DNA of 64,000 nucleotides from Jaapia argillacea MUCL 33604 (taxonomy: Eukaryota; Basidiomycota; Agaricomycetes; Jaapiales; Jaapiaceae), in NCBI GenBank assembly GCA_000697665.1, contig KL197715.1, forward strand, positions 435,310 through 499,309, in the 5' to 3' direction. Positions 1 to 64,000 of the stretch are shown in pieces. Both the position numbers and the translations under genes were made by a program. Within the stretch, counting starts at the first letter, position 1. Every line of letters starts with the position of its first letter. The notes beneath the pieces were generated by a model that was not told the DNA's origin, made no database searches, and saw only the letters and a program-made list of their open reading frames with translations.

Positions 1-952
1 TTCTCTTCCACTGCCACATATTACAACAACTACAGGTAGTTTCCGAGTAAGCTGGGGATTTTGCTCCACCTTCTCCCACTGATCTCCTTCATGCCAGCCT
101 GATCAGATTAGACGCAAACAACCCTCTGTGCAGTCAAAGATGTCCAATTTACTACGTGACTATCCCCTCCCACGGGCCTGGGGTCGAAGCCGTTCCAGCC
201 TCATTGCTCCGTCCAATCATAGTCGAACTACGATCAACGTAGGCACTGGCTCGCTCACTCGAGAGCAGTTGCCGCAGCCTCGTCACCGACCTCCACCTGT
301 CAACGTCACCAACGCGAAGCAATCGTTCGAGTACCTCCCTCTAGAATCTAGTGTCGCGTGTCTGAACCAATATGCTCTACTCGCGTCAACTTCACCAACC
401 CCTCCATTAAGCCCCCCAATTTCAGTTCATTGAATGCGGCGACTGGTAAGTTCTGCTTCTGGAGAATCTTTCGGTGACCGTCCGCAGGTGACACTCGATC
501 CCCCAGCTCCATTGTTCCTCTTTAACACGGTTATGCTACGCTGCTACTGGCTCTATTCACCGGCTCGAACAACTATTTAAGATAGATTGTCACTTGGATC
601 TTTTCAATTTCCTAAGACTACGAGCCTAATATTGGTGAATCTATGTTCCCCTTTCGAATGCGAGCTTGCTCGCCGTACTCAACCACTGGAATTCATGATC
701 TGACTCATGAGCTCAGTCTCAACAGGCAGATTCGATTTCAGAAGGCCAGTGTAGAAGAGTCGCTTCCAGTGCACGTGATCATCATCAAATGGGCTAAAAG
801 CGTATCCGCGATCTCGGATTCCTGAAGGTGAGAAGAATTTCCGGAACGAACAGTTTCCACCTCGCTGTGCTCGAACAGTGCGACTCAAGGAACTGGCCAC
901 TGTTTTACGCGTGCACCATTCCCCCGGGGCAAGCTGATTAATTGCCCAGGTA
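1..952. other. No supported gene
   Basis: No convincing gene is visible here. A 101-codon plus-strand ORF (128-433) starts with ATG but has low-complexity Ser/Pro/Thr content and no recognisable motif. The minus-strand sequence at 679-1035 directly downstream of the broken reverse transcriptase does not continue that protein. The stretch is probably old retroelement or intergenic sequence next to the truncated element; I see no clear LTR or terminal repeat. Confidence 0.4.
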
Positions 953-1940
953 CTAACGCGTCTGTTGACCGCCAGGCCGGTACGACCCATGAAACCAAAT
1001 AAAGTTCCCGGCGTAATCCCAACCAAAGAAATCATCCATGTAAATGTGAAGACCGTAGATCTTCAGCTTCCGGACACCAAGCCAGCAAAGCAACCCAGAT
1101 ACCGCACACCAAATACGGGGTGACGCGCGGTTGCCAAAAACAAGCTGGTGAACGATTTGAAGTGCGCCATCTACCATAACAACCTGCCGAAGCTGCCATA
1201 GAGGATGGGCCAGGAGGTTCAAAAACGCAGACGCAACGTCAGATTTGAATAAGACAAGCGGAACGTCAGGATTCTCCTTCCGAGCGTGGTGAAGGCATGC
1301 GCCAAAGTCGCGCATATCGTCGTATCGAACCTTCCCATCCTGGATGGGTATGCCATCATTCAGCCCAGATGCGGAATGGTCGGTGATGATACGGGGTTTG
1401 TCGTTCCTCCAATTGACAAACATGGGTGATATCTTCATACCGGGAAGCAACTTGCCAATAGGACCCGACCAATGACCAGCAGCCACCTCTTGGTCCCGAT
1501 AAGCACGGATTGCAGCCAGATCATCTTCGGAGACAGAGAAATTATCTGAGGGGTCATCCAACTCCACCTTCCACTCTCCGTCGTCGAAGGGATAGAAGCC
1601 GTGGCGCAGACCGTGAATGACAGACTGGACGAAAAGAGGATTGGGATGATCGGAAAGTAGGCCTTCGAATGCGGAGATGTCGAAGGGTGTTTCAACCTTC
1701 ATGTGATGTTTGTTTTGTTTTAGAGCGAATTTTATGATAGGGTCGTCAAGGAGATGTTGAGGAGGCGACGGTAATGGAGGTGCAGACTCAGTATACAAGG
1801 CAGCAGGAGAAATATTATTGGGCGATGAAGAGCCCCAAGCGAAACCTCTATGGAAGGAAGGCACATCTGTAAACTCGAAGGCCTTCCGTTTTGGTGGTCT
1901 GGGTGATGACGAAAGGGTCTTAGGCCCTTCTGCCGCCACG
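953..1940 (-). pseudogene. Reverse transcriptase, 3'-truncated
   Basis: The recognisable polymerase part runs from about 1940 down to about 1040, in the +1 frame relative to the gag ORF. Visible hallmarks are a palm segment with LFKSDVASAFLNL (first catalytic Asp), then LVFGNRASPRIW (template-grip region), then IYMDDFFGWD (the two catalytic Asp). After this box the sequence becomes unrelated and stops at 953. RNase H and any integrase or recombinase are therefore missing and the element cannot be autonomous. The frame extends upstream through the gag region, but that portion is only an out-of-frame shadow. Confidence 0.7.
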
Positions 1941-3257
1941 ACTGCTTGGCCCAGCACCGTGGCCAATTCTCTCTCGGCGACGAGCTTGGAATGTAGCTTC
2001 GCACGCTGGATTCTCCTTAGCTCTGTGCTTCTCTCCGCACTCGCTACACTCGTCGTGTCTCCTTCGACCAACGCATGGCTCGACGCAGACACCGTTATTC
2101 CAGTTGTCGCAAACTTGAGCGGCGCGTTTCGACGGACCAGGAGTGAAAGAAGAAGCACGCTTCTGGCCAATGAAAGGCGACGACGGAGAAGCGCACATCT
2201 GAGTGAAGAGTGCCACCTGAACACGGTTTCGATCATCCATGTGGAATGGATTCTTCGAATAGCGATCACGAACATCTGCATCGAAACGAATAGCAAGCTG
2301 AATGTTTGCAGGTGAAGCATGGAATAGTTCCATAACAATCCCCCGATACACATCCAACTCCTTGATACGATGAGGATAAAGTGTCCCCACCGCAACAGCC
2401 CAAGCCCCGAAAACCCTAATCCAATGACCTTCCGAAGTGAGGGCCTTCTTCGCAGATGCCTGATCCTTCTTAACCAATGCAAAACCTCCATGGAAATCCT
2501 TCGGTTCATCGCGATGGTCGTAGCCAGGGTCCATCGAAGCATGCAACTTCTCGAAGTTGACATATCGTTCCTGAATGATGTCTCGCCAGAGGGAGCGAGG
2601 GATTGGTTCAGAGAGCTGGAGTTGTTGCATAAGATCGACAACGCCGTCAAGGATCTTGTCCTTAGAGTAGTGCTGACGAAGCTTCCAAGTTTCCCGGATA
2701 TGTTCATCCCCAGACACAACAACGAGGTCGGCAAGGTGAGGGGCACCGGCAACAATGGCAGCGGTAACGTTGGAGGTCCGAGTGCCGAACGGCATCGATA
2801 GGTCAAGGAAACGAGAGAACGAAGAGGAGTCAAGTTGGTTCTGGTCGTCAGCGGAAGATTGAGCGTTAAGAGCCCTGAGACGAAGTACTTCCCATGCCGC
2901 CTTCTCAATAGCTCTCTGCTTGAGCTCAGCAGCTCGCAACTCAGCAGTGGCTTCAGCGTCATCGCGACGACGACGGAAGGCTGCCAGTTCATCCCTCTCA
3001 AGCCCATCTGGCGTAGACTCTCGAGTGGGGACTGATTCCTCTTCACCAGCAGGAGGCTCCTGGGGAGCCTTCGACTGCGCAATGAGGGCTTCAATCTGGC
3101 GAATGTGACCTTCACCTTCACTGGGTGTGGCTCCCGCAGCTTGAAGCTTCGTAAGAGCATCTCCAATCGGGAACTTTCCCGCCACACAGTCGTCAACAAT
3201 GGCTTGACAAGCGGCAGCTCGAGCGCGAACAGCCTCGGCATTGGCAGTGTCGGTCAT
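1920..3257 (-). CDS. Retroelement gag-like protein
   Basis: An uninterrupted ORF of about 445 codons read from the ATG at 3257; an upstream in-frame ATG at 3317 also exists, but the protein starting MTDTANAEAV looks like the natural start. The N-terminal third is charged and rich in Ala/Glu/Arg, consistent with a helical or coiled region. Near the C terminus there is a Cys/His cluster, beginning CDNWNNGVC and continuing through CSECGEKH, resembling a nucleic-acid-binding zinc knuckle. It overlaps the start of the reverse transcriptase frame, which lies in the +1 frame, so expression of pol would need frameshifting or separate initiation. The ORF itself is intact although its element is truncated. 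Confidence 0.6.
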   Translation of the reverse strand: MTDTANAEAVRARAAACQAIVDDCVAGKFPIGDALTKLQAAGATPSEGEGHIRQIEALIAQSKAPQEPPAGEEESVPTRESTPDGLERDELAAFRRRRDDAEATAELRAAELKQRAIEKAAWEVLRLRALNAQSSADDQNQLDSSSFSRFLDLSMPFGTRTSNVTAAIVAGAPHLADLVVVSGDEHIRETWKLRQHYSKDKILDGVVDLMQQLQLSEPIPRSLWRDIIQERYVNFEKLHASMDPGYDHRDEPKDFHGGFALVKKDQASAKKALTSEGHWIRVFGAWAVAVGTLYPHRIKELDVYRGIVMELFHASPANIQLAIRFDADVRDRYSKNPFHMDDRNRVQVALFTQMCASPSSPFIGQKRASSFTPGPSKRAAQVCDNWNNGVCVEPCVGRRRHDECSECGEKHRAKENPACEATFQARRRERIGHGAGPSSRGGRRA

Positions 3258-3565
3258 GGAAGAGATGAGATGTAGATGGCGAGATTTATCGAGCAAAGAG
3301 AGGACTAAAAAAGTCAAAGAGACGTGAAACTGTGACGATGCAACAAGTTAGTATCCGCACTGAGAATGAAGGCATGGGCGAAGCCCTCACCAAACGAGGC
3401 TATTGACAAGGCTTGATAATGTAGATTATCTTCGAAAAGGCTGTACAATAGCTGTTCATGTGATTCTCGTCAGATACGAAGTTCGCGAAAAATGGAGAGC
3501 GCGAAGCGCATACCTGAGGTGGGGTGAAAGTGTCTGAAGAGACGGAAAACCGCCAACAGCTCGAG

Positions 3566-3572
3566 ATATATA
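3566..3572 (-). promoter_or_regulatory. TATA-like box upstream of gag-like ORF
   Basis: A TATATA run read on the minus strand, about 310 bp upstream of the gag ATG at 3257. It may be the internal promoter of the element. Only the sequence and spacing support it. Confidence 0.3.
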
Positions 3573-3990
3573 GGAGGGGAGAGGAAAATAAACAGCTCTT
3601 TTTGCAGCTCTAGGTTGGCCTCTGCTAAAGACTATAGCACCAATCGAGGGCGAGAGCGAATATGATCAGAGACGACGCATCTAGGCGAGTGGAGCGATGC
3701 TCACGAGAGACTCAACGATCCCAAAAGGAGAAGGATCGACGAGGAAGTTCGAAAGGTGGCGCAGAGGCCTACGAAATCGCTCCTTACCCCTGGAACCCGC
3801 TATTACGACGATCTGTGGCTGAGCGTTACGAACGCGTCACCCAACCACCGTCACCGGTCACCACCCACGTCACGCCTGAGTCGATAACTTTTCATTGTCC
3901 TCGCCTTAATCTAATTCTGCCTCGAGGTATTCGGAGCCCCGTTCGTTGACCCCTCGGTCTTACCAGAATATCGGGCTTGTGATTTCCACC

Positions 3991-6296
3991 ATGCCGAGCG
4001 TCAAGTCACCGTTTCACGACGATCTCAAGAACAGTCAGAAGTGTTGCTTCAGAAAGTTGTTAGAGGTCTTTCTTCTTCGGTGCCGGCTACCCGAGAGCAC
4101 GCAGACCGCAGATATGCTGTTGAAGCAGTCCCTCGAGCAGGTTTTACCTATCTGCAATGAGGATGCCAACGTGAGAGATTCACTGGCCTCCTAGTTCGTA
4201 GTCATTCTTTTCGTCCATTTCCCCTTTCCTAACAAATCCTTTATCTTAGTTGCGATGTTCCAGGGCGTGAAGATGGGCGATACGCGCCATTTATCAAGAC
4301 GTTCAACTCTGCGCTCGAGTTGATGAAGACCCTGGAATTTCCCGGGTTGCGTCGGCCCTCTGAGTTGGACATAATGTTTCATCGTACCGACGCCAAGGAC
4401 ATCCACAACGCTTTTGAGCCAACTCGCAGGCCTGACATTTTACTGGTGTCGACGCTTTCCGCCCACCGAGCTAATGAGAAGCCGATCAAGGAAAATGACC
4501 TCCTCTTCGGCACCAAAGAACTCCTTCGCGAGTGTGCTCTGAATAATCCAAGCGGAAACTTCACCTGGAATGACTGTCTCTCCGCTCAAGAGTTCAGCCG
4601 TCGCATAGCAAGTGCTCGGCCTCCTCCCCCAACGAAATATACTTTCGATCTCAAAGAAATCGATCCCCAGGAGATGCAGCCTTTGTGGAAACGAAAAGCC
4701 GCCGAGTCGCTCGGCCTCCCCAACCGAAGACTCTCAAGACCTCGTCGGGTCCCACCCTCAGACCGTTGTGCAACGTATGGCGCCGAGATGTTGTCACGTG
4801 GTGTGTATATCACACACGCTATCAACCTTGTCATCATCGGTGAGCGTAAACCTCTCCTCCATAATCTGAGCGACATCTAATTCCTATTAGACAACATCGC
4901 TTGGGTATTGTGGTATGACAGACAAGGTGGCATTCAGTCACATGGCGTCGATTTTGTTCAAAACCTCCCGTACTTTCTGGTCCTTTTGGCGGCCTTCCAG
5001 CGTTTTCAACTTCAAGACTGGGGCGTGAACGGGGATTTGGTTTCTCCTGCGTTCCTACGCCACACGCCCGGAATCAAGGGTGAGGTCCCTCCGTTGCCAG
5101 ATGACACTGCACAGTTCCTATTCAAATCTCCGAGCCACGACGTTATAATTGACCCCAAGCGTGAGCTCCACTGGAAGTGCACTTTGCATGGCCGCGGTAC
5201 TCAAGTCCTAGTTGCGCATTTCGCTTCAGTGGAGGGTTTGGTGATACCTGAGAGCAAGGAGCTCGCGGTGAAGGTTTACTGGTCGGAGGAAGCTAAAGAG
5301 AATGAGGCAAGGATTATCGAGCTCGTGCGCGAAGCCGGAAGGACTGATGAGCTTATTGGACGTCACATTCCTGACCTCATCGACCACCACGATACCAACC
5401 ACAAAACTGGCCAGATTCGGGACGACCTGAGTATCGACAGCAAGGGCTCACGCGAATTGCGCGTGATGTTATTCGAGAAACTAAATCCAATTCACAAACA
5501 TTCCAGTGAAGAATTTATGAAGGTTTGGATCCAATGCTATCGTTGTAGGTACCACATCCTTCTTGTAAGCTCCTTGTTGACCAATCCTCCAGGTCACTTT
5601 CGCTTGTGGCTGCACGGCATCGAGCATGGAGATATCAGCGTTTCAAACCTGATGGTTCGCCCTTCGACGGGTGAAGGTGTTGTCAATGACTTTGACCTTG
5701 CTATCCTTCGGAAGCGAAATGGTGAACCTACTATCGGCGGTCATGTGCGCCCCGGGATGATTCGCTTCATGGCCCTCGACCTGCTCGACGAGAAATATTT
5801 TGCAGGCAAGGTCCAGCGACTGTTCCACCACAACTGTGAATCCTTCGTTTGGATCATGCCCTGGAGATTGCTCAGAAATTCCCGCTTGAGAATATTTGAA
5901 ACTCAGGGGACATCCGATTATGTTTACGACAATTCTCGCGCCGAGAGATATGGTTTCCTCTATGACGTTTACGAGTTGAAAGCTCTTCCTGCCAACAAAG
6001 CCGCGTGGGAGGCTGCAGTGGAACTTTTTTGGTGGGTGAAAGGGAAGCACAACGCCGCTTTAGAGTGGGAGGGGGCGATCAACAAACTGCGGTACAAACT
6101 GCGAAAGGACAAGTCGAAATCGGAGGCCGAAGTTGACGAGGTCACAAACGCTGTCCCGAAGACGATTTGGCAGGATCCTTCGGATGAGGCGACATGCAAG
6201 ATTTTCCGCGAGTTCGAGCTCATCCTTCAAGAGGGTTGGGCTGGATTCGAGGTTCTCCCGGAAGACAAGACAAGACCTCTATCAGCGGAAGAGTGA
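3991..6296 (+). CDS. FunK1-type fungal protein kinase (intact copy)
   Basis: Predicted exons 3991-4193, 4250-4839, 4891-5544 and 5593-6296 give 716 residues in one frame. The family is the fungal-type kinase FunK1, expanded in mushrooms and of largely unknown substrates. Visible kinase features are a beta-3 lysine in ELAVKVYW (about K392), the catalytic loop HGDISVSNL (about D496 and N501) and a DFD in place of the metal-binding DFG (about 515-517). The HGD and DFD variants are normal for FunK1. A WYYDRQG-like segment (here WYDRQGG) follows the second intron, as usual in the family. The last intron is 48 nt, a multiple of three and free of stops, so its retention would insert 16 residues within the catalytic domain just before the HGD loop. 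A degraded tandem copy follows directly. Confidence 0.85.
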
Positions 6297-6701
6297 ATTT
6301 GCTTTGGCTGACAGATATTCACGGTGGGTCTGCGGGAGGCAAGGAGGATGATACTCAGATGATACCGGCGAGACTGGCAGAATAACCAGAGGATGAAAAC
6401 CAACCAACTTGGAGTGGCAAATGAGATTATATCAGTGTTGCTGTACCCTAGTTTCATCCGAGCAATGTGTTGGTCCTAAGCCCCGCCACTGATAGCACCC
6501 GAGGAAGAAACCTCCACCACGTTCAGAATCCGATCCCGCCGGCCCGACATCCGGAACGCAAACGCGTTTGTGGCTCAAGCTTCAAACTTGTTGTCTCGCT
6601 TTGCTATACTTCTGCCTTGAGGTTTTCTTTGAACTCTGCCTTTCCTGGCTCCCTCGGTTTTACTGAGTCACCAGAACGCTGGACCTTTACCACCATAAAC
6701 C

Positions 6702-9018
6702 ATGCCAAGCGTCAGGTCGCCGTTTCACGAGGATCTCAAGAACAGTCAGAAATGTGGCTTCAAAAAGTTGTTAGGGGTCTTTCTTCTTCGGTGACAACTA
6801 CCTGAGAGCACGCAGACCGCAGACACGCTACTGCAGCAATCCTTGGTCCAGATTCTGCCAATCTGCAATGAGGATGCCAACGTGAGAGATTCGCTGGCCT
6901 TCTAGTTCGTAGTCATTCTTTTCGTCTGTTTCCCCCTTTTCTAACGAATACTTCGCCTCAGTTGCGATGTTCCAGGGCGTGAGGATGGGCGATATGCACC
7001 ATTTATCAAGACATTCAACTCTGCGCTAGAGTTGATGAAGACCTTGGACTTTCCCGGCTTGCGCCAGCCCTCTGAGTTGGACATCATGTTTCATCGTACC
7101 GACGCCAAGGGCATCCATAAAGCTTTTGAGCCGAACCGCAGGCCTGACATTTTACTGGTATCAACACTTTCCGCCCACCGGGCTAACTTGACGACAATCA
7201 AGAATAACGACCTCCTCTTCACCACCAAAGAACTCCTTCGCGAGTGTGCTCCGAAGAATCCAAGCGGAAACTTCACCTGGAATGATTGTCTCTCCGCTCA
7301 AGAGTTCAACCGTCGCATAGCAAGTGCTCGGCCCCCTCCCCCACCGAAATATGATTTCGATCTCAAAGAAATCGATCCTCAGGAGATGCAGCCTTTGTGG
7401 AAACGAAAAGCTGCCGAGTCGCCCGGCCCCGCCAACCCAAGGCTCCCAACACCTCGTCGAGTCCCACCCTCAGACCGGTGTGCAACGTATGGCGCCGAGA
7501 TGTTGTCGCGTGGTGTGTATACCACACACGCTATCAACCTCGTCATCATCGGTCAGCGTAAACCTCTCCTCCATAATCTGAGCGACATCTAATTCTTAAT
7601 AGATAACATCGCTTGGGTATTGTGGTATGACAGACAAGGTGACATTCAATCACACGGCGTCGATTTCGTTCAAAACCTCCCATACTTCCTGGTCCTCTTA
7701 ACAGCCTTCCAGCGTTTTCGACTTCAAGACTGGGGCATGAACGGGGATTTGGTTTCTCCTTCGTTCCTACGCCACGTGCCCGGACTCGAGGGAGAGGTAC
7801 CTCCAGCGCCAGACGACGCTGTGCCGTTTCTGTTCAAATTTCCGAGCTGCGACGTTATAATAAACCCAGGCGTGTGCTGCATTGGAAGTGCGTTCTGTAT
7901 GGTCGTGCCACTCAAGTCCTAGGTGTGCATATGGCTTCAGTGAAGGGTTCGGTGATTCCTGAGAGCAAGGAGCTCGCGGTGAAGGTCTACTGGTCGGAGG
8001 AAGCTAAGGAGAATGAGGCAAGGGTCATCGAACTCGCACGTGAAGCTGGGAGGACCGATGAGCTTATCGGACCTCACGTCCCTCGCCTCATCGACCACCG
8101 CGATACCAACCACAAGACTGGCCAGATTAGGGAAGAATTGGGTATCGACAGCAAAGGCTCGCGCGAATTGCGCGTGATGTTATTCGAGAAACTAAATCCC
8201 ATTCGCAACTTGACAAGTGAAACATTTATGAACGTTTGGATCCAGTGCTATCGTTGTCAGTGCCAATACTTCCATAGGTTCATTTTTGACCCGTTTCTCC
8301 AGGTCACTTTCGCTTGTGGCTGAACGGTATCGAGCATGGAGATATCAGCCTTTCGAACTTGATGGTTCGCTCTTCGACGGGCGAAGGAGTCGTCAACGAC
8401 TTTGATTTTGCTGTCCTTCGGAAGAAAAATGGCGATCCCACTATCAGCGGCCGTGGGTGCCACGGGACGACTCCTTTCATGGCACTCGATCTCCTCGAAG
8501 AAGACTATTTTGCTGGTCAGATCCGCGGACTATTCCACCACAATTGTGAATCCCTCGTTTGGATCTTGCCCTGCGTACTACTCAGCAAGTCCCCCTTGAA
8601 AATATTTGATGGTCGGGCGGCATATGATTACCACGATTGACATTGCGAAAAATTGGCCTTTCTGTGCCGGTTGCGCCGTTGGAACATTCAAGTTCATCCC
8701 GCCAACAGAGACGCGTGGAAGGCTGCAACCGAACTTCTTTGTTGGGTGAGAAAGAAGTATGACCAGTCGACAGACGACTTTGTCGAGTGGAAGGATGCGA
8801 TGGACGAACTGCAAGAGGCAGACAAGCCCCAGGCCGAAATCGATGAGGTCACGAACCGTTTCCGGAAGACGACTTGGCAGGATCCTTCGGATGAGACGAC
8901 GTGCAAGATTTTCCGCGAATCCGAGCTCGTACTTCAGAAGCGTTGGGCTGGGTTTGAGGTTCTATCGGAAGACAAGACAAGACCTCTGTCAGCGGAAGAG
9001 CGGATTGACTTTGGTTGA
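6702..9018 (+). pseudogene. FunK1-type kinase pseudogene (tandem copy)
   Basis: This is a near copy of the upstream kinase gene with the same exon layout. It starts at the equivalent ATG (6702), but codon 31 is TGA at 6792-6794 where the intact copy has a Cys codon. A one-base deletion near 7866-7870 shifts the frame relative to the intact copy, and a further in-frame TGA lies at 8638-8640 in the last exon. The catalytic HGDISLSNL and DFDFA motifs are still readable in pieces. The spacing between copies (about 400 bp) and shared upstream sequence point to a tandem duplication followed by decay. A functional product is unlikely. Confidence 0.85.
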
Positions 9019-9649
9019 CGGATGTTCACGGTTCGTCTGGTTCTTCACCTCAAGAGGCGGGGGGCGAAGATACTGTCGAAGCTACTACACCAAGGCCACG
9101 TTAATGTATTTCTCCAGGCCGCCTACGAGACTAGAACAAATACATGATGGAAACCCAATGCCGTTGAGGGTGGGTGTACAACTTGAAATATCAACCGCTC
9201 GCCTCATTGGAGGACAGCGAGATTATAGAAAGAGACGTGGTCTCCCACTTGCTGTCCCCCCTCCCCAGTGTATATGGCCCTCGTCTTGAATTCAATTGGC
9301 CGCCCGAGTCGCGGTGGTGCTGGATGCGGTGGAATGAGAGCATTCCTTGAGCGGGTGTCACGATCTGAAGTTAAAGGCTTGCAAATGACACTGAACCAAG
9401 TACCATTGTCCTCGCAGCGATGCACAAGATACACTTCGTCGCCACATGCAAGATAAGATTTTTGCACCTTCCATTTCGAGCGATTCATTTTGGCGGGCCG
9501 TTGATCGTTCAGAGGCGCCAAGCAAACGAAACTGCGCTTGTCTGCCACCTCTTCTTGAACGAAAATAATCTGCCCGTCCATCCTCCCTCCCCCTCCCTTC
9601 CCACTTTCACGTCTTCACGATCCTGTAACTGTTACACGTCCAAGAAACG
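9019..9649. other. Intergenic, nothing recognised
   Basis: About 630 bp between the kinase pseudogene and the SHR3-family gene. A 125-codon minus-strand ORF (9204-9581) has no recognisable motif and ordinary composition for chance. The last part, rich in CCCTCCC pyrimidine tracts just before 9650, probably belongs to the promoter and 5' leader of the SHR3-family gene. Confidence 0.4.
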
Positions 9650-10485
9650 ATGGGTCTCCGTGTCTGCGTCGTCATCTGCGTGACATCCTTTCTACTCGGT
9701 ACGTCCTACGTGTCATCCACCTCCATCCATTCAACTGATCCGAACGTGTCAACCCCTTCAGGAATACTCTTTACACATTGGATAGCTGATTCTTTAACGT
9801 TGTGGAAGTCACCAGTGACGGACGATCATCTATGGACGTCAGCGTTATACTACTCCATCATCTCTCGCGCTGCTTCGCTGCATAACTCGTTGTTCTTATT
9901 GGTTCCGCTCAGTGCGATTGTGGCACTTGGAGGAGTGACGATTTTGTGGAGTTTTAGGGATGGAGAGGCGGAGAATTTGATGTTTGATGGAGGGAGTATA
10001 TGTGCGTTTTCTTCTTTTTTTTGCCCTTGGCGAGTCGACGGTCTGGTTGAGTGGTTTTGTGCTGATTTAATTGTGATACTCTTTCCTTCCCTCCTACCTT
10101 TGGGGTCGACAGTTTTGTATGGGACAGCAGTGGCTGTATACCTCTACTCAGTAATACCCAGTACGTCCCCCTCCCATCCCTTTCCCCCCTCGCTTACTAA
10201 CCCCTCCCCCGCACAGCAATCCAAAACCACTTCCCCATCCCCTCCTCCCTCCTCTCCACCCCAACCTTCCCACCATCTCTCCGAACCCCAACCCTAGACC
10301 TAGCCTCCTCAAACCTAATAGCAAGCGTCGCTCTCACTGGAGTCTTGGTATTCCAAGCTGGGAGGTGGTGGGCGGAGCATAAAGATGGAGAGAGTGGGGA
10401 TGAGGGGTATGATGGGCCTGTTTTTGATAAACCGGAGAATGATGATGAGAGGGTTGGGAGGGAGGAGGTTAAGGATGGGAATTGA
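9650..10485 (+). CDS. SHR3: SHR3-family ER membrane chaperone
   Basis: Exons 9650-9698, 9762-10001, 10113-10160 and 10217-10485 join in phase to 201 residues, the usual size of the family. Shr3 proteins sit in the ER membrane and help amino-acid permeases fold and enter COPII vesicles. The sequence shows an N-terminal hydrophobic segment (VVICVTSFLLG), the family-typical HWIADSLTLWKSPVTDDH and DGEAENLMFDGG stretches, and three further hydrophobic segments, consistent with a four-span protein. The C terminus is charged and cytosolic-like, ending KDGN. All exon phases agree and no disruption is seen. The identification rests on remembered family signatures, but the match is strong. Confidence 0.85.
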
Positions 10486-10891
10486 ATTTGAGAGGTGGGA
10501 GGGCGGAGTTGGAGGTTGGGTGGAATGCTAAGGATACCTTGGTTGTTGGACCGGACTTGGGATTGCTTATTTGCTGTGCTTGGCTTGTTTATTTTTGTGT
10601 GCATTCTGGAATCATTGTATCTGCATTCGCTTCTTGATGTCGATACCACCACTCTCCATCTGAACCAAGTTCCCACCTCCTGAATGGTATGCCCAAGGCC
10701 ACTTGTCCACACTGGCACGCATAATCACATGGGTTCGAATGAATGAGAATCTGATTAGATCCATACCCCTCACGGCGCGCATGATGTCACGAGCCTTCAC
10801 TCCTCTCTTCGTTCTCCACCAACCAATTTACGAACAACACCAACTGACGTCTTCTAACGTCATATTTCTCTCTATCTTCCTTTTCTAAGAA

Positions 10892-10898
10892 TATATAA
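10892..10898 (+). promoter_or_regulatory. TATA box of small Gly/Ala-rich protein gene
   Basis: TATATAA lies about 90 bp upstream of the preferred start codon at 10990. An earlier ATG at 10909 is only about 10 bp past this box, so most transcripts should begin after it. Confidence 0.4.
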
Positions 10899-10989
10899 CA
10901 CTCGCAACATGTCGGACGAACTCACTAACCGACTACCACCTCCCCCCCATCCAACCAACAAACTATCCACTCCAAGTTAATCTTGAAAA

Positions 10990-11654
10990 ATGGCTTTGAA
11001 CGACAGAGAGATGAGCGGAAATAAGGGTATGGACCCTCTGCTAGTATACGATGAAGGATTTCTAACCTACCGTCGTTATGTAGGTGTTGATATCCACCCC
11101 GGTGTCGCAAACCCAACCGTTTCATCAACACACGCAGACCCCCTAGCGGCCAACTTTGTACGCCGACCTCCTCCTTTTTTATATGTCGTAGGCTGACCAG
11201 ATCTCCGCATCCTATAGGTGACAGACCCAACATCCGAGACCCTCGGCGCAGGTGCAGGTCCCACATTCGAAGGTGACCGTCAAGCAAAACGCAACTTTGC
11301 CCAAACGGCGGGTGTCATCGAGGGTCGACCAGGGATTATCGAGACTACGAACATTGATCCGTTAAATGAGGACTCTAACAAAGGTACGTCCTTCCCCAGT
11401 TCCCCTCGCTCATCTCTTCTCCTTTGCTCATATTTGTGTTTGTCGCAGACGACGGCTGGGCAAATGTACCCTCCCAACCTAAATCATCTTCCACAGGTGC
11501 TGGTTCAGGTGGTTTGGTGGATAGTGCTACTGGCGTCGTATCGGGGGCTGCGGGTATGGCGGGTGGTGCTGCTCAGATGGCTTATGGTACACTTGCAGGG
11601 GATGAAGGAGCCAAAAACGCTGGCAAGGAGGCTGTTTGGGGAAAGGGACAGTGA
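10990..11654 (+). CDS. Small Gly/Ala-rich conserved hypothetical protein
   Basis: Exons 10990-11026, 11084-11157, 11218-11383 and 11449-11654 join in phase to 160 residues starting MALNDREMSGNKG. The N-terminal half is polar and probably disordered. The C-terminal half is Gly/Ala-rich and ends with a segment (AQMAYGTLAGDEGAKNAGKE) that loosely resembles the repeat of CsbD-like stress proteins; that likeness is only suggestive. No signal peptide or membrane segment is seen. An in-frame ATG at 10909 opens a 23-codon reading frame that stops before the main ATG; because it sits almost on the TATA box I chose the ATG at 10990. Confidence 0.65.
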
Positions 11655-11916
11655 GGGGTGGATTTGGACTGAGAACAAGAATTTATGTATGAATAGTTGT
11701 AGTCTTGAGTCGTTTGACTCGATAATGGCCATCCCATTGTGATGGACGTTTGACTTTCGAGGGGAAACTCGAGGGTGGAACGCTCCGGCCCGGCTGACAA
11801 ACGCGTTTTGCTTTCAAGTTGCTCAAATTAAAGCACGCGACATTGTACAACCCTTACTGACTCCAGTCAACTCAACGCTCGACAAAACTTCAGCTGTCAG
11901 GATTAAGTGCGCAGAT

Positions 11917-12722
11917 ATGCAGGCTCTACGACCCGCACTCGCTCCGCTCCGCCACACCAAATCCCTCGTCGCCCGGCACCTCTCCTCGTCAACCAGCCAA
12001 CCCTCTCCCCGCCCCCTCCCTTGGTTCGTCTCCCCCCTCCTCCCAGCCACGCTCGCCCCCCCCACATCTCCCCTCCCCCTCCTCCTCCCTCACCCAAACC
12101 ATCCCTCCCCTCCCCTCCAACCTCCCACCCGTCCTCCAAGCCCTCCACGCCCACCTCCTCTCCTCCCCCCACCTCGAACCCTCCACCCTCCAAATTACCC
12201 CTCCAATCCCAACTCCCCACGGACCCCTCCTTTTTGGCAGCATCGCGAGTGGCGGAGGAGGCTTGAGTAAGAAAGCTAGAGGTGTTAAGAGGACGAGGGG
12301 GAGAGTGGATGGAGGGAGGGGTGTACTTGAGGATGTAGGTGGGGGGATTTGGAATTGGGTCGTTATTGCTCAGGTATTTTGGTTTTTTTGTGTGGGTGTT
12401 TGAGGGTGAGGAGTGCTTATACGTTTTTGGTGGGTGTATAGGTTAAGGAAGGGACGGAGAAACGAGGTGCGATCGAGTCTGTCGTTCGTCTAGTACGGAA
12501 GACGGTACGTCCATCTGTCTCACCTACGCTAGTACTATCCATTTCCTGATCTTCCCTCCCCCCTCCCAGCTCCTCACAATGACACCACCCCTCCCCCTCC
12601 CCCCAAACTCAAAAAGACGCGTAGGTGACTCGTGGGCAATGATAGACGCAGGCGAATTTGCAGTTCATATCCTCAGTAGAGAAGCCAGGGAAAAGTTTTT
12701 TGAGGATCGCACTAGGTGGTGA
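11917..12722 (+). CDS. ATP25: Mitochondrial RsfS-domain protein (ATP25 N-terminal type), possible frameshift in exon 1
   Basis: Exon ends at 12373, 12504 and 12722 (introns 12374-12441 and 12505-12569). The N terminus, MQALRPALAPLRHTKSLVAR, is rich in Arg and lacks acidic residues like a mitochondrial presequence. The last two exons encode the ribosomal-silencing-factor fold seen at the N terminus of fungal Atp25: WNWVVIAQVKEGTEKRGAIE, SVVRLVRKT, and DSWAMIDAGEFAVHILSREA. RsfS proteins bind mitoribosomal protein L14. The frame reading the presequence and the frame reading the RsfS part of exon 1 differ by one base; the shift falls in an eight-C run at about 12056-12063. Either the gene is frameshifted here, the run length is a sequencing error, or an unusual splice exists. 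No large Atp25 C-terminal domain is present. The symbol is by domain similarity only. Confidence 0.7.
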
Positions 12723-12966
12723 TCTTTGTTTGCTTCGGGAGGCACCCTCGATTTTCCGTCCAGTTTACCGCTACGACATCTCGTCTAATTTCGCTTTGCA
12801 ATCATAACATACACATATCACGATGGTAGAGTGGTGAGTATAACAGCGAAGACACCAATATCCAAACAACGAGAACACGGCGACAGCGAATACAAGTCCC
12901 CTCAAATCGCAAGAATTACCTCTCCACCAAAAACTGTCATTGGTCAAAACCCTCACAGACCTCACC

Positions 12967-15616
12967 TCAAAGTTCCCCATCCAACTCACCCATCCCAAAA
13001 AGTCCCTCATCGAAATACCTAGCCCGAACCTTCCTCCCCCCAAAATACCTCCCATCCAACTCCCTCACAGTCTTCCAAGCTCCAGCAGGTCCTTTAAACA
13101 CCACAAATATCCTCACCGCCTCATCCGGGTTCATAGTCGGAGGGTAAACAGCATGTACAACCACCCTTTCCACAGTCCCATTCTTCGAACATTCATCGCC
13201 TGCACCACATCAACATCAACGACAAATGAAACAAGTTGAAAAACAGAGACTTACCAATCTCCCCTCTCAACTCCTCATCTCCAACATCCTCAATACCAAC
13301 CATGTTGGTAAGGACGACAACCCTACTAGCATCCCCAAACCTCTCCCTATCCTCCCTAGTCTTCGCATCCTCATTCACATTCACAATCCTCCCCATCTTC
13401 GAACCAACCCCAATACCCCCTCCACCTCTCCCCTTTCCTTTACCTTTCCCACCTCCCGGTCCTGTAGGCGTACCAATAGGCACACTTTTCCCTCTCGGTG
13501 CACCTAATCCAACAGCTTTTGACTGATCAGGTCCCCCTTTCTTGGACGCAGAGATTTGCTCGACGGTCAATGCATGTACGATACCAGACCCATCAGCACC
13601 CAATCCTTGTCCCTCTTTATGTCCCCATTTAGCCATTAGTCGAGCTGCAAACCCATGTGGGTCGGGTCTACCCCGCGAAAGACAGTGACAATCAGAAACG
13701 GGACATGGATTTGAGGCTGAAAAAGTCAACTTACCGCTTAGAACCAGACGCATCAGCTTCCAATCCACCTTCACCTCCAACTGCAGACATCGACGCCTCG
13801 CCTTCAGACCCAGGCGGAGGCATTAAAGCTTTGAATTTGGCAGCAATGGCAGCAGCAGCTTCCCTTCCTTTCCTCACTTTCTCATCTACATCCATATCCA
13901 CATCCATTCCTCCCTCGTCCACAGGCATGAAACCAGGAGGTGGAGGTGGGGGGACGGAGGGAGGAGCGAAAGGGTTGTATGCTAGAGTCGGCGGTTCCGT
14001 GAGGACCACTGGAGCTGGGGGAGGGACGGATTGAGGCTGATTGGAAGATTGGGATAGTGCCATGCGACGGAGGTAAGCTTCTTCGCCCGTTTGTGTTGGT
14101 GGCGGAGCAGTAGCATTGAAGGATGGAGCTGAGAAAGGATAGCCGAAACCAGGGATGTCCTCTTGATCACCATCGTCCTCATCCATCTCGACAACCGGCG
14201 AAAATGTCGATGGCGGTGGTACAACAGCAGATGGAACCGACGCTGAGACAAAGCCTTGAGACATGGCCAAACGACGTTGATAGGCTTCGTCACCCGTCAT
14301 CGCCGTATCCACATGCGGTGCAGGAGCGGAAGGTACGCTAACTGCAGCGCCCATCGACAATGCGAGTCGCCTTTGATAGGCGTCGTCACCCGACAGGTTG
14401 CGATCGACTTGTGCTGGAGGGGCATCGGTAGTCATTCCCGTACTACCGATTCCGCGAGGACGATCGTCGTCTTCTCTAGTCCATCGATCATAGTCCTCTT
14501 CGCGGCGACCTGATCAACATATTTTGAGTACGGTGATAGCGAGTCGGTGAGGGAAGGAATGAGCGCACCGAACTTCCGTGGCCTCTCATCGTCCGACCCG
14601 CTACCTTCACTATCAGTGTGACTACTACTCCTAAATCGCTTCCTATCTTCGGCACGTCGCTCCGCGGCGAGACGTTCCCTACGTTCCTCGCGTTCACGTT
14701 GTTTGTAGGTTTTGTACTCATGGTAGTCGTTGGGTCGGAGAGGATCGTATTGCTCCTCAGGATCCCAGATGGCTACTGGGGCGATGTTCTGTTTCTGGAA
14801 TTATGAACATACAGTGGCAGTCAGGGGACCCAGTTCGGTGGGAGATGAGGTATAATTACGCACTTTCTTCCCTTTGCGTTTACCTCCACCCCCAGCTCCG
14901 CCTCCAGCGCCGCGCTTCTTCTGGTTCGCCTTGAAACCATTGATATCTTCATCAAGGATCATCGAAGGCGGCTTGATCTTCTTTCCCCATCCTTGCGTCG
15001 TCTTTTGGTCCGTCTCCGATTTGGACGTCGGTGTATCCAACAACACCGGAGGAGCCGAAACAATGGCGGTGGTCGAAAAAGCACTCGGAATAGTCGTGAT
15101 GGAGGTATCTCCACCGAACGATATTGGCGCAATCACCGGCGCCTTTGGTTTTGCCGGTGGGAGTTTTCGACGAACCGGAGCAAAGGCAAGAGCAGCGGAC
15201 CATCCTTGATATCCATCACGTTCCAAGGGTTCGGAGAAGCGATGCCAAGCAAGAAGGCAGGGATGACGAACGACACGATATGCATATGCGAGTTTCAATA
15301 AACGGCTCTATTACAGCGACACGGCGCAGGATAGAGAGGAAATGAGAATACCGGCTATGGGTTTGCTCCCTGAAGGAGCTCCTCCTGCATCAGCAGGGGC
15401 ATTTGGAGGTGCGGCTGATGTTACTGCTGGAGTTGGCGCTGTGGCGGAAACTGGTGTCGGAGGGGCGAAAGCTGGGATCGCTGCGACAGAGACACCAGGT
15501 TTTTCGGGTTGTTCTGAGGACTGCGCTGCAGATGAGCCGGCGATATTTTGAGAGATGAAGGAGGAAGAAGAGGAGAATTGGATTCCCCCGTAGAGTCCGC
15601 CCGCTTTGCTCGACAT
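12967..15616 (-). CDS. Splicing factor SPF45/RBM17 homologue
   Basis: Exons on the minus strand are 15616-15352, 15204-14864, 14794-14569, 14509-13735, 13667-13255 and 13199-12967; phases agree and give 750 residues. The protein starts [14 protein letters not shown], carries the [13 protein letters not shown] segment, an Arg/Glu-rich region, a G-patch ([17 protein letters not shown]) and a C-terminal RRM of the UHM type ending with [10 protein letters not shown]. This is the order of SPF45/RBM17 (DRT111 in plants), a U2-associated factor that helps 3' splice-site choice. The central part has three copies of a short motif ([36 protein letters not shown]) separated by Pro/Ala-rich spacers, so the fungal protein is longer than the animal one. 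It converges on the RsfS gene. Confidence 0.9.
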
Positions 15617-15799
15617 TGTGGCGCTGGCCAAGGAGATGCGTGACAATATGTCACGGTGAGGGAACGTTTCCAGAATTGGATTCTGTGGCCATTCCTCTTC
15701 CTCCCACCATCACATCTGCCACGGATGTCCTACATGATGAACTAAGTAAGCTAAGTATGTCGTCCGTCAAGCTTCCAAGTGAGAATCTGGCTACTGTGG

Positions 15800-16699
15800 C
15801 TAGCTTTCTTTGGATGCACCCTTCCTGAACAGACGACGAACCCAGCCCAGCCCATGTCTCACAGCCCCGGTCCGTTTCCTATCTCCTGCAACTCCCAACT
15901 TCCGACATGTCTCACAATCCGGGTCGTCACACTCGTATGTGCTCGCACCCGTCAGGTATAACCCTTCGGCGACGTCCATTGGCCGATGTTTACTGTCACT
16001 GGAATTATCCTTGAATACTGGTGCATGAGGTTCGGAAGTTCGCAACCATCCGTTGAAATGGAACGAGGCAACGGGTGATGCTGGGTATGCTGAACTTATC
16101 GAGATGTGGTGGTCTCGCGCATAGTCTGATGGTGTGTATGCCTCGGAAACCATGGACGCTGAATCGTCATTGTCGCCGACCTCGGATGGGCTGGACGATT
16201 CAGATGCTCCTAACTCTGACTCCTCTCCCTGGTCATCCTCCACTATAGGTCCACCTTCGGGAACTATCCGCACATCATCGGACCCATGCGAACCATCGTC
16301 CTGCACTGGGACGGGATCGTCCCCCTTGCCATCTGCAGCGTCTTCGTTCGCCACCAACTCCTGGGATTTATCCAGGTAATGTCCCTCCCCATCCGAGAAA
16401 ACTGCCGTTCGCTCGCTGTCAAGGCTGCAAGCGTCGTTGTCGTTAGGTTCCAGGCTATTGTAGAAAATATCATCTAGCTGAGAGAAATCGTCTCTGACGG
16501 ACAGATCGAGGTCAAATGAACCGAAAGAGGTGGGATTCCGAGGACGCGAGTTGAACTTGACTTCTGGTATATCAGAGTCGTAGTCCAATCTTCTGCCACA
16601 GTGTTCGCAAGGAGACGATGATGGGGAAAGGTCGATGGAAAGGTCGGCGAAGGTATGGGTGGTGGTGTCAGTCGGTGGGGTTTGTGGTGATGCAACCAT
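15800..16699 (-). CDS. Acidic hypothetical protein with two Cys clusters
   Basis: A single-exon ORF of 299 residues with ATG at 16699. I do not recognise it. It begins with a Thr/Ser-rich segment and a CEHCGRRL motif, continues through a long Asp/Glu/Ser-rich region of low complexity, and ends with a second cluster (CDDPDCETC) followed by a strongly basic tail (GLGWVRRLFRKGASKES). The two CxxC-like clusters could bind one metal together, but this is inference. The sharp switch from acidic body to basic amphipathic end is notable. No signal peptide or membrane segment is visible. It lies between the SPF45 and SDH1 genes, all on the same strand. Confidence 0.6.
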   Translation of the reverse strand: MVASPQTPPTDTTTHTFADLSIDLSPSSSPCEHCGRRLDYDSDIPEVKFNSRPRNPTSFGSFDLDLSVRDDFSQLDDIFYNSLEPNDNDACSLDSERTAVFSDGEGHYLDKSQELVANEDAADGKGDDPVPVQDDGSHGSDDVRIVPEGGPIVEDDQGEESELGASESSSPSEVGDNDDSASMVSEAYTPSDYARDHHISISSAYPASPVASFHFNGWLRTSEPHAPVFKDNSSDSKHRPMDVAEGLYLTGASTYECDDPDCETCRKLGVAGDRKRTGAVRHGLGWVRRLFRKGASKES

Positions 16700-17206
16700 G
16701 TTGTGAATGAAATGGGAAGTGGAATCGCACTAGGATGTTGTTGTCCATCGAAGAGATGGCGACCTCAGTTATATATTCTGCGGCGGTACTGAAACAATCC
16801 GCGAGTCCGAGACCACAAACGCTGGTCAAGTTCAGACTGCCGTCGGCGGGTAGAGATATCCTGTCTTATCATCATTGCCTACGGCGAACGTCTTCAACTC
16901 CAACACGGAGATCAAGTTCCGCGTCTCAGAGGAATCCCAGAGCCCGAGGGTTGCCCGAGTGCATAACAATTAGCGGCAATGCCTTGCTGCAGAGGTTTGA
17001 ATTGCAAAAGGAAAGCGATTACATATGAACAACAACACAACATTCATCCCAGGCGGACGCGCATAGGGTAGTGGCTGACTGACAGAAAGAAAAGGGCACA
17101 ACACCTTTACTATCGTTTCACATCGTCCCAACTTGAACAAAAAGAGAGGTAAACAATAATACTTTCATTCTCTCCACTAGTGTAACCCGACAAAGCATGA
17201 CTGGAA
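16700..17206. other. Intergenic, nothing recognised
   Basis: About 500 bp between the start of the acidic protein gene and the end of SDH1. It should hold the promoter of the former and the 3' untranslated region of the latter. No RNA gene or conserved coding signal was found. Confidence 0.4.
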
Positions 17207-19822
<2,616 letters not shown>

Positions 19823-20130
19823 TGTTGGAGGATGTGAGAGAGGTCAAGGACGACGACCGTATAACGGAACGCCTATGGGTAAACGTCGAGACCGACTTGT
19901 CACATTTGGATAAAATCGTGACATTTCGGATCCATCCGCTTGTAAGCCAATAGCCTGCGTGTGATTTCCGGACTCCCTCTTGATTTGCCGGTGTGGGATC
20001 GGGTGTATGATCATTTCCGACTGGCTTTCGCGGCAGCAGCGAATCAATCTCTGTGTAACACGCGGACGGAGAATACATAGTTCATCTACACAAAACAGTC
20101 GGGGGAGGCAATGTAAAGTCTACAACGAGT

Positions 20131-22934
20131 TCATCTGAGGGCACCCAAGGGATCTTGGTACACAGTTCGTCGTGCGACATTGGTTGGTGGAGGCTCTTGG
20201 GAATCCGAAGCCGGCGGGGTGGGAGAGTATGATAATGCTGACTCGGACGGCCGTTTGGACAAGATAGATGATGAGGTACGAGGTGGCGGACGTGGAAGAG
20301 TAGCAAGGTTTGATGGCGTTCCGGAGAAATTTGAGGGCGTGTAGTTCCAAGGTGCAATCGGGGCTGAATTCGCATTGGGGGTGGGCGTGGTTGCTGGGGA
20401 ACGGTTGACATTGGGTGAAGGGGATCGTGCAGGAGATGGCTTTGGCGGAGACGGAGACGGTGCGGTGAAATAGTCCCTGGAACTACGTGCATGGTGCGTT
20501 CGTACACGGGATTCATTGAAAGATGTGGGTGGGACGGCAGGCTGTGGTAAAGTCACAGACGGTAGCTGCTGTTGCGCGATATTCGAACCATCCGTCGAGG
20601 TGGTGGAAGGGCGAACGGTCGCCGTATTGTAGCTTTGTTGAGCTTGAGCCCTTCTCCGCTTGTATTCGTCTTCACCTACCAACCTCTCATCTTCTACCTC
20701 CGAAACTGCCCCGTTTAGCACATCCCGAACATACGCAAGGCATTCTAAAGCCTCGCGCTTCCTCCCGCGAACGGCCTTGGCTGCTTCTTCATCCTTAGCA
20801 TCCTCGTCTTGCAAGAGAGTATCCACAATCCATGTGACAGATCCTCCCAATTTTCTTTGTAAGGAGCGGACTTCAGACACCTCCTTCTCCATCTCAAAGC
20901 GAGTGCGAGGTTCCCAAGGAGGTCGTTCCTCAGGAGGCCGTTCATCAACCAAAGGAAAATCGGTATATGTCGCCGAAGGCGATAAGGGCGTCCGCACAAA
21001 TGAGGCAGCAAGCTCGGGAAGATTTTTCTATATAATATGGTGATTAGGAAGTTGTCACTCCAAACTTTGAGGGGCGTACCTTCAGTTCCGTCACGGCTGT
21101 CATCAAAGTCTTGTTGATACCCAGAGCTTCTCCTCGATCCATAATACCACGCGCAATCATCTCGGGCAATGCAAATTGGTTGTTCGATATCTGTCTGGAA
21201 TGACCAGGCTTAGAGCCACTAGGGATTGGGCCATAAGACGAGTCTCCTGCAGGCCTTTGGCGATCTCCTGGGCGAACCTGTCGCTGCGTCTGCCGGAGAG
21301 GGGGCTCTGGAACATCCACCGAGATGTTCAACGAGTTTCTGTTCTCCATCATGACAGAACTACCCGTGGCAGGTGTAGGATACATCTGGAGGGCAAAAGC
21401 TTGCCGAATGAGCAAGATTGCATGTCGAGGACCATCGAAATCAGGTCGAGGTGGTGGAGGAGGGTAGCGGAGTAGGTAGGTCAGCTGTTCCGTGTAGGCC
21501 GATGGAATTACTATGAAGGAGATTAGGGGTGATTAACTTGAGCGAAAATAAGCACGAGGTATACGTTTATTGCGGATACGAATCAACATCGCTACACAAA
21601 TCCACTGTGCAAGGTCCAGGGAGGGGTCAGACGCAAATAGCCCGTCCCAGAGTACCATCGCATCTGGAAGGGGGAATTCCCGCGTGAATAGCAGCCGAAG
21701 CCATCGTCTGCAGAGACGTCAGGTCAACATGATGGGCGCCTATCGCTCAACACACTCACATTCCATAAATTTGAGGTTCAATTCCAGCAGAGTGCAGACT
21801 TCTCCACAGCTCCGGATCGACACTTTTCAAAAAGTTTGATTGGATGTTACTGCAAGTTTCAACGATAGGCGCCACATATGACTTCAGCGCGACTTGTCCA
21901 CCTGATGCATCAAGATTGACGTGTGACGGTAAGGGGGATGGCTGTAAGGTCGAAGGTGGTTCTCGCCATTCGTACCACCGACCAACTCCCTTCATGAGTG
22001 AAGTGAAAAGTGCCCAGGCATCGGCGGCAACCCATCTACGGGAGCAAGCTTCTGCAACAGAAGGATCATCGATGTCGCCCTCTTCGACGGAGTCACAGTC
22101 GACTGCGTAGTAGAGTGGGGCGAGTAGTTCGTGCATCCCTTGTCGGTAACCGATGTCCGGATGTAATACGGAGTGGACGAAGAGGATGTTGGTTAGCTGA
22201 TACTGAACTTCACCATCACGGAAGTAGTCAATATCGGGGAAGCTGAGGGAATTATATGCGTCTGACGGCAATTGGAAGATAAAGAGCTCCTCACGTTCGC
22301 TCAACATCTTGCATAATGGTCTTCCTCAAGTCCATGGATGCAAACCACTCTTTCCATGGGTTCTGCAACGATAGTTTGTCCATTCAGATATGCAGTCATG
22401 ATTGCACGGATATCAGCAAACCTGGTGGTGGAGACTCAACGGATTATTTTGGTCTAGGTTCCCATTCTGTTGTGGGCGCTTCGAAGGTGAAGTCTCTCCA
22501 GGTATTGTGAGGCGATCCTCATAGCTACCATCTGGCGCCCGTAGGAGCTCCAGTAACAGGTCTGCGTACTGTCTGCGCCAAGCCCTGGAGCTATCAAGAA
22601 ATGCCGGAAGGGAAGACTCTATCGAGGGCTGCAAAGGCTCGCCCGATAGAAACAACTTCAAAGTACCAATGGTAGTCAGGAAGCATGAGCGCTAAGATGT
22701 GGATGATTGAGGTACCTTCCAAGCTATACTCCGGCCTGGCACTCCTACGAACTCGTCAGAAGGACTGAAAAGGCGACCGCTGATGGCTGCATCCTTGACT
22801 TTTGCCAGACTCAGAGAGAATAGATGGCGAAATGCCTCCCTGCATCAGAAATCAACGAAAAGATCTGGGTTGTTGAACAGTTTATTGACCGACTTGATCT
22901 CCTCCGGCTTGGGTCTGGTAGCGATAGCTTCCAT
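20131..22934 (-). CDS. TBC-domain Rab GTPase-activating protein (TBC1D5-like)
   Basis: Exons on the minus strand: 22934-22894, 22839-22716, 22655-22422, 22362-22295, 22242-21760, 21707-21565, 21510-21080 and 21027-20131; phases agree and give 806 residues. The TBC domain is plain: arginine-finger region (MQDVERTFPDIDYF) and glutamine finger (GYRQGMHELLAPLYYAVD), then WLRLLFTREFPL and the ALILIRNKL-like closing helix. This layout matches TBC1D5, which acts on Rab7 at late endosomes with retromer. The C-terminal 400 residues are Ser/Pro-rich and probably disordered, with a charged helical segment (EKEVSEVRSLQRKLGG) that could form a coiled coil. The first intron (54 nt) removes an in-frame TGA, which supports the chosen splice. 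The assignment to TBC1D5 rather than another TBC class is inference. Confidence 0.88.
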
Positions 22935-23258
22935 CCTAGTTACACTCTAAACACGCTGGAAGAGCCAGAGCTTCGCAAACAACGAAATAGCCTGGGCCAA
23001 AGGTGGGTGTTAGGACAAGGGTAGAACTGACGTAACTGGTCTCTAACAGTTCCAAATCCAATTCGTCGCATTCTCTTCCAGTGCAGCGAGGTGAATTCCA
23101 GGACAGACTCTGTTTATCTACACCTCCATAGGTGTCAGAATGTTCTGGCCAACAATCCCCGGAACTGGAAGTTTCTGAAGCAGAGTTTTAGACCCCCTAT
23201 ACCGTTATCTCACAACCGCCACCCCTCTGCCTCGTGCCCAACATTCTTCACGATTTCA
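22935..23258. promoter_or_regulatory. Divergent intergenic region
   Basis: About 320 bp between the start codons of the TBC gene (minus) and the first zinc-finger array gene (plus), so both promoters must lie here. No clear TATA box was seen for either gene. Confidence 0.4.
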
Positions 23259-24816
23259 ATGCCCATTGACGCGGACGTTGCCAGTAGGACCGTCTGCAAC
23301 GACTACGCCCAACGAATCATTACTGGAGGCAAAGGAAAGAGGTGCTCTCGATCATCGACATGTAAATTCAGTCATTCTCTCCTCGACGTTTCGAAGTTCG
23401 ACGAACTCGCTGGTAGCAAAGGGGTTCGGACGAATACATCCCGACAGAAACTTGCAAGGCTGGAGTACTATGGGGAAGCTGTTTCAGGGATCTGGCGAGA
23501 GAGGTGGCAGGTTACTCTATCTGCGCACAAGCAGGATGGCAATCTTGAGACCCTGACCCATCCACTTGTTCACACCGACGCCGACGTCAATCGCGCTCTT
23601 GCGAAACTATTCGGAGATGCTACAAAGAGAGGTTTTCTAGTTGAAACGGCCGAATCTTTGGTGAGTGCAGCTTGGGTGAAGGGACTTGTGGTTCATGCGG
23701 TTGACGTCCCAACGTTTCGCGGTAGACGCCGTCGGGAAAGCATCTGACTGCATGCAAACATCACACGGAGGGCACTTGTCGACGTGGTAGTCGCTGTCCT
23801 TTCAACCACTCGCTGTTCGACGTTGGTCGTATCGAAAGGCTCATTGAATCCCCGGGGTGGTACACTGGTCGCCAAACATTCTTCGTGATAGACTACTTTC
23901 ATGTCGGGGGATCGTCTCCTCTGAGATGGAATATGTCCCTCATTGCCAGGTCCAAGGCCGATGCATCGGGCACCTTGTATGTGCTACCGGAGCCTATCGG
24001 CTCCGAAAGTACAAGCATCCACACTGCCATGCGATCTTTGGAAGCACTGGTCAGCTCTTTATACATACGTTGGAATACAAAACAGCTAATGCCCCCACTT
24101 AGGCTGAAGCAGAGAGACGAAGGGCCTTGCAGGTCAAGGACGTCGAGGCCTCCCAGATTGCAAGCCCATCAGGTCACTTCGTTCCCAATGACCAGTCGAC
24201 TCCGCCCTGTCCCGCATCAGTTCTAGACACGGGAATGGTCGCGAATACCTCCCGATTGCCACCAATCACTTTACATTCGCCCAGCCAAACCCTCGTCGAG
24301 ATAGACGAGGGCTTGTCCCGGTTTTCTTCCCCTCCCGCGTCTCCGTTTGAGCGGGACTCACTTGGTGAACCTTCGAGCTCACCTGCTACCACTCCTCCGT
24401 CAACTGGTCATTCATCGCCGCACTCTCCCTTGGAGAAACCTCTGCACGAGTCTCCAACACCTCAACTCGAACGGCCCGTTACGCCGAGTACGGAGTCAGG
24501 CGATCTGCGTTTCTCTCCATCAACGCAATCCCCCGCCCTCCTTCTATTACCGGAACCTACACCCTCAAGCCATGAGGATGTCGGAGGCAAACATTTATCT
24601 TCCCCGACGGAGCAAATTGCAGCAATCATGATATGCTGTAGAGATTCCTGGGATTCAATCTTATTGGACCCTGATCACCCCGATCATGGACTTGTACGAG
24701 ATATCACACTCGATGGAGTAGCCCACTCGTCCAACAATTGCGGGGTGTCGGAATGGCGGACGTTTTTGCAATGCATCCTTGTTCCCTTTGTCTGGAAGTA
24801 TATGTTGACTAGATGA
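23259..24816 (+). CDS. CCCH zinc-finger array protein, copy A (divergent)
   Basis: Exons 23259-23660, 23726-24049 and 24103-24816 join in phase to 479 residues. It shares exon layout and order with the five copies downstream but is much more divergent, so it may be the founder or an old copy. Exon 1 holds the first cluster, spaced C-x15-C-x5-C-x3-H (ends CKFSH). Exon 2 starts with a canonical CCCH finger, C-x7-C-x5-C-x3-H (CKHHTEGTCRRGSRCPFNH). Exon 3 is Ser/Pro-rich and ends with one degenerate copy of the W-VL-H-V motif (DSWDSILLDPDHPDH) and a hydrophobic C-terminal segment (FLQCILVPFVWKYMLTR) like a tail anchor. CCCH fingers usually bind RNA; the role of this protein is unknown. No JmjC fragment follows this copy. 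Confidence 0.75.
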
Positions 24817-25304
24817 GGTATGACTCGATTTATGTTTGGATACTTCACATGTTGAAGGGTGACTGTGGATTCACTAATATCACTTTCCTTGATGTTTATT
24901 TCTATGCATTCAATATATGCTTGTTTTGGGGACAGTACCAGTGCCCAAAGCTTCTCTGTATCGGGAGGCTTTGTTCACCTGGTATTTTTCTTTAGTTCGC
25001 ATATGCGAAATTGTGCGAATACTCCCTTTGCCTTACTATTACCCAACTCCTTTGTCATTACCCAACCTAGCTTTGTGGGTCGCTGCACTTATTCGAGATT
25101 TATGACGGACGCCCTGCAGTCGCTGAGCACCTGCTGGGCGTCTATCTTTTCATCTGCCACGGCCCTGGGCACCAGAGCTGAAACGTATGCTCGCTGCAAG
25201 GTCGGTGTCAATCACGGGCGTCTACGCATTTTACCGCGTTTCCGTGGGATGAATGTTGAGCGCTTATACTCCTTGTCCTCATCCTCGACTTGGCATTCAC
25301 TGGC
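24817..25304. other. Intergenic between array copies A and B
   Basis: From about 25136 the sequence matches the 5' flank repeated before copies C, D and F (gggcgtctatc block, then a block ending about 25 bp before the ATG). The first half is A/T-rich with no coding signal and is probably the 3' end of copy A. Confidence 0.5.
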
Positions 25305-27406
25305 ATGCCTGTGGACAAGGAATGGGCCGATAGGTCGGCATGCAGGGAATATTTTTCTATCTACACTGCTGCAGGAGACGAGCGCCGCCGTCGCTTGGTT
25401 GATCCCCGCTCCAGAGTAGGATCCCGAATCCGTGGATGCGGTCGTCATTGGTGCAGGTACAGCCACACGCTTCTCGACACTGCACGTTTACGCCTCCTGG
25501 TTGGCGACATAGGTCCCATATCGAGCTCCGCGAAGGAAACGTTGGTGACTGTGGAGTATGTGCGTGGCTCTGAGATATTCGGTCGCGTGGAGTCCGAGGG
25601 TTGGGTTTATGGGTGGAGAGTGACTCTGTTCGCGAGGGAGGTGCAGGGAACGCTCGAAGGGTTTACCGAGCCTCTCGTTTGCGAGGACGAGGATGTCAAC
25701 GTGGCGATCTCGAAGTTGATGGATATGTTGACAAGTCGAGGCTATCCCATTCCTTCTATTGATGGAAAGGTCCGTAATTCGTCTGCTTCCCATCGTCAAC
25801 CTGAATTCATCTCTTGACGCTAGGATGAATTGGGGAAGCGTATGACAATCTGCAACCATTACGCCGAAGACAACTGTAGACGAGGAAGTCGTTGCTCGTT
25901 CAACCATGATCTCTTTGATGTACAGCAGATCACTCGGTTAGTGGGTGATCCTGAATGGTATGGGGGTACCCAATCCTTCTTGACTCTGCAGTTTGACTAT
26001 CTGGCTACGCGGTCCTCGTCCTGGAGAATAACGCTACCTCCTGCAACACCGATCAGCAACCTTTCCAAACTTCGTTCTCCCATTTCTTGCGAGAATCCAA
26101 ATATTCACATAACGATGCTCTCAGTAGAATCTCTGGTAAGCTCGCCGCCGCTATGGTTTCAAATTGATCTTGACCTCGTATGATATATGTGTAGGTCGAG
26201 CTTGAAAGAGAGCAACCTACCATTTGCGCGACACCCCAAAGCAAGGTCACACCTGTGGTCCGAGTCCCCTCGGTGGTGGCTCCTTCGCTACCTCCTGCTA
26301 AATCTCAGACCCAATCGCGACCTAGTACCCAGAGCCAAGATTTTCCCCCTCTCTCCGCTCCAGCAGCACCGCCGCCCATCAAGGCTGTGGTTGCCCCAGT
26401 GCCGAACGCCATAACGCCCCAGTCCCAATCAGGGCAGGCTGCCTCAGCACACAATCTCCCTGGATCCTTACCTTCAACGCACCTGCCACAAACCAAGGCT
26501 CCAAATGCCCTCATCCCGCCCCTGTCATCTCATCCTGTTCCAACACAGCAGACTCCACTTCTACAGACAAAGTCTCATCCGCCTCCCCAGCATCTGTCGC
26601 AAACTAAGGCTGCAAGTGCACTCATGACTACGTCCGAGTCTTCCAAACCATCCACAACGACACAAACCCAGCGCCTACCTATTGACTCTGCCCCTAACCC
26701 CCTACCCTCCCAACCGATCCCCCTGCCTCCCACAACCGATGATCGCACCCTCAGGACCGAGAAAATCGGCACTACGTCTCAGCAGATTCGAGAAGATATT
26801 CATTCCATTCCAGACCAAGTTTCTCGGAATACTTCAACCATCGCGGCGCCCAGGGTGAATTCATACGGCGCTATCACCTCCACCCACCAACAAGCGCCGC
26901 CGAAGACCTCCTCGCCCCATCGATCTGCCGCTCAGCAGCGTCCGGCTTCTGCTTTTGAGGGCAGGCAAGAGTCCCCTGTCACGATCCATGCAATGCCCGA
27001 AATTTCTGTCCCTGGTTGGGGAGACAGCGATTATTTGGCCGTTTTGTCAAGCCGCGGTTGGCACCCGGATTACAATCGTGTCTGGTGTATTCTACGCGAA
27101 CGGGATCGTTTGCGCAGAAGCCAACCAACCTCGTCCATAGCCCCTCAGCTTACTCTGTGGGAATCTGCGTATTACCAGTCTGTTCTAGCGGATCCGAGCC
27201 ATCCAGAGTGGGGCCGAGTTCATAATTTGTCGCGAGTCCATGGACATTCACTACCGGCAACAATACCGCCACCGCGTACCCCCCAACGTGCTCCTCCACG
27301 TGCTCCTCCAAGCGCTCCCAGCGAGAGCGGAGGACGGAGTACGTGGTCGCCTACTGTCGTCACCGTAGCTGGCCTAGTAATATTATACTTTGTGTATTTC
27401 CGGTGA
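25305..27406 (+). CDS. CCCH zinc-finger array protein, copy B
   Basis: Exons 25305-25769, 25824-26135 and 26195-27406 join in phase to 662 residues. The first cluster is C13-x31-C45-x4-C50-x3-H54, with an unusually long first spacing. The second is a canonical CCCH finger, C165-x7-C173-x5-C179-x3-H183. Exon 3 encodes about 250 residues rich in Pro, Ser, Gln and Thr, then the motif pair PGWGDSDYLAVL...YNRVW and WESAYYQSVL...HPEWGRV, then a Ser/Pro spacer and a final hydrophobic segment (VVTVAGLVILYFVYFR) ending in Arg. That layout suggests a cytosolic RNA-binding protein anchored by its tail in a membrane; this is inference. The reading frame is intact. Confidence 0.75.
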
Positions 27407-27476
27407 AGCACCATTGACTTTCCGGAGATGACGCTTCCATCCGCTTGGTTGAACAACCTGTGCATATATTTCCTGG

Positions 27477-27695
27477 TGTACGCTAGAACCACTTTGGCAC
27501 CGAAAATCTAACATCCTTACTACTCAAAGCGTGCCGCCGCCAGGTGGGAAGAACAAAAGTTGAATACTTATCCTCATGCTCAGGTTCAAGCTTGACTCAC
27601 GGCGCTAATGGCTTGGGGAACGACATATTCCCAACTTGGAAAAAAGGCATGCTGTTCCCGACTTTCCTCTTCAGAAGTTCAGAAGTTGTGGTGGG
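27477..27695 (-). pseudogene. JmjC gene 3' fragment (after copy B)
   Basis: A short, strongly decayed stretch matching the last exon of the JmjC gene at 41267-41607. Recognisable pieces are the block around the GWW codons (plus-strand CAGGTGGGAAGAACAAAA) and the CTTTCCTCTTCAG block. Its reading frame is lost. It marks copy B as an early duplicate of the same unit. Confidence 0.55.
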
Positions 27696-27910
27696 CAAGG
27701 TACAGGTTCAGACTGGTACTGGTGGGTGTCCATCTCGTTCTCTTAGACTGCTACGATCAGCTGAGCTCGCTAGAATGTCGGCGTCAACTACTGGTACTGT
27801 ATTACGGGCGTCTATCTATTTTACCGCGTCGTGAGATGAATGCTGAACGTGAACGTTGAGTGCTTACTATACATGCCGCTTGTCCTTAGCCTGGTCTTAT
27901 ATTCACTGAT

Positions 27911-30900
27911 ATGCCTGTTGACAAGGAATGGGTGGATAGGTCGGCGTGCAGGGAATATGTTTCTATCTACACTTCTGCTGGAGATGAGCGTCATCGTCGT
28001 TTGATTGATCGACTAGGATCACGAATCCGTGGATGCGGTCGTCATTGGTGCAAGTACAGCCACACACTCCTCGACACTTCACGTTTACACCTCCTCGTTG
28101 GCGATATTGATTCTATATCTACATTCACGAAGGAAACGTTGGTTACCTTGGAGTATGTGGGTGGCTTCAAGATATTCGGCCGCGTGGAGGGTTGGGATTA
28201 TGGGTGGAAGGTGACTCTACACGCGAGGGAGGCACAGGGGGCAATCGAACGGTTTACCAAGCCTCTCATTTGCGCAGACGAGGATGTCAACGTGGCGATC
28301 TCGAAGTTGGTGGATATCTTGATAAGTCGAGGATATCCCATGACCTCTCTTGACGGAAAGGTCCGTCATTCGCCCGCTTCATACCGTCAACATAAATTTA
28401 TCTCTTGACGCTAGGATGCACTGGGTAGGCGTACGACGATCTGCAACCAGTACACCGAAGGCAACTGTAGCCGAGGAAGTCATTGCTCGTTCAACCATGA
28501 TCTTTTCGACGTCCAACAGATCAATCAGCTCGTGGGCCACAGTGGGATGTATACGGGTACCGTATCCTTCTTGACTCTGCAGTTTGACTACTTGGCTACG
28601 CGTTCCTCGTCCTGGAGAATGACGCTACCCACTGGAACGCCGAGCATCAATCTTTCCAAACTTCGTTCTCCTATTTCTTGCGAGAATCCAAACATCCACA
28701 TAACGATGCTCTCATTAGAATCTCTGGTAAGCTCGCCGCTACTGTATAGTTTTCTAATTCATACTTGACCTCCTATGATATGGGTAGGTCGAGCTTGAAG
28801 GAGAGCAACCTGCCGTTTGCGCGACGCCCCAAAGCAAGATTACGCCTATGCTCTCCTCCGCGGTGGTTCCTTTGCTGCCTCCTGCTATACCTCAGGTCCA
28901 ATCACGACCTAGTATCCAGAGCCAAGACTATCCCCCTCTCTCCGCTTCAGCGGCACCACAGGCCACCAAGGCTGCGGTTGCCCCAGCGCCGAACGCGATG
29001 CAGTCCGGGTCCCAGTCAGGACAGGTCGTCTCAACAAACGATCTCCCGAGATGCTTGGCTTCATCACATCTTCCACAAACCGAGGCTCCAAGCGCCCTCA
29101 GCCTGCCCTTGTCATCCCAAGTTTTTTTCATACCGCAGACCCCACTTTTACAGACAAAACCTGATAATAGTCACTCGCCTTCCCAGCATCTAATACAGGC
29201 TAAGGCTGCGAGTGCCTTCATCCCTCGTGTGTCTTCCCAACATGCCACGCCACCACAAACACCGCGGCTATCTACCATCTCTGCTCAAAATCCCCCACAC
29301 TCCCAGCCGCCTCAGACCCAATCACGACACGGCATCCGGCGAGAAGATATCATCCGTCTCTTTCAAGTTCCTCCGGCGGCACTACAGCCCATCAAGACTA
29401 CAGCTTCCCCATCGCCGCACACGACAAAGCCGCCGTTCCAATCCCTACAGGCCATCCAAACGCATGATGTCCTGAGGCCCTCAGATTCAACGCATCTGCT
29501 TCAGGCCACGGCTCCAAGTTCCCTGAACCCGACCTTGTCTTCCCGACCTGTGGCGGCACCGCAGACCCCACTCCCACAGACAAGATCCCCTAACAAGCAC
29601 CCACCTTCCCAGCATCCAGCGCAACCTAAGGCTACAAGTGCCTTCATCCCTGCTATGTCTTCCGAGCCTATCACACCACCGCAAACCCCACGACTACCCA
29701 CCATCTCTGCTCACAGTCCCCCACGATCCCACCCGGCTCCGACCCAATCACGACATAGTATCCAACCAGAGGAGATCACCCGTCTTTTTCAAGGTGCTCC
29801 GTTAGCGCTGCAGCCCGTCAAGACTACAGCTACCCCATCGCCAAACGCGATAAAGCCGCTGTCCCAATCCCCACAGGCCATTCATCCGCATAATGGCCCG
29901 AGACCCTCAGATTCAACGCACCTGCTACAAACCAAGGCGCCAACTGCCTTCGTACCCCCCTTGTCATCGCGACCTACAGCAGCACCGCAGACCCCATTTC
30001 TACAGACAAGATCTAGTAACCATCCGCCTTCCCAGCATCCAGCACAAGCTAAGGCTGCAAGTGCCTTCTTCCCCGCTGTGTCTTCCCAACATGCCACACC
30101 ACCACAAACCCCGCAACTACCCACCACCTCTCCTCAAAGTCCCCCACACTCCCAGCCGCTTCAGACCCTATCGCGACCCGTTATCCGGCGAGAAGAGATC
30201 ACCCGACTCTTTCAATTTGCTCCTGCAGCGCCGCCGCCCATCGAGATTACAGCTACGCCATCGCCGAATACGATAAAGCCGCAGTTCCAATCCCAACAGG
30301 CCATCCAAACGCATGATATTCCGAGACCCTCAGATTCAACCCCTCCGCCACAAGACAATGCTCCAAGTTCCCCGAGCCTGTCCTTGTCATCCCGACCTGT
30401 GGCAGCACCGCAGACCCTACCTCTACAGACAGAATCATCTCATACTCCTTCAACTTTCCAGCCGATCGTCGCATTGCCCCCAAACCAAAAACCCCATGAT
30501 CCCCAGCAATCCTTAGCTTCAAAGAATCCGCGACACGCCGGGTCTCCAATTTCTCTGAGCCCGTCGTTGTCATCACGACCCGTACCAACACCGCAGACTC
30601 CACTTCTACAGACAAAATCTCCTCATGAATTTCCAACTTCCCAGCCGGTCGTCGTGCTACCCCCAAACCAAAAAACCGCACCAAAGGCTGGGGAATCCGA
30701 ATGGTCCACCACATCGCAAAGTCCTCGAACGAGGGCTAGTACTGTTGAAGTGGCCAATGTTAGTCTGCCCTCAACTCCAGCGCGGTCTCAGGTCGAGTGT
30801 TTCCCGAATACGATCTCCGGGGCGACCCCCAATTGCCAAAATAATTTGCTAGTCGTCGAAATTGAGTTCTTCCGACGGGGGGCTGCCGTCGTCTGCCTCC

Positions 30901-30914
30901 CGAAGGGTCTCTGA
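27911..30914 (+). CDS. CCCH zinc-finger array protein, copy C (C-terminally truncated, likely decaying)
   Basis: Exons 27911-28360, 28415-28726 and 28788-30914 read in phase to 962 residues. The two Cys/His clusters are intact (second finger C-x7-C-x5-C-x3-H). Exon 3 is the longest of the array because it holds about four copies of a 141-residue Pro/Ser/Gln-rich repeat. Compared with copy D, one base is missing near 30903, so the frame runs into TGA at 30912-30914. The motif pair and hydrophobic tail still follow as DNA (about 30960-31390), but a second in-frame stop (TAG at 31119-31121) shows they have decayed. A translated product would be soluble, lacking the tail. Confidence 0.65.
28902..30470 (+). 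repeat. About 141-residue proline-rich coding repeat, four copies (last partial)
   Basis: Copies start near 28902, 29322, 29748 and 30171, giving periods of 420, 426 and 423 bp, all multiples of three. Each copy begins with SR-x-x-I followed by an acidic or Gln-rich tetrad (for example RREEITRLFQ) and contains RPSDSTHL, SSRP, APQTP and HSQP blocks. Copy E of the array has two such repeats, copy D about one and a half, copy B about one and copy F none. In-frame periods indicate expansion under selection for an open frame. Confidence 0.75.
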
Positions 30915-31400
30915 CTCATACTACCAACAAGAGCACAGGGAGAACCTCTTCGTCAGCATAAACCCGCCCCCGAGCTTTCAATCCCTAGTTGGGGAAACGA
31001 CGATTCTCTCGTTGTTCTAGCAAATCCTGGACACAAATATTACAATCGTGTCTGGGACGTGCTTCGCGAGCTCGAACGGCGCCGGAGAGTATTGAATGTC
31101 AACCCAGCATCATTTACCTAGTGGGGATCCCAGTATTATCGCTCTGTCATATCGGATTACGATCATCCAGAATTCGATCGTGTGACGGGCATGTTGCGAG
31201 GCTGATGGCCCATATGGCAACCGTCTCCTTCTCCTCCTCCTCCTCCCCCTTCTCCTCCTCCTCCCCCTTCTCCTCCTTCTCCTTCTCCTTCTCCTCCCCC
31301 TTCTCCTTCCTCCGAAAGTCAAGGCGAAGGATGGAGCTGGTCTGGCGTTGCTACCGTCGCTGCTGCCGCTATGGTGCTGACACGGTTAGCGAGGAGCGGT
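30915..31400 (+). pseudogene. Relic of the C-terminal region of copy C
   Basis: This continues the homology to copy D beyond the premature stop: the PxWGNDD-like motif, the YYNRVWDVLREL-like segment, a proline-coding TCC tract and the Ala-rich tail segment (about 31335-31405) are all readable. An in-frame TAG sits at 31119-31121. It is no longer joined to the upstream frame. Confidence 0.6.
31221..31316 (+). repeat. TCC/CTC microsatellite
   Basis: A pyrimidine tract of imperfect TCC/CCT triplets that would code for Pro and Ser. The homologous spot is short in copy D (about 34801-34825) and, in copy F (about 40996-41040), a CCTCCT tract coding a run of prolines. It lies just before the tail segment in each copy, so its length varies the spacer to the membrane anchor. 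Confidence 0.7.
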
Positions 31401-31514
31401 ATATAATTCTGTGCGGGAGCTGTGCCCTTCGTCACTCCGCCTAACTTTCGTGGTTACAAGATCTGTATTGTCATCATCCCTATTCAGTGCTGTACAAGTC
31501 CACACGTCGTTCTT

Positions 31515-32169
31515 GTTGTACACCAGAACCACATCGAAACCGAAAAGCTAACATCTTCACGTGCCACCACCCAGGTGGAAAGAACAAAATATCCCCAGGT
31601 TCAAAAGTCACGCTCGTCGCTTGGGGGGCAACATGCTCCCAAAACAAGGGATACTGTCTGCGAACTCCCCCTTCAGCTCCGCCTGCATTGGCAAAGACGT
31701 CCACTCGAGAAGTGTCGCTCACCGAAGGGCAAGTCGTGTTGGCGGCTGGATTGTGCAGATGGTCTTGGTTTGATGTCAAAGATGTTAGATAAAGGTACAT
31801 GTACGGAGTGGCACTTGGGGGCGCAAGCCAGACTGTTTTTCGACCCACGACTTGGGCTACAAAACTGGAAGGATGGGGGTGGCTAACGTGACAAAAGTAA
31901 AACAAACCATAAAAATTGAAGTAGGGATCCTTCAGATGCTCAGGAAGAAATGACAAGGAAGACATGCTGTATGGGCCGCGGGGGAAACGGTACCCTTGGG
32001 ACCTAACCCAGCGTTAAGGACCAGTTCTTCCTCGTTTCGAGGGGTAGTAATCAGGAAAGTCCGCTTGTGGCCAGTGAAGCATACATAGACGATTCCGTCG
32101 ATGTCTGATCTCAGAAATTTGGGAACTAGAGGAAAAGGTTATGTTAGGCAAGGTACTAACAGACTGGAG
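31515..32169 (-). pseudogene. JmjC gene 3' fragment (after copy C)
   Basis: Homologous to the JmjC gene from its stop codon region up to about 41935. The last exon is still an open frame (QVVGRKTVWLAPP, RVDVFANAGG, GDILFFPPGWWH), and the small DPYFNFYG exon is also present. The N-terminal three quarters of the gene are missing, and the part from exon 2 carries changes. The end at 32169 adjoins the 5' flank of copy D exactly where the unit joint occurs. It cannot make a full oxygenase. Confidence 0.8.
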
Positions 32170-32453
32170 GGAGTCTATCTCAAGTTCTCTGCCACGACTC
32201 TTGGGCACTAGATCTATAGAGCTGAGACGCGCGCTCGCTACAAGCTTAAGGTCGGCGTCAACTACGGGCGTCAACTTATATATCTATTTTACCACATCCT
32301 GTGGGATGAATGTCGATGTTTAGCGCTTATACTGTAAGTACGGGTGTCTAATACTTACATACAGTGGCTATTTTGTCACATCCCGTGAGATGAATGTTGA
32401 CTCCGTTGAGCGCTTATACTCCTTGTCCTCATCTCGACTCGGCATTCACTGGC

Positions 32454-34917
32454 ATGCCTGTGGACAAGGAATGGGCCGATAGGTCGGCTTGCACGGAATA
32501 TGTTTCTATCTATACTTCTGCAGGAGATGAGCGCCACCGCCGCTTGGTTGATCCCCGCTCCAGAGTAGGATCACGAATCCGCGGATGCGGTCGTCATTGG
32601 TGCAAGTACAGCCACACACTCCTCGATACTTCACGTTTCCACCTCCTGGTTGGCGACATTGGCCCTATATCTACATCCACGAAGGAAAAGTTAGTGACTT
32701 TGGAGTATGTGGGTGGCTTTGAGATATTCGGCCGCCCGGAGGATTGGAATTATGGGTGGAGGGTGACTCTATATGCGAGGGAGGCACAGGGAACACTGGA
32801 ACGGTTTACCGAGCCTCTCGTTTGTGCGGACGAGGATGTCAACGTGGCGATCTCGAAGTTGGTGGATATCTTGACAAGTCGAGGATATCCCATGCCTTCT
32901 CTTGGCGGAAAGGTCCGTCATTCGTCTGCTTCCTATCGTCAATATGAATTTATCTCTTGACGCTAGGATGCATTGGGGAGGCGTACGACGATCTGCAACC
33001 GTTACACTGAAGGCAACTGTGGACGGGGAAGTCGTTGTTCGTTCAACCATGATCTGTTCGACGTCCGACAGATCACTCAACTCGTGGGCCATAGCGGAAT
33101 GTATTCGGGTACCGTATCCTTCTTGACTCTGCAGTTTGACTATCTGGCTACGCGTTCCTCTTCCTGGAGAATGACGCTACCCACTGGAACGCCGAGCATC
33201 AACCTTTCCAAACTTCGTTCTCCTATTTCTTGCGAGAATCCAAATATTCACATAATGATGCTCTCAGTAGCATCTCTGGTAAGCTCGCTGCTGCTGTAAA
33301 GTTTTCTGATTCATACTTGACCTCGTATGACATGTGTAGCTTGAGCTTGAAAGAGAGCAACCTCCCATTTGCGCGACGCCCCAAAGCAAGATTACGCCTG
33401 TGCTCTCCTCGGTGGTGGCTCCTTCGCTACCTCCTGCTACACCTCAGATCCAATCGCGACCTAGTACCCAGAGCCAAGATTTTCCGCCTCTCTCCGCTTC
33501 AGCAGCACCACAGCCCACCAAGGCTGCGGTTGCTCCGGCGCCGAACGCGATACAGCCCTGGTCCCAATCAGGACAGGCCGTCTCGACACACAATCTCCCG
33601 AGATCCTTGGCTTCAATCCACCTACCACAAACCCAGGCTCCAAGTACCCTCGGCCCTCCCTTGTTATCCCAAGTTGCACCAGCACCGCAAACCCCACTTT
33701 TACGGACAACATCTAGTAATAATCATCTACCTTCCCAGCATCTAACACAAGCTAAGGCTGCAAGTGCCCCCTTCCCTGCTGTGTCTTCCCAACCTGTCAC
33801 ACCACCACAAACCCCGCGACTAGCCACCATCTCTGCTCAAAATCCCCCATGCTCCCAGCCGCCTCAGATCCAATCCCGACAGGCCATCCAAACGCATGAT
33901 GTCCTGAAACCCTCAGATTCAACGCACCTGCTACAAGCCAAGGCTCCAAGTTCCCTGAACCCGAACTTGTCATCCCGACCTGTGCCAGCACCACAGACCC
34001 TAATTCTACAGACAAAATCTCCTCATAATCCTCCAACCTCCCAGCCGATCGTCGCATTACCCCCAAACCAAAAACCCCATGATCTCCCGATATCCTTAGC
34101 TTCAAAGAATTTGCCACAACCCAAGTCTCCAAGTTCCCTGAGCCCGTCTTTGTCATCACGACCTGTACCAGCACCGCAGACTCCACTTCTACAGACAAAA
34201 TCTCCTCATACTTTTCCAACTTCCCAGCCGGTCGTCATGCTACCCCCAAACCAAAAAACCGCACCGAAGGCTGAGGAATCCAAGTGGTCCACCACATCAC
34301 AAAGTCCTCGAAGGAGCGCTAGTACTGTTAAAGTACCAAATGTTGGTCTGCCCTCAACCCCAGCACAGTCTCAGGTTGGGTGGTCGCAGAATACGAGCTC
34401 GAGGGCGACCCCCAGCCAACATAATTCGCCAGTCATCGAAATTGTTCGCCAGCGGACTGCCGTTGTCTGCCTCCCGACAGGGTCTCTGACTCATACTACG
34501 AACAAGATCACAGAGGGAGAAGCTCTTCGTCAGCATAAACCCGCCCCCGAGCTTTCAATCCCTGGTTGGGAAAACGACGATTATCTTGCTGTTCTAGAAA
34601 ATCCTCGACACAAATATTACAATCGTGTCTGGGACGTACTTCGCGAGCTCGAACGGCGTCGGAGAGTATTGAACGTCAACCCAGCGTCATTTACCAAGTG
34701 GGAATCCCAGTATTATCACTCTGTCATATTGGATTACGATCATCCAGAATTCAATCGTGTAGTGGGCATGGTGGGACGATGGCACTCCTTATGGCAACTG
34801 TCTCCTTCACCTTCTCCTTCCTCCGAAAGTCAAGGCGAAGGATGGAGCTGGTTTGGAGTTGCTACCGTCGCTGCTGCCGCCATGGTGCTGACACGGTTGG
34901 CGAGGGGCGGTATATAA
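32454..34917 (+). CDS. CCCH zinc-finger array protein, copy D
   Basis: Exons 32454-32912, 32967-33278 and 33340-34917 join in phase to 782 residues, with no disruption. The first Cys/His cluster has the long first spacing; the second is C-x7-C-x5-C-x3-H (CNRYTEGNCGRGSRCSFNH). Exon 3 has about one and a half proline-rich repeats, a QTKSPH...LPPNQK block seen twice, then the motif pair (PGWENDDYLAVL...YYNRVWDVLREL and WESQYYHSVI...HPEFNRV) and a Trp-flanked Ala-rich tail (WSWFGVATVAAAAMVLTRLA). It is the closest relative of copy C and shows what C looked like before decay. The weakly hydrophobic tail makes membrane insertion less certain here than in B. Confidence 0.75.
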
Positions 34918-35028
34918 TTCTGCGTGTGAGCTGTGCTATTCGTCACTCCGCCTAACTTTCGTCCTTACAAGATCTGTATTGTATTCATCCCTATTCGGTG
35001 CTGTACAAGTCCATACGAGTTCTTGTTG

Positions 35029-35690
35029 TACACTAGAACCACATCGAAACCAAGAAGCTAACATCTTCGCTTCTCAAAGAGCGCCACCACCCAGGTGGAA
35101 AGAACAAAATATCCCCAGGTTCAAGAGTCACGCTCATCGCTTGGGGGACGACATGTTCCCGACGAAACAAGGGGAACTGTCTGCTACTTCCTCTTCAACT
35201 CCGCCTACATTGGCAAAGACGTCCACCCGAGAAGCGTGCTCATTGAAGGGCAAGTCGTGTTGGCGGGTGGGTTGTGCAGATGGTTTTGGTTTCATGTCGA
35301 AGATGCTGGATAACTTGAAGGGTACATGTACCGAGCCGTACTCGGAGGCGCAGCGGCCAAGCCAAAATATTTTTCGACCCACGACCTGGGCTACAAAATT
35401 GGAAGGATGGGGGCGGCTAACGTGACAAAAGTAAAACAAACCATAAAAATTGAAGTAGGGATCCTGCTGAATGACAAGGAAGACATACTGTATGGGCCGC
35501 GGGGGAAATGGTACCCTTGGCAGTGGGACCTAACCAAGCGTTGAGGAACGGTCCTTCCTCGTTTCGAGGGGTAGTAATCAGGAAAGTCCGGTGGTGGCGT
35601 ACGTAGACATAATCAGGGATGTCGTCGATGTCTGATCTCAGCTTCGGGAACTAGAGGAAAGGTTGTGTCGGGCAAGGTAGCGGACTGGAG
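35029..35690 (-). pseudogene. JmjC gene 3' fragment (after copy D)
   Basis: The same JmjC 3' segment as behind copy C, with more damage: the last exon is frameshifted (QVVGRKIFWLG then an altered frame) and part of the upstream exon is deleted. RVDVFANVGG is still readable. It ends at the GACTGGAG joint at 35690. Confidence 0.75.
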
Positions 35691-35855
35691 GGCGTCTATC
35701 TCGTTCTCTGCCACGACCCCTGGGCGCTAGAGCTGAGGCTTATGCGCTACAAGGTCGGCGTCAATCATGGGCGCCTATCTATTCTACCACATGCACATCC
35801 CGTGGGAGAATGTTGACGTTGAGCGCTTCTACTCCTCGTCCTCGCCCTCGTCTTC

Positions 35856-36873
35856 GTAAAGGCCTCTTGAACTTGAACCACAACCTGGTCTTGTTTTTCC
35901 CACGCTTTTTAGCTGGGCAAGAGAGCGAGCTCGACGATGTCGAGCTCGCTACCAAGTCGATAGCCTCTCATCGCCACGCTGCCCAGTCCCATTGGACTAC
36001 ACCTCGACTGGACCTTCAGGTCTCACCACGCCAGGCCTTACAGCCAACTTCGACGATCATTGCGATCAACCCGTCACCCAAGGCTCGCGCCGGTCACCCA
36101 CTCGACATTCCATCTTCCCAGTACATCGGCATTACCAACCTGAAGCGCGGCTCCTCCTCTGTCGAATCACGAGCAAACGCACCATGGCCCAAAATGCGCC
36201 ACGACTGATGCGACACGTCCGAACCCAGCGGGAACTCCCGTCTGTTTTCGGGGCACTGCCCCTGTACTGCGGCGTCATATTCTCCTAGTTTTCTCATCAC
36301 AGAACTTACCACCACCTACCCTACTCCCACTCCTCTCACCACAACCTCGCCATCAACCACATCTGCTCTCGAGGAGCACTTGCAGGAAGGACCTTGTTTG
36401 AAGCCCGGACATGCCTACCGGGCAAGCCTGACGGCGTTGACATTGGAAGCCCACCGGCGTAGTATAGCGAGTGGGGGTGTCCGTGTAGGGAGGAATCCTG
36501 ATAGGCATCTGCCCTTGGCTGCGGGGACGGTCGATGTTGAGGTTGGAAGGTCGAGAAGAGTGAAGGTTGTAGAATGGCGGAGGGTTTGATTTTCTGATGT
36601 TACTAACTGTGTTCAATCTGTTTTATGACCGTCTCGTGCTTTCCGTCCCACTTATTGCCTTTCCCGAATCCTGCCATCCCGGTACTTCCCCCCTCCACGA
36701 TACAATTTTGAAAACACCCTATGCTTTATCCCTGTCGAACATTTTCACGTTTCCCGGTTGTCCTCTATGCTCGCAGTTGGCCCTGTAGTAGTGTTAGATA
36801 ACCACCGCGTCTTAGCTCATTAGTTAGCTTGTTGCGGTATATAAATCGAGAGTTCATCATCACCCTCGTCTTC
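35856..36873. mobile_element. About 1-kb insertion bounded by 11-bp direct repeats
   Basis: CCCTCGTCTTC occurs at 35845-35855 and again at 36863-36873, with about 1007 bp of sequence foreign to the array between them. This looks like a target-site duplication. The insert has no terminal inverted repeats that I can see, ends in ATCATCA, and contains a 131-codon ORF (35810-36208, partly flank) without recognised motif. A non-LTR or short non-autonomous element is possible. The repeat may instead be chance or duplication, since this pyrimidine-rich flank varies among copies. Confidence 0.45.
35924..35950. repeat. Perfect 12-bp inverted repeat with 3-base loop
   Basis: AGCGAGCTCGAC is followed by GAT and its exact reverse complement. 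It lies near the left end of the 1-kb insertion and could form a strong hairpin. Confidence 0.7.
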
Positions 36874-36885
36874 ATATTCACTGGC

Positions 36886-39368
36886 ATGTCTGTGGACCAG
36901 GAATGGGCCGATAGGACGGCGTGCAGGGAATATGTTTCTATCTACACTTCTGCAGGAGATGAACGCCGTCGTCGCTTGATTGATCCCCGCTCCAGACTTA
37001 AATCAGGAATCCATGCATGCGGCCGTCGTTGGTGCAAGTACAGCCACACACTTCTCGACACTTCACGTTTGCGCCTCCTGGTTGGCGACGTCAGTCCTAT
37101 ATCTATATCTACGAATGAAAAGTTGGTGACTTTGGAATATGTGTCAATGGGTGGTTACGGCCGCCCGGAGGTTTGGAACTATGGGTGGAAGGTGACTCTA
37201 TACTCGAGGGAGGCACAGGGAACACTCGAACGCTTTACCGAGCCTCTCGTTTGCGAGGATCAGGATGTCAATTTGGCTATCTCGGAGCTGGCGGATGTCT
37301 TGAGAAGTCGAGGCTATCCGATGCCCTATATTGATGGGATGGTCCGTCATTGGTCCTCTTCCTATCCCTAACTCGAATTCATCTGTTGCCAATAGAATCC
37401 GACGGAGAGGCGCATGACGATCTGCAACCATTACATTGAAGGCAACTGTAGACGAGGAACTCGTTGTCCGTTCAACCACGATCTCTTTGATGTAGAGCAG
37501 ATCACTTGGTTGGTGGGTCATCCTGATTGGTGTGGCGGTAGTGCCATGCCCTTCTTCATTCTGCGGCTCGATTATCTCGCGACGCGTTCCTCGTCCTGGA
37601 GAATGACACTTCTCGCTCGGTCGATGGATCAAAACCTATGGCTCTCTGGGCCCCCACTTTCTTGCGAGAATCCAAATATTCACATCACAATGCTCTCTGT
37701 TGAATCTCTAGTGGGTTTCCTTCCTCTTGCATCAAATAACCGATCTTGAGCAGGTGTTATATCCAGGCTGAGATTGAAAGTGAGGAATCAGATTCTTCTG
37801 CCACGTCGCCACCAAACAAGGTTGCGTCTGTACTCACCGATTTGGCACCTCCGCTGCCTCCGGCCACGCCTCAGTTACAATCGCGACCTAGCATCCAGAG
37901 GCAAGATTTTTCTCCTCTCTTCGCTCCAGCGGCACCACTGCCCATTAAAACTGCTGCTACCCCATTGCCGAACGCGATAAAACTCCAGTCCCAATCCCGA
38001 CAGGCGATCCAAATTCATGATGCCCTGAGACCCTCAGATCCATCGCATCTGCCACAAGCCAAGGCTCCGAGTTCCCTGAGCCCGTCCTTGTCATCCCGAC
38101 CTGTGCCAGCACCGCGAACCCAACTTCTCCAGACAAGATCTCCTAGCGGTCATCCACCTTTCCAACATCCAACACAAGCTAAGGCTGAAAGTGCCTTGAT
38201 CGCTGATGTGTCTTCCCAACCTATCACACCGCCACAAGCCCTGCGACTATCCAACATCTCTGCTCAAAATCCCCCACACTCCCAGCCACCTCAGACCCAA
38301 TCACGGCACAGTATCCGACGAGAAGATCTCACCCGTCCCTTTCAAGGTGCTCTGGCGGCGCCGCAGCCCATCAAGGCTACAGCTACCCCGTTACCGAACC
38401 CGATAAAGCCGCAGTCCCAATCCCGACAGGCTCTTCAAACAGATGATGTCCCGAGACCCTCAGATTCAACGCATCTGCCACAAGCCAAGGCTCCAAGTGT
38501 CCTCAGCTCGTCCTTGTCATCCCCACCTGTGCCAGCACCACAGATCCGACTTCTACAAACGAAGTCTGCTCATAATCATCCACCTTCCCAGCTGCCACAA
38601 GCTGAGACTGCAAATGCATTCATTCCAGCTACGTCTTCCCAACCATCCACGGCAGCACAAAACCCGTTTAAAAGTTTCTGTCTCACCACAAAGGCGAGGA
38701 CAGCTGAAACTGCATCTCAGCAGCATCGAGGAGATATTCCCTCGATTCGAGCCACGGTTACTCAGCACACTCGATCCGCAGCGGCCTCCAGCGCAAACTC
38801 CTACGCCGCTACCACTTCCACCCACCAACAAAAACTACCGGAATCCTCTTGGTCCCCTCAATCCGTTGCCCAGCAGCGTCACACTCAGGCTCGTGAGGGT
38901 GGACGAGTGTCTCCGGTCACGATCCACGATCCAATACCCGAGCTTTTTGTCCCTGGTTGGGGAAACAGCGATTATTGGGCCGTATTGTCAAGCCGCGGTC
39001 GGCACCCCCATTACAATCGTGTCTGGAGTATTCTACGCGAACGGGATCGTTTGCGCAGAAACCAACCCACCTCATCCGTAACCCACGGGTTTACTCTATG
39101 GGAATCTGAATATTACCAGTCTGTTTTATCGGACTGGAACCATCCAGAGTGGGACCAAGTTTATAATTTGTTGCGAGTCCATAGAGATTCACTACCGGCA
39201 ACGATAAAGCTACCGCTTACTCCCCGACCTGCTTCTCCACCTTCTCCTCCAAGCGATCCGAGCGAGAGCGGAGAATGGAATCTTTGGTCACCTGCCACTG
39301 TTGTCACCATAGCTGCTTTAGCGACCAATGCTGTACTTCTCGCTGTATTTTCGACGAAGCGCCATTGA
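36886..39368 (+). CDS. CCCH zinc-finger array protein, copy E (chimeric)
   Basis: Exons 36886-37341, 37396-37710 and 37767-39368 join in phase to 790 residues. The N-terminal half (MSVDQEWADRTACREY; second finger CNHYIEGNCRRGTRCPFNH) is closest to copy F, and its second intron starts GTGGG rather than GTAAG as in B-D. The C-terminal half (STHQQ, SPVTIHD, PGWGNSDYWAVLSSRG, WESEYYQSVLSD) is closest to copy B. Two proline-rich repeats lie between. The tail (TVVTIAALATNAVLLAVFSTKRH) is hydrophobic with a basic end, like a tail anchor. The frame is intact. The mosaic pattern points to unequal crossing-over or gene conversion inside the array. Confidence 0.75.
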
Positions 39369-39430
39369 CTTTCTGGAGATGACGTTGCCATCCTTGTTTG
39401 AACAACCTGTACACATGCTGTATTTCCTAG

Positions 39431-39558
39431 TGTACACTAGAACCGCATTGAAACCGAAAAACTAACATCTTCACTTCTCAAAGTTTGACTCGAAGCGCAG
39501 GTGGAAAGAATAAAATACGTGGGCGACTTCAGGTCCTCGATCTATCGATAGGCTCAGG
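39431..39558 (-). pseudogene. JmjC gene 3' fragment (after copy E, largely deleted)
   Basis: About 130 bp. It joins the extreme 3' end of the JmjC gene (matching about 41265-41345) directly to the intron between its exons 2 and 3 (matching about 41680-41712), so about 330 bp were deleted internally. It then runs into the 5' flank of copy F. Confidence 0.65.
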
Positions 39559-39762
39559 CGAGGGCGTCTATCTCATTCTCTGCCACGACCCTTGGGCGCT
39601 AGAGCTGAGGTGTGTGCTCGCTACATAGTACAAGCTTAAGGTCGGTGTCAACTACGGGCGTCTACTTCCGTGCAGTGTCTATTTTACCGCGTCCCGTGGG
39701 ATGAATGTTGATGTTGAGCGCTTATACTCCTTGTCCTCACCCTCGTCTTGGGACTCACTGGC

Positions 39763-41151
39763 ATGTCTGTGGACCAGGCATGGGCCGATAGGACGGCGTG
39801 CAGGGAATATGTTTCTATCTACACTTCTGTAGGAGATGAGCGCCGTCGTCGCCTGATTGATCCCCGCACCATTACAGGATCACGAATCTATGGATGCGGT
39901 CGTCGTTGGTGCGAGTACAGCCACACACTTCTCGACACTTCTCGTTTGCGCCTCCTGGTTGGCGACATTGATACTATATCTACATCCACGAAGGAAACGT
40001 TGGTGACTTTGGAGTATGTGGGTGGCTTTGAAATATTCGGCCACTCGGAGGCTTGGAATTATGGGTGGAAGGTGACTCTATACGCGGGGGAGGCCCAGGG
40101 AACGCTGCAACGATATACGGAGCCTCTCGTTTGCATGGACGAGGATGTCAACGTGGCGATCTCGAAGTTGGTTGGTGTCTTGAGAAGTCGAGGTTATTCG
40201 ATGCCCTCTATTGATGAGGAGGTCCGTCATTGGCCATCTTCCTGTCGCTAACTTGAATTAATCTGTTGTCAATAGGATCCAATGGGGAGGCGCATGACGA
40301 TCTGCAACCATTACATCAAAGGCAACTGTGGACAAGGAACTCATTGTTCATTCAACCATGATCTCTTTGATTTACTGCAGATCGCTCGGTTAGTGGATTA
40401 TCCTGCATGGTATTTGGGTGCCATACCCTTCTTCACTCTGCGGCTGGATTACCTCACGACGGGTTCCTCGTCCTGGAGAATGACACTTCACGCTCGATCG
40501 GCTAGTGGCGAGCTGCGCCAGCTCCCCTTACCTGTTTCTTGCGAGAATCCAAATATTCACACCGCTATGCTCTCTGTTGAATCTCTTGTGAGTTTCTTGT
40601 TCTTGCCTGAGTTGACCGACCTTGACCTGGTGTTATATGTTCAGGCCGAGTTTGAAAGCCAGTACTCTGTCACGTCGCGACCAAACTATGCTTCGTCAGA
40701 AACTCTTCGTCAGCTCAAAGCAACCCCCGAGCCTTCATTCCCCGGTTGGGAACACGACCATTATCTCTTTGTTCTCAACGAACCTGGACACGAATATTAC
40801 GATCGTGTCTGGGACTTACTTCGCGAGCTTGAAGAACGTCGGAGAGAGTTGAACGTCTCCCCAGCGCCATTCGCCAAGTGGGAATTGGAGTATTATCTAT
40901 TTGTTATGATAGCGGGAAAGAATCACGTGGCATTCGATCATGTGGGGGAGCTGTTGCGAGGCCGATGGGACCTTTACTCCACGCCGCAACCGTCTCATCC
41001 TCCTCTTCCTCCTCCCCCTCCTCCTCCTCCTCCCCTCCCTCCGCGACCGTCCTCCAAAAGTCAAGGCGAAGGATGGAGCTGGCTTGGTGTTGCTGCCGTC
41101 GCTGCCGGCGCTGCAATCGTGCTGACACTGCTGGAGAGGGGCCGTGGATGA
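39763..41151 (+). CDS. CCCH zinc-finger array protein, copy F (short form)
   Basis: Exons 39763-40221, 40276-40587 and 40645-41151 join in phase to 425 residues. Both Cys/His clusters are intact (second finger CNHYIKGNCGQGTHCSFNH). The proline-rich linker is absent: exon 3 goes almost directly from the finger domain to the motif pair (PGWEHDHYLFVL...YYDRVWDLLREL and WELEYYLFVM) and then a polyproline spacer and a Trp-flanked tail (WSWLGVAAVAAGAAIVLTLL). The second intron (40588-40644, 57 nt) is in frame and stop-free, so retention would add 19 mostly hydrophobic residues. This copy defines the conserved core of the family. It faces the complete JmjC gene tail to tail. Confidence 0.75.
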
Positions 41152-41266
41152 TTCTGTACGCCAGATGTGCCATTCGTCACTCCGTCAACTTTCGTCCTTA
41201 CTGGATATGTATTGTATTCATCCCTATTCTCAGTGCTACAAGTCCATACAATTTTCTTGTTGTACA

Positions 41267-42767
41267 TTAGAACCACATCGAAACCGAAAAGCTAACATCT
41301 TCGCTCCTCAAAGCGTGCCACCACCCAGGTGGAAAGAACAAAATATCACCAGGTTCAAGAGTTACGCTCATAGCTTTCGGGACTACATGTTTCCAAAACA
41401 AGGGATACTGTCTGCGACTTTCCTCTTCAGCTACACCTGCATTGGCAAAGACGTCCACCCGGGAAGTGTTGCTCATTGAAGGGCAAGTCGTGTTGGCGGC
41501 TGGGTTGTGAGGATGGTCTTGGTTCGATGATGATGGTGGATAAGGGTACATGTACGGAGTGGTGCTTGGAGGTGCAAGCCAGACAGTTTTACGACCCACG
41601 ACCTGGGCTGCATGACTATAAGGACGCGGGCGACTGTCGTGACGAAAATAGAACGAACCATAAAAATTGAAGTAGGGATCCTTCAGGCCCTCGATCTATC
41701 AATAGGCTCAGGAGGCAATGAAAAGGAAGACATACTGTATGGGCGGGGGAAATGGTACCCTTGGGACCTAACCAAGCGTTGAGGACAAGTTCTTCCTCGT
41801 TTCGAGGGGGCTCGTAATCAGGAAAGTTCGGTGGTGGTCGTAGTGAAGCATAGACATAATCAGGGACGACTATGTCTGATCTCAGCTTTGGGAACTGGAG
41901 GAAAAGGTTGTGTTGGGCAAGGTAAAAGACTGGAGTATCTTTGTGAGGGTCGAACAAAAAGCCGAGGAACTTGTCCCAATCCATCATTTCTTGTGTCCAG
42001 TCTTCAGCACGATAGTCATTACCAATTTCGATGGGGACGATTCGTCCGGGACCAGAGACGGAACGGAGATATTGTGGAGATTGCCAGGGATGTTCGGTCA
42101 TCGCTGGCCAATCTCTGATGTATCCGGTCAAGATGAAGGGTTGGTGAGAGTAGTGGTTTCGGAAGGTTGACATGGACGGAGGTGATTCCAGGTGAGGTAC
42201 ACGGGACGATGCTGATGGTGGCAGGGCGAGGATTGAGTTGGTGGGTAGTGGTTCATGAGAACTTTTTGCGCAGTATGGGGTGGTCGGCATATAGTGAGAT
42301 TGAATCTGGTCGATGAGGTCGTAAATTAGGCCGAGTCGACCCTCCCCTGGAGCTCCCGCGATAACAATAGCACGGTCCAACCACGAAATGCAAGAGAGTG
42401 CAAGCTTGTCATCCGTGGTTTCGGCGCTGGCGAGGCTTCTGAAAATACAAGCGTCGGTGTATAATCTCCTCCAGCACAGATTGGGTTGACGAGAGAATGT
42501 GGACATTGTCTCGTGGGCAAAGTCAATCAGCGCTTCCAGTTCATTGAGAAGCGCCTGCTTTGGGCGTCCATCGAGAAGATCTTGGACAGCGCTTCGCAGC
42601 CTGTCGACAGTCTCACGACCACAAGGAAGCAGATCTAGAGAACGGTGAGAGGCGGGATGTATGATGGGGGTAAGAAGCAGACCTGCAATGTCTGGCTGGT
42701 ATTCCTGATGTAGACGATGAGCGAGGACGATGAGGAGTTCGTCGGGGCAGGGAGCAGTTTGTGGCAT
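41267..42767 (-). CDS. JmjC-domain oxygenase, JMJD5/KDM8-like
   Basis: Exons on the minus strand: 42767-42683, 42634-41736, 41680-41659 and 41607-41267, in phase, 448 residues. JMJD5-type proteins are Fe(II)/2-oxoglutarate oxygenases reported as arginyl hydroxylases or histone demethylases. The sequence shows FILTGYIRDWPAM, an EDWTQEMMDWDKFL block, YLAQHNLFLQFPKLRSD and, across the splice, the iron-binding HTD followed by PYFNFYAQVVGRKTVWLAPP. The distal ligand is in PPGWWHALR. Exon 3 is a 22-nt microexon coding the DPYFNFY part of the active site. The first intron (48 nt) is in frame and stop-free. The 3' end of this gene was copied into the zinc-finger array on its downstream side. Confidence 0.88.
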
Positions 42768-43047
42768 TGCTTTGTTTCGATGAATAATTCATGAAATGAT
42801 CGAGCCGGGGTTCGCTGCGTGGTGCGGATCAAAAAAAAACGTATTCAGTCGTGCATAATTTCCAAACGTGGCAAGGTCCATGCGAAAAGAAGGTCACACG
42901 CCAGTCACACTGAGCTCACAGAAACCTCATAAATAAGGTCCTCCGCGCGGGCAGATCGCCCAAAGACCCCAAGATTACCCGCACTCAAAGGAACACACTT
43001 CATCCGGCGCGCCCGGTCCGGTGCACTGCACGTGACCAACATACAAT
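42768..43047. promoter_or_regulatory. Divergent promoter between JmjC gene and MOT1
   Basis: 280 bp separate the two start codons, so both promoters share this region. An AT-rich CATAAATAAGG block at about 42927 could act as a TATA element for MOT1. A run of nine A's follows the JmjC leader side at about 42831. Confidence 0.5.
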
Positions 43048-46000
43048 ATGTCTTCAAGGTCGGTGGCTGATTTCTTGTCAATGTGTCTGAGTGAGGCTAA
43101 TATGATACAGGTTGGACCGGCTCCTCCTTCTACTTGATACTGGCTCGTCTACCTCAGTGAGAGCGACAGCCGCCAAACAACTCGCTCAGTTGGCAGCGAA
43201 GAGCGTCATTAGCGACGTCGCTATCGAAGAGGATGTCAAGTCAGCTCGTCCTAATGTCCCTAGAATCGATCCCTCCGGGTGGTCAGAGCTCATGGCTGTC
43301 GTAGCTCGGGTGTGTACCATCGTTATGAGCCCCCTTTTGCTCTTGTTCAATTTCACCATCAGATATTACCCTATTTGCATTCGAAATCTCATGATACACG
43401 CACAGCTGCCTCTGTCGCCCTCTCCCACATCTTTACTCTCGTCCCACTGTGGTGCCCTTCGCCATCTACAGACGCGGACGTCGATATGAAGCCCCCACAT
43501 GATTTCCCCCTTCCTGAATTTCCCTTGTTTTCAGTCCACGAGTTGATGCAGAAGGGCACACTGCTCCTGGCCTCTTCTGGGAAAGAGTTCATAAAACCCA
43601 CTGGGATCCTCCAGAGCTCTGCCGAAGTGAAGAAGGCTCGGAAGGAGGCCATGAGTAGAATGGGTCTCGATTTCCTCGAGAGCGTTGGAGGAACTGATGG
43701 CATGGACATTGATAAAGAATTGGTCGCCGATGAGGCCGAGATGGATGTTGACGAAGTAAACGGTTTGAAGGTGGAGGAAGAGCTGAAGCCCAGCCCTCCA
43801 GTCGACATTCCTGAAATTCGAATAAAGGAAGAGTCCTCCCGTCCACCACGACCAAAGTCCAAAAGTCCATCAGCACCCTCGCCTTCCACGTCAGATGCCC
43901 CAATGACTGAAGAAGATATGAGTGGCCTTTCGGCGAGGGAGCGTAACAGGTTAAAGCGGAAGCGAAAACCTGGCAATAACGCATTTGTCGCCGCGCCTCC
44001 ACCACCACCACAGAACTCCAGCACAAAATATAGCGCTGCTACTGCCGGCCCTTCTGGCAAGTACGTTCTCGTATCATGATTTCCTTCCCCTTTCCGAACT
44101 GATTGCCCATTGCCCTCTCAGAGCGCGTCTTGTCGCGAATGATGACCAACCTGCACGGCCTTCCTCCCGCGTCAATAGCCCTCATAGTCCCTCCGATGAG
44201 GGTCCTTCCGACAAAGTAGTTGTCGATCCGTCCAAGGGTGGGGCGGTTTCACCTAAAGCTGCCCAACAATCGAAAGCGTTGGAGGTACAACCTGGATGTT
44301 GGATCTGGGACGGTGTTGTCAAAATTTTAGAAGTGGATCTGTTCAGTCCTGCTTGGGAGGTGCGCCATGGTGCGGCTCTCGCGCTGCGTGAGTTGCTCAA
44401 AATTCAGGGAAAGTATGGCGGAATGAGAGGTTAGTAAATACCCTTTGGAAACTTGATTTTGTGTAGACATTCGCTAAGGGTTTTTACAGATGGACTGTCG
44501 CAAATGGAGAACGACTTTGCTCATGAGCGGTGGTGTAATGACCTCGCTGCTAGATTTCTTTGCGTATTCGTCCTTGATCGATTTGGTGACTTCGTTTCCG
44601 ACCAGGTTTGTTTCAGATCAGCTTTTTTATGTTGACGTCGCTGAGCATCCGTTTAGGTCGTCGCTCCAGTTCGGGAAACGGTCTCCCAAACCCTTGCCTC
44701 ACTGTTGCTGCATATGCCTCGACGTTCAGTGTTACACGTACACTCTATTCTCTTGCAGATGATCCGTCAAGACTTTACTCATACGAAAACTACCAACGGA
44801 AAGGTCAATGGATCCGCCAGCCTGGTATGGGAGGTTAGGCATGCTGGCCTGTTGGGCATTAAATACGAGGTCGCCGTGAGGAGTGACCTTGTAGAAGAAA
44901 CGGCAGTCAAGGAGGAAGGAGTAGATCAGACAGGAACAGATGTCCTCCGGGGCATCGTTGATGCCGCTGTTCTTGGGTGAGCTGCATATTCCACGTAACT
45001 TTCCAGCATAGTATTAATGTATCTCGGGACCAGCCTTGGTGACCGGGACGACGACGTGAGATCTGTCGCCGCGTCGTGTTTACTTCCTGTTACTGGGCCT
45101 CTTGTAAAGCAGCTGCCTGAGGCATTGAGCGATGTCTTGGCGGTGTTGTGGAGTTGTTTGAGTGATATGAAAGATGATCTAAGCTCTAGTGTTGGTGCAG
45201 TGATGGACCTCTTGGGTGAGTTATTCTATCCGGCGACTCTGTCATTCTCTCCTGAAACGCTTCCAGGCAAACTTGTTGCCTACGATGAAGTCATTGGCAT
45301 CCTCGCTGATTCGAAGCTATCGTACGTCCCACTCACTTCTGAATTTGATGTGTCTTCTCATGACACGCCGGGAACAGACGTTCACTTACCGATTTGGCCC
45401 CTACTCTATTCGCCTTCTTCCGCCATACCATCTCCAATGTCCGCCTTGCCGTCGTGAAAACTCTCGCTTCCTTCATGACCGTCACATCTCTACCACGAGA
45501 TTGGGTCTCTGCACCCTTTCTCCGACTTCTTTTCCAAAATCTTGTGGTCGAGGAACGCTCGGATGTCCGAGACGCCACTTTATCCGCATGGAGAACTGCT
45601 CTTTCTGTGCTTACATCTTCGACTGGTTGGCTCGAGAACGTCGCGACGCAGCAGTTGTTGTTGGAGTGGTTTGCCATCGTAATGACTCCTCTTGGCGTGC
45701 CTATTGATACCAACACGTTTTATCGGCCGTTTGATGTGGATCACGATGGCGGGGCTGAGAGGCATAATGTTGATAAGAATATGTTGGCGCAGGACCTTTC
45801 GTTGGTGACTCTTGAGATCGTGTTGAAAGCTAGGGTGTCCGCGGCTACTGCGTTAGCATGTCTTATCGTTTCGTGGCCCGCGACGGTGAGTTTCCTCTTC
45901 TCTGTCAAAGTTTCTAGGTACTGATATACTTCTGGATAGCCCGCGGATGAAGCTTTCAGACCCATTCTATGCCACTACATGGAATCACCAAGTATGCTCC

Positions 46001-49000
46001 AGAAGTTCTTGACAGCCATCGTTGCGGAGGAATGGGCTCGGGAGCATGGCACACGACATCCTTCGCCATCTCCCTTGCTCATCGAGCGTTCATCCCTGGC
46101 CCGGGAACTAAGCACCAAGGCATTGGCGTTCCTACAAGACGACCCTCCTTCGGCCTATCACGAAATGGCGTTCACCCTCGCTCGCATACATGGAGAGTGT
46201 TATCACCTGTTACAATCCTTCGCATACGATTGCAAGATCCCACAATCCTCTATACCGTTGCTTGGGAGCGAGATTGATATTACGGGTGAGAAGCCTGGGT
46301 GTTTCACCATCACTACTGCCCAGGAGGCTGTTGGGCCTATGTTTGCTCGGCTGAAGGAGAGTCTTGGACGGACTAAGAAGCGGGAGATGGTCATTATCAA
46401 TGAGAAGAGGGCTAAAGTGTTGGCGAATATCGAGCGGTATACAGAGGTGAAGGCTCAATACGATATTCGGGTGTCTGCGGCGTTTGCGGCGGCATTCGTG
46501 GCATTCAAGAGCACCCCCGAGAAGGTTAGCCCGGTTGTCAAGGGTATCATGAACGGCATCAAGGTCAGTTTGAATAGCGATTTACTAGTATACGCTTCGC
46601 TCATATTGCCCCTCTTACCTTTCAGAACGAAGACAACCTGGACTTACAAACTCGCTCCGCCGTCGCCGTCGCATCTTTTATCGAGTTCTGCGCTTATCAC
46701 AAACTCACGCAACCGCCGGACAAGATCGTAAAGAACCTGTGCACCTTTCTCTGTCAAGATACCGAACAGACTCCAACTTTTGCCTTCAACCGGAAGCTCA
46801 CTGGAGGAGTTCTCTCTTTCCAAGGGGCTTCACGGACGGGACACACCAATGGGAAAGAGACAAAGGATGAAGCTACGAAGGCTGAGGACGCTACCAAGTC
46901 GCGTCTATCGAGAAGAGGTGCCAGTCTGGCCTTCGTTCAGCTGTCATCTCGTTTTGGCTCCCGGCTGCTTGAAGTCATTCCTGGCATGTGGCATTCTATG
47001 GCAGGAGGTTTGCTCAGCGCATGCGCATCAGGTATGATCTTTGTATTTTGTCAATGATGACGTGCTCAGTCTTCTTACAGGTTCCCCCGAGGAAGCTGAT
47101 AAGGCCATCGAGAGGCAATATGGCCAAGATGTCATCGATTCCCTCAGCGTTCTTGAAACAGTTGTTCCGACCCTTCATGAGGATCTCTGGTCAAGACTTG
47201 TGGATCTGTTTCCCATCATCGTTACCGCCCTTCGCAGCCGTTTCGCCATCGTGCGTCAGTCTGCCGCTCGCTGCTTTGCGACGATTTGTGAGGCAATGAC
47301 GCTGCCTGCAATGCGCTATGTCATCGAAAAAGTCATTCCTTTGCTCGGCGACGATCTTGTGCTTGCCAACAGACAAGGTGCCACTGAGTTGATATATCGT
47401 GAGCTTCGTGTTTGACCCACCCTATCTTCTACTTACTCTATCATAGATATCGTTCAGAAGTTGGACATCAAGGCTTTACCGTATGTCCTCTTCATGGTGG
47501 TTCCCGTTCTTGGGCGAATGAGTGATCCAGATGATGACGTCCGGGCCACGTCGACCAACACGTTCGCATCGTTGGTGAAGATGGTCCCCCTTGAGGTTAG
47601 AAATCCGTTGTCACATCCCATCTACGATCGACGACTGTTGTTTTAGGCTGGTTTGCCCGATCCCCCCGATTTCCCTGAAGATCTCCTCAAGAAGAGAGAG
47701 ACCGAACGAGTGTTCCTAACTCAGCTCCTCGACGGAAACAAAGTCGAACATTATAAGATCCCAGTGTCCATCAAAGCTGAACTCCGCAAATACCAACAAG
47801 ATGGAGTGAACTGGCTCGCTTTCCTTGCCAAATATCAGCTCCACGGTATTTTATGCGACGGTAAGTGAACCGCATCTGTTTGATATGCATCTCGTTTATG
47901 ACGTACTTCAGATATGGGGCTCGGAAAGACCCTCCAGTCGATCTGTATCCTGGCCAGCAAGCACTATGAACGAGCCAAGAGATATGAAGAAACCAAGTCG
48001 CCGGACTCCGTTCACCTTCCATCGCTCATTGTCTGTCCGCCGACTCTCACTGGTCATTGGTATTACGAGATCCTGAAATACGCTGACAACCTTCGGCCCA
48101 TGTTATACACCGGCAATGCTCGCGAGCGCAGTCGATTACTGGGCAAATTCCGCTCACACGACGTTGTCATCACATCTTACGAGGTCATCCGGAACGACAT
48201 TAGTAATCTCCAAGATCTCCATTGGCATTTCTGCATTTTGGATGAAGGCCACATCATCAAGAACGCCAAAACGAAGCTGACGCAAGCCGTTAAGCGTATC
48301 CGAGCGCATCATCGTCTCTTACTGTCGGGAACACCCATCCAGAATAATGTTTTGGAGTTGTGGAGTTTGTTTGATTTCCTCATGCCTGGTTTCCTCGGCT
48401 CAGAGTCGTGGTTCAACGAGAAGTTCAGTAAGCCTATATTGTCCAATCGCGATGGAAAAGCTAAGACAGGGGAGGCAGGTGAGCTGGGCGTCGAAACTAT
48501 TCCGTTGTACCATCAACTGACGTTTCTCATTCTAGCGGCGCTCGCACTGGAGGCCCTCCATAAACAAGTCCTCCCTTTCCTCCTTCGCAGACTGAAAGAG
48601 GACGTCTTGAATGATCTGCCGCCAAAAATCATTCAGGACTATTATTGCGAGTTATCTGACCTGCAAAAGCATCTCTACGACGACTTCTCCAAATCTCAAG
48701 CGCGTTTAGCCGCCGTTGATGTTGTCAAATCTACCCAACAGAGCAAGGGGGGTGAACAACACGTATTCCAGTCTCTGCAATACCTCCGGAAACTTTGCAA
48801 TCATCCGGCGCTAGTTCTCAAAGACCCTCAGGCGGCTTCAGAGGCGCTGGCGAAGGTGACACCGAAGTCTGAGACAAGTGATCTGAACGACATTCAACAC
48901 GCGCCTAAACTACTTGCGCTTCGGTGTGTACCGTCTATCTGGCTCCTAAATCGCTCTCGCTCATCATTTCGTTGACCGTTCATAGTCAGTTGCTTAGTGA

Positions 49001-49785
49001 TTGCGGCATTGGAGCTGCACCAAACGTTCTCTCGGAAACCGGCAAAAGCGAGATGGCGGACACTGTCGAAACATCCACCGGCGCCTTCTCCCAGCATCGA
49101 GCTCTCATATTTTGCCAGATGAAGCAGATGCTGGACATAATCGAACAGGACCTTTTCAAGAAGCACATGCCTTCAGTGACGTACATGCGACTAGACGGCA
49201 ATACGGACGCTAGCAAGCGTCACGCAGTCGTTCAAACCTTCAATTCTGATCCCAGTATCGATTGTTTGCTATTGACGACACACGTTGGCGGTCTTGGACT
49301 GACGTTGACTGGCGCCGACACCGTCATTTTCGTTGAGCATGATTGGAATCCCATGAAGGATCTTCAAGCTATGGATCGTGCCCACCGTATAGGCCAGAAG
49401 AAGGTGGTGAATGTGTATCGTCTAATTACAAAGGGGACGCTAGAGGAGAAAATCATGGGGTACGATACGTCGTTTTGCTGGCATTCTTCCCTCTTCCTGA
49501 CATCCACCTCCCAGATTACAACGCTTCAAGCTGAATATCGCAAACTCGGTCGTGACACAGCAAAATTCTGGTTTAGCGTCCATGGATACCGACCTCGTGC
49601 TCGATCTTTTCCGGCGTACATCAGAGGACGAGGATGTGGCGGCAGCTGCGAAGAGGAAAGACAAGGACTCGTCGGGGCCTGCTGGTCAGAAAAACGTCCT
49701 CCATGGACTGGAGGATCTTCCACCAGAAGAAGAGTACGAGGATCTGAGTCTGACCAGCTTCATGAGTTCAATAGGAAAGTCTTAG
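43048..49785 (+). CDS. MOT1: TATA-binding-protein-associated Snf2 ATPase MOT1/BTAF1
   Basis: A long multi-exon gene. The first coding exon is only 11 nt (43048-43058), followed by exons 43111-43309, 43363-44060 and 44122 onward. It starts MSSRLDRLLLLLDTGSS, typical of Mot1. The N-terminal two thirds carry HEAT-like repeats (for example AWEVRHGAALALREL and DDDVRSVAASCLLPV). The ATPase begins with RKYQQDGVNWLAFL, has the ATP site DDMGLGKT split by an intron near 47861-47911, ILDEGHIIKN, LLLSGTPIQNN, and the second lobe with RLDGNTDASKRHA, LLLTTHVGGLGLTLTGADTV and AMDRAHRIGQKKVVNVYRL. The end is EEEYEDLSLTSFMSSIGKS. Mot1 removes TBP from DNA using ATP. The DEGH box, rather than DEAH, is normal for the family. 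No break was seen. Confidence 0.95.
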
Positions 49786-50308
49786 AATCTTCTCTAATAC
49801 GCCTTAATTTCTTGCATCGCCGACATTCATCAGGAGCTAGATTCGATTCGCAGCCATTCCAGAGATCTGTATTTTATCCAACTTCTACCCTTTGTAGACC
49901 ACGTATATAATGGTTTCGCTCGTCGTATACTAGAGTCATCGCTCATCATTCGCTATCGTATTCCAGTTTGTACTCTTACATCCACCATCTGTTTCGACTT
50001 ATTCGACAATTGCATCTCATCAGTAGCTTCATCCCTGGCGAATTTTGCCCTCTTTTTGAATCTCTCCACCACCATGGCCATGAGGTCGAGCTCGCAATTC
50101 AGTATGTCGGGAACTGGAATTTGTGTTACGCGACAGAATTTCTCAACGTACCTGGATGATGACGTCGCTACAATCAACCACCTCACCAGTCTCGTTCACA
50201 CTCATTTTTCAGACCAACTTGAGCGATTAACAGCCTACCCAACGTTGACTGCACAAAGGAAACGTGTACACTGTGTACAGCGCCAAGTGACAGAATATTC
50301 ATTTTATT
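49786..50308. other. Intergenic between MOT1 and the monooxygenase
   Basis: About 520 bp with small non-significant ORFs. It should hold the MOT1 3' end and the monooxygenase promoter; an AT-rich TTATTATGAAG surrounds the start codon. Nothing else was recognised. Confidence 0.4.
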
Positions 50309-52823
50309 ATGAAGATTGTAGTCGTGGGCGGTGGTTCGAATCCGTTTATCTCCAAGTCCGGTACGAACCTCTGATGCGGAGCCCTTTCATCAGGTCCCGC
50401 TGGACTTGTAACGTGTAAGACGCTCTTGGAGGCGGCCACCGCAGAGTACCCCTTCGATCCAATCTTGTTCGAGCAAGAAGATGACATTGGTGGGACGTTT
50501 CGGTTTCGTTCATATGAGGTGAGTCTCGGGAACACTCGATGTCGGAGCTGGGGTCTCTCGGGGAACTAAAGGCCTTGGTAGAACGCGACATTGGTGTCTT
50601 CGAAGCAGTTAACGTCCTTCTCGGATTTTCGCCTTCCTTTGGAGCACAGCGATCATCTAACTCTTGAGGTGCCATCTCTACCGACCCACCATCGGGCGTC
50701 ATTCTGACAATGTCATCCTCCTCAGGAATATGTTGATTATTTGAAGGCATATGTCAAGCGCTTTGGCCTGTCCGAAAGGATTAATTTGGGGTGTAAGGTC
50801 GTCAACATCTCGCGCGACCCTAATGGTGGTCATTTGGTCTCTTATGTACGGCGTCAGTCGGACAATCCCAATGAGTGGGAAGAAGGTTGTCTCAGACTCC
50901 TCATCGAATACTTGCACATCTACTGATGATGAAAAACGCAGTTCCACAAACAATTCATGCAACTTACCTTGCGCTGTGCACCGGACTTCACGTTACTCCA
51001 GCCATCCCACAGATACCCGGTATCGAAAGTGTTCTCCAACCACACAATGGCGTGACCAAGAGCACACATGTGCCCGCGATATTCCACTCTGTGGATTACA
51101 AGTCTCGCTCTCAACTTGTCGGCCGACGTGTCATGGTATTGGGAACTGGAGAAACGGGAATGGATCTTGCCTACGAAGCTGCTAAGGCCGGAGCGAAAGA
51201 GGTTGTTCTGTGTTCTCGAGCGGGGTGAGTGGACGTATGCTCCGTTTCCATTTGTTTCCTAACCAGCTCCGGCAGCTTTTTATCGTTCCCCAAAGCCCTG
51301 GTGAGTTTCATGCCGATTTAGTGACTATCACCTGACGGAAGCCCTTCAGAATGACTTCTCACTTCTCGGATTCAAATTCGAATCAAAGAATCCAGTACCC
51401 ATCGACTCTCTTATCACAAATCTTGCAGAGACGGCCTATGTTGTGAGTTCATATTGTCCTATTATCTACCCTCTCTCCGCTAATGCAGATGCGTGTCCCT
51501 AGCATCCTTGGGTGGCAGCGTCACATATCCGGTGGTTGTGAGTGTCCTTCCAGCTTGATTTTGACCACATCTCTCATATCAATGTAGTGTATCGGATTTT
51601 GTGATCAAGAGAATACTTTGGATCTTAACAGGTTAGTCAAACTCTCGACGGTTATCACCAAGTAGTCAACTTGTGAGTATTTAGGTACTCAGGCGGGTTG
51701 TAACCAATGGGTGAGTAGTCCATTCCAAGTTCTGTGGTCACGAGCCTTAACATATCACCTCCCAGGTCGGCGAGCTGGAGCCAGACCGGCTAGGTCGCGC
51801 ATACGTCTTCCTAAACAAGGTTCGTGTCAACCGCAATTACCGTCTGCCTTGTCATAAACTCCCGCCCAACATAGTCCCATAAAGCCATGCCGTACATCAA
51901 TCGTCCTTACCGCAATCGACCCGCCTTCATGGACTATCTTTCTCGCTATATTGACCCCGCAGAGGACTGCCCTCCACAGACCGACTTTGTGGTTGATCTC
52001 GCTCCTTTCCCAACTCATTTCCTTCCGAATGGACGAGCGGTATTCCCATTGTCTAAGCGGAAAGATGCCATCAGGATGGCAGATAGAGATGTCAGGCCAG
52101 ATACCGTTATTTTTGCCACTGGCTACACCCAAGAGTTCGGATTTCTGGACCCTGAAAGTGGATATGGGACACCTGGGGAGGCGAATATCCGCAATGTAGC
52201 CAAATCAGGAGACGAGACTGTTGGGTTTATTGGATTCGTACGGCCGGGAGTCGGTGGGTGCTGAAATGAATCGGCCAGAAAATAATCCACTGAACAATAT
52301 CCAGGTGCCATACCGCCAATCGCAGAAATGCAGGCGTTCTTCTGGATATCTTTGCTCAAGAACCAGGTGAAGAAACCTATGCCACCCCCGAATTATCATC
52401 TTCTGGTCAAAGAGACAGCCCGCATCAAGTACGGCGTGGATCATTCCACGTACATGAGTACCTTGGCCAAGGATATTGGCGCTGCCCCAGGACTTTGGGA
52501 ACTGTGGCGATTGTATGGAACCCACGTCCTGCTATGCTACTGGTGAACTTCATCTCTGTTTTTGACTGTGACATTTCTCACCCATCTTGTCCAGCTTCGG
52601 GGCTGCTTTCACGCCGTTCTATCGCCTTGTTGGACCATTCCGCTCAAAAGTTGCACCACAGGTAATCAAGACAGAGTTGTGGGATACTATCACTCGACGT
52701 GGTGTTATGGGGAATTTGATCATGGGCGTGATACCCATGGTGTTCTATCTCACCGTGAATGGTCTCGCATTTGTGCTGGAGACAGTTTTGAATCTCGCAA
52801 AGAGGGGTGTGGCATATACCTAG
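50309..52823 (+). CDS. Flavin-containing monooxygenase
   Basis: Many short introns; the first two exons are 50309-50333 and from 50394. The start reads MKIVVVGGGPAGLVTCKTLL across the first splice, the FAD-binding Rossmann motif. A second Rossmann motif for NADPH follows, VMVLGTGETGMDLAYEAAKAG, preceded by the FMO-like stretch HVPAIFHSVDYKSR. Later come PDTVIFATGYTQEFGFL, the ATGY-type motif of the family, and a C-terminal hydrophobic stretch (LIMGVIPMVFYLTVNGLAFV) that may anchor it in the ER membrane. Such enzymes oxygenate N or S atoms of small substrates, or carry out related oxidations; the substrate cannot be told. It sits between two housekeeping genes and shows no cluster of secondary-metabolism genes. 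Exon borders between 51240 and 51890 are densely packed and less certain. Confidence 0.82.
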
Positions 52824-53001
52824 GGCTGTTATCTTTGTATCGAGTTTTGTAGCAGTATATCCAAACTTCCATGGGCCCTACTACGTCGAGAGACACCAAG
52901 GATGGTCACCGAATTTGTCTGAAACCTTCAAACGGAGTTCGTTTTCACGACACCGACACGACTGGAGCTCGCGTCCGGGACGTAGAGCATGATTTCTTGA
53001 A

Positions 53002-56000
53002 ATGTCCTCAACCTACCGTCCCACCGCTCCTTTGAAGCCATGGACCTTGTATCCTCAGCCTATCACTGCTCTTGCTTTTGATCCCGTCTCTGATACATTG
53101 TGGGCTGGATCGAACCCCGGAAATGTGTCCGCCTACTACAGCCCTCGGGGCATGCGGGGAGTGTCCTTCCCAGTCGGAGGTGACCACGGCGTCAAGAAAA
53201 TCGTCGTCGAGGACAGCTATGTCAGGGCCATCGCGAGCACCAACAAAGGATTGGGTTCGTGGAGTAAAGGCGGAGTGAACAAGTGGTATTTCAGGTGTGT
53301 TGGTGCCTTGGTCTCTTGAAGTGTGGAGGTTCTCTGATGCCCTGGTGATCGGTAAAGCTCTCCCAGCACTATTACAACCTTTTCGAACACGTCGAGTGCA
53401 TCTCAAGTGTTTGCCGCCGCGAATTCTCAATCCGATCTTCTGTTTCTGAATGCCCTCACCGGAAACGTCGTGAGACAGCTATCGGCACCTTCAATCATTA
53501 CCCATCTGGAGTTTTCGCATACCTGCTTGCTATCAGGATCTGCAGATGGATGCGTTCGTGCCCTTGATCCACGGACGGGTCTGAGACGAGACGACGGTGG
53601 GGCGGAGAGCACCATGAAGGCACATATCAGCAGTATACAGGCCCTCCAAGCGAGCGGAAACTTCGTATATACAATTGGTTGGGGATTGAGGTGGCTTTCC
53701 TTCCGAATCTATCACATCCATTGCCTGACATGTTGTGCTGTGAAGACAAGGTCGCCCATTTCCGGACCCACTTGTGAAAGTCTACGATATTCGCACCTTT
53801 CGACCTCTCTCTCCCGTTCCTTTCTCTGATGGGCCTGCCTTCATCAATCTCTTGCCAAAGCGTCCCTCGAGTGTTATTGTGACTTCCAACCAGGGCTTGA
53901 TCAATATTGTTGATGTCTCTAACCCCAACAAGACCAGCGAGTTTTATCAGGTATTTGTTACTATTCATGAGTAATCGTAACCTTACCACGTATATAGCTC
54001 GACTCTCCCTCGTTTGTCAGTTCTGCGGCCGTTTCCCCCACTGGGGCATATCTCGCATTCGGCGATGCTGATGGTATCGTCCATATGATGACTGTGGCAG
54101 AGCACGATGGGGAAGTTCCGTTTAACGGCTTTGAAGGACAACCTATTGAGTGGGCTGATACCCCGGAGCCTCTGCCTCATATCGAATGGACCGATTCTAC
54201 GTGAGCCACCTTCACTCTACTCCGAAACCACAAATTGAATTGTGAAATTCAGTCCATTGAACTCTGTCGGTCTCCCTTACTACAACACCCTTCTGCTATC
54301 GTCCTGGACACCCCAGTTTGTATCAACGAAGTCGAATTTCCCACCTCCTGCCAAGATACCCCAGCAAGTTTTGAATACCATGAGGATAAGTGATAATGTA
54401 GCATATGCATCTCTCCCGAAGGAGCTCAAAGGGAGGCGGAACATGGTTGTAGTCGGTCCTCGAACGGAGCAGGGTCGCTTCCGCAGTGGAAAGGGGAGAA
54501 GAAATGAGGTGAGTTATCTCTACGTGACTCGATGATCACCGGCCTGACTCCATGTAGTCTGAGCCAACTACGCCGACGTTCGATTCTTCTATTGAAGGAA
54601 TTCCGCGATGCTATCGTAAAGTTGAAATCGAATACTCCAAATTCGGGGTGGAAGACTTTGACTTCGGGTATGGTCACCTTTGGTTCCTATAATCCGACGT
54701 CTTCACTTTCCGTTTCAGGTTCTTCAATAAGACAGATTACAGTGGACTGGAAACGCATATTCTGAATTCATACACGAATCCTCTGGTGCAGGTCATGCAT
54801 TACAGTCTCTCAATCAGGCGGTTGGCCAAGTCACACATCACCACCAATTGTCCCCGCGAGCATTGCCTTCTTTGTGAACTCGGTTTCATCGTTCGCATGC
54901 TCGAGGATGCCAAAGGTATTAATTGTCAAGCCAGCAACTTCTGCAAGACGGTTGGTGTCCTTGCACAAGGTAAGTCAGCTTATGTGGAATGCTGCTATTC
55001 GCTGAGACAACATCTTTTTAGCTCAGAATGCTATCGAAATTATTGATTACGGCCGGGACACGCCTGCTCTAAACTACGCCCATATGATCCAGTCGTTCCA
55101 CCGTTTCCTCATCGATCACCTCAGTTCAGAAGGAAACGCTTTCCCTCATAACCCTACAATCCTCACATCCGCTTTGCCCGGCTCAGGGGTCAATTCACCT
55201 GCTGCAGCTCCCATCACCCAGCTTCTGGGGATTGACGGCAAGAACGTAATCACTTGTCTGACCTGCAAAGCAGTCAGGGAAAAGGATAATATGACGCATA
55301 TGGTCGACATGGTATATCCACGCAAGGTATTTATGTTAGTCACTGGCGCCATCTTTCCCACAATCTCACTTCTTCCAGTCATCCTCCGATGATTCTTCAG
55401 CCTCTACAGACTTCGCGGGTATCCTGAGAAGCTCCCTGATTCGTCAAATGAGCCACAAAGCCACTTGCCAAACATGCAAACAATTTGCAACGTTTGAATC
55501 TCGTCGCTCAATCCCGTCTCGGGATTTACCGTCCCTCTTGGCGGTGAATGCATCTGTGTATAGCGAAGAGAGCCAAAAGTTCTGGCTTGACAGTCGCAAT
55601 CATAGATTCCTGACTCCGACCATCGACCTGCAAGGCCAAGTGGAGGGTGTCGACGATCCGGACGTAGTCACGTATGAGTTAAGGGTATGTCGCTATCTTA
55701 TTTCCCCATGTAGATCTCGTTTAGACCACCGCCCTCCAGTCCATTGTTGTACAGGTCGCGGACAAGGAAGGAAGCTCACACCTGGTCGCGATCGTCAAAG
55801 GTCAGTCACTTTCTCTCTAACCACCACTAGCCTGAACCTCTCGCAGTCCCTGAGGCGCAAGGTGATCCCGAACTTGACAGTCCCTGGTTCGTTTTCAACG
55901 ACTTTGTGGTTCGCAACATATCAGAAGATGAAGCCCTCAGCTTCCCTGGTCAATGGAAGGTATGTGGTAATTCTGTCACGTAAATCTTCTGCTGAACTCT

Positions 56001-57310
56001 CCATCCCAAGCTCCCAGCGATTGTATACCTGGAACGTACGGACATTGGCGAGAGGGTCGACTTCAGCGCGCTTCATGATGACAGCGATCCTACTATCCTG
56101 TGTCACGATACCAATATTGCAGTGTCAGTTCGATCGGACACGGTCGTCCTACCGGGTCTCTGACGCATTCAACAGGAATCGGGACAAGAACCTTGTCAAG
56201 CACGAGTGCTTGCGATATGAAGAGCTACCCAAGCCGGGAACTTTGGTTGCCATCGATGCCGAATTCGTCTCGATGCAACAAGTCAGTCAAACCAACAGCC
56301 CCGCGCATAAACTCAGCTTACATGTGTTTTCTGCCACCAGGAAGAAACCGAGTATCGCTCAGACGGTACGAAGAAGATAATCCGACCTGCTCGCCTGAGT
56401 CTAGCTCGCGTCTCAGTTCTACGTGGTGATGGGCCGAAGCAGGGTATCCCCTTCATCGACGATCATATTCATACGAGCGAGGCGATCGTAGACTATTTGA
56501 CGGAGTTTTCTGGGATCAAGTGTGCGTTGGATTCCTCCTTCGTCCATCCATTTCCTGATGACCACATGCATCGTAGTCGGAGACCTGGATCCGCATTTGT
56601 CTCGATACACACTAACGCCCCTGAAGCTTGTGTACAAGAAGTTAAGGTTACTAGTGGATCGTGGGTGTATATTCATCGGGCATGGTCTATCCAAGGATTT
56701 CCGTATCATCAGTCAGCCATTACCCCTCCGTACTCTCATTACCTCTTCTCACACTTCTCATGGTTAGATTTGTTCGTCCCCCCAGACCAAGTCATCGACA
56801 CCGTCGACCTCTACTTCATCCGCAGCCGCCAACGTCGCCTCTCCCTCCGTTTCCTTACCTGGTTCGTCCTAAAAGAAAACATTCAAACCGAGACGCATGA
56901 TTCGATCGAGGACGCCCATGCTGCCTTGAGGTTGTTCAAAGCATATCACGAGTTTGAAGAGAAGGGAATATTTGATCAGAGATTGGATGAGCTCTACAAG
57001 GAGGGCAAAGCGAATGTCTGTCCCCCTTCGTCATTTTCATGCCCACCGTTCACTGACATCATGTCTTCATGACCAGAATTGGAAGCCACCTCTTACGAAC
57101 CTACCCCCTTCGCCTCCGCTGACGGCGCCTATCGCTACCCAACCGATGCCCGCGTTCGCCATGATGCCAGGAAACTTGTTACAAGCAACATTCGCCCATG
57201 GTGCGGGCGGTTACCCGACGAGTCATACTGTTACACCCGTTCCCATGCAGAACTTTTTCAGTTCACCTGCGAATGCCTATACCCAACAGAATTGGAGGTC
57301 GAGAAGGTGA
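53002..57310 (+). CDS. PAN2: PAN2-PAN3 deadenylase catalytic subunit PAN2
   Basis: Multi-exon gene starting MSSTYRPTAPLKPWTLYP. The N-terminal part is a WD40-like propeller (ALAFDPVSDTLWAGSNPGNV, LEFSHTCLLSGSADGCVRAL). It is followed by the linker that binds Pan3 and an inactive ubiquitin-hydrolase-like domain (NYAHMIQSFHRFLIDHLS, CLTCKAVREK, CQTCKQFATFESR). The C-terminal DEDD exonuclease shows IDAEFVSM (first Asp and Glu), IGHGLSKDFRII and THDSIEDAHAALRLF. Pan2-Pan3 trims poly(A) tails of cytoplasmic mRNA when bound to poly(A)-binding protein. The last exon is a short Pro/Ala/Met-rich tail ending NWRSRR. No disruption was seen; exact borders of the many 50-60-nt introns were not all fixed. 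Confidence 0.93.
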
Positions 57311-57727
57311 TTTTTGCAGAAGAGGGTGCGCGTTTGAAAGTCAAAAGATGGAAGATGTTGTACCGGAATGTAGCATCAGGATTTGTATCGATTCACTTGC
57401 AATTCTTTCTTTTCAAATGCAAAGGCAGAAAGGAGACTCGATCTCTTTCCATTCGATTGATACAAGGGAATTAGGTAAGTACTAACTAGGTGAGTATCTA
57501 TAACCAATAACCAAACCAGTAATGCGCGTTGCACATTGTATGTATACTACTGTCGAAGAGGGGAACGATGAGGGAGAAGGGAAAGGTACTAGCGATACAT
57601 CCTCATAAAAACCAAAAGCAAGGTCCATCATGAGCATCATCACAACATGAATGTCATCAATCTAAATCATCACCAAACTGAGGTCCGTCATGAATGATCC
57701 AAAAAGAAAACCAAGGACAACAATCCT
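57311..57727. other. Intergenic between convergent PAN2 and cupredoxin genes
   Basis: About 400 bp holding the two 3' untranslated regions. The 57600-57700 part has short ATCATCA-type direct repeats (for example CATCATGAGCATCATCACAACATGAATGTCATCA), without a coding signal. Confidence 0.4.
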
Positions 57728-59093
57728 CTAGACCCAAAGCCCAACAACGACACCGAAAACGACCAAAGCGACGCCAGCGTCAGGGTATCTCGCCTCTCTC
57801 CAACTCGTAGCTGCGCTCTTGGATGGTGTGGAAGAAGAGGTGCCGTTGAGTGCTTTAGCTTTCGCCTGGAAAGCTTCAAAGGTGTTGGAGCCTGATTCGA
57901 CGGCGTTGGCTGCGAATACCATGCCTTGACCGCAGTGGGTTGCTTGACGGCAGTAAGCCCAGATGGGTGCGGTCTTTGATGAGCAGGGTAAGAGGTTAGT
58001 TTGTGGAGAAGGTGAGAGAGAGACGAGGGGCGTACGTCGTTGACTTGGATTGTGAATGTGGGGAAGTTGGTGATGTTGTCTGCGACTGGCATACTAGAAG
58101 CGAAATCAGAACGTGGAAGGGAGAGGTCGAGGATGGCGAGTGTGCTTACAATCCAGAGTCGAATGCAATCTGTCCACTGGTCGAAGTCTTGGTCAACGAG
58201 ATACAAGGTTCAGCAAAGCTCGACTGAGTGACGGTATGGTTCTTTTGCCTATAAAGCAATGACAACACTTTATCAACGCCCACCCCAACAAGAAAGCTGA
58301 GCAACAGAGACATACCTGAATTCAAAAGTGATAGTATCTCCAACCTGAGCGGTAATATTCGCCGGTGTAAACGCAATAACACCAGTTCCACCAACCACAA
58401 TCCTATGATCGGTCGACATAACCGAAGTAGGCGCCGCACTCCCCGGGAACGAACCATAGGTGGTCGTCACAGGTACGGATCCCGAAACGGTTACGGTAGC
58501 GGTAACGGTTTGTACGCCAGAGGGAGCGGTCGCGGTCGCAGCTGGAGCGGATGTGGTGGAACCTCCAGTGGCGGCTGCTTGGAAGGCGGCGAATTGGTTA
58601 CCGGGGTTGATAGCGAAGACCATTCCTTGTTGACAGTGACCGGTTTGACGGCAGAAGACCCATACTGGGTTTGTGTCTTGGACTGTGAATTGGGCGGTGG
58701 GGAATGGGCCGGCGGTGTTGTTGGCTGCCACTGGTACGCTATGATGCGAAATGGTATTAGTTTGGGTAGGAAGGAAAGGTGGTGGGAGGGACGAACAATC
58801 CAGAGTCGAAACCGCCTGGTGCTTGGACACAGGGAGACTGGAAGGATGATTGGGTCACGGTGTGATTCTTTTGTTGGAAGGTGAAGACGACTACGTCGCC
58901 AACGTTCGCGGTCTATTATTGCAGAGTCATGAGTCAAAGCCAATGGTAATGAAGATAGGTTGGGACGTACGACAGAGCTGGGAGTATATTGGATGATGCC
59001 AACACCTCCTACTGTGACGGGGATTTGGACACCCCGCACGAGCGGGAGAGCGAGAGACAAGAGAGATGATATGGTGAGGAGTTTCGAGAACAT
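57728..59093 (-). CDS. Secreted two-domain cupredoxin (plastocyanin-like) surface protein
   Basis: A multi-exon minus-strand gene with start at 59093 and stop at 57728. The N terminus MFSKLLTISSLLSLALPLVRG is a signal peptide. Two similar copper-binding domains follow. Each has a QKNHTVTQSSF strand (His ligand), a DSGL element, and a C-terminal ligand loop: VFCRQTGHCQQGMVFAINP in the first and YCRQATHCGQGMVFAAN in the second, with Cys, His and Met ligands in type-1 copper spacing. A Ser/Thr/Ala-rich spacer separates them. The C terminus ends with a hydrophobic stretch (AGVALVVFGVVVGLWV) preceded by a Ser-rich segment, consistent with a GPI signal. Such proteins are common extracellular proteins of wood- and litter-degrading fungi; their exact function is not established. 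Confidence 0.8.
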
Positions 59094-59615
59094 CGTTCCG
59101 GTCGACGGTAACTTCAGTTGGTTAGTTGTAGGAGTTATGAGTGATTGGGTGATGAGCGAAGGTAGAGTTGATGTGAGGCTAGCTCAAAAATAGGGAAGAA
59201 GGCGTCGACGCAAAGAAAGATGGAGATTGAGGAAGAGAGGGAGTGATGAGAGATTTGTGCATGGTCGCAGGGCTTTTATAGCAAACACACGGAACAATGG
59301 AAAATGGCAAAAGCACATAGAACAAAAGAAGTTACGAAATGGTGGCTGTGCAAACAACAAAAGCATCAAGAAGCTTTGTTTCCATATATGGTAATGTCGC
59401 TACCTTTTCGGGACCTGTGCGAACAATACCGCCTGGCATTCCCCATTTCTTTTGTTTTTCGTGTCTTTCATGGGTTGAGAAGAATGATGGCGAGTAACGT
59501 AGCTGCGGGAAATTTTATGGGGCGATGCGCACAGTCAATGAAGGAGTCATTGACGGGGGGAGGGGACAATGCACACTGTGACCTCCCGACGGTACCAGGT
59601 CAATGCACATTCATC
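59094..59615. other. Upstream region of the cupredoxin gene
   Basis: About 520 bp. On the minus strand it should hold the cupredoxin promoter; a TATAAAA-like string read on the minus strand lies at about 59275-59281. No coding signal was recognised. Confidence 0.4.
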
Positions 59616-59717
59616 GCTTCCTTGGCTCAGTTGGTTAGAGCGCCGGTCTCATACTTGCTTATGACCGTTGAACAACGGGTGATCCGGAGGCCGTGAGTTC
59701 AAGTCTCACAGGGAGCA
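59616..59717 (+). tRNA. tRNA-Met (CAU), elongator type, with intron
   Basis: The acceptor stem GCTTCCT pairs with AGGGAGC (one G-U). The D arm is GCTC-AGTTGGTTA-GAGC, the anticodon loop CTCATA-A with anticodon CAT, and the T arm carries GAGTTCAAGTCTC. Position 73 is A. A 28-nt intron (59654-59681) follows position 37, the standard place, and contains TATG that can pair with the anticodon loop. The U31-U39 mismatch in the anticodon stem is normal for eukaryotic elongator tRNA-Met. Confidence 0.92.
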
Positions 59718-59965
59718 TCCATTGCATGGTAAACCGATTTTTTACATGTTTTTGATCATGATACTCAAAACCACCAAAGAAACATGAAGTTTCGAACGTC
59801 GAGTGTAACAACACAAAAACGACATCCAATACATACTGAGAGATGGGAAGCAATACAAGAAACATCGTACAACAGTCCAATAGTCATATCAAGCAGTCCT
59901 AACCATCCCATTCAACGTTCCAAAAATTGAGAAATCACACATACAACTCCAAGACCCCCAATCCA
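59718..59965. other. Intergenic between tRNA-Met and the DUF1766 gene
   Basis: AT-rich sequence with a TTTTT run at about 59738-59742, about 20 bp past the tRNA, which probably serves as the RNA polymerase III terminator. Confidence 0.5.
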
Positions 59966-61813
59966 TCAAAGATACGCTTCAACAAACGCCCCCCACTTTT
60001 CAACAATAGGTTTCACGATACTCTCCCATTCCTTCCCTTTATACCTCCCTCGTTCAATCCGAGTAAACGTGAATATTTCTTTATGCAAGCTTCCACCTGC
60101 CCAACCACCAACACATTATCAAGGGCGTCGAACAAGGGAGAAGGAAGGGGACTCACAATCTGGACAACGTTTCGTCTGTGATTTGGCTGCAGGAGGTGTC
60201 CGTTTCCTAGGGGGAGTAGCCAACCCAGCCACAGTCGCACCATCCTTCCCATCCTTCCCACCTTTCCCATCTCCATCCTTCCCCTTCCCCTTCGTCCCAT
60301 CCTTACCATCCTTCCCACCACCAACCTTAGTAGGCCACCCAACCTCCCTATAAACCCCACTCTCCACCAAATCCCCAAGTTCCAGATGTATCAACCTCTC
60401 CAACCGATGACACCAAGCAACCTTCTCCCCAGCCTTCACCCTCCCTTTCATCATCGAACCCTGCTGTTGTTCACCAGCATCAAAATCTTGAGGGTCGGGA
60501 TAATACCCGCGGAGGACTTGTTCTTTTGAGTTACATTGTTTTGTCCATTGGTCGATACGTTTTACTAGGTTTGTGGCTCTGCCTACTTTGAGGTGCAGTT
60601 GGGTTGGGGTGGTTGGGTCTGTGTTTGGTGGAGTTATGGGGAGGGAGGGGAGGGAGTAAGGGGAGAGACGTACCGAGGATCTCGAAAGTGTAGATGTACC
60701 CTGGGACATCTGAGAGTGATCGAGCTTTCTCCATCTCAACTCGTAACGCAACCTGCGTCTCCATAGACAAATACTCCGGTATCCAATCTACCCCAAACCA
60801 ACCATCAAGTCAGTTCAAAGACCTCCAGCAAAAAAGACAAAGACAAAAGCGTCCCACCCACCTTCGAATTTAATCCACTCACTCCCTCCCTTCCTCGAAT
60901 AAAACCCAGAAGGACCCATCAACTCTTTCGCATGTTGATGACAAAACCTTTCCCCCTCTCCCTCCCCACCCTCACCCAACCCAACATCCAAATCCCTCAA
61001 CTTAATCTGCCTCGTACATCGTTTCCCAGCTTTAGTCACTCCACTACATTGTACCGTTCCATTCCCACCACCACCACCCGATGTAGAAGTGGAAGTGGAA
61101 GCGGAGATGGGGGAAGGAGGGGTGGAAGCTGCGCGGGGTCGGCGGTTAGGCGGGATTGCTAAACCTGGGGAAGGTTTGGTCGTTGATGGACGAGGAGGTG
61201 GGGAGGATGTGGAGGAAGCAAGTTGTGGTGAGGGTGGGGGGAGAGCGGAGTCGGAGTGGGGACGGGTATGTGGTGGTCTCTGATATGGAGGGGTAGGCGG
61301 GTAGAGTTTTGATGGGGGTGGTGGGGAGTGCGGGTGAGGATGGGGGTAAGGACGGGGAAGGTCTGATGTATCTGATTGAGTGGGGGTATAGGGTGAACCA
61401 GAACCACTCGGAATGGGAGGAGGCCTAGAAGCCACGTTCGGACGAGGTGGGGTATTGGGTTGCATCGCCGGCGGCTGAGGCAAAGGCGAATTAACAGCAT
61501 ATTGCATCGTCAAAGATTGATACGGTGCATATTGTGGTATCGGCATCGACATCCTATTCGGCGTACTGGGTAACGCGCCGGGGAACTGCCCATCACCTCT
61601 CCCACCAGGGGAAGGGATGTATGGGGTTGGGATTTGTGGTAGAGCTTTAGTGGAATCGATGGAATTGTGACGGGGATGAAAACCGCCTATGAAGCCCTCG
61701 TCGCGAGGAGCTTGGCGGGATTGATCTTTGGTTGGACTGGGTGGTTTACCTGCTAGTGCGAGAGCGTCGAAGGATTCGATGAGGTTGTCTCGGCGGGTGG
61801 CCATGGTGGACAA
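59966..61813 (-). CDS. MUG113/DUF1766 (T5orf172, GIY-YIG-like) protein
   Basis: Start at 61813 (a second in-frame ATG at 61804), stop at 59966; introns interrupt KFE|DWIPEY, FEIL|DPTT and CPD|CGSLHK. The N-terminal 230 residues are Pro/Ser-rich and probably disordered. They are followed by a short Cys/His domain (VQCSGVTKAGKRCTRQIK with FCHQHAKELM). The conserved C-terminal domain has GYIYTFEIL and LHLKVGRATNLVKRIDQWTKQC, the hallmark of the T5orf172/MUG113 group, which is related to GIY-YIG nucleases. It ends with a RCPDCGSLHKEIF zinc-like element. The fission-yeast member is up-regulated in meiosis; function is otherwise unknown. A Gly/Lys/Asp repeat (GKDGKDGTKGKGKDGDGKGG) interrupts the C-terminal domain and is probably a lineage-specific insert. 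Confidence 0.78.
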
Positions 61814-62186
61814 AGGATGGGTACAGATATCAGATACCAGAGAGATTGAGTACAGAGATGGAGGGAAGAAAGGCTACAGCATGGATGGAGAGATGAGCAC
61901 GAAGTTGTATAGACAAACAATCTCAGTGGCAGAGCAACGCTTTACGGTAAACACAATGGCTATGACTCGGAGATGCGGGCGTGTTGGACCTTGGTAACCT
62001 AACGTGGACTCGAAGAATCCTGTAGTGGCTGTGCGTGTGTGCCACCTGGCCTACCAGACGGACGCGCAGGCGAAAAGTAGAATATAAACGAACTGCAGTA
62101 AGGACTTTCATAAGAACTTGTATTAGCAACTCAACATAGTCAAGTAATATACAAACCACTCCTCATCCTAGTCCCAACGAGGCAGA
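61814..62186. other. Intergenic, nothing recognised
   Basis: About 370 bp holding the promoter of the DUF1766 gene and the 3' end of the LCP5 homologue. No coding signal was recognised. Confidence 0.4.
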
Positions 62187-63462
62187 TCACCTCGACTTGA
62201 CCTTCTTCCGAGCAACTTTAGTCTCCTTCTCGAACCGACTCCTCTTCCTCTGTCCCCTCCCTTGTTCCCCGCCCACACTCTCCTCAAATCCACCCCTCTC
62301 AGTCCTAGCTCTAGACCTCTCCAAAACCCCCTCCTTCCTCCCCCTCTTCCTCAACTCCTCATACCCATCTCCCCCACCCCCACCTTCCCTTCTCCTCCCA
62401 ACACTCCTTAGCACATCCCCAAACTCATCCTCCAAACCCCCAGCCCTCCTCCTCCCACCTCTCCCCCCACCCAAAGCCCCACCGCCTTCCAACCCAAGTG
62501 CAATATCAGCCTCGTCCATCGCTCTCTTCTTCGCATCCTTCTTCTTCATAACCAACCTCATCATATTCTCCTCTTCGAACTCTGTCATCCTCGCGATTTC
62601 TCTGGCGCGGGAGGAAGAGAGGGAGGGGGTGTTGCCCAGACCTGAGGCGGATTCGAGGTGCGGTTTGGATGGGTCTAGGTGGGTTAGGGATGTTAGGGCG
62701 CTTGGTGGGGGTGGGAGACGAGTGCGTTTGGAGTGTTTGGAGGTGGGTTCGATGTAGGGCATCGGAGCTAGTTTAGGGGGACGGTAGATCCCATCCCCTT
62801 TCGTGGTCGGTTGGGAGGGTGAGACGTCTGAGTCTGAGGCTGAGACGTCAGAGTTGGCGGCCATGAGGTTGGAGGGGTTGGGACGGAATGCTAGAGGATC
62901 TGGATATGAATAGTGAGTGAACGTTGAGGTAGGTGAGATGAGATGGGGAGAGGGGACGTACCGTTGAGGCTACTGGTCTGGGCACCTGACGTTGCATCCT
63001 CAGCGACTTTAACAAGTTTCTCGATTTGGTATTTCATCCTTCCCTCAAGGACCTTGACCTTTTCAAGAACGACTCGACCTTCTATCATCGAGTCCACCGC
63101 ATCGCCAGCAGCTGAACCTCGTGCTTCCCGCACGGGGTGACCGAATGGTTGAGTTGGAGGCGTTCGATCTTCCATAGAATGTCCGAGAGCGCGGTGAGAA
63201 GTGAGCAGGACGATGGATTGGAGGTATTGTAACATTATATGGTGTTTCAACGAAAGCAACGATATACCATCTTGGAAGTCTAGCTCGGACGTGGTGTTTT
63301 GTCTAGTAAACCAGTCGTTTAGCTGTTGGGTTGGATTGCGATGCAGGATGTGGGGGCTCACTTGACTCGCAAAGATTTGATGGATTCGCGCACGGATGAG
63401 ATGCTCTGTGTCATTTCATCTACTACGTTACAAAAATCTCTTTGAGCGGAGGAGTCGCTCAT
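62187..63462 (-). CDS. LCP5: LCP5/neuroguidin-family ribosome biogenesis protein
   Basis: Exons on the minus strand 63462-63362, 63302-62962 and 62899-62187 join in phase to 384 residues. The family (Sas10/Utp3/C1D type) works with the U3 snoRNP in early 18S rRNA processing in the nucleolus. Visible signatures are ISLLSLKHHIMLQYLQSIVL near residues 45-70, a KVKVLEGRMKYQIEKLVKVA helix, DPLAFRPNPSNL, and the GIYRPPKLAPMPYIE box. The C-terminal third is highly basic (Arg/Lys/Gly) and ends KVARKKVKSR, a likely nucleolar localisation signal. The N-terminal exon starts MSDSSAQRDFCNVVDEM. No disruption was seen. Confidence 0.88.
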
Positions 63463-64000
63463 TGCGCTAGTGTGATACACCCAAGTCTAAGATTTGGGTC
63501 GAAAAGTACTGTTTGAGAACAATGGAGGTCAGTAAGAAGTCGACGTGAAGGGGAAGAAAGATGGAGAGATCAGTTAACGGTTTTCTAGGCCGCCGCTCCG
63601 TAGAGCGTAGTGCATAACATCGGTGGACATCAGAGCCCAGTGCGTTTCATCCCAAGCCTCGAGAAAATGGATGTTCGACTCACCCTCGCTGAAAGAACAG
63701 GAGTACGAGCAAGCCGTGGTGGCTGACCGTAGAAAATTTTGGGACCCATATAACACAACGGATGGACCAAGCAGAGCCAAATAAGGGCTTCGATCAAATT
63801 AACAATGATCGGCGTACACCTCCAAGTCCCAGCCATCATGCTTCCTGTAAACCGTTGCTCTGGCAGCACCGCCGCCACTGTGAGATCGTCTATAATAATA
63901 CCCTTAGATCCTATATAACTTCGTGCTTATCTCTCCTCCCATGCTGTAGCTTTTCTTCCCCCCCCCTCTGTATCAATCTCGCTGATTTTTGTATTCAATT
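63463..64000. promoter_or_regulatory. Upstream region with a TATA box, probable promoter of a gene beyond the window
   Basis: No ORF of substance. CTATATAA at about 63911-63918 on the plus strand, followed by a CT-rich tract up to 63970, looks like a core promoter and leader for a plus-strand gene starting after the window. The part next to 63462 should serve the LCP5 homologue. Confidence 0.35.

Follow-up and report, generated by a model that had tools for sequence, protein, structure and literature searches.

A tandem array of six CCCH zinc-finger paralogues with mosaic histories and predicted hydrophobic tails in Jaapia argillacea

What are six neighboring zinc-finger genes doing side by side in a fungal chromosome, how did they come to be there, and do they belong to the kind of gene that takes part in genetic conflict? 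The window examined here—64,000 nucleotides of contig KL197715.1 from the basidiomycete Jaapia argillacea MUCL 33604—contains such a group on its plus strand, beginning with the ATG of copy A at position 23259 and ending with the last base of the stop codon of copy F at 41151. A preliminary description of this DNA reported six consecutive plus-strand genes with three exons each, assigned them to an unrecognised family, and suggested that their pattern of duplication and decay might point to a role in conflict or recognition. The genes themselves have stood up well, with coordinates that are exact and models that fit; the proposed role has not.

Six gene models and their distribution

The array comprises six paralogues, A to F, each modelled from the sequence as three exons (Table 1). 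The introns of all six copies start with GT, end with AG and lie in phase 0, and none of the models has an internal stop. Intron 1 is 54 nt long in copies B to F and 65 nt in A; intron 2 varies between 53 and 61 nt. Introns this short, like a Pkinase_fungal match, fit a fungal source. If copies B to F are read straight through from exon 1 to exon 2, two in-frame stops intervene, and so translation from the first ATG can continue into exon 2 only if the intron is spliced out. In their first aligned stretches the proteins are 60–76% identical in the 10 pairs among B to F, and 35–38% identical in the five pairs that include A. Pairwise E-values exclude chance likeness (7e-111, for example, for B against F). 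As predicted from sequence, then, the six-copy gene array is confirmed as real.

Table 1. Features of the array and its surroundings, in window coordinates
Feature	Position	Strand	Details
Copy A	23259..24816	+	exons 23259-23660, 23726-24049, 24103-24816; 479 aa
Copy B	25305..27406	+	exons 25305-25769, 25824-26135, 26195-27406; 662 aa; C-terminal type I, E-like
Copy C	27911..30914	+	exons 27911-28360, 28415-28726, 28788-30914
Coding tandem repeat, linker of copy C	29132..30431	+	426-bp unit, 3.1 units
C-terminal type II remains of copy C	30915..31410	+	in-frame stops; tblastn with the C-terminal part of D
Duplicated remnant 1 of neighbor 3' end, between C and D	31407..32169	-	81% to 41152-41935; ORF
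Copy D	32454..34917	+	exons 32454-32912, 32967-33278, 33340-34917; 782 aa; C-terminal type II
Duplicated remnant 2 of neighbor 3' end, between D and E	34929..35690	-	80% to 41163-41935; ORF
Retroposon-like insertion between D and E	35856..36862 (approx.)		flanked by copies of an 11-base target duplication
Copy E	36886..39368	+	exons 36886-37341, 37396-37710, 37767-39368; 790 aa; C-terminal type I
Copy F	39763..41151	+	exons 39763-40221, 40276-40587, 40645-41151; 425 aa; C-terminal type II; almost no linker
Module 1 of F (exon 1)	39763..40221	+	CCCH with long first loop, then ~80 residues; homologous exon in 6/6 copies
Module 2 of F (exon 2)	40276..40587	+	C-x7-C-x5-C-x3-H, then like module; homologous exon in 6/6 copies
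C-terminal helical domain of F	40735..40977	+	two repeats of a motif of ~29 residues
Hydrophobic C-terminal tail of F	41080..41148	+	helix at exon 3 residues 146-166, low-confidence (pLDDT ~50)
Cupin_8/JmjC-like neighbor gene	41270..42788	-	convergent with copy F; ORFs 41270-41695, 41619-42788

Copy A is the most diverged of the six, with a single C-terminal motif. Copy C, modelled to its own stop, yields a product of 962 aa in which the finger core is open and the C-terminal part is broken: the remains, compared with the C-terminal part of D, carry three in-frame stops and a local shift. These are the marks of the decayed copy noted previously, just as the shortness of F identifies it as the minimal one. 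That one copy is partly dead and the linker labile agrees with the local amplification and birth-and-death first proposed; exchange between copies, as the sequences are read below, is an addition to that picture.

The family has, by protein searches, one home in this genome (43,724,918 bases in 95 contigs): it is confined to the array. The F protein, less its tail, gave 13 matches up to E 10, 12 of them in the array and the other, on contig C58 (E 1.11), taken as chance. The head of A gave 10, all within the array, and the C-terminal domain of E gave six, five in the array and one on contig C28 (E 0.21) that was likewise put down to chance. Fingers of the general type are commoner. Genome-wide, zf-CCCH has at least 32 matches at E ≤ 0.001, and finger 2 of A to E accounts for five of these; a dense zf-CCCH locus on contig C26 proved to be a different gene.

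Relatives beyond this genome were sought in several collections. A profile of the two modules found no match among PDB sequences up to E 10, and the best scores there of exon 1 and the C-terminal part of E (E 0.5 and 0.096) were judged chance. Viral contigs gave 79 pattern matches for exon 2 and three for the C-terminal domain, and prokaryote contigs gave 66 for exon 2, with no confirmed relative in either set, both being weak tests for a fungal family. Four pieces submitted to PADLOC matched nothing, a weak test too, as that library is prokaryotic. In the literature, the two-module CCCH architecture is absent from the titles and abstract openings of the papers listed. The family is unrecognised, then, only with respect to Pfam, PDB sequences, and viral and prokaryote contigs; fungal proteomes, the set that matters most, lay outside the comparison.

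Two finger modules, a linker and a hydrophobic end

Each protein begins with two CCCH fingers. Finger 2 has the canonical form C-x7-C-x5-C-x3-H in all six copies, as had been reported, and by this finger the proteins belong with the Pfam family zf-CCCH (PF00642): the curated cut-off is exceeded in five copies, A to E (26 bits for exon 2 of E), and F falls below it (13.4 versus 20.5 bits). Among PDB sequences, exon 2 of E matches CPSF4 best (E 1.3e-7), followed by KIAA1064, tristetraprolin (E 0.00097) and muscleblind near 1e-3, with ZAP at 0.08. Finger 1 is more eccentric. It reads C-x31-C-x4-C-x3-H in F and C-x15-C-x5-C-x3-H in A, and between its first two cysteines an arginine-rich insertion is present in B to F and absent from A. 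A Pfam search with exon 1 of E gave nothing up to E 10, and one with copy A returned two stretches matching zf-CCCH. In the alignments the four ligand columns of finger 2, three cysteines and one histidine, are invariant in all six copies, as are the corresponding columns of putative ligands in finger 1.

The two fingers are parts of something larger. Profiles of module 1 and module 2 match one another with an hhalign E-value of 7.4e-13 when the fingers are included and 9.1e-9 when they are removed (both single-comparison values), and the finger-less comparison scores 47.6, where the highest of 200 column-shuffled controls reaches 20.6. Since the exon 1 and exon 2 modules are homologous, the 'atypical first Cys/His cluster' of the preliminary description is half of an internal duplication. 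That cluster is more aptly regarded as copy one of a finger module that was duplicated. In this the array differs from zf-CCCH proteins in general: each finger sits within a duplicated unit of finger plus some 80 residues. Nor does it conform to the TTP/Tis11 proteins. Fingers of the TTP type lie close together, separated by a short fixed spacer; the array proteins have two CCCH fingers as well, and tristetraprolin is among the PDB sequence matches, but in F about 110 residues separate the two (H54 of exon 1 to C10 of exon 2), each with its own module.

What the modules fold into is hard to model. The AlphaFold2 model of the head (seven rows) has a mean pLDDT of 36 and is unreliable, and the Foldseek list obtained with this poor model, which had no match at E ≤ 0.001, was discarded. 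At low confidence it gives both modules the order helix-strand-strand-strand-helix, and that secondary structure prompted us to consider the double-stranded RNA-binding domain, dsRBD (PF00035). Neither Pfam nor profile comparison supported this: scanned up to E 10, A, F and the first two exons of E had no dsrm match, and hhalign against dsRBD-like segments gave E 0.5–0.6, a weak test made with three of the 20 genomic dsrm matches, one of them below cut-off.

Behind the head comes the linker, rich in P, S, T, Q and A (fraction 0.62–0.64 in B to E) and almost missing from F. Units related to the 426-bp repeat of C are found in D and E also, and the linker varies in length. The C-terminal domain that follows contains, as previously remarked, a conserved repeated motif: two copies of some 29 residues, or one in A. 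For halves selected manually in B, D, E and F, with A added for the second, the hhalign score is 33.5, and no more than 14.1 was reached in 200 column shuffles. This domain is modelled as helices, with pLDDT by block of 81–90 (residues 31–70) and 86–88 (residues 81–100), in a C-terminal exon model of mean pLDDT 65.9 and pTM 0.47. Foldseek found no counterpart of it at E ≤ 0.001, either in PDB or in BFVD, and in Pfam nothing above cut-off covers the C-terminal repeats, the tail, or the residues that the modules add to their fingers.

The tail was compared with shuffles of the last 60 residues in five copies, C being omitted because its end is broken. Its hydrophobicity was equalled in 0 of 5000 shuffles for E, 0 of 5000 for F, 10 of 5000 for B, 130 of 5000 for D and 1940 of 5000 for A. 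Four of the five copies thus exceed their shuffles—B, E and F clearly, D marginally—and A does not. Proteins of the tail-anchored kind, which such an end resembles, carry a single hydrophobic segment at the extreme C-terminus and no N-terminal signal peptide; when whole proteins are scanned, the top two hydrophobic windows fall in this tail for each of B, D, E and F. The hydrophobic end described earlier as common to the family therefore holds for these four, and anchoring, if it occurs, would not be universal, because A has no tail above shuffles and that of C is broken.

Constraint and mosaic history

Exons 1 and 2 together give NG86 dN/dS ratios of 0.23–0.67 in the 10 pairs among B to F, with a 95% bootstrap interval below 1 in all 10 (0.47–0.98 for E against F); in the five pairs with A, dS is saturated or nearly so. 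YN00, where run, gave higher values than NG86: up to 0.76 for the core exons, and 1.17 for the C-terminal part of B against E. Taken at face value, the pairwise ratios would imply purifying selection in all five young copies. Pairwise ratios average two lineages, however, and for this reason changes were counted along each terminal branch. Replacement and silent changes in the core number 19 and 26 on the branch to C (ratio ~0.25, binomial p 3e-6), 12 and 14 on that to D (0.27, p 0.001), 41 and 27 on that to B (0.49, p 0.003), 36 and 22 on that to E (0.56, p 0.02), and 39 and 10 on that to F (~1.25, p 0.79), where p tests for fewer replacements than neutral and the counting is crude and can be disturbed by gene conversion. 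The finger core is constrained on the branches to C, D and B, and more weakly on that to E; the branch to F shows no constraint, and for F the general claim of purifying selection fails. Its pattern fits relaxed change as well as it fits diversifying change. Copy C has a constrained head despite its broken C-terminal part, and so either the damage is young or the head is still useful.

Among B, D, E and F, four of the six pairs were measured for the C-terminal part: dN/dS is 0.84 (0.52–1.50) for B–E and 0.70 (0.44–1.16) for D–F, the two pairs within a type, and 0.39 for B–D and 0.24 for E–F, between types. Both within-type pairs are compatible with neutrality. In the linker, two pairs gave 0.62 (C–D) and 0.65 (B–D).

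The two types referred to are type I, found in B and E, and type II, in C, D and F, and they do not follow the heads. Over the stretch that starts with exon 1 and ends with intron 2, the copies group as BCD|EF; for the C-terminal part, with the broken remains of C included and A left out, they group as BE|CDF, and neither segment accepts the tree of the other (AU p 5e-4 and 1e-7). Pairwise identities vary by segment, and in copy B the similarity can be seen to switch from D-like to E-like at ~26600–26770, within the linker. The genes are mosaics, whose front and back parts have separate histories.

The spaces between the genes add to this account. Beyond F, and convergent with it, lies a Cupin_8/JmjC-like gene, duplicated pieces of whose 3' end appear after C and again after D. 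We infer that C and D owe their type II ends to the F side of the array. Between D and E there is in addition a retroposon-like element with a CAT-rich end, which stops 23 bases upstream of the ATG of E; a second copy of it elsewhere is 93% identical and has a 15-base duplication of its own.

What the proteins might do

The most likely reading is that these are membrane-tethered RNA-binding proteins, both activities being predicted from the features described. Spelled out in full—a tail-anchored CCCH family with a two-module RNA-binding head, a variable linker, a helical domain and a membrane tail—the proposal is one that we believe and doubt in about equal measure. CCCH fingers usually bind RNA, though not always. 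On this proposal the hydrophobic tail would enter a membrane after translation, and the rest of the protein, from the head through the linker to the helical domain, would stay in the cytosol; RNA would be bound by finger 2 and probably by finger 1 as well, and a partner by the helical domain, such that the protein could hold or sense particular RNAs at the membrane surface. The constraint on the cores of B to E argues for a conserved RNA target, and F may be drifting or acquiring a new role. Unequal exchange would have enlarged the array, and recombination in the linkers would have made new pairings of heads with the two C-terminal types.

For a CCCH protein at work on membranes, ZAP (ZC3HAV1) is a helpful comparison, and PARP12 is considered with it. 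Proteins of the ZAP/PARP12 type carry four or more clustered CCCH fingers together with WWE and PARP domains; up to E 10, Pfam found neither a WWE nor a PARP catalytic domain in copies A and F, only a weak PARP12-type finger below cut-off. CCCH fingers, with weak matches between them, are the common ground. ZAP has four such fingers and a PARP-like domain, according to an excerpt of PMC13084044, and a title cited there says that S-farnesylation targets its long isoform to membranes, where, going by the same source, that isoform acts. The array proteins differ in having two distant fingers and, in place of a lipid, a predicted hydrophobic tail.

Might they instead be ordinary post-transcriptional regulators, engaged in mRNA decay, processing or localised translation, duplicated in tandem by chance and with no part in conflict? 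We consider this somewhat unlikely. It accommodates the core constraint in B to E, the likeness of the fingers to mRNA-processing proteins, and the co-duplication of an unrelated piece of the neighboring gene, as happens in chance unequal crossing-over. It does not by itself explain why 5' and 3' parts have contrasting histories, although neutral gene conversion could, and the lack of constraint on the branch to F sits awkwardly with it. That the array is a set of decaying duplicates, some functional and the rest drifting toward loss, is unlikely. The broken end of C, the unconstrained core and lost linker of F, the element lodged so close to the start of E, and within-type C-terminal dN/dS intervals that include 1 all speak for decay, but in all five young copies the core is still open and the introns still match, and four of the terminal branches, those leading to B, C, D and E, are under constraint.

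Defence against RNA parasites, the role closest to the one first suggested, we regard as improbable. Here the proteins would be membrane-tethered RNA sensors in the manner of ZAP, and an arms race against mycoviruses or retroelements would have reshuffled their copies and tails. Genes of this sort might be expected to show birth-and-death in tandem, exchange of cassettes and repeats in the linker, and in F the core has replacements at a rate above the silent one; the S-farnesylation title provides a precedent for membrane targeting, and one proposal traces the beginnings of CCCH-directed transcript decay to defence against RNA pathogens (PMC5031192, from an excerpt). Against this, the cores of B to E are constrained, none of the tests made places the ratio of ~1.25 in F above neutral, and we found no link to known defence genes, no relative in two scans of viral contigs and, for what that weak test is worth, no match in PADLOC. 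A conflict or recognition role is not upheld: F fits relaxed change as well as diversifying change, and nothing ties the genes to RNA parasites or to self and non-self. The boldest version, in which undescribed fungal membrane-tethered two-module CCCH sensors of RNA have had their head and tail cassettes recombined in response to RNA parasites, we think very improbable.

If membrane-tethered, two-module proteins are what the array encodes, CCCH proteins would gain an architecture that is both modular and membrane-anchored, and the locus would offer, inside 18 kb, a small natural example of a family whose heads and tails have separate histories. If ordinary regulation and unequal crossing-over account for everything, the locus would still be a clean instance of cassette exchange, with a piece of a neighboring gene carried along. 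Comparison of the array between strains would allow a direct test of whether fungal RNA-binding families can evolve like recognition genes.

Finger core and first intron of the young copies

On the branch leading to copy F alone, the finger core (exons 1 and 2) has accumulated 39 replacement and 10 silent changes, a per-site ratio of ~1.25; replacement and silent changes are about equally frequent per site, unlike in the other young copies (B–E). Intron 1 is exactly 54 nt long in all five young copies, B–F, and in each it begins with GTCCGT, an uncommon intron donor.

Other finger-coding sequence in the genome

A separate zf-CCCH (PF00642) locus, on contig C26 of the same genome, is a tandem repeat of a ~345-base finger-coding unit, possibly comprising exon plus intron. 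It has no match to the family of copies A–F.

Features in and around the array (window positions unless stated)
Feature	Position	Detail
Pkinase_fungal gene	4881-6293	E 4.6e-19
Intron 1 starts, young copies	25770, 28361, 32913, 37342, 40222	
Truncated Cupin_8/JmjC-like duplicate	31407-32169	3' end
Truncated Cupin_8/JmjC-like duplicate	34929-35690	3' end
Retroposon-like element	35856-36862	~1 kb
Terminal ~60 bases of element	36801-36862	
Copy F finger core	39763-40587	
Separate zf-CCCH locus	L025 7000-9300	G000:C26:372800-375100

Insertion and duplication within the array

Upstream of copy E lies a retroposon-like element with a target duplication of 11 bases and a CAT-rich end, and a second copy elsewhere, 93% identical, carries its own 15-base duplication. 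The ATG of copy E falls 23 bases past the end of the element, which contains the stretch TATATAAAT ~40 bases from that start codon. Some 20 short sites elsewhere in the genome match the element's final ~60 bases at 83–95%; this terminus is perhaps a 3' end common to several element families.

The array also holds two truncated duplicates of the Cupin_8/JmjC-like gene that converges on copy F, and both were brought along by the array duplications.
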